Origin: Streptomyces longispororuber
GTDB taxonomy: Bacteria > Actinomycetota > Actinomycetes > Streptomycetales > Streptomycetaceae
Length of the DNA stretch: 64,000 bases
NCBI RefSeq assembly: GCF_014656095.1
Contig: NZ_BNBT01000015.1
Coordinates: 1 to 64,000, forward strand
Reading direction: 5' to 3'
Both the position numbers and the translations under genes were made by a program. The notes below the pieces were generated by a model. That model ran no database searches and had not been told where the DNA came from. It saw only the letters and a program-made list of their open reading frames with translations. Of the stretch, positions 1 through 64,000 are shown one piece after another; the stretch's first letter is position 1; each line of letters opens with the position of its first letter.

Positions 1-21
1 GCTCATGTCCCGCACCGCGGG

Positions 22-1473
22 CTATCTGCCCCCGCGGGGGCGGCGCCGGATGCCCAGGCGGGAGCGGGTGGGCTGCTCGGGGACGCGCGCGGACACCTCG
101 GCGGACGCGGGGGCCGGCCCCGGGGCCGGGGCCCGCCCGGGCCCCTCGGCGGTGTCCTGCCCTGTGTCGGGCCGGGACTCAGGGGCCTGCGGGTGACCGT
201 GGGCGGGCTCGTGACCGGGGAGGTCGTAGGCCGCCGCGTCGGCGGCGGGCCTGCCTGGGGTGTCGGGGTGCTGTGTGCTGGGGGGGCCGGTACCGGTGCC
301 TGTGCCGGTGTCGGTGCCTGTGCCGTAGGCGTCGGGGGTGTGGAGGGCCGGGCGGGTGCCGCCGGGGGTGTGGAGGGCTGGGCGGGTACCGGCGCCGCCG
401 TACGCCTCCAGCCCTGGCCGTGTGCCGTCGCCGCCGCCGTACGGACCCGGCCCGGCACCATCACCGCCGTACGCCTCCGGCCCCGGCCGTGCGCCCTCGC
501 CGCCGCCGTACCCGTCCGGCCGCGCACCGGCGGCCCCGTACGCGCCGCCGCCCCGGCCGAACGCGTCCACGTCCGTACCGGTCACGTCCGTACCGGTCAC
601 GTCCGCGCCCGTACCGCTCACGCCCCCATCCGTTGCGCGCACGTCCGTGTCCGCGCCGACGGCGCCCACGTCCACGCCGAGCGCGTCCGGGGCCGCGCCG
701 AACATGTCCCCGTCCACGTCGGCGCCGAAGACGCCCCCGTCCGCACCCACGGCACCGTAGGCGTTCGCGCCCCCGCCGTCGGTGTCCGCGTCCCCGCCGT
801 CCGCGTCGTACGTCCGCCCGTACGCCCTCGCGTGCGCGCCCGCGCGGAAGCCGTCCGCAGGCGTCTCGTCCGCGGGGAGCACGACCGGCGGGGTCTCCCC
901 CGCCGCGGCGGGCAGCTCCGGGGTGGCCGCGGGCGGGCCGCCGAAGTCCACCCACCGGGGTGCCCGGGCCCGGTCCAGGCGCTCCATGCGTTCGCGCAGT
1001 TCGCCGCAGCGTGCCGCTGCCCGCTCGTGGTCGTCCCGTACCCACGCCATGTCCAGGCGGATGCGGTCCACCTCCTCGGGCGTCGCCGCCACCGCGAGGG
1101 AACGGGCCAGCTCCTGTTCCCGTTCCTGGGCGAAGCGCTGCTCCTGGAGCATCATGTCGAGCCGGTCGCTGAGGAGCTCCCGGCCCCCGGGGCGGTCGTC
1201 GTGCGCGGCCACGGACGCGGCGTGCAGCGCCCGCGCCCGGCCGGTCTCCGCCTCCGCGACGCCCACGCCCGCGTCGGCCGCGAGGTCGTGGAGCAGCGCC
1301 TGCACCACGTCCCACGGCGGCACCTCGGCGCCGTCCAGGCAGGCCCGCATGCCGTCGGGGTCGCGGGACCAGAACACGCCGCACCACCCCGCGCTCTGGT
1401 CGAGGCGCGCCAGGAGTTCGTTCAAGTACCGTGCGAACTCCCGGACTTGTGCCGGGAGTTGTCCCACTGCCAT
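22..1473 (-). CDS. Hypothetical protein with coiled-coil core and long Gly/Tyr/Asp-rich C-terminal repeats
   Basis: I do not recognise the family. The start is taken at the ATG of MAVGQLPAQ (1473), giving 483 residues; an in-frame start 26 codons upstream is possible but lacks family support. Residues 1-190 look folded: a helical N-terminus with the segment GVFWSRDPDGM, then a charged, probably coiled-coil stretch rich in Glu/Arg (LQEQRFAQEREQ, EEVDRIRLDMAWVRDDHE). Residues from about 215 onward are low-complexity, dominated by Gly, Ala, Asp, Tyr and Pro. They include short tandem motifs such as GTDVTGTDV, YGGGDGTRPG and TRPALHTP, and so are probably disordered. No signal peptide or membrane segment is seen. 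It is transcribed divergently from the efflux gene to its right. Long ORFs on the opposite strand are composition shadows. Confidence 0.6.
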   Translation of the reverse strand: MAVGQLPAQVREFARYLNELLARLDQSAGWCGVFWSRDPDGMRACLDGAEVPPWDVVQALLHDLAADAGVGVAEAETGRARALHAASVAAHDDRPGGRELLSDRLDMMLQEQRFAQEREQELARSLAVAATPEEVDRIRLDMAWVRDDHERAAARCGELRERMERLDRARAPRWVDFGGPPAATPELPAAAGETPPVVLPADETPADGFRAGAHARAYGRTYDADGGDADTDGGGANAYGAVGADGGVFGADVDGDMFGAAPDALGVDVGAVGADTDVRATDGGVSGTGADVTGTDVTGTDVDAFGRGGGAYGAAGARPDGYGGGEGARPGPEAYGGDGAGPGPYGGGDGTRPGLEAYGGAGTRPALHTPGGTRPALHTPDAYGTGTDTGTGTGTGPPSTQHPDTPGRPAADAAAYDLPGHEPAHGHPQAPESRPDTGQDTAEGPGRAPAPGPAPASAEVSARVPEQPTRSRLGIRRRPRGGR

Positions 1474-1580
1474 CGTCGGGCACCGCCCCCTGGGAGACTG
1501 GAGTCTGCCGGTCCGGAAGATAACACCAGATGTGTCACGGGACGGCCGCACACGGTGCTCCCCGGCCCTGGTTAATTACG

Positions 1581-1610
1581 TGGACGTGCGGCGGTAGGCG
1601 TGGCTAGTCT
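1581..1610 (+). promoter_or_regulatory. Putative promoter placing the transcription start at a minigene ATG
   Basis: A -35-like TGGACG (1581-1586), an 18-bp spacer and a -10-like TAGTCT (1605-1610) are followed after 6 bp by ATG at 1617. That spacing is typical of leaderless streptomycete transcripts. It would drive the 9-codon minigene and, downstream, the drug-efflux gene. Assigned by eye only. Confidence 0.4.
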
Positions 1611-1616
1611 GCGCAC

Positions 1617-1646
1617 ATGTCCAGTCCCGAGGCCAGCAGACGCTAG
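1617..1646 (+). CDS. Possible leaderless 9-residue leader peptide upstream of the efflux gene
   Basis: The ATG at 1617 begins a 9-codon ORF, MSSPEASRR, ending in TAG at 1644-1646. It sits 6 bp after a -10-like box, so the mRNA would start at or next to the ATG. About 350 bases of GC-rich, self-complementary leader separate it from the GTG of the Cmx/CmrA-type efflux gene. Short leader peptides that control translation or transcription attenuation are established for several chloramphenicol resistance genes (cat, cmlA). A similar role here is inference. The ORF could be fortuitous. Confidence 0.3.
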   Translation: MSSPEASRR

Positions 1647-1796
1647 CCGCCGGCGCGCTCCGGTGGCCCCCTTCCGAGTCGTTCGATCCGGCCGACGCCG
1701 CGTCGCAGCCCCACGGGGCTCCGCGGCCGCACCGGCCCGGGACCGCCTTCGCGCCGCAGCCACGGACCTTCCCCCTTCCCGCCCCCTCCGCCACAC

Positions 1797-1925
1797 CGTG
1801 GAGCACGCCGTGCCGTGAGTCGCGCTGCGCTGTGCGGTGAGCCGTGCTGTGCCGTGCGGTAAGCCGTGCGGTGCTGTGCCGCACGCCGCGCCGTGAGCCG
1901 CGCTCTGCCGCGCAGCCCGCGCAGC
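1797..1925. repeat. Low-complexity GTGCN/GCCGT-rich stretch in the efflux gene leader
   Basis: Degenerate short repeats of GCCGT, GCGGT and GCTGT fill this stretch, without one strict period. The sequence can fold into several alternative hairpins because GTGCCG and CGGCAC-like words recur. No gene is supported between 1647 and 1996. Confidence 0.5.
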
Positions 1926-1996
1926 CCGCGCGCCCGCACACCCAGCGGTACCGCACCGCGTCCACGCCGTGGCGGACATGGCCCTGGAGTCCCGCT

Positions 1997-3229
1997 GTGC
2001 CTCTGGTTCTCTATCTGCTCGGTCTCGCCGTGTTCGCGCAGGGCACGTCCGAGTTCATGCTGTCCGGCCTGGTGTCGGACATCGCCGCCGACCTGGATGT
2101 GTCGGTCCCGGCCGCCGGGTCGCTGACCTCGGCGTTCGCCGTGGGAATGATCGTCGGGGCGCCGCTGGCGGCGGTGCTCGGCATGCGGTCGCGCCGTCGG
2201 GCGCTGCTCGCGTTCCTGGTGACGTTCCTGCTCGCGCACATGGCGGGCGCCCTCACCACCAGCTACGGCGTGCTGCTCGCCACCCGCGTGGTGAGCGCGC
2301 TCGCCAACGCCGGCTTCCTCGCGGTGGCGCTCGCGACCGCGACGAGCCTGGTCGCGCCGGACGCCAAGGGCCGGGCCACCTCGGTCCTGCTCGGCGGCAC
2401 CACCCTCGCCTGCGTCGCGGGCGTGCCGGGCGGCGCGCTGCTCGGCCAGGTCTGGGGGTGGCGCGCGGCGTTCTGGGCGGTGGCGCTGGTGTCGCTGCCC
2501 GCCGTCGTCGCGGTCGCGCGGTCCGTCCCGGCGGACACCGCCGACCGCGCGCCCGCCGACGCCCGCGCGGAGCTGGGCGCCCTGCGCTCCCCGCGCCTGC
2601 TGGTGACGCTGCTGCTCGGCGCCCTGGTCAACGGCGCCACCTTCTGCGCCTTCACCTACCTCGAACCCCTCGCCACCCACGTCACCGGGGTCTCTCAGGC
2701 CTGGCTGCCCGGGCTGCTGGCGCTGTTCGGCCTCGGCTCGTTCGCCGGGGTCGCGCTCGGCGGGCGCGTCGCCGACCGCCGCCCGGTGCCGCTGCTCGTG
2801 GCCGGGTCCCTGGCGCTGCTCGCGGGCTGGGCGGCCTTCGCGCTGACCGCCCACCACCCGGTGGCGACCGTCGCGTTCACCTTCGCCCTGGGCACGCTGT
2901 CGTTCGCGGTCGGCTCCACGCTGATCGCCCGTGCGCTGTACGCGGCGACAGGGGCGCCCACGCTGGGCGGCGCCTTCGCCACGGCGGCGTTCAACGTGGG
3001 CGCGGCCCTGGGCCCGTGGGCCGGCGGCCGGGCGATCGACGCGGGGCTCGGCTACCGGTCGCCGCTGTGGGTCAGCGCCCTGCTGGTGGCGCTCGCGCTG
3101 CTGACGGCGGGCGCCGCGGCGCTCCGGGCGGGCCGGCGCGGGCCGGGCGTCACACCGGCACCGGAGCGCACATCCGTGCCACCTCGTCCATGGACAGCTC
3201 AAGGGTCACCGCGAGCGCCGCGACCGTGA
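1997..3229 (+). CDS. cmx: Cmx/CmrA family MFS drug efflux transporter
   Basis: A proton-driven 12-helix exporter of the Cmx/CmrA (chloramphenicol efflux) branch of the major facilitator superfamily. The GTG at 1997 is chosen because a GGAG lies 7 bases upstream and the family N-terminus (PLVLYLLGLAVFAQGTSEFM) begins there. The ORF is open further upstream, but that part is low-complexity. The product is about 410 residues, normal for the family. Visible hallmarks are the first-helix motif AQGTSEF, the loop motif GMRSRRR after helix 2, and alternating hydrophobic segments to residue about 380. The hydrophilic tail overlaps the convergent XRE gene by 80 bases. The family usually gives chloramphenicol or florfenicol resistance; the real substrate here is not known. 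The long leader with a minigene suggests inducible expression. Confidence 0.85.
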   Translation: MPLVLYLLGLAVFAQGTSEFMLSGLVSDIAADLDVSVPAAGSLTSAFAVGMIVGAPLAAVLGMRSRRRALLAFLVTFLLAHMAGALTTSYGVLLATRVVSALANAGFLAVALATATSLVAPDAKGRATSVLLGGTTLACVAGVPGGALLGQVWGWRAAFWAVALVSLPAVVAVARSVPADTADRAPADARAELGALRSPRLLVTLLLGALVNGATFCAFTYLEPLATHVTGVSQAWLPGLLALFGLGSFAGVALGGRVADRRPVPLLVAGSLALLAGWAAFALTAHHPVATVAFTFALGTLSFAVGSTLIARALYAATGAPTLGGAFATAAFNVGAALGPWAGGRAIDAGLGYRSPLWVSALLVALALLTAGAAALRAGRRGPGVTPAPERTSVPPRPWTAQGSPRAPRP

Positions 3230-3401
3230 AGAAGGCGGGCGTCGGCGCCCGGCCCGTCTCGATCTTGCGGAGGGTCTCCGCGGAGATCCCGGCGCTCGCG
3301 GCGACCTCCACCATGCTCCGCTCGCCGCGCGCCTCCCGCAGCAGCCGGCCGAGCCGCTCGCCGCGCTCGCGCTCTTCAGGGGTCAGAGGGGTGCGCACCA
3401 T
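3150..3401 (-). CDS. XRE-family helix-turn-helix regulator
   Basis: An 83-residue protein made almost entirely of a Cro/C1-type HTH domain. RLGRLLREARGER forms helix 1, MVEVAASAGISAETLRKIETG is the HTH proper (residues about 30-50), and the C-terminus packs as a helical tail. It is divergent from the methionine aminopeptidase gene, with only 48 bases between the two start codons and a perfect 10-bp palindrome inside. Upstream of its ATG lies TAGGAT with a 6-base gap, which reads as a -10 box of a leaderless transcript, although AGGA could also serve as a ribosome site. It likely represses itself and the neighbour. The 3' end overlaps the convergent efflux gene. Confidence 0.85.
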   Translation of the reverse strand: MVRTPLTPEERERGERLGRLLREARGERSMVEVAASAGISAETLRKIETGRAPTPAFFTVAALAVTLELSMDEVARMCAPVPV

Positions 3402-3429
3402 GGGCCCATCCTACCCGGACCCCATTCAA

Positions 3430-3439
3430 ATACCGGTAT
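3430..3439. promoter_or_regulatory. Perfect palindrome ATACCGGTAT, likely operator of the XRE regulator
   Basis: The 10-bp perfect palindrome lies between the divergent XRE and map genes. It overlaps the -10-like TATAGT (3437-3442) for map, which is 7 bases from the map ATG, and sits about where the -35 of the XRE promoter would be. One bound dimer could therefore control both promoters. The sequence is AT-richer than its surroundings. Confidence 0.5.
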
Positions 3440-3449
3440 AGTAATTGGC

Positions 3450-4217
3450 ATGGTTGAGCTCAAGACGGATTCATCGATCGACGCGATGCGGGAGGCCGGG
3501 CGCGTGGTGGCGCGCGCCCTGGCCGCGGTGCGGGAGGCCGCGGCCGTGGGCGTGCGCCTGCGCGACCTGGACGAGGTGGCGCACCAGGTCCTCAAGGAGG
3601 CGGGCGCGACCTCCCCGTTCCTGCACTACCACCCGGAGTTCGCCCCGGTCCCCTTCCCGGCCACGCTGTGCGCGTCGGTGAACGACGCGATCGTGCACGG
3701 CGTCCCGGGCGACTACCGCCTGCGTGACGGGGACCTGCTCTCCGCCGACTTCGGCGCGGTCCTGGACGGCTGGGCGGGCGACTCCGCGATCAGCTTCACC
3801 GTCGGCACCCCGCGCCCCGAGGACGTACGCCTGATCGAGACCGCCGAGCGCGCCCTGGCGGCGGGCATCGCGGCGGCCGTGGTGGGCAACCGCATCGGGG
3901 ACATCGCGCACGCCATCGGCACGGTCTGCCGGGACGCGGGGTACGGCATCCCCGACGGCTTCGGCGGCCACGGCATCGGCCGCGAGATGCACGAGGACCC
4001 CTCGGTGCCGAACGAGGGCCGCCCGGGCCGCGGCATGCCGCTGCGGCACGGCATGGTGCTCGCCATCGAGCCGATGCTGATCGCCGGGGGCACGGACGGG
4101 TTCCACGCGGCGCCGGACGGCTGGACGCTGCGCACGGACGACGGCAGCCGCGCCGCCCACGCGGAGCACACGGTCGCGATCACGACCGCGGGCCCGCGCG
4201 TCCTGACGGCCCTCTAG
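3450..4217 (+). CDS. map: Type I methionine aminopeptidase
   Basis: Removes the initiator methionine from nascent proteins; a cytosolic dinuclear metalloenzyme. At 255 residues it has the normal type I length. All five metal ligands are visible in order: Asp in LLSADFGAVLDGW, Asp in WAGDSAISF, His in GFGGHGIGREMHED, Glu in VLAIEPM and Glu in EHTVAIT. The ATG at 3450 has no Shine-Dalgarno sequence but lies 7 bases after TATAGT, so a leaderless mRNA is likely. It is paired with a divergent XRE regulator, unlike the map gene in ribosomal-protein operons. This is probably an additional, regulated copy. Confidence 0.93.
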   Translation: MVELKTDSSIDAMREAGRVVARALAAVREAAAVGVRLRDLDEVAHQVLKEAGATSPFLHYHPEFAPVPFPATLCASVNDAIVHGVPGDYRLRDGDLLSADFGAVLDGWAGDSAISFTVGTPRPEDVRLIETAERALAAGIAAAVVGNRIGDIAHAIGTVCRDAGYGIPDGFGGHGIGREMHEDPSVPNEGRPGRGMPLRHGMVLAIEPMLIAGGTDGFHAAPDGWTLRTDDGSRAAHAEHTVAITTAGPRVLTAL

Positions 4218-4273
4218 GTCCCGCCGGTCCTGTCATGAGCCCCTGGCGGCCCCGTGGGCCGCGAAGACGCACG

Positions 4274-4307
4274 GGGCCCGTGCCGCCCGGCTGAGCGGCA
4301 CGGGCCC
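4274..4307. terminator. Strong bidirectional hairpin between convergent map and ggt
   Basis: Thirteen bases, GGGCCCGTGCCGC (4274-4286), pair perfectly with 4295-4307 across an 8-base loop. It lies between two convergent stop codons, as expected for a bidirectional terminator. No U-tract follows, which is common in Streptomyces. Confidence 0.75.
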
Positions 4308-4361
4308 GGCGGACGAACGGCATCCGTCCGAGGTTCTACGTTCCGCGGGCGGGCGTACGGG

Positions 4362-6248
4362 CTACGACGCGGGCCGCACCACCATCGCCGACCCGCCGCC
4401 CCGGCGCTCCTTCTCCGCCGCCGCGAGCCACTTCCCGCCCGGGAGCCGCTGCACGCCGGTGGCGGCCCCGATCTCCGGGTTCTTCTTGAAGGAGTGGCCG
4501 AGCGCCTCCAGGTCGCGCCGCAGCCCGCTGTCCCACAGCCCCGGCTCCACCTCGGTCTGCGCGGCGTTGCGCTGGCTCGCGCGCGGCGCCGCGATGGCGT
4601 CGACCAGCGGCAGGTCGCGGTCGAGGAAGCCGGTCAGGGTCTGCAGCACGGTCGTGATGATGGTCGCGCCGCCGGGCGAGCCGAGCGCGACGACCGGCTT
4701 GCGGTGCTCGTCGAGGACGATCGTCGGCGAGATCGACGAGCGCGGCCGCTTGCCGGGCCCCGGCAGGTTCGGGTCGGGCACGCCGGGCCGGGCGGGCGCG
4801 AAGGAGAAGTCCGTCAGCTCGTTGTTGAGCAGGAAGCCGCGCCCGGGCACGGTGATCCCGCTGCCGCCGGTGGACTCGATGGTGAGGGTGTACGCGACGA
4901 CGTTGCCCCACTTGTCGGCCGCCGTCAGGTGCGTGGTGTTCTCGCCCTCGTACGTCGTCGGGGCCGCCTTGCCGCCCTTCCCGCAGGGGACGGGGTCGCG
5001 CGGGTCGCCGGGCGCGACCGGGCTCTTGAGCACCGCGTCGTCCTTGATGAGGCAGGCCCGGGAGTCGGCGAACCGCTGCGAGAGCAGTTCCCGGGTGGGC
5101 ACGTCCGCGAAGGCGGGGTCGCCCACCCAGCGCCCCCGGTCGGCGAACGCGACGCGGCTCGCCTCGATGAAGCGGTGCAGGTAGCGCGCCTGGCTCACGC
5201 GTGACAGGTCACCGCGCTCCAGGATGTTGAGGGCCTCGCCGACGGTCGTGCCGCCGGAGGAGGACGGCGCCATCGAGTAGACGCCGAGGCCTCGGTAGGT
5301 GGTCTTCGTGGGGGCCTGGTGCTTCACCCCGTAGGCGCGCAGGTCCTTCATCGACAGGTCGCCGGGGCGCGCATTACGGCCGGAGTCCGGGTCCACCGGC
5401 GGCTTGTTGACGGTGCGGACGAAGTCCCTGCCGATGTCCCCGCGGTACAGCGCGTCGACGCCCTCGCGCCGCAGCTCGGCGTAGGTGCGGGCCAGGTCGG
5501 GGTTCTTGAACGTGGAGCCGACCACCGGCAGCTCGCCGCCCGGCAGGAACAGCTTCGCCGTGTCCGGGAAGTCCCGGAACCGCTCCTCGTTCGACTCGGT
5601 CTGCGCGCGGAAGGTCTTGTCCACCGTGAAGCCGTCGCGGGCGAGCCGCTCGGCGGGCTTCAGGAGCGTCCCGAGCCGCTTGCTGCCCCACCGGTCGACC
5701 GCGGCCTCCCAGGTGGCGGGCGTGCCCGGCGTGCCGACGCCGAGGCCGCTCGTCTGGGCCTGCGCAAACGGCAGCGGCTTGCCGTCCTCCAGGAACAGGT
5801 CCGCGTCGGCGGTGCGCGGCGCCGTCTCGCGCCCGTCGATCGTGTGCACGGTGCGGGACTTCGCGTCGTAGTACACGAAGTACCCGCCGCCGCCGACGCC
5901 CGCCGAGTACGGCTCGGTGACGCCGAGCGCGGCGGCCGTGGCGACGGCCGCGTCCACGGCGTTGCCGCCCTTGCGCAGCACCTCGATGCCCGCGGCGGAG
6001 GCGTCCGCGTCGACGCTCGCGACCGCTCCCCCGTAGCCAACGGCCTCCGGCACCTTGGGCGGGGTCCGCCCGGCCGCCGTGGCCGCGGCGGCGTCCGCTC
6101 TCGGTCCCGCTTCGGCCCGCGTGACCGATGCGGCCGCCGTGCCCGGTTCCGCTGTGCGCGAAGGCGAAGGGGGCGCGGCCGCACCGACCGTCACCAACAC
6201 CCCGCCGACCGCCAACAGCGTCAGATTGCGTACCACGTCATGCCGCAT
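4362..6248 (-). CDS. ggt: Gamma-glutamyltransferase, exported
   Basis: Cleaves or transfers the gamma-glutamyl group of glutathione and related compounds; an Ntn-hydrolase made as one precursor that cleaves itself. The start is the ATG at 6248, which has GGAGG 5 bases upstream; the GTG two codons earlier abuts the ribosome site. The product is 628 residues with an N-terminal hydrophobic segment (LTLLAVGGVLVTVGAAA), consistent with secretion, followed by an Ala-rich linker. The cleavage and catalytic Thr is Thr438 in ENTTHLTAADKWGN. Substrate-binding motifs include DGRETAP and the PRSSISPTI and GSPGGATI segments of the small subunit. It is convergent with map and stands alone. Confidence 0.95.
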   Translation of the reverse strand: MRHDVVRNLTLLAVGGVLVTVGAAAPPSPSRTAEPGTAAASVTRAEAGPRADAAAATAAGRTPPKVPEAVGYGGAVASVDADASAAGIEVLRKGGNAVDAAVATAAALGVTEPYSAGVGGGGYFVYYDAKSRTVHTIDGRETAPRTADADLFLEDGKPLPFAQAQTSGLGVGTPGTPATWEAAVDRWGSKRLGTLLKPAERLARDGFTVDKTFRAQTESNEERFRDFPDTAKLFLPGGELPVVGSTFKNPDLARTYAELRREGVDALYRGDIGRDFVRTVNKPPVDPDSGRNARPGDLSMKDLRAYGVKHQAPTKTTYRGLGVYSMAPSSSGGTTVGEALNILERGDLSRVSQARYLHRFIEASRVAFADRGRWVGDPAFADVPTRELLSQRFADSRACLIKDDAVLKSPVAPGDPRDPVPCGKGGKAAPTTYEGENTTHLTAADKWGNVVAYTLTIESTGGSGITVPGRGFLLNNELTDFSFAPARPGVPDPNLPGPGKRPRSSISPTIVLDEHRKPVVALGSPGGATIITTVLQTLTGFLDRDLPLVDAIAAPRASQRNAAQTEVEPGLWDSGLRRDLEALGHSFKKNPEIGAATGVQRLPGGKWLAAAEKERRGGGSAMVVRPAS

Positions 6249-6352
6249 GAGCACCTCCAGTCAACGACCGTCCGCGCAGCGTAACTTCAGGCCACCGGAC
6301 CCGCCACGGCACCGGCCGTGGCGGCCTCCTCCGGCCGCCAGCATGCCCGCCC

Positions 6353-6876
6353 ATGACGGAAGACGTACGCCTCATCGCCCTCGGCCCGGGCGCGGCCGCC
6401 GTCGGCGCCGCCCCGGCCCTGTACGTCCGTGCGTACCTGGCGCGGCACAGGCTCGGACGCAAGCGGGCCTTCCTCGGGCTGCCCGAGCACGCCGAGTCGC
6501 TGCTGGTGGTCGACCGCGGCGCCGCGGTCGGGGCCCGGCTCCGGGTCGGCGTTGACGCGTACGCCGGGCAGCAGCGAGTGCATGTGCGCGGCCATGCGCC
6601 GGTGCAGGGCCGGGGGCTCACCGCCGGGCAGGAGGCGCGGCCGGTGTTCCTCTTCTGCGGCCAGCGCGCGATCACCAACCAGGCCGCGACCCGCTGGCCC
6701 GCCACCACCAGCGCCTCGCCCGCAAGCACGGCAACGCCTCCTTCGTGCTGCTCCTGAAGGTGGTGCACTCCCAGGCCCACGGCCCGGACGTGGTGGAGCT
6801 GGTCGAGGACGTGACCCGGGCCGCGCGGGAGCCGATACCGGCGCCGGCCGGGCGTGCCTCCCATCGCGCCAAGTGA
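6353..6876 (+). pseudogene. Frameshifted small membrane-anchored hypothetical protein gene
   Basis: The ATG at 6353 opens a frame with an N-terminal membrane helix (LIALGPGAAAVGAAPALYV) and a soluble part through PVFLFCGQRAITNQAA. It then runs into low-quality sequence. A different frame (codon positions 1 mod 3), ending at TGA 6874-6876, carries a convincing continuation (LARKHGNASFVLLLKVVHSQ... VELVEDVTRAARE). The frame change is around 6680-6700. Joined, the product would be about 174 residues. Either the gene is broken or one base is wrong in the assembly. Function unknown. Confidence 0.5.
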
Positions 6877-7015
6877 GCGCGCGCCCACGTTACGCATGCC
6901 GCGTACGGCGCCACTGTGACGTAGTCGGCGATTTCCGGCCATCGGGCAACCGAAGCGGACCTTCCGCCCTCTCTCCCCGGGCAGGCAGTGAACATCCGCA
7001 CGGAGGTAGTTTCCC

Positions 7016-8212
7016 TTGAGGTCCCGCAGGTCCCTGAGCCCCAGCCGCCGCCCCCTACGCACCCGGCACGCGGCCGTGGCGGGCACCGCGGCCCTGGCGG
7101 CCGCCCTGACCGCCTGCTCCGGCGGCGGCTCCGGTGACGGCGCGGCCAAGGCCGAGAAGCCGAAGATCGCCGTGAACCTCACCGGGCAGCAGGCGAAGGC
7201 GGGCGTCCCGGTCACCGTGAAGCTGACGTCCGCGGACGCCAAGCTGAAGGACGTGACGGTCGCCGACGCCGAGGGCACCCGGCTCGCCGGGAAGATCTCG
7301 GCCGACGGCCGCGGCTGGACCTCGGCGCGCAAGGCCGCGCCCGGCACCAGCTACACCGTGCGCGCCACGACGGACGGGGGCGGCGAGGCCGGCGGGAAGT
7401 TCGCGACGGCGGCGCCCGAGAAGGTCAACAAGGTCACCATCACCCCCGGCCGCAACGTCAAGACCGTCGGTGTCGCCCAGCCCCTGTCGATCGTCTTCGA
7501 CCACCCCGTCGCGAACAAGGCGGAGGTCGAGAAGAACCTCAAGGTCAAGACGTCGAACGACACCGTCGGCTCCTGGGGCTGGATCAAGAACTACGACGGC
7601 AGGGACCGCGTGGACTGGCGCCCCAAGGAGTACTGGAAGTCCGGCACGAAGGTGACCCTGGACGCCCGGCTCAACGGCGTCGACTCCGGGTCCGGCGGCG
7701 GCTGGTTCGTCCGCGACTACGACACGGCGATGACCGTCGGCAGGAACCAGGTGGTCAAGGTCGACCTGGACGCCAAGACCGCGACGCTGACCCGCGACGG
7801 CAGGACCGTCAGGACCCTCCCGATGTCCGCGGGCACGCCCGGCGGCGAGAAGGCCTCCTGGGGCGGCACGTCGGTCCTGATGTCCAAGGAGGGCACGATC
7901 AACATGCGCTCCGAGACCGTCGGCCTCGGCGACAGCTACGACAAGATGGTCGACTACTCGATGCGCCTGACCTGGTCGGGCATGTACGCGCACGCGGCGC
8001 CCTGGAACGCGGCGTACTTCGGCAACACCAACCACAGCTCCGGCTGCGTCGGCATGAGCACCGGCAACGCCGCGTGGCTGTACGGCCAGGCCCAGATCGG
8101 CGACCCGTTCGAGGTCTCCGGCAACGGCTCCAAGGGCACGCCGGACCCGGGCAACGGCTTCGGCGAGTGGAACCTCTCCTGGGCGGACTGGCAGGCCAAG
8201 AGCGCGCTGTGA
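7016..8212 (+). CDS. L,D-transpeptidase lipoprotein with Ig-like domains
   Basis: Forms 3-3 cross-links in peptidoglycan outside the membrane. The start is TTG at 7016, with GGAGG 9 bases upstream; the product is 398 residues. The N-terminus is a twin-arginine-rich signal with the lipobox LTAC, so the mature protein begins at a lipidated Cys about 34. Residues about 50-220 resemble the tandem Ig-like domains of the Ldt(Mt2) type (motifs NVKTVGVAQPLSIVFDHPV, WRPKEYW). The YkuD catalytic domain follows, with His in YAHAAPWN and nucleophile Cys344 in NHSSGCVGMS. It is a single gene. Homologues are several per Streptomyces genome. Confidence 0.93.
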   Translation: MRSRRSLSPSRRPLRTRHAAVAGTAALAAALTACSGGGSGDGAAKAEKPKIAVNLTGQQAKAGVPVTVKLTSADAKLKDVTVADAEGTRLAGKISADGRGWTSARKAAPGTSYTVRATTDGGGEAGGKFATAAPEKVNKVTITPGRNVKTVGVAQPLSIVFDHPVANKAEVEKNLKVKTSNDTVGSWGWIKNYDGRDRVDWRPKEYWKSGTKVTLDARLNGVDSGSGGGWFVRDYDTAMTVGRNQVVKVDLDAKTATLTRDGRTVRTLPMSAGTPGGEKASWGGTSVLMSKEGTINMRSETVGLGDSYDKMVDYSMRLTWSGMYAHAAPWNAAYFGNTNHSSGCVGMSTGNAAWLYGQAQIGDPFEVSGNGSKGTPDPGNGFGEWNLSWADWQAKSAL

Positions 8213-8245
8213 CGGGCCTCTTGCGCTGACAGCGGTGTCAACAAT

Positions 8246-8302
8246 CGTTACCGGGGCGTAACTTACTGAAGGGTTACCCCTGGTAAACATTCGCGGTTAC
8301 CG
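8246..8302. promoter_or_regulatory. Three GTTACC repeats with inverted GTAAC partners
   Basis: GTTACC occurs at 8247, 8273 and 8296, with GTAAC at 8258-8262 and GTAAAC at 8283-8288 as inverted partners. The result is a run of imperfect dyads at roughly 25-bp spacing in the only AT-rich part of the gap before the secreted hydrolase gene. This looks like a multi-site operator. The regulator is unknown. Confidence 0.4.
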
Positions 8303-8376
8303 TTCGGTCACTTTGCACTTCCGGCACTCCCACCACGTGCAGCGGTGGGAAGTGCCCCAGCAGTGAGAGGTGACCC

Positions 8377-10011
8377 GTGAGAGACCCCCACCCGTCCCTG
8401 CGGCCGCTGGCCGCGGGGGCCGTCTCCACCGCCCTGCTCGCCGGTGCCGCGCTCGGCCCCGCCCACGTGGCCCACGCGGCGCCCCCGCCGTCGGCGCCCG
8501 CGGCCTCCCCGGCGGCCGTGCCAGGCGCGACGGCGGCCGTGTCGGCCTCGTCGGGGGTGCGCTTCGTCGACATCCCCGGCGACGGCGGCACCGTCCTGAA
8601 GGCCAACGTCGTCACCCCCGAGGGGGCCGGCCCCGGCGCCGTCCACCCGGTCGTGGTGCTGCCCACGAGCTGGGCCGTGCCGCAGATCGAGTACCTCGCG
8701 CAGGCCAAGAAGCTGGCCGACACGGGCTATGTGGTGGTCAGCTACAACTCGCGCGGCTTCTGGCAGTCCGGCGGCGAGATCGAGGTCGGCGGCCCCGAGG
8801 ACATCGCGGACGCCTCCCGGGTCATCGACTGGACGCTGGAGAACACCCCGTCCGACCCGGACAAGGTCGGCATGGCGGGCGTCAGCTACGGCGCGGGCAT
8901 CAGCCTGCTGGCCGCCGCGCACGACAAGCGCGTCAAGGCGGTCGCCGCGCTCAGCGGCTGGGGCGACCTCGTCGGCTCCATCTACAGCGGCCGTACCCAG
9001 CACGTCCAGGCGGCCGCGCTGCTCGGCGGCGCGGGCGCGCTCACCGGCCGCCCGAGCGCCGAACTGCGGCGGGTCCTGAAGGACTTCCTCGCCTCGAACC
9101 TCGACCAGGAGGACGAGATGGTCGCCTGGGGCGCCAAGCGCTCCCCCGTGACCTACCTGGACCGCATCAACGCCCACGGCACCGCGGTCTTCCTCGCCAA
9201 CGCCTGGGGCGACACCATCTTCCCGCCCAACGGGTACGCCGCCTTCTACGAGAAGCTCAAGGGCCCCAAGCGCCTGGAGTTCCGCCCCGGCGACCACGCC
9301 ACGGCCGAGGTGACGGGCCTGCTGGGGCTGCCCAACGACACCTGGTCGCACACCCGGCGGTGGTTCGACCGCCATCTGAAGGGCGAGCGGAACGGCATCG
9401 ACCAGGAGCAGCCCGTGCAGCTCATGTCCCGCTCGACGGGCGGCTACGAGGGCTACCCGGACTGGAAGTCGGTGGGCGCCGTCCAGCGCGAGATGGAGCT
9501 GGGTGGCACCCACACGGTCCGCGCGAACGTGGACTCCGGGGCCAACGGCGGCACCGTGCTGCTCTCCAACGCCCTGGACCAGTTCCTGAAGCTGCCGCCG
9601 ACGGCGTCGATCCCGCTGCTGCCGCGCCGGTACGCGGCCGTGTGGCAGTCACCGCGCTCCGAGCGGCCGCAGCGCGTGCGCGGCACGGCGAAGCTGCACA
9701 CCACGGTCACCGGAACCAAGGAGAGCGGCACCCTCGTCGCCTACCTCTACGACGTGGGCCCGCTCGGCCTCGGCAAGCTGGTCAGCAGCGCGCCGTACAC
9801 CTTCCACGGCAAGACCCCCGGTGAGCCGTTCGCCGTGGACCTGGAGCTGTTCTCCACGGCCTACGACGTCCCGGCCGGGCACCGGCTCGCCCTGGTGGTC
9901 GACACGGTCGACCCGCTCTACGTCGAGCACAACCCGACCGGCGCGCAGCTGACCTTCTCCTCGCCGCGGACCGACCCGTCGTACGTGTCGATCCCCCTGC
10001 GCGAGCAGTGA
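8377..10011 (+). CDS. Secreted CocE/NonD (peptidase S15-like) alpha/beta hydrolase
   Basis: An exported serine hydrolase of the X-Pro dipeptidyl-peptidase / cocaine-esterase superfamily. The GTG at 8377 begins a 544-residue protein with a cleavable signal peptide (residues about 1-34, ending AHVAHA). The nucleophile elbow is GVSYGAG (Ser170), and the oxyanion region is VVLPTSWAVP. The acid and His are probably in AWGDTIFPPNG and RPGDHATAE. The C-terminal third (from about residue 350) resembles the galactose-binding-like beta domain of S15 enzymes. The peptide or ester substrate cannot be told from sequence. Upstream GTTACC dyads suggest regulated expression. Confidence 0.85.
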   Translation: MRDPHPSLRPLAAGAVSTALLAGAALGPAHVAHAAPPPSAPAASPAAVPGATAAVSASSGVRFVDIPGDGGTVLKANVVTPEGAGPGAVHPVVVLPTSWAVPQIEYLAQAKKLADTGYVVVSYNSRGFWQSGGEIEVGGPEDIADASRVIDWTLENTPSDPDKVGMAGVSYGAGISLLAAAHDKRVKAVAALSGWGDLVGSIYSGRTQHVQAAALLGGAGALTGRPSAELRRVLKDFLASNLDQEDEMVAWGAKRSPVTYLDRINAHGTAVFLANAWGDTIFPPNGYAAFYEKLKGPKRLEFRPGDHATAEVTGLLGLPNDTWSHTRRWFDRHLKGERNGIDQEQPVQLMSRSTGGYEGYPDWKSVGAVQREMELGGTHTVRANVDSGANGGTVLLSNALDQFLKLPPTASIPLLPRRYAAVWQSPRSERPQRVRGTAKLHTTVTGTKESGTLVAYLYDVGPLGLGKLVSSAPYTFHGKTPGEPFAVDLELFSTAYDVPAGHRLALVVDTVDPLYVEHNPTGAQLTFSSPRTDPSYVSIPLREQ

Positions 10012-10047
10012 TCTCCGGCTGCTGCCGGGCGGGCCTGGCCCTTCGAG

Positions 10048-10956
10048 CTACTGCGCACCCCGATGGGGCGGGGGCCCTGGTGGGTACCCTCCCGGCAGCA
10101 GCGTCCCTGGTTCGGCCGGGGCGACGTCCACGGCCTCCGTCTTGGGACTGCGCCGCTGGCGCTTGGACACCCAGTAGGCGAACCACGACAGCAGCATGCA
10201 CATCCCGATGTAGATCGGTGAGATCACCATGACCACGGGGATGAAAGGCAAATCGTAGTCGAGGTTCGACGCGATCAGCTTCCCGGCGTGGAGGAACTCC
10301 TCATAGGTGATCAGATAACCGAGCGAGGTGTCCTTCAGGGCCACGACCAGTTGGCTGATGATGGCGGGCAGCATGGCCCGCACGGCCTGTGGCACCAGGA
10401 CGTACGACATGACCTGGGTCTTTCTCATGCCCAGCGCGTAGGCGGCCTCCCTTTGTCCGCGCTCGACGGAGTTGACGCCGGAGCGGAACACCTCGGCGAG
10501 CACGGAGCCGTTGTAGAGCGTGAGCCCGGCGACCAGCGCCGGCAGCGGCTGGACCTTCAGCGCCACGAAGACGAAGAAGATCATCACGAGTACGGGCATG
10601 GCCCGGAAGAACTCCACGAACAGCGCGGCCAGCCAGCGGACCGGGCGGTGGTCGGAGAGCCGGCCGGTGGCGAGCAGCGCGCCGAGCGCCAGCGAGAGCA
10701 CGGCGGCCACGGCGAACGCCTTGAGCGTGTTGCCGAGCCCGCGCAGCAGCAGCTCCTGGATGCCCTCGTACTGGAACGGCGTCCACTTGGTGTGGGTGAA
10801 CTGGTCGGTGTCGAACAGCAGGTAGAGGATCCAGGCGAGCAGTCCGAGGAGGACGGCGGTGGACAGGACACCGTAGAGCCGGTGCCTCCTGCGGGTCCGC
10901 GGGCCCGGGATGTCGTAGAGGGCGGTGGCTTCGTCGGCGGGGGCGGTGGCGGTCAT
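10048..10956 (-). CDS. gluD: Glutamate-type ABC transporter permease 2
   Basis: The second membrane subunit of a polar amino-acid importer. The ATG at 10956 overlaps the stop of the preceding permease by 4 bases (ATGA), which fixes the start although the frame is open far upstream. The 302-residue product has a cytoplasmic N-terminus, a first helix at LYGVLSTAVLLGLLAWILYLL and the HisM-type permease core. The EAA coupling loop is visible as REAAYALGMRKTQVMSYVLVPQAVR. The C-terminus is extended and Pro/Gly-rich (GTLLPGGYPPGPPP). It is the last gene of the gluABCD operon. Confidence 0.92.
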   Translation of the reverse strand: MTATAPADEATALYDIPGPRTRRRHRLYGVLSTAVLLGLLAWILYLLFDTDQFTHTKWTPFQYEGIQELLLRGLGNTLKAFAVAAVLSLALGALLATGRLSDHRPVRWLAALFVEFFRAMPVLVMIFFVFVALKVQPLPALVAGLTLYNGSVLAEVFRSGVNSVERGQREAAYALGMRKTQVMSYVLVPQAVRAMLPAIISQLVVALKDTSLGYLITYEEFLHAGKLIASNLDYDLPFIPVVMVISPIYIGMCMLLSWFAYWVSKRQRRSPKTEAVDVAPAEPGTLLPGGYPPGPPPHRGAQ

Positions 10957-11597
10957 CGGGCGACTCCCCAGCGCTTCTCCAGGACGGTGAAGACGGCGCT
11001 GATGGTGAGGGTGATGATGAGGTAGCCGAGGGCGATCCAGAGGAAGGTCCAGATGATGTCGTAGCCGAGTTCGCTGAGCGTCTTGTACGTGCCGAGCAGC
11101 TCGGTGACGCTGAACGCGCCCGCGATGGCGGAGTTCTTGGCCAGCGCGATGAGGGTGGAGCCGACCGGCGGGATGACCGAGCGGAAGGCCTGCGGCAGCA
11201 CCACCTGGGAGAGGGTCTGCCCGAACGTCATGCCGAGGCTGCGGGCGGCCTCCCCCTGCCCCTTGGGCACGGTGTTGATGCCGGAGCGCAGCGCCTCGCA
11301 GATGAAGGCCGAGGTGTAGCAGCCGAGCGCGAGGACGGCGAACACCTTGAAGGGCAGCACGAGGCCGAAGCGCGGCAGGCCGAGCAGCACGGCGAAGAAC
11401 AGCAGGGTCAGCGGCGTGTTGCGCAGCACCGCCACCCACGCCGCGCCGAACGCCCGCAGGGACCCGACGGGCGCCACCCGGAAGGAGGCCATGACGAAGC
11501 CGAGCGCGAGCGCCAGGAGCGAGGCGAACACGGTGAGTTCGACGGTGCCGAGGAAGCCCTCGCCGTAGGTGGAGAAGTTGTCCGTCAGTACGTCCAC
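10953..11597 (-). CDS. gluC: Glutamate-type ABC transporter permease 1
   Basis: A 214-residue HisQ/HisM-type permease with about five helices. It has an EAA loop (GEAARSLGMTFGQTLSQVVLPQAFR) that contacts the ATPase. It starts 9 bases after the stop of the binding-protein gene and overlaps gluD by 4 bases. Together with the neighbours it forms the membrane channel of a binding-protein-dependent acidic amino-acid importer. Confidence 0.93.
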   Translation of the reverse strand: MDVLTDNFSTYGEGFLGTVELTVFASLLALALGFVMASFRVAPVGSLRAFGAAWVAVLRNTPLTLLFFAVLLGLPRFGLVLPFKVFAVLALGCYTSAFICEALRSGINTVPKGQGEAARSLGMTFGQTLSQVVLPQAFRSVIPPVGSTLIALAKNSAIAGAFSVTELLGTYKTLSELGYDIIWTFLWIALGYLIITLTISAVFTVLEKRWGVAR

Positions 11598-11606
11598 GAC
11601 GCCTCC

Positions 11607-12521
11607 TCAGCTCGCCGGGTAGCGGTCGATGGCGGGCGGTTTCGGCGCGGGGACCCCGGACAGGCCGAGCGTCGCGTCGTAGGCCCTCTTCCAGTCGCCG
11701 TTCTTCTCGCGCGCGGCGAGCGCGTCGTCGATCGCCAGCCGCAGCGCGTTGTCGCCGCGGGGCACGCCGATGCCGTAGGGCTCCTTCGAGAAGGGCTTGC
11801 CGACGACCTTCAGCTCGTCGGGGACCTTGGCCGCGTAGCCGATGAGGATCGCGTCGTCGGTGGTGACCGCGTCGACCTGGTAGGTCAGCAGGTTGTCCAC
11901 GCACACCGAGTACGTGTCGTACGCGACGAGCGTGGCCTTCGGGTGGTCCTGCTGGATGCGCTGGTACGGGGTGGAGCCCGCGGCGGAGCAGACGCGCTTG
12001 CCGTCGAGGTCCCCGGGGCCCTTGATGCCGTCCTCGTCGTGGCGTACGAGCAGGCCCTGGCCGGCCATGTAGTAGGGGCCGGCGAAGCCGACGAGCTTCT
12101 TGCGGTTGTCGTTGATGGTGTAGGTGCCGACGTAGTAGTCGATCTGCCCGTTCTGCAGGGCGGTCTCGCGGTTGGCGGAGGCGATGGTCTTGAAGGTGAT
12201 GCCCTTCGGGTCCAGGCCGAGCGAGGCGGAGACCATCTTGGCGATCTCGATGTCGAACCCCGAGTAGCGGCCGCTCGCCGGGTCCTTCTCACCGAGGTAG
12301 GGCTGGTCCTCCTTGGCGCCGACGACGAAGTGGCCGCGGCTTGCGGCCTTGCGCCAGGTGCCGGACCCCGGCAGCGCGAAGTCCTCGGCGACGCGGTAGC
12401 GGGGCAGTTCGGAGGGCGCGGGGCCCTTGGTCGGGGGGCTGCCGTCCTTGCCACAGGCGGCGGTGGCGAGCGCGCCGAGCGCGAGGGCCGTCAGCGCCCC
12501 GAGGAGACGTGTCGTACGCAT
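11607..12521 (-). CDS. gluB: Glutamate-type ABC transporter substrate-binding lipoprotein
   Basis: A 304-residue extracellular solute-binding protein of family 3. The signal ends in the lipobox ATAAC (Cys about 23), so the mature protein is tethered to the membrane. Family features: FDIEIAKMVSASLG, DYYVGTYTINDNRKK and an N-terminal EDQPYLGEKDP ligand-site region. It sits between the ATPase gene (15 bases upstream) and the first permease (9 bases downstream). By family it most likely binds glutamate or aspartate; the exact ligand is inference. Confidence 0.92.
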   Translation of the reverse strand: MRTTRLLGALTALALGALATAACGKDGSPPTKGPAPSELPRYRVAEDFALPGSGTWRKAASRGHFVVGAKEDQPYLGEKDPASGRYSGFDIEIAKMVSASLGLDPKGITFKTIASANRETALQNGQIDYYVGTYTINDNRKKLVGFAGPYYMAGQGLLVRHDEDGIKGPGDLDGKRVCSAAGSTPYQRIQQDHPKATLVAYDTYSVCVDNLLTYQVDAVTTDDAILIGYAAKVPDELKVVGKPFSKEPYGIGVPRGDNALRLAIDDALAAREKNGDWKRAYDATLGLSGVPAPKPPAIDRYPAS

Positions 12522-12536
12522 GGGCCGTTCCCCCGG

Positions 12537-13280
<744 letters not shown>

Positions 13281-13440
13281 GGCCGGACCTGCCCACTCTC
13301 AGCGGTGTCGGTCCGCGCAACCTACTCAGGGCAAAACGGCACTTTCGGGACGACACGCACTGATGGCCATTAACCGTATTTGCGACGTCGGCGGGCCCGT
13401 TGCGTGAAGGCGTGGCCAGGGCTCGGCCGGGGCGCCGGGG

Positions 13441-13881
13441 CTACGCCTCGGACGCCTCGGCGTACGTCTGCGACAGTTCGGGGGTGCCCTGCACGGCCCA
13501 GTCGAGGCCCGCCTCGACCACCGGGAGCTCGCGGCCCGAGGCGAGCCGGACCACCGGGTCGCCGCCGGGCAGGACGTGCCACGCGGCGCCGGGCACGGTG
13601 CGCACGATGACCGTGCCGAGGTAGAGGCCCGCGTCGTTGCCGAGCCAGGGAAGGGTCTCGGGGTCGTCGCGCCAGCGCGGCGTGAGCTGGTCGAGGGCCG
13701 CCAACGAGGCCGGGCTGTCGTCCAGTTCGAGCCCGGCGCGCGCGGCCTGGGAGCGCAGCAGCTCGCACTCCGAGAACAGCTCGGCCATCTCGTCCGGATC
13801 GGCCTCGAAGGCCGCGGCGAGCCTCGGCCCCGGCTCGCTCGCGTGCCGCTTGCGCCACTTGTCCAGGAACGGAATGTTCAT
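13441..13881 (-). CDS. Small hypothetical protein (DUF6278-like)
   Basis: 146 residues, starting MNIPFLDKWRKRH. No signal or membrane helix is seen. The pattern (acidic N-terminal half, then PWLGNDAGLYLGTVIVRTVPGAAWHVLPGG) matches what I remember of the streptomycete DUF6278 family, but I cannot confirm that without a search. Function unknown. It has its own gap on both sides and no obvious operon partner. Confidence 0.7.
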   Translation of the reverse strand: MNIPFLDKWRKRHASEPGPRLAAAFEADPDEMAELFSECELLRSQAARAGLELDDSPASLAALDQLTPRWRDDPETLPWLGNDAGLYLGTVIVRTVPGAAWHVLPGGDPVVRLASGRELPVVEAGLDWAVQGTPELSQTYAEASEA

Positions 13882-14021
13882 GATCAGCCTCTCCGTGGGG
13901 CGCCGGGCGTTCGGACGGCGGATCCGCGTTCCCAGGAATGTATCTTGCGGCAGTTGATCACGGAATCAGGTGAATCGCTCCACGTGGCTCCCGTGTTGCC
14001 CAGGGCACGGGCCGCGCGTCC

Positions 14022-14465
14022 TCAGCGGCGGGTGAAGGCCAGGATGGTGGCCAGGTTCATGGGACGGCGCGTGGACAGGTACAGATACGGCGCCCGGTGG
14101 TGCGGACCCCGCAGCTCCACGCGCAGCGCGGTCGGCACGTAACTGCGCAGCAGCAGGTGCGCGTAGGCGTTCGCCTTGCGGGTGCGCCACTCGAAGGCCT
14201 CGCCCTCGTCGAGGATCTCGGTCGTCCCGAGCTCGTCGATCGGGATGGCCCGGTCCCCGGCCACGAGCGTGCCCGGCGTCACGACGATGCGCGCCGAGCC
14301 GTACCGGTGCACCAGCGGGCCGAAGACGGCGACGACGAGGAGCAGTCCGCACCCGGCGGCCACGGGGCCGAACGGCAGCAGCAGTCCGGCGAACAGCCCG
14401 CCGCCGAGCACGACGAGGAACCACCACGCGGCCGGAACGCTCAGGCGCTCATCGTAAAGATGCAT
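14022..14465 (-). CDS. DUF3093 membrane protein
   Basis: 147 residues from the ATG at 14465 (MHLYDERLSV). Two adjacent membrane helices (AWWFLVVLGGGLFAGLLL and GPVAAGCGLLLVVAVFGPLV) precede a soluble PH-like beta domain (RIVVTPGTLVAGDRAIPIDELG). That arrangement is typical of DUF3093 proteins of actinobacteria. The sequence before the ATG (CAGGAT then GGGCCC) repeats the arrangement in front of the XRE gene at 3401. It could be either an AGGA ribosome site or a leaderless -10 box. Function unknown. Confidence 0.85.
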   Translation of the reverse strand: MHLYDERLSVPAAWWFLVVLGGGLFAGLLLPFGPVAAGCGLLLVVAVFGPLVHRYGSARIVVTPGTLVAGDRAIPIDELGTTEILDEGEAFEWRTRKANAYAHLLLRSYVPTALRVELRGPHHRAPYLYLSTRRPMNLATILAFTRR

Positions 14466-14611
14466 GGGCCCATCCTGGCAAAGGCCTTCGGGGCGCGGGA
14501 GCGGGGGGCCGGGCGTTCCGCCCGGCGGGCGGCGGGAGTTGGCGGCGCCCGGCGCGCGGGCGGGCGCCGCCGTGGCCCGGGGGCTCAGGGACCGTGGCCG
14601 GGGCCGGGGCC

Positions 14612-15391
14612 TCAGAGGTCGAGGTCCACCACGACCGGGGCGTGGTCGGAGGCGCCCTTGCCCTTGCGCTCCTCGCGGTCCACGTAGGCGTCCGTCACGG
14701 CCTGGGAGAACGCCTCGTTGCCGTAGACGAGGTCGATGCGCATGCCCTTGTTCTTGGGGAAGCAGAGCTGGCGGTAGTCCCAGTACGTGAAGGGGTGGTC
14801 GTACTTGAGGGGGCGCGGGACGACGTCCGTGAGGCCCGTCTCGCGCAGGGCGGCGAGGGCGGCGCGCTCGGCGGGGGTGACGTGGGTGGCGCCGTCGAAC
14901 TGGGCGAGGTCCCAGACGTCGTCGTCCGTCGGCGCGACGTTGTAGTCCCCGAGGACGGCGAAGGGGCGGGAGCCGCCCGCGTCGCCGGCGACGGCCGCCC
15001 TGAGGGCCTCGAACCACTGGAGCTTGTACGCGTAGTGCGCGTGGTCGACCTCGCGGCCGTTCGGCACGTAGACCGACCAGACGCGCGCGGGGCCGCAGGT
15101 GGCCGAGACGGCCCGGGGCTCCTGGACGCCGTCGTAGTCGGGGCCGCCGGGCAGGCCGACGGTGACGTCCTGAAGGCCGACGCGGGAGAGCAGCGCGACG
15201 CCGTTCCACCGGCCGTCGGCGTTGACCGCCGACTCGTAGCCCAGCTCGCGCAGGGCCTCGGTGGGGAACTGCTCGGCGCCGCACTTGGTCTCCTGGACGC
15301 ACAGGACGTCCGTACCGCTCTTCTCCAGCCAGGCGAGGAGCCGCGGGAGGCGAGCGGTGATCGAGTTCACGTTCCAGGTGGCGATGCGCAT
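14612..15391 (-). CDS. xth: Exodeoxyribonuclease III
   Basis: An apurinic/apyrimidinic endonuclease and 3'-5' exonuclease of base-excision repair. The ATG at 15391 gives the classic N-terminus MRIATWNVNSI; a TTG three codons upstream is less likely. The product is 259 residues. Catalytic and metal residues are visible: Asn in TWNVNS, Glu in CVQETKC, the segment VLGDYNVAP, and Asp-His in KGASDHAPVVVDL. It is a monocistronic gene. Confidence 0.94.
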   Translation of the reverse strand: MRIATWNVNSITARLPRLLAWLEKSGTDVLCVQETKCGAEQFPTEALRELGYESAVNADGRWNGVALLSRVGLQDVTVGLPGGPDYDGVQEPRAVSATCGPARVWSVYVPNGREVDHAHYAYKLQWFEALRAAVAGDAGGSRPFAVLGDYNVAPTDDDVWDLAQFDGATHVTPAERAALAALRETGLTDVVPRPLKYDHPFTYWDYRQLCFPKNKGMRIDLVYGNEAFSQAVTDAYVDREERKGKGASDHAPVVVDLDL

Positions 15392-15427
15392 GACGGACAA
15401 CCTACCCGCCGGGTCCGACAGTCATCG

Positions 15428-15535
15428 ATCCGTGCAGGTCACAGCCGGTCGCGGTCACATCCGGTCACGCCCGCGGTGGGGCACGGGCACGGCCGGGCAC
15501 GGCCGGACACGGCCACGGCCGGTCACGGTCACAGC
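15428..15535. repeat. Degenerate GC-rich tandem array downstream of the MBL gene stop
   Basis: Short 6- and 10-bp units based on CACGGCCGG and GGTCACGG tile this stretch. It begins at the TGA (15529-15531) of the minus-strand MBL gene and extends towards the exonuclease III start. The stop codon itself lies within a unit. Confidence 0.6.
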
Positions 15536-16176
15536 TCGGCCGACTCGCCGGGTGCGAGCCGCACGTGCTCGGCGCCCCCGAGGCGGCCGATGTGGCCGTC
15601 GTAGATGGGCCGCGCGAGGTCCGTGAGCAGCGCGTCGTGCACGTCGTACGCGCGCCGCGGCGCGACCTCGCGGACGTAGTCGATGACCTCGGCGATCTTG
15701 TTCCACGGCGCCATCACGGGCGCCAGGAGGACGTCCACGGGGTGGTCGGGGACGGTGAGGGCGTCGCCGGGGTGGAAGACGGAGCCGTCGACCAGGTAGC
15801 CGACGTTCGTGACGCGCGGCAGGTCCGGGTGGATGACGGCGTGCAGCTCGCCGTGGACCTGGACGGAGAACCCGGCCGCCTCGAACGTGTCGCCGTGGCC
15901 GACCCGGTGCACCCGGCCCGGGAAGGCCGCCGCGACCTGGTCGGCGACGGCGGCCAGCGTCCAGATCTCGGTCGCCGGGTCCGCCTCCATGGCGACGCGC
16001 AGACGGCTCTCGTCGAAGTGGTCGGGGTGCTCGTGCGTGATCAGGATCGCGTCGGCGCCGACCGCCGCGTCCGCCTCGCCGAACCCGCCCGGGTCGATGA
16101 CGAGGGACCGCCCCGCCTTGTCGAGGCGCACGCACGCGTGGGACTGCTTCGTGAGCTTGATACCGGTGGTCGCCAT
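15529..16176 (-). CDS. MBL-fold metal-dependent hydrolase
   Basis: 215 residues from the ATG at 16176, which has GAAGGAG upstream; the longer frame has no support. Metallo-beta-lactamase fold of the UPF0173/UlaG-like branch: core motif THEHPDHFD, early His in KQSHACVRLDKAGRSLVIDPG, further His in YLVDGSVFHPGDAL and APWNKI near the end. Probably a cytosolic hydrolase; the substrate is unknown. A gap of about 100 bases separates it from the pca fusion upstream. Confidence 0.88.
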   Translation of the reverse strand: MATTGIKLTKQSHACVRLDKAGRSLVIDPGGFGEADAAVGADAILITHEHPDHFDESRLRVAMEADPATEIWTLAAVADQVAAAFPGRVHRVGHGDTFEAAGFSVQVHGELHAVIHPDLPRVTNVGYLVDGSVFHPGDALTVPDHPVDVLLAPVMAPWNKIAEVIDYVREVAPRRAYDVHDALLTDLARPIYDGHIGRLGGAEHVRLAPGESAEL

Positions 16177-16278
16177 GGCTCCTTCTTCGTCGACGGGGCC
16201 GCATCCGGATCGATTCGGCCCGTTTTGTCCCATTGTGGTTCCGTCCGGGTGCGGCGCGGCTGCGCGGGCGGACGGTCG

Positions 16279-17574
16279 CTACTCCTGGGGAGTCGTCTCC
16301 TCGCGGATCACGGCCTGCGCGACCCGGAAGGCGGTGTTGGCCGCGGGCACGCCGCAGTACACCGCCGCCTGGAGCAGCACCTCCTTGATCTCGGCCGGGG
16401 TGAGGCCGTTGCGCAGCGCGGCGCGGACGTGGAAGGCGAGCTCCTCCTGGTGGCCGCCCGCGACGAGCGCGGTGAGCGTGACGCAGCTCCGGGTGCGGCG
16501 GTCGAGGCCGGGGCGGCTCCAGACCTCGCCCCAGGCGAAGCGGGTGACGAGGTCCTGGAAGTCGCCGGAGAACTCGTCGGCGCCGGCCAGGGCCCGGTCG
16601 ACGTGCGCGTCGCCGAGCACCTCGCGGCGCACCTTGATGCCGGTCGCGTACGCGTCGGGCCGGGCGGCCGTCGCCTCGGGCTGGGCCACCGCCGTGGACG
16701 CGGTGGCCGGGGCGGCGGGCGGCGGCGCTAGGACGGGCTTGACGGGCGGCGCCGCGATCGCGTGCTGCCCGGTCGCGCCGAGGTCCGGCGCGGCCTGCCA
16801 GGCGCTGGAGAAGTGGCGGACCAGGAGGTCGGTGACCGCGCCGGGCTGCTCCACCGGGGCGAGGTGGGAGGCGCCGGGCACGACGGCGAGGCGGGCGTCG
16901 GGGATGCCCGCGACGAGGGTGCGGGCCTCGCCCTGGCCGGTCACCTGGTCCTCGGAGCCGACCAGGACGAGCGTGGGAACCCCTATGCTGCCGAGCTCGG
17001 CGCGGATGTCGAAGGCCGCGAGGGCCTCGCAGGCGGCGATGTAGCAGCCGGGGTCGGTGGTGCGGACCATCTGGACGGCCCAGTCGGTGATGGCGGGCTG
17101 GGCGGCGGCGAAGCCGGGCGTGAACCAGCGCTCGGGCGAGGTCCGGGCGATGGGGTCGAGGCCGTTGGTACGGATGATCACCCCGCGCTGGCGCCACTCG
17201 TCGGCGGTGCCGAACCGCGGCGAGGTGGCGATGAGCGCGAGCGAGGCGACCCGGTGGGGGTTGCGGAGGGCGAGCTCGGCGCCGATGGCGCCGCCGAGCG
17301 AGCAGCCCGCGTAGCCGAAGCGCTGCACGCCGGCGTCGTCGAGCGTGGCGAGCACCCGGGCGGCGAGCTCGCCGACGGAGTGCCCGGGGTGCGCGGGGGC
17401 GCCGCCGTGTCCCGGCATGTCGAAGCGGAGGACCCGCCAGTGTCTGCTCAACTCGGGGACCTGCCGGTCCCACATGTGCCATGTGGTGCCCAGTGAGGGA
17501 CCCAGGACCAGGACCGGAGCGTCTTCTGGCCCGTCAGCGCGGTATTGCAGGGTGTTCAACGGTGTCTCACTCAC
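16279..17574 (-). CDS. pcaL: 3-oxoadipate enol-lactonase / 4-carboxymuconolactone decarboxylase fusion
   Basis: A bifunctional enzyme of the protocatechuate branch of the beta-ketoadipate pathway. The N-terminal alpha/beta hydrolase (residues about 1-260; nucleophile elbow GCSLGGA, DMPGHG and catalytic His in GASHLAPVEQP) matches PcaD. An Ala/Pro linker follows at about 265-310. The C-terminal helical domain (DEFSGDFQDLVTRFAWGEVWSR... CVTLTALVAGG) matches PcaC. The fusion is typical of Streptomyces pcaL. I prefer GTG 17574 (VSETPLNTLQY); GTG 17598 is also in frame. No other pca genes are nearby, which is unusual for a catabolic operon. Confidence 0.9.
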   Translation of the reverse strand: MSETPLNTLQYRADGPEDAPVLVLGPSLGTTWHMWDRQVPELSRHWRVLRFDMPGHGGAPAHPGHSVGELAARVLATLDDAGVQRFGYAGCSLGGAIGAELALRNPHRVASLALIATSPRFGTADEWRQRGVIIRTNGLDPIARTSPERWFTPGFAAAQPAITDWAVQMVRTTDPGCYIAACEALAAFDIRAELGSIGVPTLVLVGSEDQVTGQGEARTLVAGIPDARLAVVPGASHLAPVEQPGAVTDLLVRHFSSAWQAAPDLGATGQHAIAAPPVKPVLAPPPAAPATASTAVAQPEATAARPDAYATGIKVRREVLGDAHVDRALAGADEFSGDFQDLVTRFAWGEVWSRPGLDRRTRSCVTLTALVAGGHQEELAFHVRAALRNGLTPAEIKEVLLQAAVYCGVPAANTAFRVAQAVIREETTPQE

Positions 17575-17719
17575 CCGCCAGACCCTCTCATCTGTCACGA
17601 GACGTCACATCGCCGGGGTGAACCTAGCGGACCGTGCCCCGCTCGCGACTGGTGAACCGCCTGGCTCACACTCGCCCCTCCGCCGTACCCTCACAGGTCG
17701 GCGCCAGGACGGCGCCCTC

Positions 17720-17815
17720 GGCCATGCAGGGCAGCACCTCGCGGATCAGGTCGGTGTTCAGCCGCTGATGTCCGAGGGCGGCTCGATCGTGTTCACCACC
17801 GTCTCATGCCGTGCT
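17720..17815 (+). pseudogene. Possible remnant of an SDR gene
   Basis: One frame reads QPLMSEGGSIVFTTVS, which closely resembles the SDR segment around the catalytic serine (GSIVFTTVS). There is no start, no cofactor motif and no continuation. It may be a decayed fragment or coincidence. Confidence 0.25.
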
Positions 17816-17862
17816 CGGCGCGCTGGTCATCCGCGTCCTGAAGACCCCTGACAGGGTCAAGC

Positions 17863-18828
17863 TCACGCGTGGTGGTCCCGGAGGGTCTGTTGGGGTGTGC
17901 GGCCGTACGCGGCGTGGTAGGTGCGGGTGAACCGGTAGGGCTGGTGGAAGCCCCAACGGGTGGCGACCGCGGCGACGGTGACGCCCGTGGTGGCGTCGGC
18001 GGCCATCAGGTCGGCGTGGGCGTGGGCGAGGCGGGTCCTGCGCAGGTAGCTCATCGGCGTGGTGTTCATGTGGCGGCGGAAGGCGAGTTGCAGGGTTCGG
18101 ATGCTGACGGACACGGCGGCCGCGATGTCGGCCACGCTGATGTCGGTGTGGGCGTGCTCGTCGATGAAGGCGACGGCTCGCCGGAGGGTGGCCGGGTGGG
18201 CGTCGTGGCGGTCCTCGATCGTGGGGTCGGTCAGCGCGTTGCTGGGAAACGTGTTGAGGACGCCGGCTGCCACGTACTGGCAGGCAGTGGAGGCGAACAG
18301 ATCGTGCTGGGGCGTGTCGGACCGGCCGCGGACGGACTGCAGCAGGTAGCTCATGGCGCGCTTGAGGTGGCGGCCGGCCGCGGGTGAGACCGGCTTGTCA
18401 TCGGTGAGCCGGACGCGGTCGGGGGTACGGCCGGGGGAGGCGGCGGCCACCTTCGACAGGATGTCCGGTTCGAGGGTGAGGATGTCGTAGCGGGCGTGGT
18501 GGATGACGCCCTCGTAGGACCGGTTGTGGGGGGTGTACAGGAAGAGGTCTCCGGGGCCGAAGGTGCCCTCGTCGCCGTTGGGGAAGTACTGCCGGACGAT
18601 GCCGCCGGAGTGCACGCTGCACACCAGGATCTTGCCGATGGGCTCCGCCTGGTGCGCCATGCCGTAGGTGACGTCCAGCCGGTCCAGGGCGAGTTGGCCC
18701 AGCACGTCGCGGGTGACGTGGATACGGGTGTGCTCGGTGTCGCTGCGGAGGTGCATTCTGGTGTAGACCCTGCTGAGGAACTCCTCGGTGAGTTCGAGGC
18801 TGTCGCTGTCGAAGTCGAACGCTTCCAT
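17863..18828 (-). CDS. AraC-family transcriptional regulator (first of a tandem pair)
   Basis: 321 residues from the ATG at 18828 (MEAFDFDSDS), preceded by AAGGAG. The N-terminal half is an AraC-binding-domain-like cupin (FGPGDLFLYTPHNRSYEG). The C-terminal HTH_18 domain has two helix-turn-helices (ISVADIAAAVSVSIRTLQLAF and VAAVATRWGFHQPYRFTRTY), ending in the typical YGRTPQQTL. A paralogue lies 56 bases upstream on the same strand. About 30 residues around the HTH (NALTDPTIEDRHDAHPATL) are identical between the two at DNA level. Target genes and ligand are unknown. Confidence 0.88.
   Translation of the reverse strand: MEAFDFDSDSLELTEEFLSRVYTRMHLRSDTEHTRIHVTRDVLGQLALDRLDVTYGMAHQAEPIGKILVCSVHSGGIVRQYFPNGDEGTFGPGDLFLYTPHNRSYEGVIHHARYDILTLEPDILSKVAAASPGRTPDRVRLTDDKPVSPAAGRHLKRAMSYLLQSVRGRSDTPQHDLFASTACQYVAAGVLNTFPSNALTDPTIEDRHDAHPATLRRAVAFIDEHAHTDISVADIAAAVSVSIRTLQLAFRRHMNTTPMSYLRRTRLAHAHADLMAADATTGVTVAAVATRWGFHQPYRFTRTYHAAYGRTPQQTLRDHHA
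18161..18249. repeat. 89-bp block shared with the paralogue (copy 1)
   Basis: This block differs from 19183-19271 at a single base while the flanking coding sequence has clearly diverged. That suggests recent gene conversion or strong local constraint. Confidence 0.75.
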
Positions 18829-18884
18829 GGTGGAGGCTCCTTGACCTCGCGGAGACATGGAGGGGCGGGTGGTCCCGTCGCCGG

Positions 18885-19847
18885 TCAGGGCGGGAGCTGG
18901 TTGAGGGTTTCCCGCGGAGTGCGGCCGTAGGCCCGGCGGTAGGCGGCGGCGAAGCGGCCGGGGTGGAGGAAGCCCCACCGGTTCGCCACCAGGGTCACCG
19001 TGGCACCGCTTATGGGTGTGGCGGCCAGCAGTTCCTGGTGGGCGTGGGCCAGGCGGACGCGACGCAGGTAGGCGAGGGGCGTGGTGCCCAGGTGGCGGCG
19101 GAACGTGAGCTGGAGGGCGCGCAGGCTCACCCGGGCGGCGGCGGCGATGTCGGCGGCGCTGATGTCCGAGTCGACGTGGTCCTCGATGAAGGCGACGGCT
19201 CGCCGGAGGGTGGCCGGGTGGGCGTCGTGGCGGTCCTCGATGGTGGGGTCGGTCAGCGCGTTGCTGGGAAAGGCGTTCAGCACGCTGGCCGCCAGCAGCC
19301 GTGAGGCGGCGGAGGTGATCAGCGGTGCGTCGCGGATCTCGGGCACGGCCAGCACGTCGTCGCGCAGGTGCTCGATGGTGCGCTGCAGGTTCTTCGCCGC
19401 GGCCCGCGAGACGGGGCGGTCGCCGGTCAGCCGGACCGGGGACGTCCTGTGGCCGGGCAGGCTCTCGGCCACCTGGTCCAGGAGTGTGGGATCGAACATG
19501 ATGAGGTGGTAGTCGGTGCGCTGGATGACGCCTTTGTAGGGCCGGTCGTGCGGGGTGTACAGGAACGCGTCCCCGGGACCGAACAGGCTCTCCGTACCGC
19601 CGTCGTACTGGCGCACGATGGTGCCGTCCTGCACGGTGCACAGGCAGACCTTGCCGATCGGCTGCGCGTCGTGGCTCATGTCGTACTCCATCGTGAGCCG
19701 GTCCACGCTGGTCGATCCCGCGCTGTTCCGCGTAACCCGCACCCTGGTGTGCTCGGCGGCGCCGCCGATCTTCATCCTCGTGTAGGCCCTGCTGAGGAAC
19801 TCCTCGGTCAGGCCGAGGTCTTCGCTGTCGAAGTGCAAGGTGCCCAT
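18885..19847 (-). CDS. AraC-family transcriptional regulator (second of a tandem pair)
   Basis: 320 residues from MGTLHFDSEDLGLTEEF. It has the same architecture as its neighbour: N-terminal ligand-type domain (SLFGPGDAFLYTPHDRPYKG), then a two-HTH DNA-binding domain (DISAADIAAAARVSLRALQLTF and VTLVANRWGFLHPGRFAAAY), ending YGRTPRETL. The pair arose by tandem duplication. The 56-base gap suggests co-transcription. No effector can be assigned. Confidence 0.88.
   Translation of the reverse strand: MGTLHFDSEDLGLTEEFLSRAYTRMKIGGAAEHTRVRVTRNSAGSTSVDRLTMEYDMSHDAQPIGKVCLCTVQDGTIVRQYDGGTESLFGPGDAFLYTPHDRPYKGVIQRTDYHLIMFDPTLLDQVAESLPGHRTSPVRLTGDRPVSRAAAKNLQRTIEHLRDDVLAVPEIRDAPLITSAASRLLAASVLNAFPSNALTDPTIEDRHDAHPATLRRAVAFIEDHVDSDISAADIAAAARVSLRALQLTFRRHLGTTPLAYLRRVRLAHAHQELLAATPISGATVTLVANRWGFLHPGRFAAAYRRAYGRTPRETLNQLPP
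19183..19271. repeat. 89-bp block shared with the paralogue (copy 2)
   Basis: Matches 18161-18249 with one mismatch. It encodes the segment just before the first HTH helix. Confidence 0.75.
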
Positions 19848-20576
19848 GGTGTCCTCAGTTCCTGAGGGTGCGGGTGATGGGCTGCTCCCACGGACGGGGC
19901 GGGACGGGGGACGCGGTGCGTCCTCACCCGTGGTCCGCCTGTGGACGGTGGTGGCCCGGCGTACCGGGCCGGAGCGCCGGTCGCACGGCGTTCAGCCGGC
20001 GTGTCCCGTGTGCGCCGGTCCGTTGTCGGCGTCGGTGGTGGCAGTGGCCGCCTCGCGCCGAGCCGGCCTGGCTGAGGAGTGTTCATGCGACCGCCCCCTC
20101 GTGTCGGCGGTTCGGTCTGCCCTACGCCCCAGCCCTCACCGTACTGCGTTGCCCGCACTCCGTGTCAGGGCGCGTTCCGGGGTCGGCGCGATCCGAACGG
20201 GCGGATCCCGTGCTCCTCGACGGCGCGGGCGGGACGGGGCGCCCCCTGGGCGGCGCAAGGCTTCGCTGCGTGGATGATGTCCGGCGTGAGCTGCGTGTTC
20301 ACGACTTCGTTCCGTGTGCTGACGGGCCTCGACGGGGCGCGGGAGGATCGCCCGTGCGACGGTGCCGCGCGGCCTCCCGGCCGTGGAGCCCGGACCCCGC
20401 TCTCAGCGGCCGGTGAGGTTGACTGGCGCAGGTGTCGTCAACAGGGCTGGTCACTTCCCGGGAGGATGGTCAGGGCCACCGGAACAGTTCGAGGCTGCCT
20501 CCGGCGGCACACCGGCTTCGGGCCGCGGAGCGCGGGCCCGGCAGCGGCACGACGAGGACGTCGAGCACCGGGGCTC
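19848..20576. other. Non-coding gap, no supported gene
   Basis: Several open frames cross this gap, but none has a convincing start, ribosome site or family motif. The upstream control region of the AraC pair must lie near its left end. I see an inverted pair GTTGAC/GTCAAC near 20416-20445 and nothing else of note. Confidence 0.5.
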
Positions 20577-21323
20577 TCAAGGGGTCGGGTTCAGTTCGGG
20601 CGGCCCGCCGCCTTGAGCGATCTGGCTCGCCAGCAGGGCGATCTTCTGCCGCCGGGAGCGGGCGTGACCGCGCAGCCGGGCGAACGCCTCGTCCACGCTG
20701 ACACCCAGCCGTACGGACAGGATGCCCTTGGCCTGTTCAATGACCACGCGGCTGTCCAACGCGTGCTGGAGCTGATCGATGGTCTCCTGCTGGTGGGCCA
20801 GTGCCTGTCGGCCGGAGAGGGCGGCGACGGCGGCGTCCGCCAGCGTCTGGGCCAGACGCAGGTCACTGGCGGTGCAGTAAGGCGGGCCGGCCATGAACAG
20901 GCTGAGGGCACCGAGCAGCAGGCCGGGCAGTCGCAGGGTCGCTGTGGCAACCGCCGTGATACCACGCTCACGGGCGTAGCAGGCAAAGCGCGACCAGCCC
21001 GAGGGGAAGGGGCCCGACTGGGTCAGCAGAGTGAGGGGAAGCTGCCGCTGGGAGCGTGCGCTGTCCAGGCACGGGCCCTCGCCCGCGTCGACCTGGAATT
21101 CCACGATCCGACGGCACAGGTCGTCAGGCGCTGTGACGTGAGCGGCCTGCTTGTTGCCGTCCAGGGGGTCGAGCACGATGACGCCGGCGCACAGCACCGG
21201 CAGCAACGCCCGTGCGTGTGTGGTCAGGTCGTGCAGCAGATCCAGCGGCTCGAAGCCGGCCGGCCGATGGGCCAAGTCGAGGACGGCGGCCGCGATACGC
21301 ATTTCACGATCAGTGGTGGACAC
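20577..21323 (-). CDS. GAF and ANTAR domain regulator
   Basis: 248 residues; GTG start at 21323 (MSTTDREMRI). The N-terminal GAF domain spans residues about 15-165 (ALLPVLCAGVIVLDP, VDAGEGPCLDSARS, GALSLFM). The C-terminal ANTAR RNA-binding domain (ALDSRVVIEQAKGILSVRLGVSVDEAFARLRGHARSRRQKI) has the conserved Ala-Lys-Gly-Ile-Leu pattern. Such proteins bind paired RNA hairpins and act as antiterminators. No ANTAR target hairpin was identified nearby, and the gene stands alone. Confidence 0.9.
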   Translation of the reverse strand: MSTTDREMRIAAAVLDLAHRPAGFEPLDLLHDLTTHARALLPVLCAGVIVLDPLDGNKQAAHVTAPDDLCRRIVEFQVDAGEGPCLDSARSQRQLPLTLLTQSGPFPSGWSRFACYARERGITAVATATLRLPGLLLGALSLFMAGPPYCTASDLRLAQTLADAAVAALSGRQALAHQQETIDQLQHALDSRVVIEQAKGILSVRLGVSVDEAFARLRGHARSRRQKIALLASQIAQGGGPPELNPTP

Positions 21324-21963
21324 GGGAGACTACCGATCGACGGGCTCCGTTTTCACGGACGCGGCAGGTCAGGCGCCCCGCCCCGGGGGCGGGGGAAAGG
21401 GACGGTGCCGACCACGGAACCTGGCCGCTGGCGGGAAGGACGCTCCTCGCCTCCTTCTGCGGCAGCCCGTCCCGAAGCCGCCACACCGGACGATGCCGCC
21501 TGCCTGGACGAGTCCACGGCTCAATCAACTCCTCTACTACAGCGCCCCCGGACAGCTACCGTCAAGCCTGCACCGGTTCGGTGACCCCGTGGCCCGACGC
21601 CCCCCTTCTGACCGTGTACGGGCTGGGTGGCCTGCCTGCCGTTCGTCGGCATCAAGCCGATCGGCCTCCTCGTCCCCTCGGTCCCGGCCTGGGCCGAGAG
21701 GCCGTCAGGGCGGCGTCAGAGAAGGCCCGCCGGGCTTGTCCGGCCAGGGGGTACCCGGTTCGATGGGAGGCATGAACAGCGCGTGGCTCCTGCTTGACCG
21801 GCCGCCTCATCAGGCGTGGCCGTGTCGCACGCCCCGCTGCCTGGGCGCGTTGGCCGCTCCCCGCTGACGCCCTCCCGCCGCACCGCTGTTCCGGGCGCCG
21901 TGACCGTACTGGTTCGGCGCCCCTCCTTTTTGACGTACCACCCCACCTATCCCTGGACGAACC
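21324..21963. other. Non-coding gap, no supported gene
   Basis: About 640 bases between the divergent GAF-ANTAR and SDR genes. Short open frames are present on both strands but have no recognisable motifs. This gap should hold both promoters. No clear hairpin or repeat stands out. Confidence 0.45.
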
Positions 21964-22770
21964 ATGTCTTCCTCCCTGTCCGGCCGCACCCTCCTCGTCA
22001 CCGGTGCCACCTCCGGCATCGGCTACGAGACCGCGCGGCTCCTCGCCGAACACGGCGCCACCGTCCTCATGCACGGCCGCACCGCCGAGGAGGCCCACGC
22101 CGCCGTCGACCGTCTCCTCACCCGGTCCGGGATGCCGGCCGAGCGGCTGTGCGCGTACGGGGCCGACTTCGCCCGCCTGGAGGAGGTCGAGCGACTGGCC
22201 GCACGGGTCACGGCGGCCCACCCGCACCTGGACGTACTGGTCAACAACGCCGCCATGGCGGCCCCGGAACGGCACACCGTCACCGCCGACGGCAACGAGA
22301 TCGCCTTCCAGGTCAACTTCCTCGCCCACTACCTCCTCACCCACCTCCTCGAACCGGCGCTCACCAGCACCCCCGGCGGCCGGGTCGTCAACGTCTCCTC
22401 CGCGCTCCACCGCACCGGCTCCATCCAGTGGAACGACCCCAACCGCGCCCGCCGCTACTCCCGGCTCGCCGCCTACGCCCAGTCCCAGCTCGCCCTCACC
22501 GTCTTCGCCGCCGACCCGCGCGTCACAGCGGTCTCCGTCCACCCCGGCATCTGCGACACGAGCCTCCTGCCGCTGTACTCCCACGAAGGCGCCTCCCCCG
22601 CCGAGGGCGCGGCGCACGTCGTACGGCTCTGCGACCCGGCCGTCGAGATCGTCAACGGTGCCTACTACGACCGCGACCAGCGTGTCACACCGGCGCCCGC
22701 CGCAACGGAAGAGCGCACGGTCAAGCGGCTCAACAAACTCGCCGACCTGCTCGTCGGCCACACCGCCTGA
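21964..22770 (+). CDS. SDR-family oxidoreductase lacking the catalytic lysine
   Basis: 268 residues starting MSSSLSGRTLLVTGATSGIG. Rossmann cofactor motif TGATSGIG (residues about 13-20), NNAA motif (VLVNNAAMAAPE) and the serine strand VVNVSSALHR are normal. In the active-site helix the expected Tyr-x-x-x-Lys reads YAQSQ, so Gln replaces Lys. The segment after it (LALTVFAADPRVTAVSVHPG) is several residues shorter than in relatives. Either the enzyme is altered or non-catalytic, or it uses another residue. A tiny bL37-like gene follows 14 bases later. Confidence 0.85.
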   Translation: MSSSLSGRTLLVTGATSGIGYETARLLAEHGATVLMHGRTAEEAHAAVDRLLTRSGMPAERLCAYGADFARLEEVERLAARVTAAHPHLDVLVNNAAMAAPERHTVTADGNEIAFQVNFLAHYLLTHLLEPALTSTPGGRVVNVSSALHRTGSIQWNDPNRARRYSRLAAYAQSQLALTVFAADPRVTAVSVHPGICDTSLLPLYSHEGASPAEGAAHVVRLCDPAVEIVNGAYYDRDQRVTPAPAATEERTVKRLNKLADLLVGHTA

Positions 22771-22784
22771 AGGGAGTCCGCGGC

Positions 22785-22862
22785 ATGTCCCGGCCCGCCC
22801 GCAAGAAAAGGGCCCGCCGCAAGAAGAAGGCGGACCACGGCCGCAAGGCCGGCCAGAGCTGA
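22785..22862 (+). CDS. 25-residue basic protein resembling ribosomal protein bL37
   Basis: ATG at 22785, with AGGGAG 8 bases upstream, encodes MSRPARKKRARRKKKADHG followed by RKAGQS and TGA at 22860-22862. Actinobacterial bL37 (about 24 residues, in the large ribosomal subunit) has the same plan: a short lead, RKKR, RRKK, then a small residue, N-H-G and a basic end. Here Asn is replaced by Asp and the usual terminal KRPN is missing, so it may be a divergent paralogue. It lies between the SDR and acetyltransferase genes, apparently in one operon. Family recall is from memory and needs alignment. Confidence 0.55.
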   Translation: MSRPARKKRARRKKKADHGRKAGQS

Positions 22863-22918
22863 CCCGGCCGGGCGGCCCGCACCATGGGCCGCCCCACCCC
22901 GTCCCCGGAGGTTCTTCC

Positions 22919-23914
22919 GTGATCCCCCACCCCGCCCACCAGCCACCGGGCCCCGCCCGCCTCTTCCGCAGCGGCGGACCGGGCACCGCCGCCCTCGCCG
23001 AGCACGTCCTCGCCACCGGTCACGGCACTTGGTGGACCGACCGCGCCGAACGCCCCCGCGCCATCGCCGTCACCTGCGGTGACCACGCCCTCCTGGCAGG
23101 CGACCCGACAGCCCTCACCCCGGCTGACCTCGCACCACTGGCCGGTCGCCGCGTCGAGGCCCCCGAACGGTTCCTGCCGGTCCTCGCTGCCGCCTTCGAC
23201 CGCCTGCACCCCCGGCACCGCATGCTCTACATCCACCGTGCGGCCGGAGTACCACCGCGCCTGCCCCGCGGAGTGACGGTGCGCCGCCTCCGCCCCGAGG
23301 ACGGACCGGTGCTCGCCGCGGCCGCCCCGGCGACAGCACGGCTCCACGCGAGCTGGGGCGGCCCTGCCGCACTCGCCGCCTCCGGGTACGGCTGGGCCGC
23401 CTTCCGTAAGGACCGCGTGCTCGCCATGGCCTGCACACGCTTCACCGGAACCCGGTACGAGGACGTGGCCTGCACCACCACCCCTGACGGACGACGGCAA
23501 CACCTCTCCCTCGCCTGCGTCCAGGGCCTGGTCGCCGACGTCACCGCTCGCGGCCGGACCGCCACCTGGAGCTGTGCCGGCGACAACCGCGCCGGCCGTC
23601 TCCTCGCCTGGACGGCCGGCTTCCGCCTCGCCCGCGAGTACGTCCAGCACGCAACGGGACCTGTCCCCGTCAGTGGAGACCCGCCCACTGCACCGGACGC
23701 GCGCGTGGATGGCGCGAGTGCCGGTGCAGCGGTCGGGTGGCGGGACTCGTCGATTCAGCCGCCGCTCTTGCGCCTGAACGACCGCTGGCTCGCAGCCGGG
23801 CCGTGCGCCGAACGCACCTTGGAGGTGTCGGAGTTGGCGGCCGTGTCAGCGGCATCCGCCTGCGCACCGCGCTTGCGCGCCAGGGCTTCGCGGAACTTGC
23901 GCTTGAGGTCGTAG
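22919..23914 (+). CDS. GNAT-family N-acetyltransferase with run-on C-terminus
   Basis: GTG at 22919, with GGAGG 7 bases upstream. The product is 331 residues, but only residues 1-250 look like real protein. The GNAT fold is suggested by VTVRRLRPEDGPVLAA, the strand FRKDRVLAMACTRFTGTRYEDVACTTTPDGRRQHL and the acetyl-CoA-side segment CVQGLVADVTARGRTATWSCAGDNRAGRLLAWTAGFRLAREY. The last 80 or so residues are antisense to the convergent DUF5302 gene and compositionally odd, so the native stop appears to have been lost. The substrate is unknown. It probably shares an operon with the SDR and bL37-like genes. Confidence 0.7.
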   Translation: MIPHPAHQPPGPARLFRSGGPGTAALAEHVLATGHGTWWTDRAERPRAIAVTCGDHALLAGDPTALTPADLAPLAGRRVEAPERFLPVLAAAFDRLHPRHRMLYIHRAAGVPPRLPRGVTVRRLRPEDGPVLAAAAPATARLHASWGGPAALAASGYGWAAFRKDRVLAMACTRFTGTRYEDVACTTTPDGRRQHLSLACVQGLVADVTARGRTATWSCAGDNRAGRLLAWTAGFRLAREYVQHATGPVPVSGDPPTAPDARVDGASAGAAVGWRDSSIQPPLLRLNDRWLAAGPCAERTLEVSELAAVSAASACAPRLRARASRNLRLRS

Positions 23915-24003
23915 TTGCCGTCGCTGTCCGGCTCCAGAGAGGGCGTCTCGGGGGCAGCCGACTCCGACTCCGAACCTTCCGTAGATGTGGGCTCTGCGGT
24001 CAT
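23755..24003 (-). CDS. DUF5302 small protein
   Basis: 82 residues from the ATG at 24003, with GGAGG 5 bases upstream. The acidic N-terminus is followed by the conserved DLKRKFREALARKRGA segment and the invariant end SAHGPAASQRSFRRKSGG typical of DUF5302 in streptomycetes. Probably cytosolic; function unknown. Its 3' half overlaps the run-on end of the acetyltransferase gene on the other strand. Confidence 0.9.
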   Translation of the reverse strand: MTAEPTSTEGSESESAAPETPSLEPDSDGNYDLKRKFREALARKRGAQADAADTAANSDTSKVRSAHGPAASQRSFRRKSGG

Positions 24004-24209
24004 GGTGACCTCCTGGGTTCGGGGGGTGGGCGACAAGCACAGCTTGTCATGCCGGGCGCGGTGCGAAGCACCGGCACCATCATCCTGCTCCGCTTCGGCG
24101 GGCATCTCTCGCGGTCGAACGCGTGACTTCGTAGGTGAGGCACACGGGACGGCTTCGGGCCGGGCCGCGGGGTGTCGATCCCGTGGCCCGGCCGCCAGGG
24201 CGACGGCTC

Positions 24210-25625
24210 TCAGCCGTTGCGACGTACGAGGGCGGCCTTGCGGGCCTCGGCGAGCTTACGGGCCTCGCCCGCCTTTCGGGACTTGCCGCCGGCGCCGCGG
24301 GAGGCGCCCTTGCTGGTGCCCAGGCCGCGGAAGGGAGCGTTGGTGTTCTTGGGCCGGGGGACGGCGGGCTCGCCGTCGAGCGGGATCCCGGAGGGAGTCC
24401 TCGCGCCGGTGATCCGGCTCAGCTCCGCCTCGCCCGAGCGCACCTTGGTGACGGTCGGCTCGATGCCGGCCTCGGCCATCATGCGGCTCGTCTCACGGCG
24501 CTGGCCCGACAGTACGAGCGTGACCACGCTGCCGGACTCACCGGCGCGGGCGGTGCGGCCCGCCCGGTGCACATAGTCCTTGGCCTCGGTGGGCGGGTCG
24601 ACGTTGACCACGAGGTCGAGGTCGTCGACGTGCAGGCCACGGGCCGCGACGTTGGTCGCCACCAGAACGGTGACCTGGCTGTTCTTGAACTGCGCCAGGG
24701 TCCGTGTGCGCTGCGGCTGGGACTTGCCGCTGTGCAGGGCCCCCGCGCGCACCCCGCTGGCCCGCAGGTGCCGGGTGAGCTGGTCGACGGCGTGCTTGGT
24801 GTCGAGGAACAGCAGTACGCGGCCGTCGCGGGCGGCGATCTCCGTGATGACGGCGTAGCGGTCAGGGCCGTGGACGACCAGGACGTGGTGTTCCATCGTC
24901 GTGACGGTGCCCGCGCCCGGGTCGACCGAATGGACGACGGGGTCGTGGAGGTAGCGGCCGACCAGTTGGTCGACGTCGCGATCGAGAGTGGCCGAGAAGA
25001 GCATCCGCTGACCGTCGGGGTGCACCTGGTCGAGCACGTCGGCCACCTGCGGCAGGAAGCCCAGGTCGCACATCTGGTCCGCCTCGTCCAGCACGGTGAT
25101 GCGCACCCGTCCCAGGCGGCAGGCGTTGCGCTCGATCAGGTCGTGCAGGCGTCCGGGGGTGGCGACGACCACCTCGGCTCCCTGGCGCAGCGCGGCGATC
25201 TGCCGGCCGATCGACGTTCCGCCGGCGACCGTGGCGATCCGCAGCCGCAGTGCCTCGGCGTACGGCGCCAGCGCCTGGGCGACCTGTTGGGTCAGCTCCC
25301 GGGTAGGCACCAGGATGAGCGCAAGGGGCTGCTTCGGTTCCGCGCGCCGCCCGGCCGTCCGTACGAGCAGCGGCAGCCCGAAAGCGAGCGTCTTGCCCGA
25401 TCCGGTGCGTCCGCGTCCCAGGATGTCGCGCCCCTTGAGGGCGTCGGGCAGTGTGGCGGCCTGGATCGGAAAGGGCTCGCGCACCCCGCGTTCGCTCAGC
25501 GTCCGCAGCACCTCCGTCGGCAGCTCCAGACCGGCGAAGGTGACGGCCGGGAGCAGCTCCGGGGTCGTTGTCCGGGGCCGGGTGGGACTGCCGTGGGTGG
25601 TGCCGGAGTCATGGGGATGCTTCAT
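24210..25625 (-). CDS. DEAD-box ATP-dependent RNA helicase
   Basis: 471 residues from the ATG at 25625, with GGAAGG upstream; the longer frame is not supported. Q-motif region FAGLELPTEVLRTLSERGVREPFPIQAAT, motif I GRGRTGSGKT, Ia PTRELTQQ, Ib TPGRLHDL, II VLDEADQM, III FSATL, and in domain 2 VLVATNVAARGLHVDDLD and YVHRAGRTARAG. The usual DEAD is DEAD here too. The basic C-terminal tail (about 50 residues rich in Lys/Arg/Gly/Ala) probably binds RNA. It unwinds RNA duplexes, perhaps in cold adaptation or ribosome assembly. About 200 bases upstream are gene-free and may form a long leader. Confidence 0.93.
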   Translation of the reverse strand: MKHPHDSGTTHGSPTRPRTTTPELLPAVTFAGLELPTEVLRTLSERGVREPFPIQAATLPDALKGRDILGRGRTGSGKTLAFGLPLLVRTAGRRAEPKQPLALILVPTRELTQQVAQALAPYAEALRLRIATVAGGTSIGRQIAALRQGAEVVVATPGRLHDLIERNACRLGRVRITVLDEADQMCDLGFLPQVADVLDQVHPDGQRMLFSATLDRDVDQLVGRYLHDPVVHSVDPGAGTVTTMEHHVLVVHGPDRYAVITEIAARDGRVLLFLDTKHAVDQLTRHLRASGVRAGALHSGKSQPQRTRTLAQFKNSQVTVLVATNVAARGLHVDDLDLVVNVDPPTEAKDYVHRAGRTARAGESGSVVTLVLSGQRRETSRMMAEAGIEPTVTKVRSGEAELSRITGARTPSGIPLDGEPAVPRPKNTNAPFRGLGTSKGASRGAGGKSRKAGEARKLAEARKAALVRRNG

Positions 25626-25825
25626 GAACAGCCTTCCGCGAGGGAACGTACCGAGGAAGGCCCGGCAGGTGTGGACAGCGCACGCGGAAGCCGAACGGAA
25701 CAAGCAGCATCGCCCACCGCGACGACCACGCAAACGTCTGACAGTAACACATCGAGCCCGGCACGCCGGTGCTTGCCGTGCTTGCCTGCCTGCGAAGCCG
25801 GTGCCCCGCCGAGCGGCACACAGCG

Positions 25826-26314
25826 TCATCCCGAAGGAATGCGGAACTCGAATTCGGGACGGTCCCACGGCACGGCGGGCGGGTTCGCGAGCGCGGTCCC
25901 GGTCCGCACCGCGCCGACGCGGTGGTAGAAGTCCTCGGCGGGAAGGTGCGACACGACCTTGAGACGGTCGATCCCGGCAGCACGGGCCTCGGACCGCATG
26001 TGCGCCACAAGCATCCGTCCGATGCCCCGTCCCTGCACGTCGTCGGCGACGAACAGCAGGTCGAGCTCCGGTGGAGCGAGGACGAGCGAGTAGAACCCGA
26101 GGATCCGGCCTCCCTGCTCCTCGGCGTCGACGGCCACGAAGGCGCGGTGGGCCTCCAGGTAATCGGGACCGACCCGGTAGCCCGCGACCGCGGCTGCGTA
26201 CTTGCCCTGATAGGCGCCTGAGCCACGCACGAGCCGGGTGAGCCGTTTGGCATCCCGCGCGACCGCCCTCCGTATCGTGACCGGCCGGCTGATCGGGGGA
26301 GTGCGTGAACTCAC
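25826..26314 (-). CDS. GNAT-family N-acetyltransferase
   Basis: 162 residues if started at GTG 26314 (VSSRTPPISRPVTIRRAV); no clear ribosome site, so the start is tentative. GNAT pattern: VTIRRAVARDAKRLTRLVRG at the N-terminus, GRILGFYSLVLAPPELDLLFVADDVQGRGIGRMLVAHM with the acetyl-CoA-binding QGRGIGRML, then GIDRLKVVSHLPAEDFYHRVGA. Probably a small-molecule or protein acetyltransferase; the substrate is unknown. It is divergent from the regulator that marks the left edge of the peptide cluster. Confidence 0.85.
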   Translation of the reverse strand: MSSRTPPISRPVTIRRAVARDAKRLTRLVRGSGAYQGKYAAAVAGYRVGPDYLEAHRAFVAVDAEEQGGRILGFYSLVLAPPELDLLFVADDVQGRGIGRMLVAHMRSEARAAGIDRLKVVSHLPAEDFYHRVGAVRTGTALANPPAVPWDRPEFEFRIPSG

Positions 26315-26562
26315 CGGGAGAGTATGTCGCACCGGGAGGTGCCTCCGTGCGGCGGGCCTGTTCACCAGCGCGTCCTCGTGGTGGCGGGCGGGCCGCGGTG
26401 GCCGGGGGGAGGTACCGCCGGGGTCGGTGCCGTGCATCGGTGGCGGTGCCTCCTCGCGCCCTCGGAGCAACCGATTCCCCTGGCTCCGGCTCTTCGGAGG
26501 CACAGAAGCTGATCGACGACGGCAGGCACGACCACCGCTACGGGCAGGGACCTGGAGGACTG

Positions 26563-27642
26563 ATGGGCACGCAGACCGATGGTGACGACGTATTAACCGT
26601 GGAGGACACGCTCAGCGCCGAGGTGGTGGCCGTCTACCGCTGGCTGGCCCTGCACGGTCAGCTCGACCCCGTCCGGATGGCCGAGGAGACGGGGGTCGGT
26701 GAGAGAGCGGTGCACGGCGCGGTGGACTACCTCGTCCGCGTCGGCCTGGTGCAGCGGGGCGAGGAGGGCGACGACCGGCTGTGGGCCGTCGACCCGCACC
26801 TCGTCGCCTCCGTGGCCACCGCGCCGGTGGAGCGGGCCATCGCGGAGCAGCAGACGCGGCTGCGCGTCTTCCGCGACCAGTTCGCCCGCCTGGCGTCCGA
26901 CTACGAGGAGGGGCGGAACGGCACCTTCAGGGACGTGGAGGCCATCCCCGGCCTCACCCAGGTGCGGGCCGCGCTGAACCGGGCGGCCGAGCAGTGCCGG
27001 GAGGACATGGTCACCGTCCAGCCCGGCGGCACCCGCCCGCCCGAAGTGCTCCAGGACGCCCTGCTCCGGGACAGCCAGCTCCTCGCCCGGGGGGTGCGGA
27101 TGCGCACCCTCTACCACCACACCGCCCGGTTCAACAGCCCCAGCCAGGCGTACGTGGCCACGATGAGCGCGCTGGGCGGCGAGTACCGGACCGCTCACCA
27201 GCTCGTCGGCCGCGTGATCATCTTCGACCGGGAACTGGCGTTCATGGCCAACCGCAACGACCGGCTCGGCGCGGTGGTGGTGCGCGAACCGTCGGTGGTG
27301 CACTTCCTGTACGAGCTGTTCGAGCAGATGTGGTCGCAGGCCCAGCCGTTCTCCGACGCGGCCACCGACGGTCTGGAGGCGGTCGCCAAGGACCTGGACC
27401 GCACCATCCTGCGGCTGCTCGCGGCGGGTCTGAAGGACGAGACCATCGCGCGGCGGCTCGGCATGTCGCTGCGTACGACCCGCAAGCACATCGCGGACAT
27501 CATGCAGGTGCTCGGCGTCCAGAGCCGTTTCCAGGCCGGTGTCGCGGTGTCGGCGAGGGGGTTGCTGGACGATGACGACGTCGATGCCGATGCCGATGGC
27601 AGCCCGGAGCCGGAGGCGGGGCCCACGACCGCCCCGGCCTGA
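26563..27642 (+). CDS. LuxR-type regulator with TrmB-like N-terminus, containing a TTA codon
   Basis: 359 residues from the ATG at 26563, preceded by GGAGG. The N-terminal winged-helix resembles TrmB (EDTLSAEVVAVYRWLALHGQLDPVRMAEETGVGERAVHGAVDYLVRVGLVQR). The middle region (residues about 90-280) resembles the sugar/PLD-like part of such regulators. The C-terminal LuxR HTH is LDRTILRLLAAGLKDETIARRLGMSLRTTRKHIADIMQVLGVQSRFQAG. Codon 11 is TTA (26593-26595), so translation should need the rare bldA tRNA. It has the same architecture as the regulator at 45587-46567. Together they are the likely pathway regulators of the peptide cluster. An acidic tail ends the protein. Confidence 0.87.
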   Translation: MGTQTDGDDVLTVEDTLSAEVVAVYRWLALHGQLDPVRMAEETGVGERAVHGAVDYLVRVGLVQRGEEGDDRLWAVDPHLVASVATAPVERAIAEQQTRLRVFRDQFARLASDYEEGRNGTFRDVEAIPGLTQVRAALNRAAEQCREDMVTVQPGGTRPPEVLQDALLRDSQLLARGVRMRTLYHHTARFNSPSQAYVATMSALGGEYRTAHQLVGRVIIFDRELAFMANRNDRLGAVVVREPSVVHFLYELFEQMWSQAQPFSDAATDGLEAVAKDLDRTILRLLAAGLKDETIARRLGMSLRTTRKHIADIMQVLGVQSRFQAGVAVSARGLLDDDDVDADADGSPEPEAGPTTAPA

Positions 27643-27673
27643 TGCGGTGGCCGCCGTGCGGGGGCGCGGGCCG

Positions 27674-28159
27674 TCAGTCCAGGCACTCCAGGTGGAGTTC
27701 CAGCAGGGTGGTCGGGACGTGCACCTCCGACAGCCGGTAGGTGTGGTCCCGGGGTACGAAGAGGGTGCCGCCGGAACGCAGTCGCATGCCCAGCGGGTGC
27801 GCGGGGCCGGGCGCCGGGTCCTCACCGATGCGCGACAGGACGCAGCGGCAGGCCCCTTCCAGGACCGTGACCGTGGACTCGGCGCCCCGCGGTCCCCCCT
27901 CCACGACGTGGGAGCCTGCCGCCAGGAAGCGGTAGGAGTAGCGCACCCGCAGATGTAATTTGCGGCCCAGCGCCGCCGCCAGTTCCTCCGTGCCGGGCCG
28001 GCCCGGCACGGAGGGACCGGCGCCCGGTTCCGGGCGGGCCGGCCGGCCGAGGCCGAGCAGGGCCGACAGGGTCGTCGGGTCCTCGGGCCACAGCAGGGCG
28101 GGCCCCTTGGCCCCGTTGGCCGCCACGCACAAGGCCAGCTCCTCGACGAAGGACTGCAT
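27674..28159 (-). CDS. Cupin-like hypothetical protein with a TTA codon
   Basis: 161 residues if started at ATG 28159 (MQSFVEELALCVAANGAKG). The C-terminal half reads as a small beta-barrel (KLHLRVRYSYRFLAAGSHVVEG, STVTVLEGACRCVLSR, GGTLFVPRDHTYRLSEV), suggestive of a cupin or AraC-type sensor barrel without DNA-binding helices. A TTA leucine codon lies at 27956-27958. It is convergent with the TTA-containing regulator, with a gap of 31 bases. I do not recognise a specific family or function. It could be a small regulator or an enzyme. Confidence 0.6.
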   Translation of the reverse strand: MQSFVEELALCVAANGAKGPALLWPEDPTTLSALLGLGRPARPEPGAGPSVPGRPGTEELAAALGRKLHLRVRYSYRFLAAGSHVVEGGPRGAESTVTVLEGACRCVLSRIGEDPAPGPAHPLGMRLRSGGTLFVPRDHTYRLSEVHVPTTLLELHLECLD

Positions 28160-28308
28160 CGGCTGGCTGAGGCCTCGCTCTCCTGGCACGGTTCTCCGAT
28201 CTCGCCGCACGTCCGGGCGGTGCGGGGTGGGTGAGGTGTAGCAGGGCTCCCGGACACACCGGGGAAGGGGAGGCGGCCGCCCGGGCGCCCGCGGCCTCGG
28301 CATGGACC

Positions 28309-28380
28309 TGGGCCGTGGCCGACACCGGGGCCGTGGCCGACACCGACACCGTGGCCGTGGCCGTGGCTGTGGCCGTGGCG
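28309..28380. repeat. GTGGCC/GACACC tandem hexamer array
   Basis: Runs of 6-bp units (GTGGCC, GACACC, GTGGCT) fill most of this stretch, about 75 bases downstream of the stop of the minus-strand secreted-peptide gene. No ORF here is credible; the His-Gly-rich frame is an artefact of the repeats. Confidence 0.7.
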
Positions 28381-28452
28381 AGGATTCTGCCGGTCCAGCA
28401 CCCGTCACAGCAGCCGCATATCCGGCCCGCCCGCCCCGCCCCCACCCGCGGG

Positions 28453-28626
28453 TCACCCCTGGAAGCGGCCCCAGCCGCTGTCGCCGGTGGGCTCGACGGA
28501 GGACGTCGGCCGGGTGTCGGTACGGCCGGTGTCGGTACGGCCGGTGTCGGCGGCAGCGGTTCCGGCAGCGGCGCCGACCGTCAGCAGGCAGAGAACAGCG
28601 ACCACGAACGCGCGGACAGACGTCAT
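28453..28626 (-). CDS. Small secreted peptide, 57 residues
   Basis: ATG at 28626, with AGGAGAAG upstream. Signal peptide MTSVRAFVVAVLCLLTVG followed by AAAGTAAA, with likely cleavage before DTGRT. The mature peptide is about 31 residues and begins with a tandem TGRTD repeat (15-bp DNA repeats), then TSSVEP and the end GDSGWGRFQG. A short secreted peptide next to the cluster's left edge could be a structural or signalling peptide. It does not look like a lanthipeptide or lasso precursor, and no maturation genes are adjacent. No family recognised. Confidence 0.65.
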   Translation of the reverse strand: MTSVRAFVVAVLCLLTVGAAAGTAAADTGRTDTGRTDTRPTSSVEPTGDSGWGRFQG

Positions 28627-28859
28627 GACTTCTCCTGGGACGCAGAGTGAGGAATGGTGGAGAAGTCCCGGCCGGTACCGTCCGACCGTTCCCTTCCCGC
28701 TCCTCCAGAGTGGTCGGCACCCGTCCCGGAAACCACCGCCGGCACCGTTCACCAAGTTCTCCGGCACCAAAGCGGGGGGTGGACGAATCGCCTGAAGCGC
28801 CTCAACACCTGACGACACGGGCCGCCGTCCGACGCCTCCGGCCGCCGCGGCCCGTCGAC

Positions 28860-28991
28860 GGCTCACCGACGGCTCAGCAGCGGCTCACCGACGGCTCGTC
28901 GGCGGCTCAGCGACAGTTCGTCGGCGGCTCAGCGACAGTTCGTCGGCGGCTCAGCGACGGCTCAGCGACGGCTCAGCGACGGCTCAGCGAC
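28860..28991. repeat. Twelve tandem 11-bp units covering a stop codon
   Basis: Exactly twelve consecutive 11-mers fill this span. Most read GGCTCAGCGAC, with variants GGCTCACCGAC, GGCTCGTCGGC and AGTTCGTCGGC; the last four are identical. The TGA of the free A-domain gene (28973-28975) lies inside one unit. On the minus strand the unit can be read as TGAGCCGTCGC. Confidence 0.9.
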
Positions 28992-30490
28992 GGCTCCCGG
29001 AACGACTCCCGGAGCGTCGCGCGGTCGATCTTCCCGTTCCGCGTCGACGGCAGCGCGTCCAGCTCCGTGAAGTGCCGGGGGACCATGAACCGGGGCAGCC
29101 GGGAGGCACACGCGCTCAGCAGGGCGTCCCGGTCCACCTCCGCGCCGGGCACGAGGGTGTAGAACGCCGCCAGTTGCGTGGACGCGGCCACCTTGACCCC
29201 GACGACCGCGGCCCGGCGGACACCGGCGACCCCGGCGATCACGGACTCCACCTCCCCCGGCTCGACCCGGTAGCCGTTCACCTTGAGCTGGTCGTCGAGC
29301 CGGGAGACGAAGCGGAACTCGGCACCGTCGAAGGTGACCAGGTCCCCGCTGAAGTAGCAGCGCCGCACGCCGCCGTCCTGGTGCTCCACCTCCCGGAACT
29401 TCCGCGCGGTGAGCGCCTCGTCACCGGCGTACCCGATGCCGACGCAGTTCCCTGCGATGACCAGCTCCCCGGTCTCGCCGGGCGCGAACGGGCGCAGCCG
29501 TCCGTCCACGTGGCGCAGCAGCTCCGCGTCGACGACCGCGGTCCCGATGGGCGGCCGGTCGGGCCAGTCGGCGACGTCGCCCGTCAGCCGGTACTGGGTG
29601 ACCACATGGGTCTCGCTCGGCCCGTACTGGTTCACCAGCGTGAGGCCGCCGGCGGCGCAGAACCGCCGCACCTCGTCGTTGATCACCAACTGTTCGCCCG
29701 CCACCGAGATCTCCCGCAGGCTCGGTGTCGCCTCGCCCGCGGCACACGCCGCGGCGGCCAGTCCGTGCAGTCCGACCACCGGCTGGAAGAGCCGGGCGGC
29801 GTCGTGCTCGCGGATGATGTCGAGCAGCGTGAAGGGGTCGAGCCGGTCGTGGTCGTCCACCACGACCAGGGCCGCCCCGGCCAGCCAGGTCGCCACCGTG
29901 TCCTCGTACACCATGTCGAAGCCGATGGACGACATGTGCAGGGTGTGCGGGGGGCGGTCGTGGCTCCACCGGCGGACGTGCCAGGCGCCGAGGTCCGCCA
30001 GGACCACCGGCGGCACCGCGACGGCCTTGGGCTCGCCGGTGGACCCGGAGGTGGGGATGACGTAGCAGACCGGGCCGGTCGCGACCTCGTCGCGCCTCGG
30101 TCCCCGGATCGACCGGAAGGTGTGTTCCGGGACCCCGGCGTCGACGGGCGCGCACGCGTCGTCCCGCAGGACCAGGGCGCAGTCGGCGCTGCTCACCAGC
30201 TTGGTGGTCCAGGCGGGCGGCATGGCCGGGTCGATGGAGAGCACGCCGGCGCCGACGCGCCAGACCCCAAGGACCGCGGCGCACCGGGACCACGAGCGCG
30301 TCGCGTGCACGTCGACCACGTCTCCGGGGCCGATGCCCTGTGCGGCGAGGCCGCCGGCGATCTCGGCCGACACGTCGTCGAGTTCGGCGTAGGTGTGGGC
30401 GGTGCCGTCGTCGACGACCGCCACCGCGTCCCGGTGCCGGGCGAGGGCGTCGACCAGGGCCCGGATCAGTGTCCCTTCGAGGCCGCTCAT
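28973..30490 (-). CDS. Stand-alone NRPS adenylation domain
   Basis: 505 residues from the ATG at 30490, which overlaps the PhyH stop by 4 bases (ATGA); the longer frame is not used. It activates an amino acid as adenylate and must load a carrier on another protein. Core motifs: A3 IPTSGSTGEPKAV, A4 SSIGFDMVYED, A5 NQYGPSETH, A7 YFSGDLV, A8 [18 protein letters not shown] and A10 STRNGKID. No carrier domain follows. A hand-read specificity code is D-M-E-L-S-A-Q-V-V-K, which matches nothing I know. It is a good candidate to serve the A-less third module of the big synthetase or the T-E starter. Its last codons lie in an 11-bp repeat array. Confidence 0.9.
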   Translation of the reverse strand: MSGLEGTLIRALVDALARHRDAVAVVDDGTAHTYAELDDVSAEIAGGLAAQGIGPGDVVDVHATRSWSRCAAVLGVWRVGAGVLSIDPAMPPAWTTKLVSSADCALVLRDDACAPVDAGVPEHTFRSIRGPRRDEVATGPVCYVIPTSGSTGEPKAVAVPPVVLADLGAWHVRRWSHDRPPHTLHMSSIGFDMVYEDTVATWLAGAALVVVDDHDRLDPFTLLDIIREHDAARLFQPVVGLHGLAAAACAAGEATPSLREISVAGEQLVINDEVRRFCAAGGLTLVNQYGPSETHVVTQYRLTGDVADWPDRPPIGTAVVDAELLRHVDGRLRPFAPGETGELVIAGNCVGIGYAGDEALTARKFREVEHQDGGVRRCYFSGDLVTFDGAEFRFVSRLDDQLKVNGYRVEPGEVESVIAGVAGVRRAAVVGVKVAASTQLAAFYTLVPGAEVDRDALLSACASRLPRFMVPRHFTELDALPSTRNGKIDRATLRESFREPSLSRR

Positions 30491-31287
30491 GCGATCAGGC
30501 CTCCCTCGACGAGCTCCAGCGGCCGGTAGTCGCGCGACGCCACGAACTCCGGGCGCGGGCGCGGCACGTCGCGCAGTTCGTTGTCGACGCTGTTGTAGCT
30601 GACGAACGCCATGGTGCGGTCGGTGGGCGACATGTTCGCGCCGGAGCCGTGCGCGATGCAGGGGTGGAAGAACAGCAGGCTTCCGGCGCGTCCGACGATG
30701 GACCGGATCTCCGACTCCGCGGTCACCTCGGCCATCCGCTCGGCGTCCAGGGCGAACTCCAGCTTCGCCGACAGGTCGGCCTCCCACCCGGAGGGGCCCG
30801 CGGCGTCGGGGCGCCATGGGGCTGTCGCGTCGTTCCGGTGCGAACCGGGCACGACGAGGAGGGGGCCGTTGTGCTCGGTCGCGTCGTCCAGGAGCACCGC
30901 GGCGTTGACCGCCCGCGGCTCCGGCATGCCGTCCTTGGCACCCCAGACGCTGTAGTCCTGGTGCCACTGCCAGACCTCGCCGCGCAGCGCCTGCTTCGCG
31001 TTGACCTTGCACTGGAACACGTGCACCTTGCTCTCAAGCAGCTCCTCCGCCGCGCAGAGCAGCTCGGGCAGCCGCACCAGCCGGGAGAAGAGCGCTCCCG
31101 TGGTGTGGCAGCCGTGGATGCCCCGCACGGTGGTGCCGTCCTCCTCGAAGATCCGGCCGGGGTGCTCGGTCGCGTAGAGGCCGGCCACCTCGTCACGCAG
31201 AGCGGCGATGTCGGCGGCGTCGAAGACGTCCTCGATGAGCAGGAATCCCTGGGAACGGTATTCCGCTATCTGGCTTTCGGTGAGCAT
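30487..31287 (-). CDS. Phytanoyl-CoA dioxygenase (PhyH)-family oxygenase
   Basis: A 266-residue Fe(II)/2-oxoglutarate dioxygenase. The HxD pair is in EVWQWHQDYSVWG; the distal His is in HPCIAHGSGANMSPTDRTMAFVSYN, with the following Arg as the 2OG ligand. PhyH-type enzymes in NRPS clusters commonly hydroxylate or halogenate free or carrier-bound amino acids. The HQD carboxylate is present, so hydroxylation rather than halogenation is expected. It is translationally coupled to the free A domain, suggesting it acts on the same residue (inference). Confidence 0.9.
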   Translation of the reverse strand: MLTESQIAEYRSQGFLLIEDVFDAADIAALRDEVAGLYATEHPGRIFEEDGTTVRGIHGCHTTGALFSRLVRLPELLCAAEELLESKVHVFQCKVNAKQALRGEVWQWHQDYSVWGAKDGMPEPRAVNAAVLLDDATEHNGPLLVVPGSHRNDATAPWRPDAAGPSGWEADLSAKLEFALDAERMAEVTAESEIRSIVGRAGSLLFFHPCIAHGSGANMSPTDRTMAFVSYNSVDNELRDVPRPRPEFVASRDYRPLELVEGGLIA

Positions 31288-31330
31288 AACTCGATGACCT
31301 CTCTGCCTCGTTCAGCCTTGTCCAGCCTTG

Positions 31331-31420
31331 GGCTGCGTTCTTCTGCGCTGTTCTGCGCTGGTCTGCGATTTTCCGCGTTGCTCTGCGTTGCTCTGCGCAT
31401 TCCTGCGTGTGCTGCGTTGT
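31331..31420. repeat. Nine tandem 10-bp units directly after the asnB stop
   Basis: Consecutive 10-mers with consensus TTCTGCGTTG (for example TTCTGCGCTG twice, then GTCTGCGATT and CTCTGCGTTG) run from 31331 to the TGA of asnB (31421-31423, minus strand). There is no coding potential. The period is about one helical turn. Confidence 0.85.
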
Positions 31421-33196
31421 TCAGATGCGCAGGCCCAGTTCGTCGATCACCATGCTGATGCTGATCACACTCAGCCGCGTGTCCCCTTTGCCCGTGGCAC
31501 CGTGCGACCCGAGCCGTTCGAGGGCATCCGTACGGAAGACACCGCTGGCCGCGACCAGGTCGCGCCACCTGGCCAGGAGGCGGTCGTCGGCGAGCGCGGA
31601 CAGGCCGTGCGCGGTGAAGCCCTGCTTCGCGCGGCGCAGGACGGTCTCCGGGACGACGCCCGCGTAGGCCGATTTGAGGCAGGCCTTTCCCTCGAAGTCG
31701 ACGACCTTCTCGTCGTCGCCGACGCGCAGCGCCAGGTCGACCACGGGATTTCCGAGGAACGGGTACCTGCCCTCCACGGAATGCGCCATCAGCATCGCGT
31801 CGCCGTGGTCGCCGAGCAGATGGCTGCCCAGTTGCACGGACGTGTCGGCCACCGACCGCATCTGCATCGACGTGAGCCCCGCGGCCTCGCCGTCGGAGAA
31901 CGGAATCAGCCTGTCCCGCCAGAACTCCTGGCCGACCAGGGCTTCGGCGCCTTCCGGGGTGAGGCTGTCCGCCCGGCGGCGGTCCACCTGCCGCCAGTCG
32001 ACCTCCCAGGAGAAGTCGGCCCGGCCCCAGGCGCTCTCGTTCTCCTCCCGGTTCGGTCGTGGCGCCCGGCCGAGCCCGTCGAAGGCGTACGAGTCGTAGC
32101 CGAAGAACAGCTCGTCGGCCCCCTCCCCCGACAGCACGCCCTTGAGCCCGCTCGCCCGGACCTCCCGCGACAGCATCAGGGCCGCCACGTTGTACGTCTC
32201 GCGCTGGGGGTAGCAGCAGCGGCGCACCATCTGCTCGAACCCGGCGGTGACGTCCTCGCGAAGGCAGGAGATCTCGTGGTGCTCGCTGCCCACGGCACCG
32301 GCCACCTCGCGCTGGAAGCGGTGTTCGTCCAGGAGGGCGTCGCCGAACACCACCGAGTACGTGCGCAGCGGCTTCTCCACGGCCGCGGCGGCCTCCACGA
32401 CCAGCGTGGAGGAGTCGAAGCCGCCGCTGAGGCAGGCCCCGATCTCGACGTCCCCGCGCAGCCGGTCGCGTACCGCCCGCCGCACCCCGTGCCGGAGCTC
32501 CGCCGCGGTCACCGCGGGCCCGTCCGTCACGAAGTCGCCGTAGCGCCAGTAGCGGACCGTCTCGGGCGCGCCGCCGCCGAACCGCACCACGGTCCCCGGC
32601 GGCACGGCGAGAACGTCACGCACCAGGGTGCGCGGCGCGACGATGTTGCCGAGCTGGAGGTACTGGTCGACGGCGCCGAGGTCGAGGCGCCAGGTGCCCG
32701 GCACCGACCGGACCAGGGGCCCGAGTTCGGAGCAGAAGTGCACCTGGCCGTCCGCCTCGGTGTAGTAGAGCGGGCTGACGCCGAAGCGGTCCCTGCCCAG
32801 GTGAAGCGTGCCCTCGGCGCGGTCGTGGATCGCGGTGGCGAACTGCCCGTCGATCAGGGCGAGTCCGGCGGGGCCGTGGCGCGCGAATAGTTCGGGGACG
32901 ACGGCCACGTCGGCGCGGTTGGCGGCCCGCGCGAGGCCGAGCCGGCCGCGCAGCTCGTCGGCGTTGTAGATCTCGCCGTTGGTGACCGCGACGAACCGTC
33001 CGCCGTCGTCCTCGGCGGGCTGCCAGCCGTCCTTGAGCGCGGTCATGCCGAGGCGGGCGAGCTTCGCCGTCAGCACGGGCGTGCTCAGCGAGTACGTCTC
33101 GTCGGGTCCGCGGTGGGTGAGCCGGGAGTGCATGGTCGCCGTGACGGTGCGGTCGGGGCCGCCGTCCGGCGCGTAGGTTCCGCACAGGCCGCACAT
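31421..33196 (-). CDS. asnB: Asparagine synthetase (glutamine-hydrolysing), cluster copy
   Basis: 591 residues, MCGLCGTYAPDG; Cys2 is the class II glutaminase nucleophile. The amidotransferase half continues with LTHRGPDE and VTNGEIYN. The synthetase half has the PP-loop ACLSGGFDSSTLV (residues about 255-268) and GEGADELFFGYD. It transfers ammonia from glutamine to an acyl-adenylate. It starts 4 bases after the A-T gene stop, so the two are coupled, and the A-T code resembles those for Asp/Asn. It may amidate a substituted aspartate or another carboxylate in the product, or simply supply Asn. AsnB relatives also make beta-lactam or amide bonds in some pathways. Confidence 0.93.
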   Translation of the reverse strand: MCGLCGTYAPDGGPDRTVTATMHSRLTHRGPDETYSLSTPVLTAKLARLGMTALKDGWQPAEDDGGRFVAVTNGEIYNADELRGRLGLARAANRADVAVVPELFARHGPAGLALIDGQFATAIHDRAEGTLHLGRDRFGVSPLYYTEADGQVHFCSELGPLVRSVPGTWRLDLGAVDQYLQLGNIVAPRTLVRDVLAVPPGTVVRFGGGAPETVRYWRYGDFVTDGPAVTAAELRHGVRRAVRDRLRGDVEIGACLSGGFDSSTLVVEAAAAVEKPLRTYSVVFGDALLDEHRFQREVAGAVGSEHHEISCLREDVTAGFEQMVRRCCYPQRETYNVAALMLSREVRASGLKGVLSGEGADELFFGYDSYAFDGLGRAPRPNREENESAWGRADFSWEVDWRQVDRRRADSLTPEGAEALVGQEFWRDRLIPFSDGEAAGLTSMQMRSVADTSVQLGSHLLGDHGDAMLMAHSVEGRYPFLGNPVVDLALRVGDDEKVVDFEGKACLKSAYAGVVPETVLRRAKQGFTAHGLSALADDRLLARWRDLVAASGVFRTDALERLGSHGATGKGDTRLSVISISMVIDELGLRI

Positions 33197-33200
33197 CGCG

Positions 33201-34964
33201 CTACACGCTCCGCTGCGGCAACTGGTCGGTGAGCGCGCGCAGGTCCCGCGCGCGCAGCACGTCGCGCACCCCGGCGTCCAGCCAGCCCAGCTCGCGCAAC
33301 TTCGTGACCAGCCGCAGCGTGGACGCCGAATCGCCGCCGAGGGCGTAGAAGTTGTCGTCGAGGACGGCGTCGCCGATGCCGGTGAGGCGGCCCACGAGGG
33401 TGAGCACCTGCTGCACGGGGGTGGACGCGGTGTCCTCGCCGCGGGTGCGCAGGCCTCGCAGGGCGTCGCGGTCGACCTTCCCGTTCGGGGTGTACGGCAG
33501 CGCCTCGACGCGGTGCAGCACCGAGGGGACCTTGTACGGGTCCAGGGCGCCTTCGAGGTGGCGGCGGAGTTCCCTCGGGTCGGCGGCGCCGAGGTAGTAG
33601 CAGACCAGCGCGTCGTCCCCGGCGCCGGGCGGGGCGTTGCCTCCGGTACCGGCCGGGGCGTTGCTCCCGGTACCGGCCGGGGCGTCGTCCCCGGTGCCTC
33701 CCGTGCCGTCGTGCGACTCCACGGTCACCACCGCCTCGACGACCGCCTCCGCCCGGCACACGGTGTTCTCGATCTCGCCGAGGTCCAGGCGGTAGCCGCG
33801 GAGCTTGACCTGGTGGTCCAGGCGTTCCACGAAGTACAGCTCGCCGTCGCGGAGTTCGGCGACGTCGCCGGTCCGGTACTCCGTGCCGTCACCCGCGGGA
33901 CCGAACGGCCGCACGCCGTCGCCGGTCAGGTATCCGGCGGCGACGGCGGGCCCCGTGATCACGATCTCGCCCCGGCGCACCGGGCCGCCTGCCTCCGCGG
34001 GCGCGGCCCCGTCGCCGAGGTCGCGCAGGTGGTACGCGCCCTCGCCCACGAGGTCGCCGAGGGGCACCCCGGCACGGCACCGTGCCGGGTCGAGCGGGCC
34101 GGTGAGCAGGTTGCACACCGTGGTCTCCGTGGCGCCGTAGGCGTTGTGCAGCGCGGCCACCGCGGACCACTTGGCCACCACCGCCGACCGGCAGGCCCCG
34201 CCGCCGTTGATCACGTGGCGCAGCCGCAGCGCGCCGCCGGGCTCCGTCGCGGTCAGCGCGAACGGGGTGGTCTTGAGGTGCGTGATGCCGAACCGCTCCA
34301 GGGTGTCCCGCAGCTCGGCGCCGGGCGCCAGGCGTGCCTCGTCGAGCACCACGAGGCAGGCGCCGGCCGTCAGGGTCCACAGGATCTCGGTCATGCACCC
34401 GTCGAAGGTCAGGCGGGCGAACTGCAGGGTCCGCGCGTCCGGCCCCACGGACAGCCGCTCGACGTGGTCGCGGACCACCGCGGCGAGCGGGCCCGGGCGC
34501 ACCAGGACGCACTTGGGCTCGCCGGTCGAGCCGGAGGTGTGGATGGCGTAGCAGAGCTCGCCCTCGACGGCGGAGAGCCCGTACGCGGGGCCGGTTCCGT
34601 CGGGGCACCAGGCCTGCGGGACGTCGGTGAGGTACACGTCGCCGTCGTCCCGCGACCGGGCCAGTCGGCGCACGCCGAGCACCTTGACCTTCTCAGCGTT
34701 CGACGCCACGCTGTCGCGGCTGTCGAGGAACACGAACGGGCGTCGCGCCCGCAGTGCGCCGATCATCGCCGTGATCGCGCCGAGCCCCCTGGCCGCCTCG
34801 ATCCCGACGAACGCGCCGGGTGGGACCTCCGCGCCCAGGTCGTCGGCGAACACCTGGGTCAGCTTGTCGAACTCCCGGTAGCTGACCGTCCGGTCCGCCG
34901 TGCGCACGGCGTCGGCATCGGGATGCTCGCGCACCGCGCGTGCGAATCCGTGTATCAGGGACAT
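33201..34964 (-). CDS. NRPS A-T didomain protein
   Basis: 587 residues: adenylation domain (about 1-500) and carrier (about 510-580, core DNFYALGGDSASTLRL). A motifs: IHTSGSTGEPKCV, LTFDGCMTEILW, NAYGATETTVCN, YRTGDVA, LDHQVKLRGYRLDLGEIE and TPNGKVDRD. The hand-read code D-G-T-K-I-G-A-V-C-K shares T239, K278, I299 and G301 with aspartate codes, so an Asp/Asn-like residue is plausible. There is no condensation domain, so the loaded residue is passed on in trans or modified while tethered. Between A8 and A10 is an inserted Gly/Ala/Pro segment made of four 8-residue repeats. It is upstream of, and coupled to, asnB. Confidence 0.92.
   Translation of the reverse strand: MSLIHGFARAVREHPDADAVRTADRTVSYREFDKLTQVFADDLGAEVPPGAFVGIEAARGLGAITAMIGALRARRPFVFLDSRDSVASNAEKVKVLGVRRLARSRDDGDVYLTDVPQAWCPDGTGPAYGLSAVEGELCYAIHTSGSTGEPKCVLVRPGPLAAVVRDHVERLSVGPDARTLQFARLTFDGCMTEILWTLTAGACLVVLDEARLAPGAELRDTLERFGITHLKTTPFALTATEPGGALRLRHVINGGGACRSAVVAKWSAVAALHNAYGATETTVCNLLTGPLDPARCRAGVPLGDLVGEGAYHLRDLGDGAAPAEAGGPVRRGEIVITGPAVAAGYLTGDGVRPFGPAGDGTEYRTGDVAELRDGELYFVERLDHQVKLRGYRLDLGEIENTVCRAEAVVEAVVTVESHDGTGGTGDDAPAGTGSNAPAGTGGNAPPGAGDDALVCYYLGAADPRELRRHLEGALDPYKVPSVLHRVEALPYTPNGKVDRDALRGLRTRGEDTASTPVQQVLTLVGRLTGIGDAVLDDNFYALGGDSASTLRLVTKLRELGWLDAGVRDVLRARDLRALTDQLPQRSV
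33607..33702. repeat. Four 24-bp in-frame units inside the A-T gene
   Basis: Units of 24 bp encode 8-residue repeats of the type APAGTGSN / APAGTGGN inside the small subdomain of the adenylation domain. The two central units differ by only a couple of bases. The length is a multiple of three, so the reading frame is kept. Confidence 0.8.
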
Positions 34965-35076
34965 GAGACTCCAGTTCCACTCGCCGCCGACGCGCAGGGT
35001 CGTACGGACGTGAGACAGCAGGGGGGCGTTCCCGGCCGGGCCTCGGCGGGCCCGCGCGCCCCCGGGACACCCGACG

Positions 35077-35154
35077 GGGTGGGCGCCGAGGTTCAGCCGA
35101 CCGGGTGGGCGCCAAGATTCAGCCGACCGGGTGGGCGCCCGGGTTCAGCCGACC
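35077..35154. repeat. Three 26-bp direct repeats spanning the FAH gene stop
   Basis: Units at 35077-35102, 35103-35128 and 35129-35154 differ at few positions. The last includes the TGA (35145-35147) and final codons (HPVG) of the FAH-family gene, so the other two are extra copies of the gene end. The first unit ends 113 bases from the A-T start. Confidence 0.9.
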
Positions 35155-35993
35155 GGGTGGGTGAGCGTGCCGACGCCTTCGACCACGGCCCGCACCGTGT
35201 CCCCCGGGCTGATCGGGACGGCGCCCGGGGTGCCGGTGCAGAGCACCGTTCCCGGTGCGAGGGTCCGGCCCGCGGTGAAGTACTCCACCAGGAAGCCCAG
35301 GTCGTACTTCATGTCCCGCGGCGTCGCCGCCGCGACGACCTCGCCGTTCCTGACGGTGGAGATCCGGATCGCGTCCAGGCCGTCGCCGGGGAACTCGTCC
35401 AGGGTCACCAGGGCCGGGCCGATGCTGCAGAACGTGTCGAACCCCTTGGCCCACGGGATGTAGCGCGGGTTCTCGCGGATGGCGTCCTCCGCCGTCATGT
35501 CGAGGACGGCCGTCACCCCGGCGATGACGGACCGCCACTCGTCGCGCGGGACGTCCTTGCAGCGGGCGCCCACGACCAGGCCCAGCTCGGCCTCGGCGGT
35601 CACCCGCCGCGAGCGGGCCGGCAGCCGGATGGTGCCGCCGTTGCCGATGAGGCACGACGCGGGCCGCAGGTACGAGCCGGGGCCGGAGCCGGGCTGTGCG
35701 GTCTCCAGGTCGTCCGAGTGGCGCCGGTAGTTGAGCCCGGCGCCCCAGATGCCGGCGTCGCCGTCGGCGATCGTCGCCGCGCCGGACAGGTCGGGACCGG
35801 GGCCGGGGGCGGGGCCTTCGGAGCGGGCCGCCCGCTGCCTGGCCCGGGCCTCCAGGTCGCCGAACCGCCGGTCCGCGATCAGGTCCCCGATGCGGGTGAG
35901 GCCCTCGTACCCGTCGATCTCCCGCAGCGGGAGCCAGCGGTCGTCGACGCCCACGAGGATGTCCTGCCCGGTGCCGCTCTTGGCGAGCCTCAT
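35145..35993 (-). CDS. Fumarylacetoacetate hydrolase (FAH)-family protein
   Basis: 282 residues; ATG 35993. Family motifs: GLNYRRHSDD, the metal-binding TAEAELGLVVGARC (Glu-x-Glu), AKGFDTFCSIGPALV, the substrate-loop LGFLVEYF and the end GTPGAVPISPGDTV with EGVGTLTHPV. FAH-fold enzymes hydrolyse C-C bonds, decarboxylate or hydrate 2-oxo acids. The next gene upstream, 13 bases away, encodes a 4-hydroxy-2-oxoacid aldolase. A hydratase/aldolase pair acting on a 2-oxo acid is therefore the simplest reading, by analogy with meta-cleavage pathways (inference). Confidence 0.88.
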   Translation of the reverse strand: MRLAKSGTGQDILVGVDDRWLPLREIDGYEGLTRIGDLIADRRFGDLEARARQRAARSEGPAPGPGPDLSGAATIADGDAGIWGAGLNYRRHSDDLETAQPGSGPGSYLRPASCLIGNGGTIRLPARSRRVTAEAELGLVVGARCKDVPRDEWRSVIAGVTAVLDMTAEDAIRENPRYIPWAKGFDTFCSIGPALVTLDEFPGDGLDAIRISTVRNGEVVAAATPRDMKYDLGFLVEYFTAGRTLAPGTVLCTGTPGAVPISPGDTVRAVVEGVGTLTHPVG

Positions 35994-36006
35994 GGCGCGC
36001 CCCCTT

Positions 36007-37050
36007 TCAGTTCGTCAGTTGGAGCGGGCGCGGGCGGTCGCCGTCGGCGATGCGGGCCGCCGCCGCGTGGAAGTCGGCCGCCCGCGGGCTCTCCTGCTCC
36101 GCCACCCCGACCGCGGTCTCCATGAGCCGGGCCGGATCGGTGCGGTACTTGACGGCGAGCTCCTCGACCAGGGGGAAGAAGCCCGAGTGGATGCCGATCA
36201 CCGCGCCGAGGACCTGCATCGCGCGCTCCTGCCCGATCACCCGCATGTTGACCCGGCACAGTTCGGCGAGTGCGGCCAGTTCCTGGTACGCGAACCGGTC
36301 CTCGCCCAGGAGGTTGCTGATCGCGGCGAGGGACTCGGTGGCGGCGTTGCCCGAGCCGCGGCCGATGCCGTTCAGCGTCCCGTCGAGGAGGGTGGCGCCC
36401 GCCCGGAAGGCGGTGACGGTGTTGATGTTGGCCAGGCCGAGGTTGTCGTGACCGTGGAAGCCGACGACGGGGTACCGGTCGGCGACCGCGCCCACGTACC
36501 GTTCCACGGTCTCGGGGGTCATCGCGCCGTAGGAGTCGACCACGTAGACGCCCGCGATCTCCGGGCCGATCCCGTCGAGCGCGCCGAGCAGCCGGTCGAC
36601 CGGTGTGGCGCTGGACTTCATCAGGTTGAGGTGGACCTCCCCGCAGACGTCCGCGACCTCGCGGAGGTAGGGCAGGTGCTCCTGGACGCGCTCCGGTTCC
36701 ACCCCGACCCGCACGAAGGACATCCCGCGGTCGCACATCTGCCTGATGGTCGCCGGCCGGGTGAAGCCGGGCTGCGCGAACATGCCCCAGGGCTTCGCGG
36801 TCAGCGTCGACCGGGCGAGGTCGCACCAGGCGAAGTGGTCGATGTTGCCCGCCTTGATGCCGGTCCGCTCGGCCTCCAGGCCGATTCCGTGACCGATCTC
36901 GACCCGGGACACCGGGGTCTCGTCGAGCCCGGCGAGGAGCTCCGCCACGAAGTCCTCGTCGAACTCGAAGTCGACGGCGTAGGCGCCGTCACGCAAGGTG
37001 CAGTCGAGCAGTTCCATCTCGGACATCGCCCGGGATCGGCTGTCTGTCAT
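36007..37050 (-). CDS. 4-hydroxy-2-oxovalerate aldolase-like DRE-TIM enzyme
   Basis: 347 residues from the ATG at 37050; a later ATG at 37026 is possible. HMGL/DmpG-type TIM barrel: LLDCTLRDGAY supplies the catalytic Arg and a metal Asp, GFHGHDNLGLAN the metal His pair, and GTLNGIGRGSGNAATE the glycine-rich strand. The C-terminal communication domain seems shortened. Relatives cleave or form 4-hydroxy-2-oxo acids from pyruvate and an aldehyde. No acylating aldehyde dehydrogenase partner (DmpF) is visible. In this cluster it may build a gamma-hydroxy amino-acid skeleton, as the DmpG-like NikB does in nikkomycin (inference). Confidence 0.88.
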   Translation of the reverse strand: MTDSRSRAMSEMELLDCTLRDGAYAVDFEFDEDFVAELLAGLDETPVSRVEIGHGIGLEAERTGIKAGNIDHFAWCDLARSTLTAKPWGMFAQPGFTRPATIRQMCDRGMSFVRVGVEPERVQEHLPYLREVADVCGEVHLNLMKSSATPVDRLLGALDGIGPEIAGVYVVDSYGAMTPETVERYVGAVADRYPVVGFHGHDNLGLANINTVTAFRAGATLLDGTLNGIGRGSGNAATESLAAISNLLGEDRFAYQELAALAELCRVNMRVIGQERAMQVLGAVIGIHSGFFPLVEELAVKYRTDPARLMETAVGVAEQESPRAADFHAAAARIADGDRPRPLQLTN

Positions 37051-37117
37051 GGGCCTTCGCCCTCCTCGGTTCGGCACGGACGTACACACGGACAGTCGGG
37101 TGGTGCGGGACGCGGGC

Positions 37118-37894
37118 TCAGATGTGCTGCCGCATCGGGGTGAAGTCGACGAGGACCACCGCGCGCTCGCCCGTCTCCGGGCCGTCCCCGCGCCTGATGG
37201 GCGAGACGTAGTGGCTGACCTTCTCGTCGGTGACGCCGTACGACTCCAGCGGCTCGCTCAGTTCGAACTCGGCCAGGGCCTCGCCCGCGGGCACGTCCGC
37301 GGGCAGCTTGCCCCGGTACTTCGGCGGGGCGATCACGTTCACGCCGCCGACCATGTTGCGGCGGTACACCAGGTGCGCGAAGACGAACGGCTCGCCGTCC
37401 TGGTGGAGTTCGTTGGGCGAGGAGATCGCCTCGTGTCCCGGGTCGTCCACGGCCAGCTTGATCAGGTGCACCCCGACGTGCAGCGGGAACGCCGCGTCGT
37501 CCTGCGACCAGCGCGTCTGCGCGAAGTCGAAGGAGAGGATGTCGTGGATGATCGGGTTGTTCCTGGCGGTCTCCGTCATCGCGGGCAGTTTGCGGACCAC
37601 GCCGACGTACTCGGGATTGTGGTCGGCCTGGTAGTAGCCGTTCATCCAGCCCGCCGCGTCGAGGTGCGTGTCGGGTATCCAACTGAACTCCCGCGACCAC
37701 GGCAGGAACACACCGCGGGCGTAGCGGCGGTTGCGTCCCGCCTCCGTCGCGTAGGGGTCCGGCGGCAGGTCGGCGAATTCGGCGCGCAGGCTCCGGAAGG
37801 CGGGGTCGGATTCGGCGATCCCGAATTCCGTGGCGAGGTCGTAGCGGGCGAATCCGTGCTCGACGAGGGTGGAGGTTTCGGTGAGCGTCTGCAT
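37118..37894 (-). CDS. 2OG-Fe dioxygenase of the IDO (amino-acid hydroxylase) family
   Basis: 258 residues; ATG 37894. It resembles the 2OG-Fe_Oxy_2 family, typified by Bacillus L-isoleucine 4-hydroxylase: NPIIHDILSFDF, LHVGVHLIKLAV, ELHQDGEPFVFAHLVYRRNMVGGVNVIA (metal HxD), distal His in KVSHYVSPI and C-terminal RAVVLVDFTPM. Members hydroxylate free aliphatic or polar amino acids. It lies between the aldolase and the Asp/Asn-hydroxylase-type gene in the same direction and probably belongs to precursor supply. Confidence 0.88.
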   Translation of the reverse strand: MQTLTETSTLVEHGFARYDLATEFGIAESDPAFRSLRAEFADLPPDPYATEAGRNRRYARGVFLPWSREFSWIPDTHLDAAGWMNGYYQADHNPEYVGVVRKLPAMTETARNNPIIHDILSFDFAQTRWSQDDAAFPLHVGVHLIKLAVDDPGHEAISSPNELHQDGEPFVFAHLVYRRNMVGGVNVIAPPKYRGKLPADVPAGEALAEFELSEPLESYGVTDEKVSHYVSPIRRGDGPETGERAVVLVDFTPMRQHI

Positions 37895-37963
37895 GACTGT
37901 CCCAAGCGGTAGTCGGATACAAGAAAGGGGAAAGGGGGCTGCGGTGGACGGCGGCCCGGTCCT

Positions 37964-38953
37964 TCAGGCCGCGGCGAGCCGGCGGGCCGGGCGGACGACC
38001 ACCTGGCGCCGGCGCCCGCACCGGGTGGAGAGCTCCACCCGCGGGTGGTCGTCGAAGAGGTCGAGGCGGAGCAGCCGCTCCTCGCTCCAGCCGAGCAGCC
38101 GGAACTCGCCGGCGCCCAGGTGCAGCAGCTCCACCGGCGCGCGCCCCGCGACGCGCAGCACGAGCCCGCCGTCCTCGGCGGCCACGTCGGCGACGAGGTC
38201 GGTCTCCTCGTCGTCGACCACCTGAAGGCCCCACTCCATGAAGGAGAGCGGGACGGCGAAGCGGCAGCCGAACTCGTCGAGCTCGGGCGGGGTCAGCGGC
38301 AGCACGGGCCGGTAGTAGGCGATGTCGCTGGCCGGGAGCAGCGCCCGGAAGCTCTCCGGGAACAGGGACAGCAGCCTGTCGTTGGTCGCGCAGTCGGCGA
38401 CCAGGTGGATCCTGGCCCGGTCACCGGTGTTGCGCACGGAGTGCGGCCGGTCGAAGTCGCCGTACCAGAGCGTGCCCGGCTGCCACCGCTGCTCGGCCCC
38501 GTCCATCACCAGGACCGCGCCGGGGTTGGTGACCAGCGGGACGTGCAGCCGTACGTAGCCGTAGGGCAGGCCGATCGGGGTGTCCGAGTGCTCCGCGACG
38601 GACACCCCGGGGGCCAGGGCCATCAGGCGGACGCTGCGCAGTTCGGTACCCAGCTCGGCCAGGACCTGGCGGAGGTAGGGCGCCTTCGCCATCAGCGGGG
38701 TGTCGGCGAACCCGTCGCGTCCCGGGCCGCCGGGGTCGGTCCGCCGGACGTCGCCGTTCGGCGCGCGCAGCGGGAGGACCTTCCAGTCCACGTCGGACTC
38801 CTCCCCGACGACGCCGTCCTCGAAGGACCGCTGCAGTGCCCAGAACTCGGAAGTGCCGAGTTCCGCGAGATCCGCATTCATCCGGTCGATGTCCAGGTCG
38901 TCCCGGAGCAGCACCGCCGCCGGGAGATTCCGCAAGGATCCGCTCTCCTGCAT
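37964..38953 (-). CDS. Aspartyl/asparaginyl beta-hydroxylase-type 2OG oxygenase
   Basis: 329 residues; ATG 38953. The Asp_Arg_Hydrox fold occupies residues about 60-190: VRLMALAPGVSVAEHSDTPIG, GYVRLHVPLVTNP, GTLWYGDFDRPHSVRNTGDRARIHLVADC with the distal His and Arg. This family includes amino-acid hydroxylases such as L-proline cis-4-hydroxylase and beta-hydroxylases of Asp/Asn residues. The extra C-terminal 100 residues (from about 225) look like a beta-rich add-on (VADVAAEDGGLVLRVAG...VELLHLG) not found in the smaller members. The substrate is unknown; Asp/Asn fits the nearby A-T code. Confidence 0.85.
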   Translation of the reverse strand: MQESGSLRNLPAAVLLRDDLDIDRMNADLAELGTSEFWALQRSFEDGVVGEESDVDWKVLPLRAPNGDVRRTDPGGPGRDGFADTPLMAKAPYLRQVLAELGTELRSVRLMALAPGVSVAEHSDTPIGLPYGYVRLHVPLVTNPGAVLVMDGAEQRWQPGTLWYGDFDRPHSVRNTGDRARIHLVADCATNDRLLSLFPESFRALLPASDIAYYRPVLPLTPPELDEFGCRFAVPLSFMEWGLQVVDDEETDLVADVAAEDGGLVLRVAGRAPVELLHLGAGEFRLLGWSEERLLRLDLFDDHPRVELSTRCGRRRQVVVRPARRLAAA

Positions 38954-39063
38954 GAAAGCCTCGCTTCAATGAGCTTCGTTCGCTTGTGCCTTGCTATCGA
39001 TATCGTACGTCCGCACTGCACCGGGAAAGGGTTGTCGGGGCGCGCGGAAACGGCCAGGACTCT

Positions 39064-40344
39064 TTAGGACATGACCTTTTCGGCGGCGTCCGCGGAAATC
39101 GCGCGCGGGGATTCCGGGAAATCGCGCATTCTCCGGATCGGGCTGCACAGCAGAATGGCCGTCGACAGGACCTGCAGCCCGCTCATCATCCACAGCGTCT
39201 CCCGGACACCGGCCGTCGAGCCGAGCGCGCCGCCGAGCAGTCCGCCGACGGCGATGGCGCCGAAGCTGATCACGGCCGCGCTCGCGCTGATCCGCCCGAT
39301 CAACTCCGGTGGGCAGTACCGCTGGCGGAAGGTGTCGGTGAGGATGCTGGCCGCGACCACACCGGCGCCGGCGCCGACCCCGCCGACGACGAAGAAGGCG
39401 AGTCCGGCGCCGGGGCCGGTCAGCGGGAAGAGCAGCGTGAAGGGCGCGGCGGCCACCTGGCAGAGCAGCGCGGCCCGTGCGGTGCCCAAGCGCCGGGACA
39501 CCCGGGGGGAGATCAGCACGCCGAGGATGCCGCCGAGGCCGCACAGCGTGAGGACCGCGCCCACCACGGCCTCGCCGGTGCCGACCGTCCGGACCAGGAA
39601 GGCCACTTCGATGGAGCTCATGCCGGTCAGCGCGGTGTTGGACACCGCGCTGAACAGCGCGAGGGTGCGCAGCACGGGGTCGCGGAAGAGGAACCTCAGG
39701 CCGTCGCCGACCTCGGCGCGCAGGCGGCGCCGCGCGACGGCCGGGGGCGGCGGCTCGGCCGTCCTGATCGCCCGCAGGCAGAGCCAGGACACCACGAAGC
39801 TCAGCGCGTTGGCCAGCAGTCCGGCGACGGCGCCGAAGGCCTGCACCAGCACGCCGGCCAGGCCGGGGCCGGTGACCTCGGCCGTCGACTCGCTGCCCTG
39901 CAGCCGCGCGTTGCCGGCCAGCAGCTCCTCGTCGGACAGCAGCGTCGGCAGGTACGCGCGCTGCGCGGTGGTGAAGAAGACGTTGGCGCAGCCGCCGGCG
40001 AAGGCGGCCAGGAGCAGGTGCGGGACGGTGAGGACGCCCGCCCAGGCCGCGGCCGGGACACTGGCGAAGGCGACGAAGGAGACGGCGTTGCAGGCCAGCA
40101 TCACCGGGCGGCGCGGCAGCCGGTCCACCCAGGCGCCCGCGGGCAGGCCGAGGAGCAGCCAGGGCAGGTAGGCGACCGAGGTCAGGAGTCCGACGACGAG
40201 GGTGTCCGCGTGCAGGGTGAGGACGGCGACCAGGGGCAGCGCCACCACCGCGATGCCGTTGCCGAACAGGCTGGTGGTCTCCCCGAGCCAGAACAGGCGG
40301 AACGCGCGCCCGGACACGCCCCCTCGGCGGGGCTCGCCGGTCAT
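39064..40344 (-). CDS. MFS exporter of the cluster
   Basis: 426 residues from the ATG at 40344, overlapping the stop of the terminal synthetase gene by 4 bases. It has twelve predicted helices and belongs to the TMS5/EntS-like branch ([77 protein letters not shown]). Coupling to the NRPS makes it the likely product exporter or self-resistance pump. Confidence 0.92.
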
Positions 40345-43300
40345 CGTTCTCCCGCCGCGGTCCGCGGGCCGTCGAGGCGGGCGAGTTCCGCGGCGAGGAC
40401 GGCGCCGATCCGCGCGATCGGCTCCGGCCGGGTGATCTCGCCGTGGGCGCAGGCGAGTTCGTGCACGTCGATCCGTCCTGTCACGTGGTGCCGCCAGGCC
40501 TCCGGCGTGGGCGCGTCCTGCGGCCTGCCCTCGGTGGCGGAGAAGAAGACCATGTCTCCCCGGTACAGGCGGGGCTTCAGCTCTCCGTAGATCCGGTCGT
40601 TGTCCGCGAACACCCGGGCCAGGGCGGCGGTCTCCGGCCGCGTCAGCCGTTCGAGCGCGCTGCCCGGCCGGCGGAGGGCCCGCTCGTAGGCGTCGGGGCC
40701 GAGCGGTCCCGCGCCGCACGCGGCCGGGTCGTACCCCAGGGACTCCAGGAGCTCGGCGTAGGCCTCGGGACTTCCTTCGGCGAGGGGCCGGTGGCCGGGT
40801 ACCGCGGCGGGCGGGTAGCCGTCGAGCAGGGCGAGCAGGTCGACCTGGGCCCCCGCGGCCTGTAGCTCGGTGGCCATCAGGTGGGCGATGACGGCGCCGA
40901 AGGACCATCCGATCAGCCGGTAGGGCCCCTCGGGCTGGACGGACCTGACCTGTTCCACGTAGTCCTCGACCATGTCCCGCCAGGGCCGGCCGGTCGCCGC
41001 CGCGTCGGTGAGGCCCCGCGCCTGGAGGCCGTACACGGGGTGGCCGGCGTCGAGGTGGCCGAGCAGGCCCGCGTAGCCCCAGCCGATGCCGGCGGCCGGG
41101 TGCACGCAGAAGACGGCGGGCCGGTCGGCTCCCGTCCGCAGCGGGAGCAGCGGCGCCAGCGGGTCGTGCCGTGCGCCGGCGGCCTGCCGGACCGCCAGGT
41201 CGGCCGCGGTGGGCGCCTGGAACAGGTCCAGGACGGTGAGTTCGCCGCCCAGCACCGCCCGCACCCGGGCGAGCAGCCTGGTGGCGAGCAGGGAGTGGCC
41301 GCCCAGGTCGAAGAAGCTCTCCTCGGCGCCGACCCGGCCCAGCCCGAGCACCTCCGCGAACAGGGCGCAGAGGACCTCCTCGTAGGGTCCGCGCGGGCCG
41401 CGCGAGGGCGGGCGGTGCGCGAGGTCGGGGGGCGGCAGCGCGCTCCGGTCGAGCTTTCCGTTGGGCGTCATCGGCAGGTGTTCCACCACCTGGAGGAACG
41501 ACGGGACCATGTGGTCGGGCAGGGCCGTGGCCAGGCGCCTGCGCAGGTCGCGCGGGTCGGGCGCCCGGTCCGTCGCGGGCTGCACATAGCCCACGAGGCG
41601 CTTGTCGCCCCCGGCGGCCTCGTGCACGGCCACGGCGGCCCGCGCCACCTCCGGGCAGCGGGCGAGCGCGGTCTCCACCTCGCCGAGTTCGATCCTGAAG
41701 CCCCGCACCTTGACCTGGTCGTCGATGCGGCCCAGGTAGTCCAGCCTGCCCCGGTGGTCCCGGCGGACCAGGTCACCGGTGCGGTACATGCGGCTCCCCG
41801 CCTCCCCGGGCGCGGCGAAGGGGCAGGCGACGAAGCGTTCGGCGGTGGCGTCCGGACGGCTCACGTAGCCGCGGGCCAGGCCGGGCCCGGTCACGTACAG
41901 CTCGCCCGGGACGCCGGGCGGGACGGGGCGCAGCCGCTCGTCGAGCACGTAGGCCCTGGTGTTGCCGATCGGCGTGCCGATCAGCGGGTGCGGGCTGTCC
42001 GCGGCGTCCCACCACAGCGCGTCCAGGGTGCACTCGGTGGGGCCGTAGAGGTTGAGGCAGCGTGTGCCGGTCGCCTCCCGGACGCGGGTCCACAGCGTTT
42101 GCCCGGCGCCTTCGCCGCCGAGCAGCAGCACCGGCGGCACGTGGGGCCCGGACAGCAGGCCCGCGTCGAGCAGGTGCTCCGCGTAGGTGGGGGTGACGTC
42201 CAGGACGTCGATCCCGGCGGTGTGGACGTAGGCGGTCAGGGCGTCGGCGTCGCGCCGCACGTCGTCGCGGATGACGTGGAGTTCGTGTCCGGCCAGCATC
42301 CAGAACAGCGCCTCCCACGACGTGTCGAACGACAGCGAGGCGGTGACGGCGGACCGCAGCCGTCGGCCCGCGGTGGCCTCGGTGCGCGCGATCAGCCCGT
42401 CGCGGTGGAAGGCGTACAGGTTGCTCAGCGCGGAGTGCGGGGTCAGCACGCCCTTGGGGCGGCCGGTGGAGCCGGAGGTGTAGATGACGTACGCCGCACT
42501 GGACGGCAGGACGCGGCGGTTCGGGGCGGCGGCGGGACCGGTCGGTGCCGCGAGCCGGTCGACGAGTACCGCGGGCAGCGTGCCGAAGTCGTGCACGGCC
42601 GCGGTCGTGGTGTCCGTGACGACCACGACGGGGGCGGCGTCCCGCAGCATGTGCCCGATCCGGTCCGGTGGGTAGGCGAGGTCGAGGTGCAGATACGCCG
42701 CGCCGGTCTTGAGGACCGCCAGCATCGCCACGACGGACTCGGCCGAGCGGGGCAGGGCGAGGCCGACGAGGCGCTCCGTCGTGGCGCCCGCGGCGCGCAG
42801 GTGGTGCGCGAGGAGGCCGGCGCGGTCGTCGAGCTCGGCGAAGGTGAGGCGCGTGTCCCCGCACACCAGTGCGGTCGCCTCGGGCGTGCGCGCGGCCTGC
42901 GCCTCGAACACCTCCGTCACGGTGGCCCGCGCCGCGGGCCTGTCGGTGTCGTTCCACGCGACGAGGACCTGGTGGCGGTGTTCGGCGGAGAGCGGGTCGG
43001 CCTCGCCGACGGGGCGGTGCGGGGCCGACACGAGCTGCCCCAGGAGGCGGGGCAGGGCGTCGGCGATCAGGTCGGCGGTGGCCCGGTCGAACAGGCTGGT
43101 GGCGTACTCCAGGGCGCCGTCGATGCCCGCGGCCTCGCCGTCGGGCGTGTAGTGCTCGCGGAAGTCCGCGGACAGGTCGAACTTCGCGACCTTCCCGTCC
43201 AGGTGCTCCTCGGCGCAGGTCAGGCCCGGCAGCGACAGCGTCGCCTCCTGTGCCCGGGACAGGGTCAGCATGACCTGGAAGAGCGGGTGGCGGGCCAGGG

Positions 43301-44312
43301 ACCGCTCCGGGTTCAGGTCCTCGACCAGCCGCTCGAAGGGCACGTCCTGGTGGTCGAAGGCGGCGAGGTCCGCGTCCCGCAGGCGGTGCAGCAGCTCGCT
43401 GAAGGTGGGGTCCCCGGACACGTCGCTGCGCAGCACCAGCGTGTTCACGAAGAAGCCGACCACGTCCTCCAGCGCCTCGTCCAGGCGCCCGGCCACCGCG
43501 GTGCCGATCGGGATGTCCGTGCCGGCTCCGAGGCGGGACAGCAGGACGGCGAGGCCGGCCTGGAGGACCATGAACGTGGTGCACCCGTGGTCGGCGGCGA
43601 CCGCGAGCAGGCGGCGGTGCAGGTCGCCGTCGAGCTTCAGCGGGACCCCGGCACCGCGGTGGTCGGCCACCGCGGGGCGCGGGCGGTCGTACGGCAGGTC
43701 CAGCTCGGCGGGCAGCCCGGCGAGGCGCTCCCGCCAGAAGGCGAGCTGCGTCGCGAGCAGGCTCGCCGGATCGTCCTGGTCGCCCAGGAGTTCGCGCTGC
43801 CACACCGCGTAGTCGGGGTAGGTGACGGGCAGGGGCGTCCACCGCGGCGCCCGCCCCGCGGCGCGGGCCGCGTAGGCGGTGGCCAGGTCGTCGAGCAGCG
43901 GCTGCCAGGACCACTCGTCGCAGGCGATGTGGTGGAGCACCAGCGCGAGGACGTGCTCGCGGGGGGCCGTGGCGAAGACCGTCGCCCGGACGGGGAGTTC
44001 CGTCGTCAGGTCGAAGCCGCGGTCGACGGTGGCGGCGAGCGCCTCGGCGAGCGGGGCTCCCTCCGCGCACGCGACCACGTCGAGTGCGGGCCGCCGGTCG
44101 AGCCGCCGCGGTACGGGTTCGCCGTCGACGGCCGGGTACACGGTGCGCAGTACGTGGTGCCGGTCGGCCAGGTCGGCGAGCGCCGCGGCCAGGGCGGCGT
44201 GGTCCAGGTCGCCTCGCGCCCGGAGCACGAGCGAGCAGTTGTAGACCGCCGACCGGCCGTCCACGCGGTTCAGGAACCACAGCCTCCGCTGGGCGTAGGA
44301 CACGGGGGACAC
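40341..44312 (-). CDS. Terminal NRPS, C-A-T-TE
   Basis: 1323 residues; GTG 44312, with GAGGAG upstream. Order: condensation (about 1-430; [11 protein letters not shown], active site [10 protein letters not shown] with Glu after Asp where Gly is usual), adenylation (about 455-970), carrier ([16 protein letters not shown], about 1015), thioesterase (about 1070-1310; GWSFGAV nucleophile). Adenylation motifs are [43 protein letters not shown] and TPNGKLDRS. The hand-read code is D-T-E-D-L-G-L-L-D-K. Two acidic residues in the pocket suggest a cationic side chain, which could be Lys/Orn-like or the diamino acid made by the carrier-protein operon (inference). The TE releases the peptide as acid, amide or ring. 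Confidence 0.96.
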
Positions 44313-44322
44313 GGGTCACTCC

Positions 44323-45093
44323 TCAGGGGGCAGAGCCGGATGCGGCGGGGCGGGCGGGACGGATGCGGCTCGGCAGGGTCCGCCAGGTCTCCGGGGTGTA
44401 GAAGTGGCCGCCGCCGAGCACGTCGTGCCGGTACGGGCCGGAGGTCAGGCCGCTCCACCGGGCGCCGGCGTCGGCGCCGATCAGCGGGTCGTCGGCGCCG
44501 GAGAACACCTGGAGCGGCACGCTCACCGCGGCGCCGGCGTAGGCGAAGGTGTCCCGGACGGCGATGTCGGCCCGCATCAGCTCGAGGGCGAGCTCGGTGA
44601 GGTCGTCGTCGTCGCGGACGTGCGGGGGCAGCAGGCCGTAGGTGCCCATCCAGTCGAGGATGCGGTCGTCGTCGTCCTGGAGGGCGGGGAAGCGTTCGGC
44701 GTCGGTCAGGCCCCGGTCGGGGGCGTTGCAGGAGGACAGGACGAGCGCGTCCGGCCCCGGCGCCCCGGCCCGCTCCAGGCGGGCGGCCACGTCGAAGGCC
44801 AGCCAGCCGCTCATGCTGTGGCCGAAGAGGACGTACGGGCCGAGGCCGGCGGCGGCCAGCGCGCGGGTGACGCCGTCGGCCAGCTCGTCCCAGTCCCGGG
44901 CGAAGGGCTCGGTGAACCGCCCCTCCCTGCCGGGGTAGCAGAGCACGACCAGGTCCGTCCCGGCGGGCATGCTCGTGGTCCAGGGCCGGTACGCGGCCGT
45001 GCCGCCGCCGAAGAAGCTCAGGCCGACCAGCGTGCGCCCGGCGTCCGGCGCCCGGTGCAGGGGCACCACCGTGGTGTCGCGTACGCCGTTCAC
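44323..45093 (-). CDS. Type II thioesterase
   Basis: About 256 residues from GTG 45093 (VNGVRDTTVVPL); the start is uncertain because the frame is open upstream. Alpha/beta hydrolase: GLSFFGGGTAAYRPW, nucleophile GHSMSGWL, catalytic His in GGGHFYTP. It removes wrong acyl groups from carrier domains. It lies 10 bases before the terminal synthetase and downstream of mbtH, the classical arrangement. Confidence 0.9.
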   Translation of the reverse strand: MNGVRDTTVVPLHRAPDAGRTLVGLSFFGGGTAAYRPWTTSMPAGTDLVVLCYPGREGRFTEPFARDWDELADGVTRALAAAGLGPYVLFGHSMSGWLAFDVAARLERAGAPGPDALVLSSCNAPDRGLTDAERFPALQDDDDRILDWMGTYGLLPPHVRDDDDLTELALELMRADIAVRDTFAYAGAAVSVPLQVFSGADDPLIGADAGARWSGLTSGPYRHDVLGGGHFYTPETWRTLPSRIRPARPAASGSAP

Positions 45094-45152
45094 CGGGACG
45101 CCCCGGCGGGTATCGGCCCGGCGCCGGGGGCGAGGGTCGTGTGCGCCGCCAT
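45090..45152 (-). CDS. Possible 20-codon coupling ORF between mbtH and thioesterase
   Basis: The ATG at 45152 lies 4 bases after the mbtH stop and opens a frame of 20 codons (MAAHTTLAPGAGPIPAGASR). Its TGA overlaps the thioesterase GTG as GTGA. It may be a translational coupling device, or it may mean the thioesterase starts elsewhere. No protein function is suggested. Confidence 0.25.
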   Translation of the reverse strand: MAAHTTLAPGAGPIPAGASR

Positions 45153-45155
45153 CGG

Positions 45156-45368
45156 TCAGGCCCCGTTCATCGCGGCCACGAGGCTCGCGGGCCGCATGTC
45201 CGTCCAGTGCTCCTCGACGTAGTCCAGGCACGCGGTGCGCGTGTCCGCTCCGAACGCGGTGGACCAGCCGGCGGGCACGTCGATGGCCGCGGGCCACAGG
45301 GAGTGCTGGCGCTCCGCGTTGACCAGGACGAGGTAGGAGCCGTTGTCGTCGTCGAACGGGTTGTGCAC
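45156..45368 (-). CDS. mbtH: MbtH-like protein
   Basis: 70 residues from GTG 45368, with AAGGA upstream ([16 protein letters not shown], then EQHSLWP-type core [29 protein letters not shown]). The three conserved tryptophans are present. It binds and activates adenylation domains of the cluster. It is the first gene after the 21-bp repeat array and probably starts the mbtH-TE-NRPS-MFS unit. Confidence 0.95.
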
Positions 45369-45440
45369 GGGAGGGTCCTTTCGAGGGGGCCGGGCCTCGG
45401 GGGCGGCCCGGTGCGGTGTGTCACGAGGTCGGAAGGGGGT

Positions 45441-45545
45441 GGGGTCGGTACGTAGGGGGGCGGGGTCGGTACGTGAGCGGGCGGGGTCGGTACGTAAGAG
45501 GGTGCGGTCGGTACGTGAGCGGGTGGGGTCGGTACGTACGGCGGC
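45441..45545. repeat. Five tandem 21-bp units upstream of mbtH
   Basis: Five consecutive 21-mers each contain GGTCGGTACGT near the start and a variable G-rich end. The array starts 42 bases after the regulator stop (minus strand) and ends 72 bases before the mbtH start. The period is two helical turns, so it could be a stack of operator half-sites or a neutral duplication. Confidence 0.9.
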
Positions 45546-45586
45546 CGGAGCGGGGCGGCGCCGTCCCCGGTGGTCGGAGTCGGCGC

Positions 45587-46567
45587 TCAGAGCCAGCCGA
45601 GCCGGGCGGCCTTGACGCCGGCCTCGAAGCGGCTGCGGGCGCCGAGGCGCTCCATCAGCGCCGCCATGATGCGGCGGGCGGTGCGGTGGGAGATGTGGAG
45701 CCGGCCCGCGGCGGCGGCGTCGGTGCACCCCTGGGCGACGAGCCGGAGCAGCGCCAGTTCGGTGCCGCTCGGGGCGTCGCCAGCCGCGGGCCGGGCGGCG
45801 CCCAGCGGGGTGGCCGACGACCAGGTCTGTTCGAACAGCACGAGCAGCGGGGCGACGAGGCCGGGGTCGGTCACGTGGAGCGCGCCCGCCGCCGGGTCGT
45901 GCGGGTCGGCGGGGACCAGGGCGATTGAGCCGTCGACCAGGGTCAGGTGCGGCAGGTCGGCCTCGCAGGCGCGGAACTGGCCCCCGTTGCCGGTCAGCCA
46001 GTGCACGTGGGCCAGCGTCGCGGCGTCGTAGGAGCCGGTGTCCGTGCCGACGGTGCGGATCGACACCGAGCGGCTCAGCAGCGCCGCGTCGTTGCGGCGC
46101 GACGCCATCAGCTCCGGTGCCGAGCGCGCGCCGCCGGGCCGGAACGTCAGCACCTCGCGGGTGGCCTCCCCGGCCAGGCGGTCCACGCGGCCCTGCACCT
46201 GGTCCCTGCCCAGGAGCCGCTCGACCTGTTCGGCCCTGCCCGACGGGCCGGAGGCCCCGGACATGAGCAGGCCGACGACCTCGGCGTGGGTCTCGGCGAG
46301 CCGCCGCTGCCGGCGCATCAGCTCCTCGTGCTGGCCGGCCAGCGACTGGCGCAGGCTGAGGACCGCGTCCACCGCGGCGAACCCGTCCGGCACCTCGAAC
46401 GAGTGCCGTACCAGGCCGAGTTCGAGCAGCCGGTCGAGGCAGGCGCGGACCAGGTCCGGCGCGAGGGCCAGCCGGTGGGCGATCGCCTCGGCGTCCGGCG
46501 CGGGCGAGGTGCGCGTCTCCCGGTACACCGCTTCTTCCGTCCGTTGCAGTCCGAACATGGTGAGCAT
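45587..46567 (-). CDS. LuxR-type regulator with TrmB-like N-terminus, inside the cluster
   Basis: 326 residues; ATG 46567. The winged-helix N-terminus ([51 protein letters not shown]) is followed by a helical linker, a central domain and a C-terminal LuxR HTH ([53 protein letters not shown]). It has the same domain plan as the TTA-containing regulator at 26563. It sits between the large synthetase gene and mbtH, about 40 bases after the former, so it is likely co-transcribed. No receiver domain is present. Confidence 0.88.
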
Positions 46568-46606
46568 GGGCTCCGTCTCCCAGGTGTGTCGGTGTACGCC
46601 CCGCGG

Positions 46607-49600
46607 TCAGCGCGCGGCTGTCGGCCGCAGCGCCGGGCGGGCGGGCCGGGCGGTCTCCAGGTACGCGGCGACCCCGGTGACGGTCGGGGCCCGGAAGAAC
46701 GCGCGGACCGGCAGCTCACGACCCAGGGCCGAGCGCACCCGGGCGATGAGCTTGGTCGCCAGCAGCGAATGCCCGCCCAGGGCGAAGAAGTTGTCGTCGA
46801 CGCCGACCGAGTCCAGGCCGAGCACCGCGGCGAACAGCTCGCCGAGCACCTCTTCGCGCTCCGTACGCGGTCCGGTGGCGGCCGGTGCCGCGTCCCGCGC
46901 CGGAGCTGCCGGAGTCGCCGGATCCGCCGGAGTCGCCGGAGCCGGGTGCGCGGTGGCGGCGGGGGCCGGCCGGTCCTGGACGGGGGGTACGTCGAGGTCG
47001 GCGACCGGCCGCTCCGGGTCCCGAGCGGCCTGGGTGAGCAGCCGGCGCAGGCCGTCCGCGAGCCGCTCCCCCGTCGCGGCGTCGAACAGCGCGGTCGCGT
47101 ACGTGAGGGCGCCGGCCAGACCGGCCGGTGCCCCGTCCGGGTCGAGCCGCTCCTCCACGTCGACCACCAGGTCGAACTTCGCGGTGGTCGACTCCACCGG
47201 CCGCTCGGCCGCCCGCAGCCCGGGGAAGGCGGGCCCATCGGTCGCGTGCTGGAGCTGGACCATGACCTGGAACAGCGGGTGGCGGCCGGGTGAGCGCGGC
47301 GGGTTCACCGCTTCGACCAGCCGCTCGAACGGGACGTCCTGGTGCTCGTAGGCCGCGAGGGCGGTGGCCCGGACGCGGCGGAGCAGCTCCGCGAAGCTGG
47401 GGGTGCCCGAGACGTCGGTCCGCAGGACCACCGTGTTGACGAAGAACCCGACCAGGTCGTCGAGCGCGCTGTCCGAGCGGCCCGCCACCGGGGTGCCGAT
47501 CGGGATGTCGGTCCCCGCGCCCAGCCTGCTGAGCAGCGCGGCGCAGCCGGCCTGGACCACCATGAACAGGGTGCAGTGGTGCTCCTTGGCGAGCGCGAGC
47601 AGGTCGCGGTGGAGGGCGGGGCCCCACTCCACGGCCACCGACCCTCCCGCGGCGTCGGCGACGTCGGGCCGGGGCCGGTCCGTGGGCAGGGCCAGTTCCA
47701 CCGGCAGGCCGTCCAGTGCGGCCCGCCAGTGGCCGAGCTGGCGGGACAGCAGGCTGCCCGGGTCGTCCTCGTCGCCGAGGAGGTCCCGCTGCCACAGCGC
47801 GTAGTCGGCGTACTGCACCGGCAGGGCGCCCCACCGGGGGGCCTCGCACCGTGTGCGGGCGGCGTAGGCGGTGGAGAGGTCGCGCAGCAGCGGTCCGAGC
47901 GACCAGCCGTCGCAGACGATGTGGTGGAACACGAGCAGCAGGAGGTGGTCCTGCGGGCCCGTCGTGAACAGATGCGCCTTCAGGGGTGGTTGGGCGGCCA
48001 GGTCGAAGCGGTGGTCCGCGGCGGCGCGCACCGCCGCCTCGACGTCGGCCTCGGGCACCTCGCGGCGCACCAGCTCCGGCCGGGCCTGTCCCGGTGCGAG
48101 CACCGACTGCACCGGCCCGTCGCCCTGCTCGACGAAGACCGTCCGCAGGCTCTCGTGCCGGTCACTGACGTCGGCCAGGGCCCGCGCGAGGGCCTCCCGG
48201 TCCAGCGGCCCGGTCAGCCGCAGGGCGACGGGCAGGTTGTAGCTGGTGCCCGTCTCCTCCCACTGGTTGAGGAACCACAGCCGCTGCTGGGCGTGGGACA
48301 GCGGCAGGGCGTCGGGGCGGTCTGCCGCCCGGAGCGCGGGCCGGGCGGGCAGCATGTCGTCGAGGCTCTCCGCGAGGCCGGCCACGGTCGGGGTGGCGAA
48401 CAGCAGCCGGACCGGCAGCTCCACGCCGAGGACGGAGCGCGCCTTGCCGCTCAGCCGCACCGCCAGCAGGGAGTGGCCGCCGAGGTCGAAGAACCCGTCG
48501 TCGATGCCCACCGTCTCGCGGCCGAGCACGTCAGCGAACAGCCCGCACAGGAGTTCCTCGCGCGGGTCGCGCGGCGCGCGCCGGGTGCCGGTGGGGTACG
48601 TCGGCCGCGGCAGCGCGGCGCTGTCCACCTTGCCGTTGGGTGTCAGCGGCAGTTCGTCGATGACGACGACCGCGGCGGGCACCATGTGGTCCGGCAGGTG
48701 CTGCCGGGCGAAGTCGCGCAGGCGCCGCGCGTCGAGTGCGGTGTCCCGCGCGAGCACGTACCCGACGAGGCGCTTGTCCCCGGGGTGGTCCTCGCGGAGC
48801 ACCGCCACCGCGTGGGCGACGCCCTCGTGGCGGGCCAGGGTCGCCTCGACCTCGCCGAGTTCGACCCGGAAGCCGCGGATCTTGACCTGGTCGTCGGCGC
48901 GGCCGAGGAACTCCAGCGCGCCGTCGCCGGTCCACCGCACCAGGTCACCCGTGCGGTACATGCGCCGGCCCGGGGCGAACGGGTGCGCCACGAACCGCTC
49001 CGCGGTCAGGCCGGGACGGTTGACGTAGCCGCGCGCCACCTGGGCGCCCGCGACGTACAGTTCGCCGACCACGCGCGGCGGGACGGGCCGCAGTCCCTCG
49101 TCGAGCACGAAGGCGTCCACCCCGGCGATCGGGCGGCCGATGAGGGGCCGGTCGCTCTCGTCGGACGACCAGAAGCACGTGTCGACCGTGGTCTCGGTCT
49201 GCCCGTAGATGTTGTAGACCGTGACGCCCTCGGTCTCCCGGAGGCGTGCCCACAGCTTCTCGCCCACCGTCTCCGCGCCGGTCATCACCACCGCGGGCGG
49301 TGTCCGGGCCGGGTCGAGCATCCCCTGCCGGATCAGCTCCTCGGCGTAGCTGGGCATCACGTCCAGGGCGTCGATGCCGCACCGGTCCAGGTACCGGGCC
49401 ATGGCGGCGGGGTCGCGGCGGGTGTCGTCGCCGATCAGGTGCAGCTCGTGGCCCACGGCCTGCCACAGCAGGCCGACGACGGAGGTGTCGAAGGAGAGGG
49501 ACGCCGTCAGGGCCATCCGGCAGCGCCGGGAGCCGCGGTTCCGCTCGGCGGTCGCGATGACCTCCGTACGGTAGAACGCCAGCAGGTTGGCGAGCCCGCC

Positions 49601-52600
49601 GTGGGTCACCACCACGCCCTTGGGGCGGCCGGTGGACCCCGAGGTGTACACGACGTAGGCAGGGTGGTCCGCGGCGACAGGTGTCCTCGGTTCCGCCGAC
49701 GGCTCGTCGTCGGGCGCGGGGGCGTCGACGAGCACCGGGTCGCGGGCGGGCAGCGACGGGGCGGACGCGCTGTCGGTGACGACCAGGGCGGCGCCGGAGT
49801 CCTCCAGGAGATAGGCGATCCGCGGAGCCGGGTACGCCGTGTCGACGAACAGGAACGCGGCGCCCGACTTCAGCACGGCCAGCAGCGCGACCACCAGGTC
49901 CGTGGACCGGGGCAGGGCCACCGCCACCACCCGGTCGGGGCCCGCGCCCCGGTGCGCGAGGCGACGGGCGAGGCGGGTGGCGCGCGCGTCGAGTTCGGCG
50001 TAGGTCAGCGCGGTGTCCTCGAAGACCAGCGCGGTCGCGTCCGGCGTACGGGCGGCCTGTGCCTGGAACGCGTGGGGCAGGAACGGGGACGGCTGCGCGG
50101 GCGCGGGGGCCCCGGGCAGGAGGCGTTGCCGCTCCTCGGCCGAGAGCACGTCGACGGCGCTGATCGGCCGGTCCGGGGCGGCGAGCACCTGTTCCAGGAG
50201 TCGCCGCAGGCGTGCCACGAGCTGTTCGGCGGTGGCCCGGTCGAACAGCTCGTCGGCGTATTCCAGGTAGCCGGTGAGGCCGGCCGGCGCGCCCTGCGCG
50301 TCGCGTTCGTCGACCAGTTCAAGACTGAGGTCGAACTTGGCGACGTCCCAGTCCACCGGGGCCCGCTCGGCCACCAGGCCGGCGAAGTCCGGGGCGGTGG
50401 TGTCGGCGTGCTGCACCTGGACCATGACCTGGAACAGGGGGGTGCGGGACAGCGACCGCTCGGGCCGCACCTCCTCGACGAGGCGCTCGAACGGGACGTC
50501 CTGGTGGGCGAACGCCTCCAAATCGGTCTCCCGGACCCGCCGCAGCAGTTCGGCGAAGGCGGGGTCGCCCGCGGTGTCGGTGCGCAGCACCAGGGTGTTG
50601 ACGAAGAACCCGACCAGGTCGTCGAGCGCGCTGTCCGTCCGGCCCGCCACCGGGGTGCCGAAGGGGATGTCGGTGCCCGCGCCCATCCGGGTCAGCAGCG
50701 CCGCGAAGCCCGCCTGCACCACCATGAACAGCGTGCAGCCGGCGGACCTGGCGAGGTCGAGCAGCCCGGTGTGCAGCTCCGGTCCCCAGTCGACGGCCAC
50801 GGTTCCGCCGGAGTGTGCCGCCACCGCGGGGCGCGGCCGGTCCACCGGCAGCGTCAGCTCCGCGGGCAGACCGGCCAGTCGCCCGCGCCAGTAGTCCAGT
50901 TGGCGGCTGAGCGGGCTCGCCGGGTCCGCCGCGTCGCCGAGCAGCTCGGCCTGCCACAGCGTGTAGTCGGCGTAGCGCACCGGCTGCGGCGGCCAGACGG
51001 GGGCGGTCCCCTCGCGGCGGGCGCCGTACGCCACGCCCAGGTCCCCCAGCAGCGGGCGCAGGGACCAGCCGTCGGCCGCGATGTGCTGGACGACCAGGAG
51101 CAGCACCTGCTCCTCGGGGGCGAGCCGGAACAGCGTGGCCCGCAGGGGCGCGTCCCGCGTGAGGTCGAAGCGGTGCCGGACCCGCTCGGTCATGGCGTCG
51201 GCGAGGCCGGACGGCGCCACCTCGACGACCTCGATCCCGGGCACCGCGTCGAGCGGCACCGGGCGCGGCTCGCCGCCCTCGTCGGGGAAGACCGTGCGCA
51301 GGCTCTCGTGCCGCCGCGCGACGTCGGCGAGCGCCCGCGCCAGGGCGTCGTGGTCCACCGTCCCGGTGAGCCGGACCGCGACGGGCACGTTGTACGTGCC
51401 TTCGCCGCGCTCCATCCGGTTCAGGAACCACAGCCGTCGCTGGGCGGACGACAGCGGCACGGGGTCCGTCCCCGCCCGGGCGGTCAGCGCCGGGCGCGCG
51501 GCGCCGGTCAGCCGGGCCAGTCCGGCCGCGGTGGGCGCGGCGAACAGGTCCCGGATCTCGAACCCCTCGCCCAGGGCCGACCGGATCCGGGAGAGCAGCC
51601 GGAGCGCGAGGAGGGAGTGCCCTCCCAGGTCGAAGAAGTCGTCGTCGATCCCCACGCGGTCCACGCCGAGCACGTCCGCGAAGAGGGAGCACAGGATCTC
51701 CTCGCGCGGGCCGCGCGGCTCCCGGGCGGCGCCCGCGGTCCGGTCGGGCTCCGGCAGGGCGGCACGGTCGAGCTTCCCGTTCACCGTCGTCGGCACGGCC
51801 TCGACGAGGACCACGGCCGCGGGGACCATGTACTCGGGCAGGCTCTCCGCGGCGAACCGGCGCAGCTCCCGCTCCGTGAGGCTCCCGGAGCGGGCCACGG
51901 CGTACGCGACCAGGCGCGGGTCGCCCGGCCGGTCCTCCCGGAGGACGACCGCGGCCTGGGCCACCTCGGGGTGGCCGGCGAGCACGGCCTCGACCTCGCC
52001 GGGCTCCACGCGGAAGCCCCGGATCTTCACCTGCGCGTCCGCGCGGCCGACGTACTCCAGCTCCCCGTCGGCGGTCCACCGGACCAGGTCACCGGTCCGG
52101 TACATCCGCTCCCCCGCCGCGAACGGGCAGGCCACGAACCTCTCGGCGGTCAGTCCGGGCCGCCCGGTGTAGCCCCTGGCGAGCTGGACCCCGCTCAGGT
52201 GGAGCTCGCCCACCACGCCGGGGGGCACCGGCCGCAGCGCGCCGTCCAGCACGAACGCCGACACGTTGGCCAGCGGCCGGCCGATGGGCACCGTACGCCT
52301 CTCGTCGCCACGGCGGCACGCCCAGTGGGTCGCGTCGACGGCGGCTTCGGTGGGGCCGTAGAGGTTGTGCAGCTCGGTGGTGGCGAGCGTGGCGAACAGC
52401 GCGCGCTGCGTCGGCGCGGGCAGGGCCTCGCCGCTGCAGACGACCAGGCGCAGGCCCGTGCAGCGGGCCGCGGCGGGCTCCTGGAGGAAGGCGTGCAGCA
52501 TGGGCGGCACGAAGTGGGTGACGGTCACCGCCTCGCGCCGGATCAGGTCGGCGAGGTAGCCGGGGTCGCGGTGTCCGCCGGGCTCCGCGACGACCAGGGC

Positions 52601-54598
52601 CGCGCCGGAGATCAGCGGCCAGAAGAACTCCCAGACCGATACGTCGAAACCGGCCGGGGTCTTCTGCAGCACCCGGTCGGCGCCGGTGAGCCGGTACCGC
52701 TCCTGCATCCACAGCAGGCGGTTGACGACGGCCGCGTGCGGGACCACGACGCCCTTGGGCCGCCCGGTGGAGCCGGAGGTGAAGATGACGTAGGCGGGGT
52801 GCGCAGGGCGCGGCGGCACCGGCCGGGCGGGGGCGGACGCGGCCGGCTCGTCGAGCTCGTCGAGCAGCAGCCGCGGCGGGGAGGCGGGCAGGGCCCCGGC
52901 GCTCCGGGTGTCGGTCAGGACGAGGAGCGGCCCGGCGTCCTCGACCATCGCGGCGATCCGCCCGGCGGGGTGGTCCAGGTCCAGCGGCAGGTAGGCCGCG
53001 CCCGCCCTGACCACGGCGAGGACCGCGACCACGAGCTCCACCGACCGGGGCAGCGCCACGGCCACGACCCGCTCGGGTCCGGCGCCCGCGTGGGCGAGCC
53101 GCGACGCCAGCCGGTCCACGCGCGCGGCCAGCTCGGCGTAGGTCAGCCGCTCGCCGGCGGCCACCAGGGCCGTGGCGTGCGGCGTGCGCCGGACCTGCTC
53201 GGCCCACAGCTCGGCGAGCGTCACCTCGGGCAGCGCGGCCGCGGTGTCGTTCCACCGCCGTACGACCAGGTCGCGCCGGCCGGGCGTCAGCAGGGTCAGC
53301 GCGGCGAGCGGCCGGTCCGGGTCCGCGGCCACCTGTTCGAGGAGCAGCCTGAGGCGCCCGGCGATGTCGGCCGCCTCGGCGGCGGTGAACAGGTCCGGGC
53401 GGTGGTGCAGGCGCAGGGAGAGCCGCTCGCCCGGTTCGACGGCGAGGGTCAGCGGGTAGTGCGCGCTGTCGCGGAAGGTGACGCCGACGTGGAGGTCGCC
53501 GTCGGGCGAGTCGACCTGGTAGTCGTGCATCGGGAAGTTGTCGAAGACGACGTTGGTGTCGAAGAGCGCGGTGGGGCACCCGGTGAGGCGCTGGATGTCC
53601 GTCAGGCCGAGGTGGTCGTGGTCGAGCGACGCGGCGCGTCCCGCCTGGATCTGCTCGAACAGCTCGCTGACCGTGGCCGCCGGGTCCAGGCGCACCCGCA
53701 CCGGGACCGTGTTGATGAGCATCCCGATCATCGCGTCCGCGCCGGTCAGCTCCGCCGGGCGGCCGCTGACCGTCGAGCCGAACACGACGTCGTCGCGCCC
53801 GGTGAGCGAGCCGACCAGGACGGCCCACACGCCCTGGCACACCGTGTTGAGCAGGACGTGGTGGTGCCGGGCGTACGCGGTGAGCAGGGCGGTCGTCTCC
53901 GCCGGCAGCAGCACCGCCACCTCCTCGGGCGGCGGTCCCGTCCGGGTGTCGGCGGGCGCGACGGAGGTGGGCTCGTCGACCCCGCGCAGGGCCGCCGCCC
54001 AGTGGCGCTCCGCGGCGGCCCGGTCCTGTGCCGCCAGCCACGCCAGGTAGTCCCGGTACGGGCGCACCGGCGCCAGGCCGGTGGTGCCGCCCCCGCGGGA
54101 GTACACCGCGAACAGCTCCTGGAACAGCAGGGCGAAGGACCAGCCGTCCAGCAGGAGGTGGTGGGCGGTGACGAGGAGCCGGTGGCGGCGGGCGGTGTGC
54201 CGGGCGAGGGTGAACCGGATCAGCGAGGACCCGCCGACGTCGATGCCCCGCGCCCAGTCCCGCTCGGTCAGTTCGGCGAACCGCTCCCGCGCGTCGCCCT
54301 CCCCGTCCAGGTCCACCTCCCGCCAGTCCAGGGGGGCGTCGCGGCGGACCACGCGTATCGGTTCGCCCGACGCCCGGTGGCGGAATCCGGACCGCAGCGT
54401 GGCGTGGCGCCGTAGCACGGTCTCCGCGGCCGCCTTCAGGAGCGCGGTGTCCACCGGCCCGTCGAGGTCCACCGCGAATTGCGCGAGATAGGGGCTGTGT
54501 TTTTCCCGGTCGAACGACGCGTGGAAGAGCAGCCCTTCTTGCAGGGGCGACAGGGGAAGGACGTCCTCGACCACTGATCGGCTCATTTTCCGTGCCAC
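46607..54598 (-). CDS. NRPS, C-A-T-C-A-T-C-T with A-less third module
   Basis: 2663 residues. GTG 54598 lies 4 bases after the T-E gene stop; ATG 54586 is an alternative. Module 1: C ([23 protein letters not shown]-type signature fitting the upstream E domain), A, T ([14 protein letters not shown]). The A1 code D-V-W-H-V-S-L-V-D-K is a clear serine code. Module 2: C (QHIAADGWS), A, T. The A2 code D-T-V-D-V-T-I-V-D-K is not one I can assign; its A5 reads YGQTETT. Module 3: C (HHIVCDGWS), then a Pro/Ala linker of about 45 residues where an A domain should be, then T ([16 protein letters not shown]). The third residue must be loaded in trans. There is no E or TE domain, and chain transfer goes to the C domain of the terminal synthetase. 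Confidence 0.96.
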
Positions 54599-54602
54599 TT
54601 CC

Positions 54603-56387
54603 TCAGATAGCCCGCAGTTCGGATTCGATTTCTTCGAGTTCGTGCTGGCTGAGCGAGCTCAGGGTCAGGTCGGACGGGGTGAGTCCGCCCGCTCCGGGTT
54701 CGCGGGCGTGCGTGACCAGGAGCCGCAGCATCCGGAACCACGTCGCGGCCAGCTCGCGGGTGTCCGCCTCGGACACGACGCTGTCGGCCCAGGTCCAGGT
54801 GGCGCGCAGCACCGGGCCGTCCGCCCCGTCCACCGTGGCCGCGTTGACCTCGACGCTGTGGGCCATGGGCATGCCGGGCCCGGTGCCGTCCAGGCCGGTG
54901 CCGTACTCCGGTACGACCGACCAGTCGGCGTCGTCCGGGACCGCGAAGCGGCCCAGGTAGTTGAAGACGAACTCCGGCCGGGCCGCCTGCTCCAGGAGCG
55001 GTCGGGTGTCCGGGTCCAGATAGCGGAGGATGCCGTACCGGACCCCCTTGTCGGGGATGCCGCGCACCTGCTCCTTGACGCGCTTGACCGCGGCGCCCAC
55101 GGCGGGCCCGGCGGCGTCGACCTCCGCCCGGTCCAGCTCCCCGAGGTCGAGCCTGACCGGGAACATGCTGGTGAACCAGCCCACGGTCCGGGACAGGTCA
55201 AGGTCCCCGAGCGCGCTCTCGCGGCCGTGGCCCTCCAGGTGCAGCAGCGCGGTGCCGTCGCCCTCCGTGCCGCGCCGGCGGTGCCAGTCGTCCAGCGCCA
55301 GCGCGAGACCGGTGAGGAGCACGTCGTTGATGTCGGCGTGGAACAGGGCGGGGACCGTGGTGAGGATCTCCTCCGTGACCTCGGCCGGGAGGGACTCGGT
55401 GAAGCACCGGTCCTGGCTCTCCAGGTCGCGGCCGGGCACCCGCGCCCGGTCGCCGAACCGGGCGGCGCCGGGGCGCAACCGGTCGAGCCAGCCGGGGAGT
55501 TCGCCGACGCAGGACCGGGCGCGTGCCTGCTCGCCGAGCACGGCGGACCAGCGGCGGAACGAGGTCGGCACCGGGTCGAGGGCGATCGCGGTGTTCTCCT
55601 CGACCGCCCGCCAGGCCGTCGCGAGGTCGGCGGCCAGGACGCGCCAGGAGATGGAGTCGACGGCCAGGTGGTGGACGACCAGCGCGAGCAGGCCCCGGCG
55701 TCGCGGTCCTGCGTCGCACCACACGGCCTGGAGGACGGTGCCCTCGCGCGGGCGCAGCCTGTCGCGCGCCGCGTCCGACTCCTGCCGCACGAGTGCGGGC
55801 CAGTCGTCCTCGGGGTGCTGTGCCACGTCGACCCGCCGGACGGCCGTGGCCGCGTCGACCGCGCCCGCCGGCAGGGTCTCCAGGGCCCAGTCCCCCGCGC
55901 CGCCGCGCACGGTGAGGCGCAGGCGCAGGGCGTCGTGGTGGTCGAGCAGGGCCTGGGCCATGGAGACGAGGTGCGGCTGCGTCAGTCCGGCGGGGGTCCG
56001 CAGGACCGCGAGCTGGTGGTAGGTGTCCACCCCGCCGCCGCGCTCCCGGAACCAGTGCGCGATGGGGGTGGTGACGACCGGTCCCACCCCGTTGTCCGCG
56101 ACGGGCGGCGGCTCCCGGTCGACCGGGGTGGCCGCCTGTGCCAGTGCCTCCATGTCCCGGTGCGTCAGCACGTCGCCGACGGCGATCCGCAGACCGGCCT
56201 TGCGCGCCCGGCTGACGAGTTGCATGGCGATGATGCTGTCGCCGCCGAGCGCCACGAAGCCGTCGTCGAGCCGGACGTCGTCCACCCGGAGCACGTCGGC
56301 GACCAGTTCGCACAGGAGACGCTGGCGCGCGGTGACCGGAACGCGCCCGGCGTCACCCGCATTCGGTGCATCGAAAGGGCTGGTCAC
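54603..56387 (-). CDS. NRPS T-E didomain (starter)
   Basis: About 594 residues from GTG 56387 (GAGGGA upstream); ATG 56399 is also possible. The carrier domain (residues about 20-90, [21 protein letters not shown]) is followed by a full epimerisation domain: [53 protein letters not shown] and [10 protein letters not shown]. No A domain is present, so the first residue is loaded by a free A domain and epimerised here. The next protein begins with a DCL-type C domain, consistent with a D-configured first residue. Promoter sequences lie in the divergent gap on the right. Confidence 0.95.
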
Positions 56388-56610
56388 GTATTCCCTCATT
56401 CCGAGTCCGTCTGGAATCGAGGACGAAGCTATCCAGCGGCGGCCGGAGCCGGCGGCAGTAGCGGCGGCAATACCGGGAGGGCTACGGGAAAGGGCGGCTG
56501 AATTGCCGGTGCGATTGCCGCCGGGCGCGACGGCGGGCGCCGACACTGACAGGCGCGACGTTCGCACGGAACCACGGAACCCCGGCAGCACAGTGAGAAG
56601 AGGCGCAACG
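56388..56610. promoter_or_regulatory. Divergent control region between T-E and DegT genes
   Basis: The 223-base gap holds the start regions of two divergent transcripts: the long leftward NRPS unit and the rightward aminotransferase. It contains short GGCGGC/GCCGGC repeats. I could not define reliable -10/-35 boxes. Confidence 0.4.
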
Positions 56611-58014
56611 GTGACAATCCAGCAACCGGCCCGGTCGGTGGCCGACCTCGCGATGTTCGGCGGCGCCCGAGCCGTACCCAGGGAGCTGCGGATCAGGCCC
56701 TGGCCGAGGGTGACCGAGGAGGACGAGCAGGCGGTCGGGCGGGTGCTGCGCTCCGGCCGGTTCACCTCCGCCTCGTCGGGGGAGCGGGAGATCGCGGGGC
56801 TCGAGCGGGAGTGGGCACGGCACGTCGGCACCGGGCACTGCGTGGCGGTGAGCAACGGCACCGCGGCGCTGTCGGTCGCGCTGGGCGCGGTGGGCGTGGG
56901 CGCCGGTGACGAGGTCGTCGTGCCCGCCCTGAGCTTCATCGGCAGCGCCATCGCTCCGCTGCACCTCATGGCCGTGCCGGTGTTCGCGGACATCGACCCC
57001 GTCACGTTCAACCTGGACCCCGCGGCGTTCGAGGCCGCGATCACGCCCCGCACCAAGGCGGTCGTCGTGGTCCATCTGCACGGCCTGCCCGCCGACCTGG
57101 ACCGGATCACCGCGATCGCCGCCCGGCACGGGATCGCCGTGGTCGAGGACGCCGCGCAGGCGCACGGCGCGCGGTACCGGGGCCGGGCGGTGGGCTCGAT
57201 CGGCGCCGCGAACACCTTCAGCCTCAACGTCAGCAAGAACCTCGCCACCTGCGGCGAGGGCGGCCTGATCACGACCGACGACGCGGACGTGGCGACGCGG
57301 GCGACCATGCTGCGGCAGTTCGGGGAGCTCATCCCGGCCGACGGCGACCGCAGTTACGTGGCGCACCTGCTGGGCTGGAACTGCAAGCCGAACGCCGTGC
57401 AGGCGGCCTTCACCCGCAGCCGGCTCACGCGCTTCCCCGCCGAGGCGGCCGTCCGCGAGGAGAACGTCGGCCGGCTCCTCGGCCGCCTCGCCTCCTGCCC
57501 CGGCTTCCTGGTGCCCGAGGTCCCGCGGGACCGCACCCACGCCTGGCACATCCTGCGCTTCCGGGTGGACCCCGCCGCCTTCGACCTCGCCGACGCGTTC
57601 GCGGGCCCGCTGCGCGCCGTCGTCCAGCGGGCCCTGCGTGCCGAAGGGGTGCCCGCCGCGCCCTACCAGCTCCAGCCGCTGCCCGCGCAGCGGGTGTTCA
57701 CCGAGCGGCGCGGGTTCGGCGGCGGCCACCCCGGCGACGTCCGGTCGCTGCCCGGCGTCGTGGACCGCCCCTACCGCGCCGAGGACTACCCGGCCACCCT
57801 GCGGGTCCTCGACGACTCCTTCACCCTGCAGAAGGCGCATCTGCACCCGGAGGCGGGGCCGTTGCTCGACCGGTACGCCGACGCGTTCGAGAAGGTCTGG
57901 GAGCACCGCGACGCACTGGCCGCCGTCGCCGCGACGACGGCCCACACGCCGCACTGGGAGCGCGCCTCGCGGATCGCCGACGCCGAGTGGTCCGCGGCGT
58001 TCCCGGGCCGGTGA
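56611..58014 (+). CDS. DegT/DnrJ/EryC1/StrS-type PLP aminotransferase
   Basis: 467 residues from GTG 56611, with GAAGAGG upstream. PLP enzyme with Lys209 in FSLNVSKNLATCGEGG; phosphate and ring contacts are in VSNGTAALSVALGAVGVGAGDEVVVPALSF and VVEDAAQAHGARYRGR. About 70 residues longer than usual at the C-terminus. Such enzymes aminate keto sugars or similar polyols. In the AmCP pathway of vazabitide A an aminotransferase converts the transketolase product (5,7-dihydroxy-6-oxo) to the 6-amino compound. This gene faces the transketolase and carrier operon, 16 bases from its end, so that role fits well (inference). Confidence 0.92.
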   Translation: MTIQQPARSVADLAMFGGARAVPRELRIRPWPRVTEEDEQAVGRVLRSGRFTSASSGEREIAGLEREWARHVGTGHCVAVSNGTAALSVALGAVGVGAGDEVVVPALSFIGSAIAPLHLMAVPVFADIDPVTFNLDPAAFEAAITPRTKAVVVVHLHGLPADLDRITAIAARHGIAVVEDAAQAHGARYRGRAVGSIGAANTFSLNVSKNLATCGEGGLITTDDADVATRATMLRQFGELIPADGDRSYVAHLLGWNCKPNAVQAAFTRSRLTRFPAEAAVREENVGRLLGRLASCPGFLVPEVPRDRTHAWHILRFRVDPAAFDLADAFAGPLRAVVQRALRAEGVPAAPYQLQPLPAQRVFTERRGFGGGHPGDVRSLPGVVDRPYRAEDYPATLRVLDDSFTLQKAHLHPEAGPLLDRYADAFEKVWEHRDALAAVAATTAHTPHWERASRIADAEWSAAFPGR

Positions 58015-58030
58015 CCGCGGCGGTGGCGGT

Positions 58031-58993
58031 TCAGGCCGGCAGCCGCCGCGCCTGGACCGCCACCGCCGCGGCGGAGATCCCGTTGCGCGCCAGGAGGTGG
58101 CGGTGCCCGCCGGTGCCCGCGGCGAACCGGTCGGCCACCGCCACCCGCCGTACCGGGCAGGCGACGCCCAGCTCGGCCACGACCTCGGCCACGGCGGAAC
58201 CGAGGCCCCCGGCCGCCCAGTGCTCCTCGACGGTGACGATGCCGCGCGTGCGGGTGGCGGCCGTGACGATCGCCTCCCGGTCGAGCGGTTTGACCGTGTG
58301 CATATTGAGCACGGCCGCGTCGATGCCGTCGCCTGCCAGCTCGTCGGCGGCCTCGGCCGCGGCGAGCACGGGGTGGGGTCCGGTGGCGATCAGCGTCACG
58401 TCGGCGCCCCGGCGCAGGGGCTGCGCGACGCCGATCCGCACCGGCTCCCGCGCGTCGAGGTCCGGCGTCGCGCCGCGCCCCAGGCGCAGGTAGACCGGTC
58501 CCGGCAGCTCTGCGGCGGCGCGCACCATGCTCTCGGTGGCGGGGCCGTCCGCGGGGACGAGGACCGTCATGTGCGGCAGCAGCCGCATGAGGGCAAGGTC
58601 CTCCAGCGCGTGGTGCGTGGAGCCGAGGTGGCCCGCGGAGAGCCCGCCGTGGGTGGCGACGATCCGCACCGGCAGGTCGTTGTAGGCGATGTCGAGCTTC
58701 ACCGCCTCCAGCGCCCGGGTGGCGGCGAAGGTCGCCATGGTGTTGACGAAGGGGATCCGGCCGGACCTGGCGAGGCCCGCCGCCACCCCCATCAGGTTCT
58801 GTTCCGCGATGCCGAGGTTGAGGTAGCGCCGCGCGCCCCCGCCCCACGAGGCCGCGGTGAACAGACCGGTGTCGCTGTCCAGGCACACGTAGCGGTCGTC
58901 CTCGGCGACCAGCTTCACCAGGACGTCCCGGTACACCTCCCGGGCGGCGCGCGTCTGCTCCGGCGCGGTGCGTTCGGCTGTCACGACGGACAT
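58031..58993 (-). CDS. Transketolase, C-terminal subunit
   Basis: 320 residues; ATG 58993. Pyrimidine-binding and C-terminal transketolase domains: DSDTGLFTAAS, RYLNLGIAEQNLMGVAAGLARSGRIPFVNTMATFAATRALE with the catalytic Glu in GIAEQN, GLSAGHLGSTHHALEDLALMR and VEEHWAAGGLGSAVAE. It pairs with the separate N-terminal subunit upstream. Split transketolases in secondary metabolism transfer two-carbon ketol units. In the AmCP pathway the acceptor is carrier-bound glutamate semialdehyde. It is the last gene of the operon. Confidence 0.94.
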   Translation of the reverse strand: MSVVTAERTAPEQTRAAREVYRDVLVKLVAEDDRYVCLDSDTGLFTAASWGGGARRYLNLGIAEQNLMGVAAGLARSGRIPFVNTMATFAATRALEAVKLDIAYNDLPVRIVATHGGLSAGHLGSTHHALEDLALMRLLPHMTVLVPADGPATESMVRAAAELPGPVYLRLGRGATPDLDAREPVRIGVAQPLRRGADVTLIATGPHPVLAAAEAADELAGDGIDAAVLNMHTVKPLDREAIVTAATRTRGIVTVEEHWAAGGLGSAVAEVVAELGVACPVRRVAVADRFAAGTGGHRHLLARNGISAAAVAVQARRLPA

Positions 58994-59012
58994 GTGTCGT
59001 CTCCGTTCAGGG

Positions 59013-59138
59013 TCGTCGGCTCAGGGGCGTCGGCTCGCGGGCGTCGGCCCAGGCGCGTCGGCTCAGGGGCGTCGGCTCAGGGGCGTCGGCTCAGACGCGT
59101 CGTTTCGCGGGCGTCGGCTCAGGCGCGTCGGCCGCGCG
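59013..59138. repeat. Nine tandem 14-bp units covering the stop of the transketolase N-subunit gene
   Basis: Fourteen-base units of the type GCGTCGGCTCAGGG fill the gap between the two transketolase genes; the ninth is degenerate. The TGA (59119-59121, minus strand) is within a unit. On the minus strand the core TGAGCCGACGC differs by one base from the core of the 11-bp array at 28860-28991. Confidence 0.9.
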
Positions 59139-59928
59139 TCACCGCCGCGTGGGCACGCCGGTGCCCGCGCTCGGTGAGCCGGACGTAGTGGCTGCGGGCC
59201 TGGCCTTCGATGTAGGGCAGGCCCTTGCCCTTGACCGTGCGGGCCAGCACGACGGTCGGTCGGCCGGGGGTGTGCGGGACGTCCGTCAGGGCCGTCCGCA
59301 CCTGGTCCGTGTCGTGCCCGTCGACCTCGCGCACCGTCCAGCCGAAGCTGCGCCAGCGGTCCGCCAGGGGTTCGAGGGCCACGGTCTCCTCCGTGTCGCC
59401 GCTGATCTGGAGCCCGTTGCGGTCCACGATCGCCACCAGCCGGTCCAGCTTCTGGGCGCCGGCGGCCATCGCGGCCTCCCAGACCGAGCCCTCCTGCAGT
59501 TCGCCGTCGCCGAGCACGACGAAGCACCGCCGGTCGCTGCCGTCCAGGCGGGCGGCGAGGGCGAAGCCGACGCCGAGCGGCAGTCCGTGCCCGAGCGACC
59601 CGGTGGGCATCTCGACCCCGGGGACGGCCGGGTTCGGGTGCGCGGTGAAGACGCTGTCCGGGGCGCCGTAGGTGGCCAGCCGCTCCTCGGGGAAGAAGCC
59701 GCGCCCGGCGAGGACGGCGTACAGTCCGATCGCGCCGTGGCCCTTGCTCAGCAGGAGGATGTCCCGGTCCGGGTCCCGCGGCAGCCGCGGGTCGATCCGC
59801 AGCACGTCGTGGTAGAGGGTGACCAGGATCTCGACCAGGGACATCGATCCGCCGAGGTGGCCGCCTTCGGGGTTGGCGCACATGCGCACGATGCGTTCCC
59901 GTGCCCTGCGCGCGTGGTCGTCGCTCAT
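59119..59928 (-). CDS. Transketolase, N-terminal subunit
   Basis: 269 residues from the ATG at 59928, overlapping the lysK-like stop by 4 bases (ATGA). Thiamine-diphosphate domain: GGHLGGSMSLVEIL, LSKGHGAIGLYAVLAG, TGSLGHGLPLGVGFALAAR and the Mg-binding VVLGDGELQEGSVWEA with DRNGLQ. The C-terminal subunit gene follows after a 14-bp repeat array. It supplies the C2-transfer chemistry for the carrier-bound substrate. Confidence 0.94.
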   Translation of the reverse strand: MSDDHARRARERIVRMCANPEGGHLGGSMSLVEILVTLYHDVLRIDPRLPRDPDRDILLLSKGHGAIGLYAVLAGRGFFPEERLATYGAPDSVFTAHPNPAVPGVEMPTGSLGHGLPLGVGFALAARLDGSDRRCFVVLGDGELQEGSVWEAAMAAGAQKLDRLVAIVDRNGLQISGDTEETVALEPLADRWRSFGWTVREVDGHDTDQVRTALTDVPHTPGRPTVVLARTVKGKGLPYIEGQARSHYVRLTERGHRRAHAAVTRGRRA

Positions 59929-60989
59929 CGGCCCTGCCTGGTGAAGTGCCCGTCCAGTTCGGCCAGCGCCCGGGTGAGCACCCGGATGCCGAACAGGTAC
60001 TCGGGCAGTCGGATGTGTTCGTGGTCGGAGTGGTCCAGGCCGCTGTCGCCCGGGCCGTAGGTGGCCATGGGTGTCGTCCACTCCTCCGCCAGGGTGTTCA
60101 TGTCGGAGGTGCCGGTCTTCACCTTCGCCCTCGGGCTGCCGCCCTGTGCGCGGATCGCGACCGTAAGGGCCCGCGCCACGGGGTCGTTGCGGCCGACGCG
60201 GCAGGCGCGCACCGCGTTGACGACCTGGAGCGTGCCCGGGGCCGTCCGCTTCTCCAGCGCGGCCACCAGGCCGTCGCCGTCGAAGCCCGGGGGGACGCGG
60301 ATGCTGAACTCCGCGCCGGCGGAGGTCAGTCCGCCCTCGATCGACATCAGGGTCGGGCCGGGTGCGTCGAACCGGGCATGGCTCGCCTCCGGGCCGAGCA
60401 GGTCCAAGAGCTCCGTCCACGCCCGGGCCGCCAGCTCGGAGGCCTTGGGCACGACGTTGCTGGGGTGGGTCGCCTCGCACCGCACGTCGTAGCGGAGGTC
60501 GATCTTTCCCTTGTACCCCAGGACGACCGTGTCGCAGCCGCTGGGCTCCCCGATGACCAGCGCGTCCGGCGGCTCGTGCGTACGGCGGATCTCCACCGCG
60601 CCCCGGGACAGCGAGGTCTCCTCCTCCACCGCGCCCACCACGACGACGCGGCCGCGGAACCCGGTGCTCGCGGCGGCCGCGCAGATCATCGTGGCGAGCG
60701 GCCCCTTGGCGTCGACCGCGCCCCTGCCGTACAGGCGGTCGCCGACTCTGCGCACCGGGACGTCCCCCGGCACGGTGTCCATGTGCCCGAGCAGCATCAC
60801 CGTCGGTCCGGGGCCGCGCCGGATCTCCCCGACGGCGTTGCCCGCCGCGTCGATCCGCGCGGTGAGACCGGCTCCGCGCATGGCGTCCACCACGTAGCCG
60901 GCCAGCTCGGACTCCGCGTACGACGGTGAGGGGATCCGCAGCATGCCGTGGAGCAGGTCGACCGCGGCCGGGGCGGGATACGTCGTCAC
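59925..60989 (-). CDS. lysK: LysK/ArgE-type carboxypeptidase releasing amino acid from the carrier protein
   Basis: 354 residues from GTG 60989, overlapping the kinase stop as GTGA. An M20 zinc peptidase: [49 protein letters not shown] and the C-terminal [15 protein letters not shown]. LysK relatives cleave the isopeptide bond between LysW and the finished amino acid. In this operon it probably releases the diamino product from the AmCP. It belongs to the LysK branch rather than ArgE because of its company. Confidence 0.92.
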
Positions 60990-61807
60990 TCCTCCTCCAG
61001 GAGCACTTCGGTGCCCGAGCCCGCCAGGGCCTCCCGCACCGGGTGCGGCCGTCGGCCGTCGGCGATCAGGACGCGGCGCGCGCCGGCCAGCAGCGCCTCG
61101 CGCGCCGCGACCAGCTTGATGCCCATGCCTCCGGTGACCACCGGGGGCGTGCCCCGCCGGGGAACGCGGCAGACGGGCAGCACGGACCGTTCGTCGTGCC
61201 GGTCGGCCAGCACCCCGCTCGCCCCGGTGAGCAGGACGAGGGTGCTCGCCCGGACGGCGCCCGCGACGGCCGCGGCGGCGCGGTCCGCGTCCGTGTTGAC
61301 CACGCGGCCGTCCCGGTCCATGGCCGGTGGCGACACCACGGGCAGCAGGCCCGCCGTGAGCAGCGTGGCCAGCAGGTCGCCGTTGACGTCGACGATCCGT
61401 CCGCTGTGGTCGTCCCTGACCACGACCCGGCGTCCGCCGACGAGGGCCCGCTGCGCCGGCTTGCGCGCGGCCACGAGGAGCCCGGCGTCCAGGCCGGTCA
61501 GCCCGACCGCGTCGACCCCGCGGGCGCGCAGCTCGGTCAGGAGCCGGGGTTTGACGGAGCCGGCCAGGGCGAGCTGCACCACTTCGAGCGTGCGCTCGTC
61601 GGTGTACCGGGTCGACACCCCGTCCGGGGCGACGAGCCGGCGGGAGGGCACGCCGAGGCGTTCGGCGAGGCCGTCGATGTCGGCCGAGCCGCCGTGGACG
61701 AGGATCACCTGCCTGCCGCCGCGGTGCGCGGCGGCGACGTCCGCGCAGATCTCCTCCGACCGTACGGCGGCGTTGCCCCCGCATTTGACCACGAGTATGT
61801 CCCGCAT
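60986..61807 (-). CDS. lysZ: LysZ/ArgB-type amino-acid kinase acting on carrier-bound glutamate
   Basis: 273 residues from the ATG at 61807. Amino-acid-kinase fold: ILVVKCGGNAA at the N-terminus, VILVHGGSADIDGLAERLG, GLTGLDAGLL, INTDAD-like VVNTDADRAAAAVAG, LLTGASGVLADR and TGGMGIKL. It phosphorylates the side-chain carboxyl of an N-protected glutamate or aminoadipate. Here the protecting group is the carrier protein. It lies 19 bases after the reductase gene and overlaps lysK. Confidence 0.92.
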   Translation of the reverse strand: MRDILVVKCGGNAAVRSEEICADVAAAHRGGRQVILVHGGSADIDGLAERLGVPSRRLVAPDGVSTRYTDERTLEVVQLALAGSVKPRLLTELRARGVDAVGLTGLDAGLLVAARKPAQRALVGGRRVVVRDDHSGRIVDVNGDLLATLLTAGLLPVVSPPAMDRDGRVVNTDADRAAAAVAGAVRASTLVLLTGASGVLADRHDERSVLPVCRVPRRGTPPVVTGGMGIKLVAAREALLAGARRVLIADGRRPHPVREALAGSGTEVLLEEE

Positions 61808-61826
61808 GCGCTTGATCGACCTCACG

Positions 61827-62858
61827 TCAGTTCGGGTGCAGTCCGGGGAATTCGAGACCCGTCCGCTCCGGCCAGCCGAAGCGGACGTTGAGGCATTGCA
61901 CCGCGCCGCCGGCGCCGCCCTTGACGAGGTTGTCCAGGGCGCCGACGAGGACCACGGTGCCGTCGTCCGCAAAGACCGCGAAGCCGACGTCGCAGTGGTT
62001 GGAGCCCGTCAGGATCTTCGGCTCCGGCAGCCGGTACAGGCCCTGGCGCCGGGCGACGACCCGGACGAACGGCTCGTCCGCATACGCCGCATGGAACGCG
62101 GCCCGGACGTCCCGCTCCGAGGCGCCGGGCGCCAGCTTCGCGTGGCACACCACCTGCACGCCGCGGACCGCCTCGACGCCGGTGGCGGTCATCCGTACGG
62201 TGTGCCCCGTGGCCTGGGCGATCTCGGCCTCGTGGCGGTGCCGGGAGGGGGCGAACACCCTTAGGGCGCCGCTGCGTTCGGCGTGCGCGGCGGCGGGCCC
62301 GCCGGAGGCCCCCGATCCGCTGGACCCGGTGCGGGCGTCCACCTGGACCGGGCCCTCGATCAGACCGGCCTCGGCCATCGGCCGGACCGCGAGGATCCCG
62401 GCGGTGGCCATGCACCCGGGTACGGAGATCCGGTCGGCGGCGGCCAGTTCGGCGCGGTGCCACTCCGGCAGCCCGGTGGTGAATCCGGGGATCAGGTGCG
62501 GCGCGGTGTGCGGGACTCCGTAGTACGCCGCGTAGGTGCCGGGGTCGCGCAGGCGGAAGTCCCCGGACAGGTCGATGACGGTCCCGGCCAGCGTCAGGTA
62601 GCCGGCCATCCTTCCCATCGTCTCCCGGTGGGGCGCGGCCAGGAGGAGCACGTCGGCTCCGGCGTCCTCGACGGCGTCGTGGCCGACGAAGCACAGGTCC
62701 GTGTGGCCGCGCAGGTTGGGGTGCGGGCCGTCGACCCGGCGCCCGGCGAGGCGGTCGGACGTGGCGGCCACGACCGTGACCCGTGGATGGCCGTGCAGCA
62801 GGCGCAGCAGCTCGCCGCCGATGTAGCCGGACGCCCCGACGATCGCTACGCGGAGCAT
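61827..62858 (-). CDS. lysY: LysY/ArgC-type N-acyl-glutamyl-phosphate reductase
   Basis: 343 residues; ATG 62858. NADPH site VAIVGASGYIGGELLRLL, catalytic Cys149 in SVPGCMATAGIL and family pattern FAPSRHRHEAEI. The C-terminal GALDNLVKGGAGGAVQCLNVRFGW is typical of ArgC/LysY. It reduces the acyl phosphate to the semialdehyde. Its start overlaps the lysX end by 13 bases, so all steps of the carrier route are translated together. Confidence 0.93.
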   Translation of the reverse strand: MLRVAIVGASGYIGGELLRLLHGHPRVTVVAATSDRLAGRRVDGPHPNLRGHTDLCFVGHDAVEDAGADVLLLAAPHRETMGRMAGYLTLAGTVIDLSGDFRLRDPGTYAAYYGVPHTAPHLIPGFTTGLPEWHRAELAAADRISVPGCMATAGILAVRPMAEAGLIEGPVQVDARTGSSGSGASGGPAAAHAERSGALRVFAPSRHRHEAEIAQATGHTVRMTATGVEAVRGVQVVCHAKLAPGASERDVRAAFHAAYADEPFVRVVARRQGLYRLPEPKILTGSNHCDVGFAVFADDGTVVLVGALDNLVKGGAGGAVQCLNVRFGWPERTGLEFPGLHPN

Positions 62859-63712
62859 GGGTGTTCCTTCGTCAGGAGGTGGTCGACGATCCGGTCGGCG
62901 ACGGAGACGGTGTCGCCGAGGGCCTGCTGGAGGCCGGAGAACTCGACGCCGTGGTTGACCTCAAGGACGAGCGTGGCTCCCGTCCCGTCCTCGATCAGGT
63001 CGACGCCGGCGATCTCGGCCTCCACGGCCTGCGCGGCCGAGACCGCGAGCTTCGCGATGTCCGGTGTGAGGGCGCAGAGTTCGCTCACGGCGCCCCGGGC
63101 CACGTTGGTCCGCCAGTCCTCGCTGCGCCGGTAGGTCGCGGCGACGGCCTCGCCGCCCACCACGACGACCCGGATGTCCCGCCCCGGTTTGGCGATCCAC
63201 TCCTGCAGGTAGACGATCCGGGCCTGCGGCGAGGGCAGGGCGGCGACGTACTCCAGGACGGTCTCCGCGGTCCGCCGGTCCGGCAGCGCGGCGACCAGGC
63301 GTCCCCACGAGCCCTGCAGGGGCTTCACCACGGCCGGGTAGCCGAGGGTCTCCAGAGCCGTCAGCGCCGCTTCCGGGGTCAGCGCGAGGGCCGTGCGCGG
63401 CGTCGGGAGCCCGGCCCCGGCCAGCGCCGCGGAGGTGCGCCACTTGTCCCCGCACAGCTCGGTGGCGCGCGCCGAGTTGACCACCGTCGCGCCCGCGGAT
63501 TCCAGCGCGTGGGCCGCGTACGTCGCCCTGGCGAGCCCGATCTCCCTGTTCAGGACGGTCGGGCGGGGGCCGAGGTCGCCGAGCTCGTGCCACCACCGGC
63601 GGCTGTCGACGTGCTGGTGGGCGATCCTCCTGCGCCCGAGGGCTTCGAGGATGTGCTTCTCGCTGGCCCGTACCCGGGAGGCGAGTACGGCGAGGGGCAC
63701 GGTGCGGCTCAC
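62846..63712 (-). CDS. lysX: LysX-type ATP-grasp ligase (carrier protein-glutamate ligase)
   Basis: 288 residues from GTG 63712, overlapping the LysW stop as GTGA. RimK/LysX ATP-grasp fold: ALESAGATVVNSARATELCGDKWRTSAALAGAGLPTPRT, YPAVVKPLQGSWGRLVAAL, YLQEWIAKPGRDIRVVVVGGEAVAATYRR and LVLEVNHGVEFSGLQ. It joins the alpha-amino group of glutamate (or aminoadipate) to the C-terminal Glu of LysW. The pairing with LysW here identifies it as the AmCP-loading enzyme. Confidence 0.94.
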   Translation of the reverse strand: MSRTVPLAVLASRVRASEKHILEALGRRRIAHQHVDSRRWWHELGDLGPRPTVLNREIGLARATYAAHALESAGATVVNSARATELCGDKWRTSAALAGAGLPTPRTALALTPEAALTALETLGYPAVVKPLQGSWGRLVAALPDRRTAETVLEYVAALPSPQARIVYLQEWIAKPGRDIRVVVVGGEAVAATYRRSEDWRTNVARGAVSELCALTPDIAKLAVSAAQAVEAEIAGVDLIEDGTGATLVLEVNHGVEFSGLQQALGDTVSVADRIVDHLLTKEHPCSA

Positions 63713-63873
63713 TCGCCCCAGTCCTCTTCGATCTCCGGGGCGAGCGCGGCCCGTACCGGGTCCAGCGTGAGGATCTCCAGCTCGCTGGCGCACTCGCCGC
63801 ACTCCACGATCTCGCCGATCACCGGTGTCGCGGCGGGAACCACCGCGCTCTCGCATTCAGGGCAGGTGACCAT
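63709..63873 (-). CDS. lysW: LysW-type amino-group carrier protein (AmCP)
   Basis: 54 residues from the ATG at 63873, with AAGGA upstream. Zinc knuckle with Cys4/Cys7 (TCPEC) and Cys25/Cys28 (VECGECASE), acidic body and the diagnostic C-terminal EDWGE, whose last Glu accepts the substrate amino group. Too short for routine gene calling but unmistakable. It is the first gene of an operon encoding loading, kinase, reductase, release and transketolase functions. Primary lysine biosynthesis in Streptomyces uses the DAP route, so this copy is for secondary metabolism. Confidence 0.95.
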   Translation of the reverse strand: MVTCPECESAVVPAATPVIGEIVECGECASELEILTLDPVRAALAPEIEEDWGE

Positions 63874-64000
63874 GTCCCGTTCCTTTCGTCGGCCGCCAAG
63901 GGATACGGGTAGAACGTAAGAGCCCTCGCGGGTCCCGACCGGCAGAACCAGCGGCAGTCTCGACGGCCCGGCCTGCCCCGTCGGCGTGGTCCCGGACCGG
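63874..64000. promoter_or_regulatory. Upstream region of the carrier-protein operon
   Basis: Gene-free to the window edge. It should contain the operon promoter unless more cluster genes lie to the right. AT-richer words (TTACGTTCTA on the minus strand, about 63913-63925) are candidate -10 sequence. Nothing firm. Confidence 0.3.

Follow-up and report, generated by a model that had tools for sequence, protein, structure and literature searches.

Which amino acid is made by the amino-group carrier protein (AmCP) cassette of Streptomyces longispororuber, and what kind of peptide do the NRPS genes beside it build? A sequence-only reading of the window, by which we mean the whole stretch of 64,000 nucleotides analysed (contig NZ_BNBT01000015.1), had proposed DADH (2,6-diamino-5,7-dihydroxyheptanoic acid), a rare seven-carbon amino acid. 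All eight cassette genes named in that reading were found at 56611-63873 and, judged against the curated cut-offs, all eight have Pfam matches above them. On the minus strand lie the genes for the carrier protein LysW (63709..63873, 54 aa; PF21344 41.8 bits, cut-off 27), the ATP-grasp ligase LysX with a GTG start (62846..63712; RimK 108.5 bits, LysX_preATP_grasp 41.1 bits), the putative LysW-glutamyl-phosphate reductase LysY of the ArgC family with a PGCMAT motif (61827..62858; Semialdhyde_dhC_1 132.3 bits), the putative LysW-glutamate kinase LysZ of the ArgB family (60986..61807; AA_kinase 118.2 bits) and the M20 hydrolase LysK (59925..60989; Peptidase_M20 89 bits). They are followed by a transketolase that is split in two as described before, with both subunits matching Pfam: an N-terminal one with the thiamine diphosphate domain and a GDG motif (TK-N, 59119..59928; PF00456, Transketolase_N, 145.9 bits) and a C-terminal one (TK-C, 58031..58993; PF02779, Transket_pyr, 108.7 bits and PF02780, Transketolase_C, 92.3 bits). 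The DegT/DnrJ aminotransferase, a relative of Fic25, is encoded on the opposite (plus) strand (56611..58014; PF01041 292.3 bits) and has its PLP lysine K209 in SKNLATCGEGG. Re-inspection of LysW gave the same zinc ribbon CPEC...CGEC and C-terminal EDWGE as before, and a profile search found this LysW as the single match in the whole genome. Of the GTGA/ATGA coupling claimed to run through the operon, there are 4-base overlaps at LysW/LysX, LysZ/LysK and LysK/TK-N and a 13-base overlap at LysX/LysY, but the coupling is not continuous because gaps of 19 bp and 125 bp separate LysY from LysZ and TK-N from TK-C.

AmCP loci are widespread across the genus, with a LysW match above the cut-off in 55 of 392 genomes, and related enzymes serve primary lysine or arginine biosynthesis. 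The cut-offs of the primary lysine pathway equivalogs are reached neither by LysW (TIGR01206, 47.5 bits against 53.2) nor by LysX (TIGR02144, 260.7 against 275.6), and the best NCBIfam model for LysK, [LysW]-lysine hydrolase, also stays below its cut-off (344.7 against 363). LysY scores 329.5 bits with TIGR01850 argC (cut-off 233.6), and LysZ is above the cut-offs of both NF010659, [LysW]-aminoadipate kinase (240.2 against 223), and the arginine enzyme argB. As LysW, LysX and LysK fall below their cut-offs and LysY and LysZ pass argC and argB, the family models alone leave the pathway unsettled. A full-length ArgJ (431 bits) is encoded separately from the cassette on another contig of the same genome (C150). 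A grouping of LysX with primary enzymes had been named as an observation that would speak against the DADH proposal; in the LysX tree it falls within a 26-row clade of cluster LysX (support 95), in a small test in which two solved chains, set as outgroup, represent the primary type.

The aminotransferase shows 57.2% identity (local alignment) to Fic25 of ficellomycin biosynthesis (PDB 8gyh), K209 is invariant across 14 aligned sequences, and its structural model matches 8gyj with Z 50.6 and an rmsd of 1.7, whereas the next other protein reaches Z 44.5. The trees place the cassette in an own clade of 7 at 100/100 support within DADH-type cassettes. The assignment as a DADH pathway is thus well supported by homology. 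The proposed vazabitide configuration, (2S,6R) with (5R), did not find such support, as the title of 8gyj names a PLP-(5S,6S)-N2-acetyl-DADH adduct in the closest solved aminotransferase. These differently written configurations in vazabitide and ficellomycin, the room left by 57% identity to Fic25 and three hydroxylase-type genes in the cluster would also fit a different AmCP product, either another compound of the same type or one for which DADH is an intermediate, modified by hydroxylation or ring closure before it is loaded. We regard this as quite improbable, since the expected enzyme is present for every cassette step and for azinomycin, DADH is described as arising by way of two transketolase subunits and then an aminotransferase (PMC9570651).

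From these homologies we infer the reactions and their order. LysX, the expected ligase, would join glutamate to the C-terminus of LysW, LysZ would phosphorylate the bound glutamate and LysY would reduce it to the semialdehyde. The split transketolase would then add two carbons to the LysW-bound semialdehyde, the Fic25-like aminotransferase would aminate C6, and LysK would be expected to free the product, DADH, from LysW.

As the earlier reading stated, five NRPS proteins and several oxygenases, namely three of the 2-oxoglutarate (2OG) type, accompany the cassette; they are encoded on the minus strand, as are the partner genes unless stated otherwise. Next to the aminotransferase gene lies a T-E didomain protein without an A domain (54603..56294, with the 5' end perhaps further upstream, up to about 56372), which has PP-binding and Condensation-type domains; its second domain is read as E from a motif of ten residues. 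The large NRPS protein (NRPS2, 46607..54574) was read from domain search, codes and code conservation as C-A-T-C-A-T-C-T, with the A codes DVWHVSLVDK, presumably of the Ser type, and DTVDMGIVDK. The last NRPS protein is C-A-T-TE with the code DTEDLGLLDK (40341..44312), and a stand-alone A domain has the code DMEFSAQVVK (28973..30490). Between them are genes for a LuxR-type regulator (45587..46567; GerE 25.7 bits, cut-off 23.5), an MbtH-like protein (45156..45368; PF03621 97.3 bits), a stand-alone thioesterase (44323..45093; PF00975 111.2 bits), which has no match in S. netropsis and is matched over one third in G339, and an MFS exporter (39064..40344; MFS_1 125.7 bits), whose gene shares 4 bp with that of the last NRPS protein. 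The oxygenases are one of the Asp_Arg_Hydrox family (37964..38953; PF05118 60.6 bits), with a weak match to the L-proline cis-4-hydroxylase 4p7w (E 6e-4), one of the 2OG-Fe_Oxy_2 family and isoleucine-4-hydroxylase type (37118..37894; PF10014 97.6 bits; 8w8h 54.5 and 6lnh 43.4 bits), which has no match in S. netropsis, and one of the PhyH family (30487..31287; PF05721 129.2 bits), which overlaps the stand-alone A gene by 4 bp and matches 7e01/7dzz with 224 bits and the leucine hydroxylase 5nch with 184. They may hydroxylate DADH or its partner amino acids.

Other AmCP loci repeatedly show the A-domain code DVFDFGGVA/T. None of the A domains of our cluster has it, so it is the charge of the pockets that points to DADH incorporation. 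A domains for cationic substrates are described to bind the side-chain amine at code position 3 or 4 (PMC10522769), and an acidic residue at one of these positions is present in A2 (module 2 of NRPS2), A3 (the terminal module) and the stand-alone A domain, which makes all three candidates for activating free DADH. The missing DVFDFGG-type domain would also agree with a cassette that is not coupled to the NRPS at all, giving a peptide without DADH. A precedent is malevonin: when a vazabitide-like cluster (54% similarity) was expressed heterologously, it gave this compound, described as carrying Ac-Val-Ala on a scaffold derived from the host, and not the expected vazabitide derivative (PMC12690601). 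For our locus we consider this very unlikely, because the cassette, the T-E protein and the large NRPS protein have stayed together in each of the eight genomes carrying the cluster, including S. netropsis and S. tagetis, with 77-94% identity, and the T-E gene adjoins the aminotransferase gene in each of them. Within this block the T-E protein is 78-84% and the large NRPS protein 77-85% identical in 7/7 relatives, and in the six relatives with sequence covering the genes the last NRPS protein shows 77-85% and the stand-alone A domain 84-89%. The conserved block is wider than first described: it also includes a LuxR-type regulator on the plus strand (26563..27642; GerE 34.4 bits; 80-88% in 7 relatives), a small protein without a Pfam match at E 1e-5 (27674..28159; 70-86% in 7 relatives), which lies at either end of the block depending on the relative, and a regulator at 64129-65511, just beyond the window.

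Is DADH converted into an aziridine or azabicycle? Beside the ficellomycin cassette lies a sulfation/azabicycle module of APS kinase (CysC), CysD/CysN, a PF19798 sulfotransferase, a BtrH_N protein and the small unannotated c17. That the window lacks a sulfotransferase proved true for the whole contig, for the genome, with zero matches to PF00685, PF19798 and PF13469, and for the compared sequence of the seven relatives. None of the module genes is present in our contig or in the seven related clusters (21-77 kb compared each), and tblastn found no module marker in five long contigs (57-88 kb). The stretches of G693, S. netropsis and S. tagetis gave no marker except for one S. tagetis match of 27% over 95 residues, which is to an ATP-grasp ligase. 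A comparable blastp search, its queries taken from other loci, recovered CysC, CysD, CysN, BtrH_N, c17 and PF19798 proteins at 37-79% in the S. ficellus locus. In the genome-wide searches, which left aside G693, S. netropsis and S. tagetis, PF19798 was found in 5/5 module-bearing genomes vs 0/5 own-family genomes tested; G019, G123 and G072 do encode PF13469 proteins, at other sites of their genomes. No BtrH_N or c17 protein lies beside the aminotransferase in our contig, and the one BtrH_N protein of the genome, on another contig, is at most 31% identical to those of DADH clusters.

In the tree our clade is nested in a clade where a sulfotransferase gene is present at 20 of the 21 other loci, and for this reason the ring module has probably been lost or left behind. 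The nested position fits both loss of the module and transfer of the cassette alone. It would also be compatible with a ring still formed by enzymes not using sulfation, for example with a leaving group produced by a different enzyme or through unclustered genes, and the oxygenases and thioesterases could perform unforeseen chemistry. This we consider distinctly unlikely given the missing sulfotransferase families in the genome and the missing module markers in the contig and in the relatives' stretches; moreover, the conserved block contains no gene annotated by Pfam as an N-acetyltransferase. We infer that DADH is the incorporated unit. As the cluster has no such module and the genome none of the three sulfotransferase families, it would stay without aziridine or azabicycle, and it is reasonable to assume, in line with the earlier proposal, that it is open-chain or cyclised differently. 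Our preferred reading, to which we assign a probability of roughly 70%, is that AmCP-made DADH is built into a hydroxylated product of about five residues without azabicycle, on a chain that would start on the T-E protein.

DADH might also occupy more than one position. A2 and A3 are sister domains, acidic pockets occur in three A domains, and a single stand-alone A domain faces two carrier domains without A (T-E and C-T), all of which would be compatible with incorporation at several positions. Gene sets differ among the relatives in a slot between two oxygenase genes, which here holds an HMGL-like aldolase (36007..37050; PF00682 85.6 bits; 83% in the same slot of G693), scoring 163.4 with the PRK08195 aldolase model (cut-off 229), a protein of the fumarylacetoacetate hydrolase family (35145..35993; PF01557 155.8 bits; 81% in G693), the remaining one of the five NRPS proteins, an A-T didomain with the code DGTKIGAVCK (33201..34964; 81% in G693), and an asparagine-synthase-like amidotransferase (31421..33196; PF00733 206.9 bits; 88% in G693); the slot of G339 contains unknown bases. 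A polycationic peptide family that has dropped the ring module, with the slot sets giving a natural analogue series, is a tentative and rather doubtful extension. If true, it would offer an analogue scaffold whose relatives include DNA-damaging agents. Among DADH products, azinomycin, ficellomycin and vazabitide are described as DNA-alkylating or grouped with DNA-damaging agents.

Compared with the known systems, the ficellomycin cluster of S. ficellus, identified by an aminotransferase equal to PDB 8gyh over 429 residues, shares LysW, LysX, LysY, LysZ, LysK, the split transketolase and the Fic25-type aminotransferase (57-64% identical), but unlike our cluster it has CysC, CysD, CysN, the PF19798 sulfotransferase, BtrH_N and c17; 20 kb were compared, ending inside an NRPS-like gene, and the NRPS only to there. 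Three further systems were compared by description. In Streptomyces sp. SANK 60404, vazabitide A biosynthesis likewise makes DADH on an AmCP, Vzb22 (PMC9303977), but there DADH, written (2S,6R)/(5R), enters an azabicyclic structure (PMC9570651). Azinomycin B shares the transketolase pair (AziC5/C6) and aminotransferase leading to DADH, but glutamate is first N-acetylated by AziC2 and the acetylated DADH is sulfated and closed to the aziridine (PMC9570651). The product s56-p1 of Streptomyces sp. SoC090715LN-17 is an unusual dipeptide from an AmCP cluster with an assumed DADH origin, but it contains a hydrazone unit (C16H26N6O9S, PMC13266690). An NRPS region of S. tagetis in print as 'Vazabitide A 19%', in a passage giving no contig name (PMC10940327), is probably the same as the present cluster. 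The nearest other cassettes in the tree are those of S. eurocidicus and G173 (LysX, LysY, LysZ, LysK, both transketolase subunits and the aminotransferase 69-78%, LysW 64%), and the S. eurocidicus cluster differs in having the sulfation/azabicycle module as well as two A domains with the code DVFDFGGVA. As our cluster and its close relatives are without the sulfate-based genes that go with ring formation in other clusters, their peptide is probably of a different kind from the ring-bearing DADH antibiotics. A conserved family with a DADH cassette but without this module points to another use of DADH, and clades that have the module, next to others that lack it, provide a comparison set for azabicycle-forming enzymes.

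All eight cassette genes claimed in the sequence-only reading (LysW, LysX, LysY, LysZ, LysK, the transketolase parts TK-N and TK-C and the DegT aminotransferase; 56611-63873) are present, and each scores above its Pfam cut-off in a profile search. By reading the sequences we found EDWGE at the C-terminus of LysW together with two CxxC pairs, PGC in LysY, KCGG in LysZ, GHMD...DAKGP...EEE in LysK, GDG in TK-N and GIAE in TK-C; the aminotransferase has its PLP lysine. The remaining genes of the cluster, which lies on contig C15 (87,793 bp, with bases 1-64000 forming the window) in a genome of 9.08 Mb, encode a five-protein NRPS, MbtH, a thioesterase, an MFS exporter, LuxR regulators and three 2-oxoglutarate oxygenases. 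A role of the cassette in primary arginine or lysine metabolism was rejected on the basis of the LysX tree, family-model scores and an ArgJ check, although LysY and LysZ exceed the argC and argB cut-offs. In the LysX tree, which was rooted on two solved primary-type chains and built without L042, L045, L091 and L092, the LysX of S. longispororuber lies inside a clade of 26 rows (95).

The assignment to DADH is supported by homology of the aminotransferase. Among PDB chains it matches 8gyh with 509 bits, the second-best chain reaching 197.5, and its AlphaFold model (mean pLDDT 87.3) superimposes on 8gyj with a Z score of 50.6 and an rmsd of 1.7 over 428 residues. The title of 8gyj names Fic25 from S. 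ficellus complexed with a PLP-(5S,6S)-N2-acetyl-DADH adduct. Because 8gyh is identical to the aminotransferase of locus L053 across 429 residues, we take L053 to be part of the ficellomycin cluster and its genome, G210, to be S. ficellus. In the DADH route, as outlined in a passage of PMC9570651, the transketolase pair adds two carbons before the aminotransferase acts, and the same passage places sulfation and aziridine formation among the later steps to azinomycin. Vazabitide A and s56-p1 are described in part of PMC9303977 as obtaining DADH via the AmCP route.

The first adenylation domain of the C-A-T-C-A-T-C-T protein (A1) has the code DVWHVSLVDK, presumably of the serine type. The second (A2, DTVDMGIVDK) and that of the C-A-T-TE protein (A3, DTEDLGLLDK) are sister domains in the tree, and their codes are identical over nine letters in the 7 and 5 clusters read, respectively. 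The stand-alone A domain has the code DMEFSAQVVK, which resembles what we take to be the proline code DVQFIAHVVK, and the A-T protein in the variable slot has DGTKIGAVCK. PhyH is closest to the chains 7e01/7dzz, which we assume to be trans-proline hydroxylase, and then to leucine hydroxylase; its predicted structure (pLDDT 35.6) was left out of the analysis. The code of the stand-alone A domain also resembles the ornithine code DMEHNGTVSK given in an excerpt of PMC10522769, according to which ornithine and lysine A domains bind the side-chain amine through an acidic residue in position 3 or 4 of the code. Such a residue is found in A2, A3 and the stand-alone A domain. Two carrier domains come without an A domain, T-E and the C-T ending the large protein, and in the related cluster of genome G123 the stand-alone A domain is the only one outside the modules. 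The chain would have about five residues, with a D-residue first.

A different code, DVFDFGGVA or DVFDFGGVT, recurs in other AmCP loci from several genera (L039, L041, L043, L065, L075, L106, L107, L109, L111, L112 and L116), giving 14 domain rows from 11 loci with one L043 domain counted twice. These domains form one group (97) in the tree, of which our cluster has no member, and L065 and L075 show LysW but no further cassette gene in the stretch covered. In this comparison, which covers AmCP loci alone, the code is a candidate marker of DADH or of its ring form.

LysW matches above the cut-off occur in 55 of the 392 sampled genomes of the genus (59 genomes at E <= 0.001). From the 66 LysW places listed, 62 are above the cut-off, including that of the window; the other 61 are covered by 59 stretches, and the four places below the cut-off were left out. 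The cluster was also found in 4 of these 59 stretches (G339, G072, G019 and G123), with 78–82% identity for the T-E gene and 82–94% for the cassette. A scan of named genomes with an aminotransferase alignment added S. netropsis CECT 3265 and S. tagetis RG38 among the matches listed. When the T-E protein was searched against 394 genomes from the family, at least 79% identity was seen only for S. longispororuber itself, G511 (taken to be S. netropsis), G693 and G072 among the matches listed, the remaining ones being at or below 54%. Thus eight clusters were found, two in named Streptomyces and the others in genomes of the same genus.

Wherever the stretch is covered, which for S. tagetis means 21 kb only, the relatives keep the LuxR and small gene at 26563-28159, the stand-alone A, PhyH, Asp_Arg_Hydrox and MFS genes, the last NRPS, MbtH, the C-A-T-C-A-T-C-T protein, T-E and the entire cassette. 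Likewise kept is a regulator directly outside the window (64129-65511). The LuxR gene at 45587 shows 77–85% identity in five relatives, and its sole match in G123 (42%) lies elsewhere. Because 2OG-Fe_Oxy_2 and the stand-alone thioesterase have no match in the S. netropsis stretch (40 kb), and only one third of the thioesterase is matched in G339, both may be dispensable. Beyond the window, at 65684-65830 of the contig, we noticed a secreted-looking peptide of 48 aa ending in NGDSGWG, possibly a regulatory signal peptide; several relatives have comparable short ORFs close to their A genes or the conserved regulator.

Between PhyH and 2OG-Fe_Oxy_2 lies a variable slot (31421-37050) with AsnB, A-T, FAA hydrolase and an HMGL-like aldolase. 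That this insert is unique to S. longispororuber was ruled out, as G693 carries the same four genes in the same slot with 81–88% identity. G019 and G072 have a different A domain plus a carrier protein there, G123 and S. netropsis neither of the two sets, and G339 a run of unknown bases. The four genes also form a separate unit on another contig of S. longispororuber (C39, L200 9055-14858; 59–71% identity), and the unit also occurs in G169 (61–72%) and G145 (52–60%), while three of the four genes are found at a contig end in G017 (loci compared: window 31421-37050, L200, L201, L202 and L203). As the contents differ among relatives and the four-gene unit exists separately, the slot seems to acquire pre-assembled sets of genes.

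Proteins of the ring module, the sulfation/azabicycle genes beside the ficellomycin cassette, gave no tblastn match (E <= 1e-3) in the stretches of S. longispororuber (88 kb), G339 (75 kb), G019 (77 kb), G123 (57 kb) and G072 (70 kb), nor in those of G693 (53 kb), S. netropsis (40 kb) and S. tagetis (21 kb). The marker search in the latter three gave a single match, which lies in S. tagetis (27% identity across 95 residues) and is to an ATP-grasp ligase outside the ring module. Since the marker set included proteins of S. ficellus and S. eurocidicus, their rows of 100% are so by construction, and independent marker identities come from the blastp listing. Genome-wide searches for sulfotransferase families covered S. 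longispororuber, G339, G019, G123 and G072. The profile search found no PF00685, PF19798 or PF13469 match in the genome of S. longispororuber and no PF19798 in the other four, with PF19798 detected in all five module-bearing genomes searched alongside; the PF13469 proteins of G019, G123 and G072 lie outside the cluster. The only BtrH_N protein of S. longispororuber, on contig C7, has at most 31% identity to BtrH_N of DADH clusters.

Ring genes directly past position 64000 could be ruled out as well, this region holding a regulator, a small ORF, a GNAT acetyltransferase and then a glycosyltransferase of family 9 and others. For the genes at 67541-86061 of the contig (glycosyltransferase family 9, SDR and other sugar- or, judged by eye from the sequence, carbamoyltransferase-like genes), which adjoin the cluster, the stretches of four relatives gave no good match.

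LysY and both transketolase parts occur together in 57 loci (stretches of up to about 21 kb, with the near-duplicate pairs L035/L117, which are identical, and L046/L110 included): 6 of our family, 10 of a distant LysW group with no marker and 41 others. At least one marker is present in 32 of these 41 and a sulfotransferase in 21, and as nine show none, module-free DADH-type cassettes extend beyond our family. One of the nine, G173, still has no marker over 59 kb; on its contig C19 (L184, L049 and L185), a DADH-type cassette with 61–73% identity to ours is embedded in a large, multi-module NRPS cluster. The distant group (14 stretches: L067-L071, L074, L077, L079, L081, L085-L088 and L090; mostly 30–47% identity for LysW, transketolase and aminotransferase) has in 14/14 a small protein that matches DegT weakly and in 12/14 an ATP-grasp amino acid ligase, and no sulfation marker was labelled in these stretches.

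The concatenated tree, obtained from 52 rows by a careful search, shows our family as a clade of seven (100/100), which joins S. eurocidicus and G173 in a clade of nine (100/100). The latter lies inside an inner clade of 28 rows, where 20 of the 21 loci outside our family have a sulfotransferase gene. Rows with fewer than four of the five genes were left out of this tree, 10 of the 14 members of the distant group are absent from it and from the aminotransferase tree, and G693 is in no tree. Constraining the 20 sulfotransferase loci together against the rest was rejected (p-AU 9e-7), this group having been named only after the tree was seen. Loss of the ring module and transfer of the cassette without it are both compatible with the tree.

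No product of this cluster family was found in the open-access literature searched for a DADH peptide, which excludes most subscription journals. AmCP loci as such are common, and the chemistry of our cluster is predicted from sequence. A portion of PMC10940327 lists the S. tagetis region ‘122,174-185,958’ as NRPS, ‘Vazabitide A 19%’, with no contig named there; the coordinates of the S. tagetis cassette (contig 4, 156,199-177,578) fall within that span. Counting against a DADH-containing peptide, a cosmid cluster with vazabitide genes yielded malevonin and not the expected vazabitide derivative, as stated in part of PMC12690601.

In summary, the cluster is a real and conserved variant of the AmCP/DADH type that lacks the azabicycle module. 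This module, which stands beside the cassettes of S. ficellus and S. eurocidicus (G302), comprises CysC, CysD, CysN, a PF19798-type sulfotransferase, BtrH_N and a small c17 protein.
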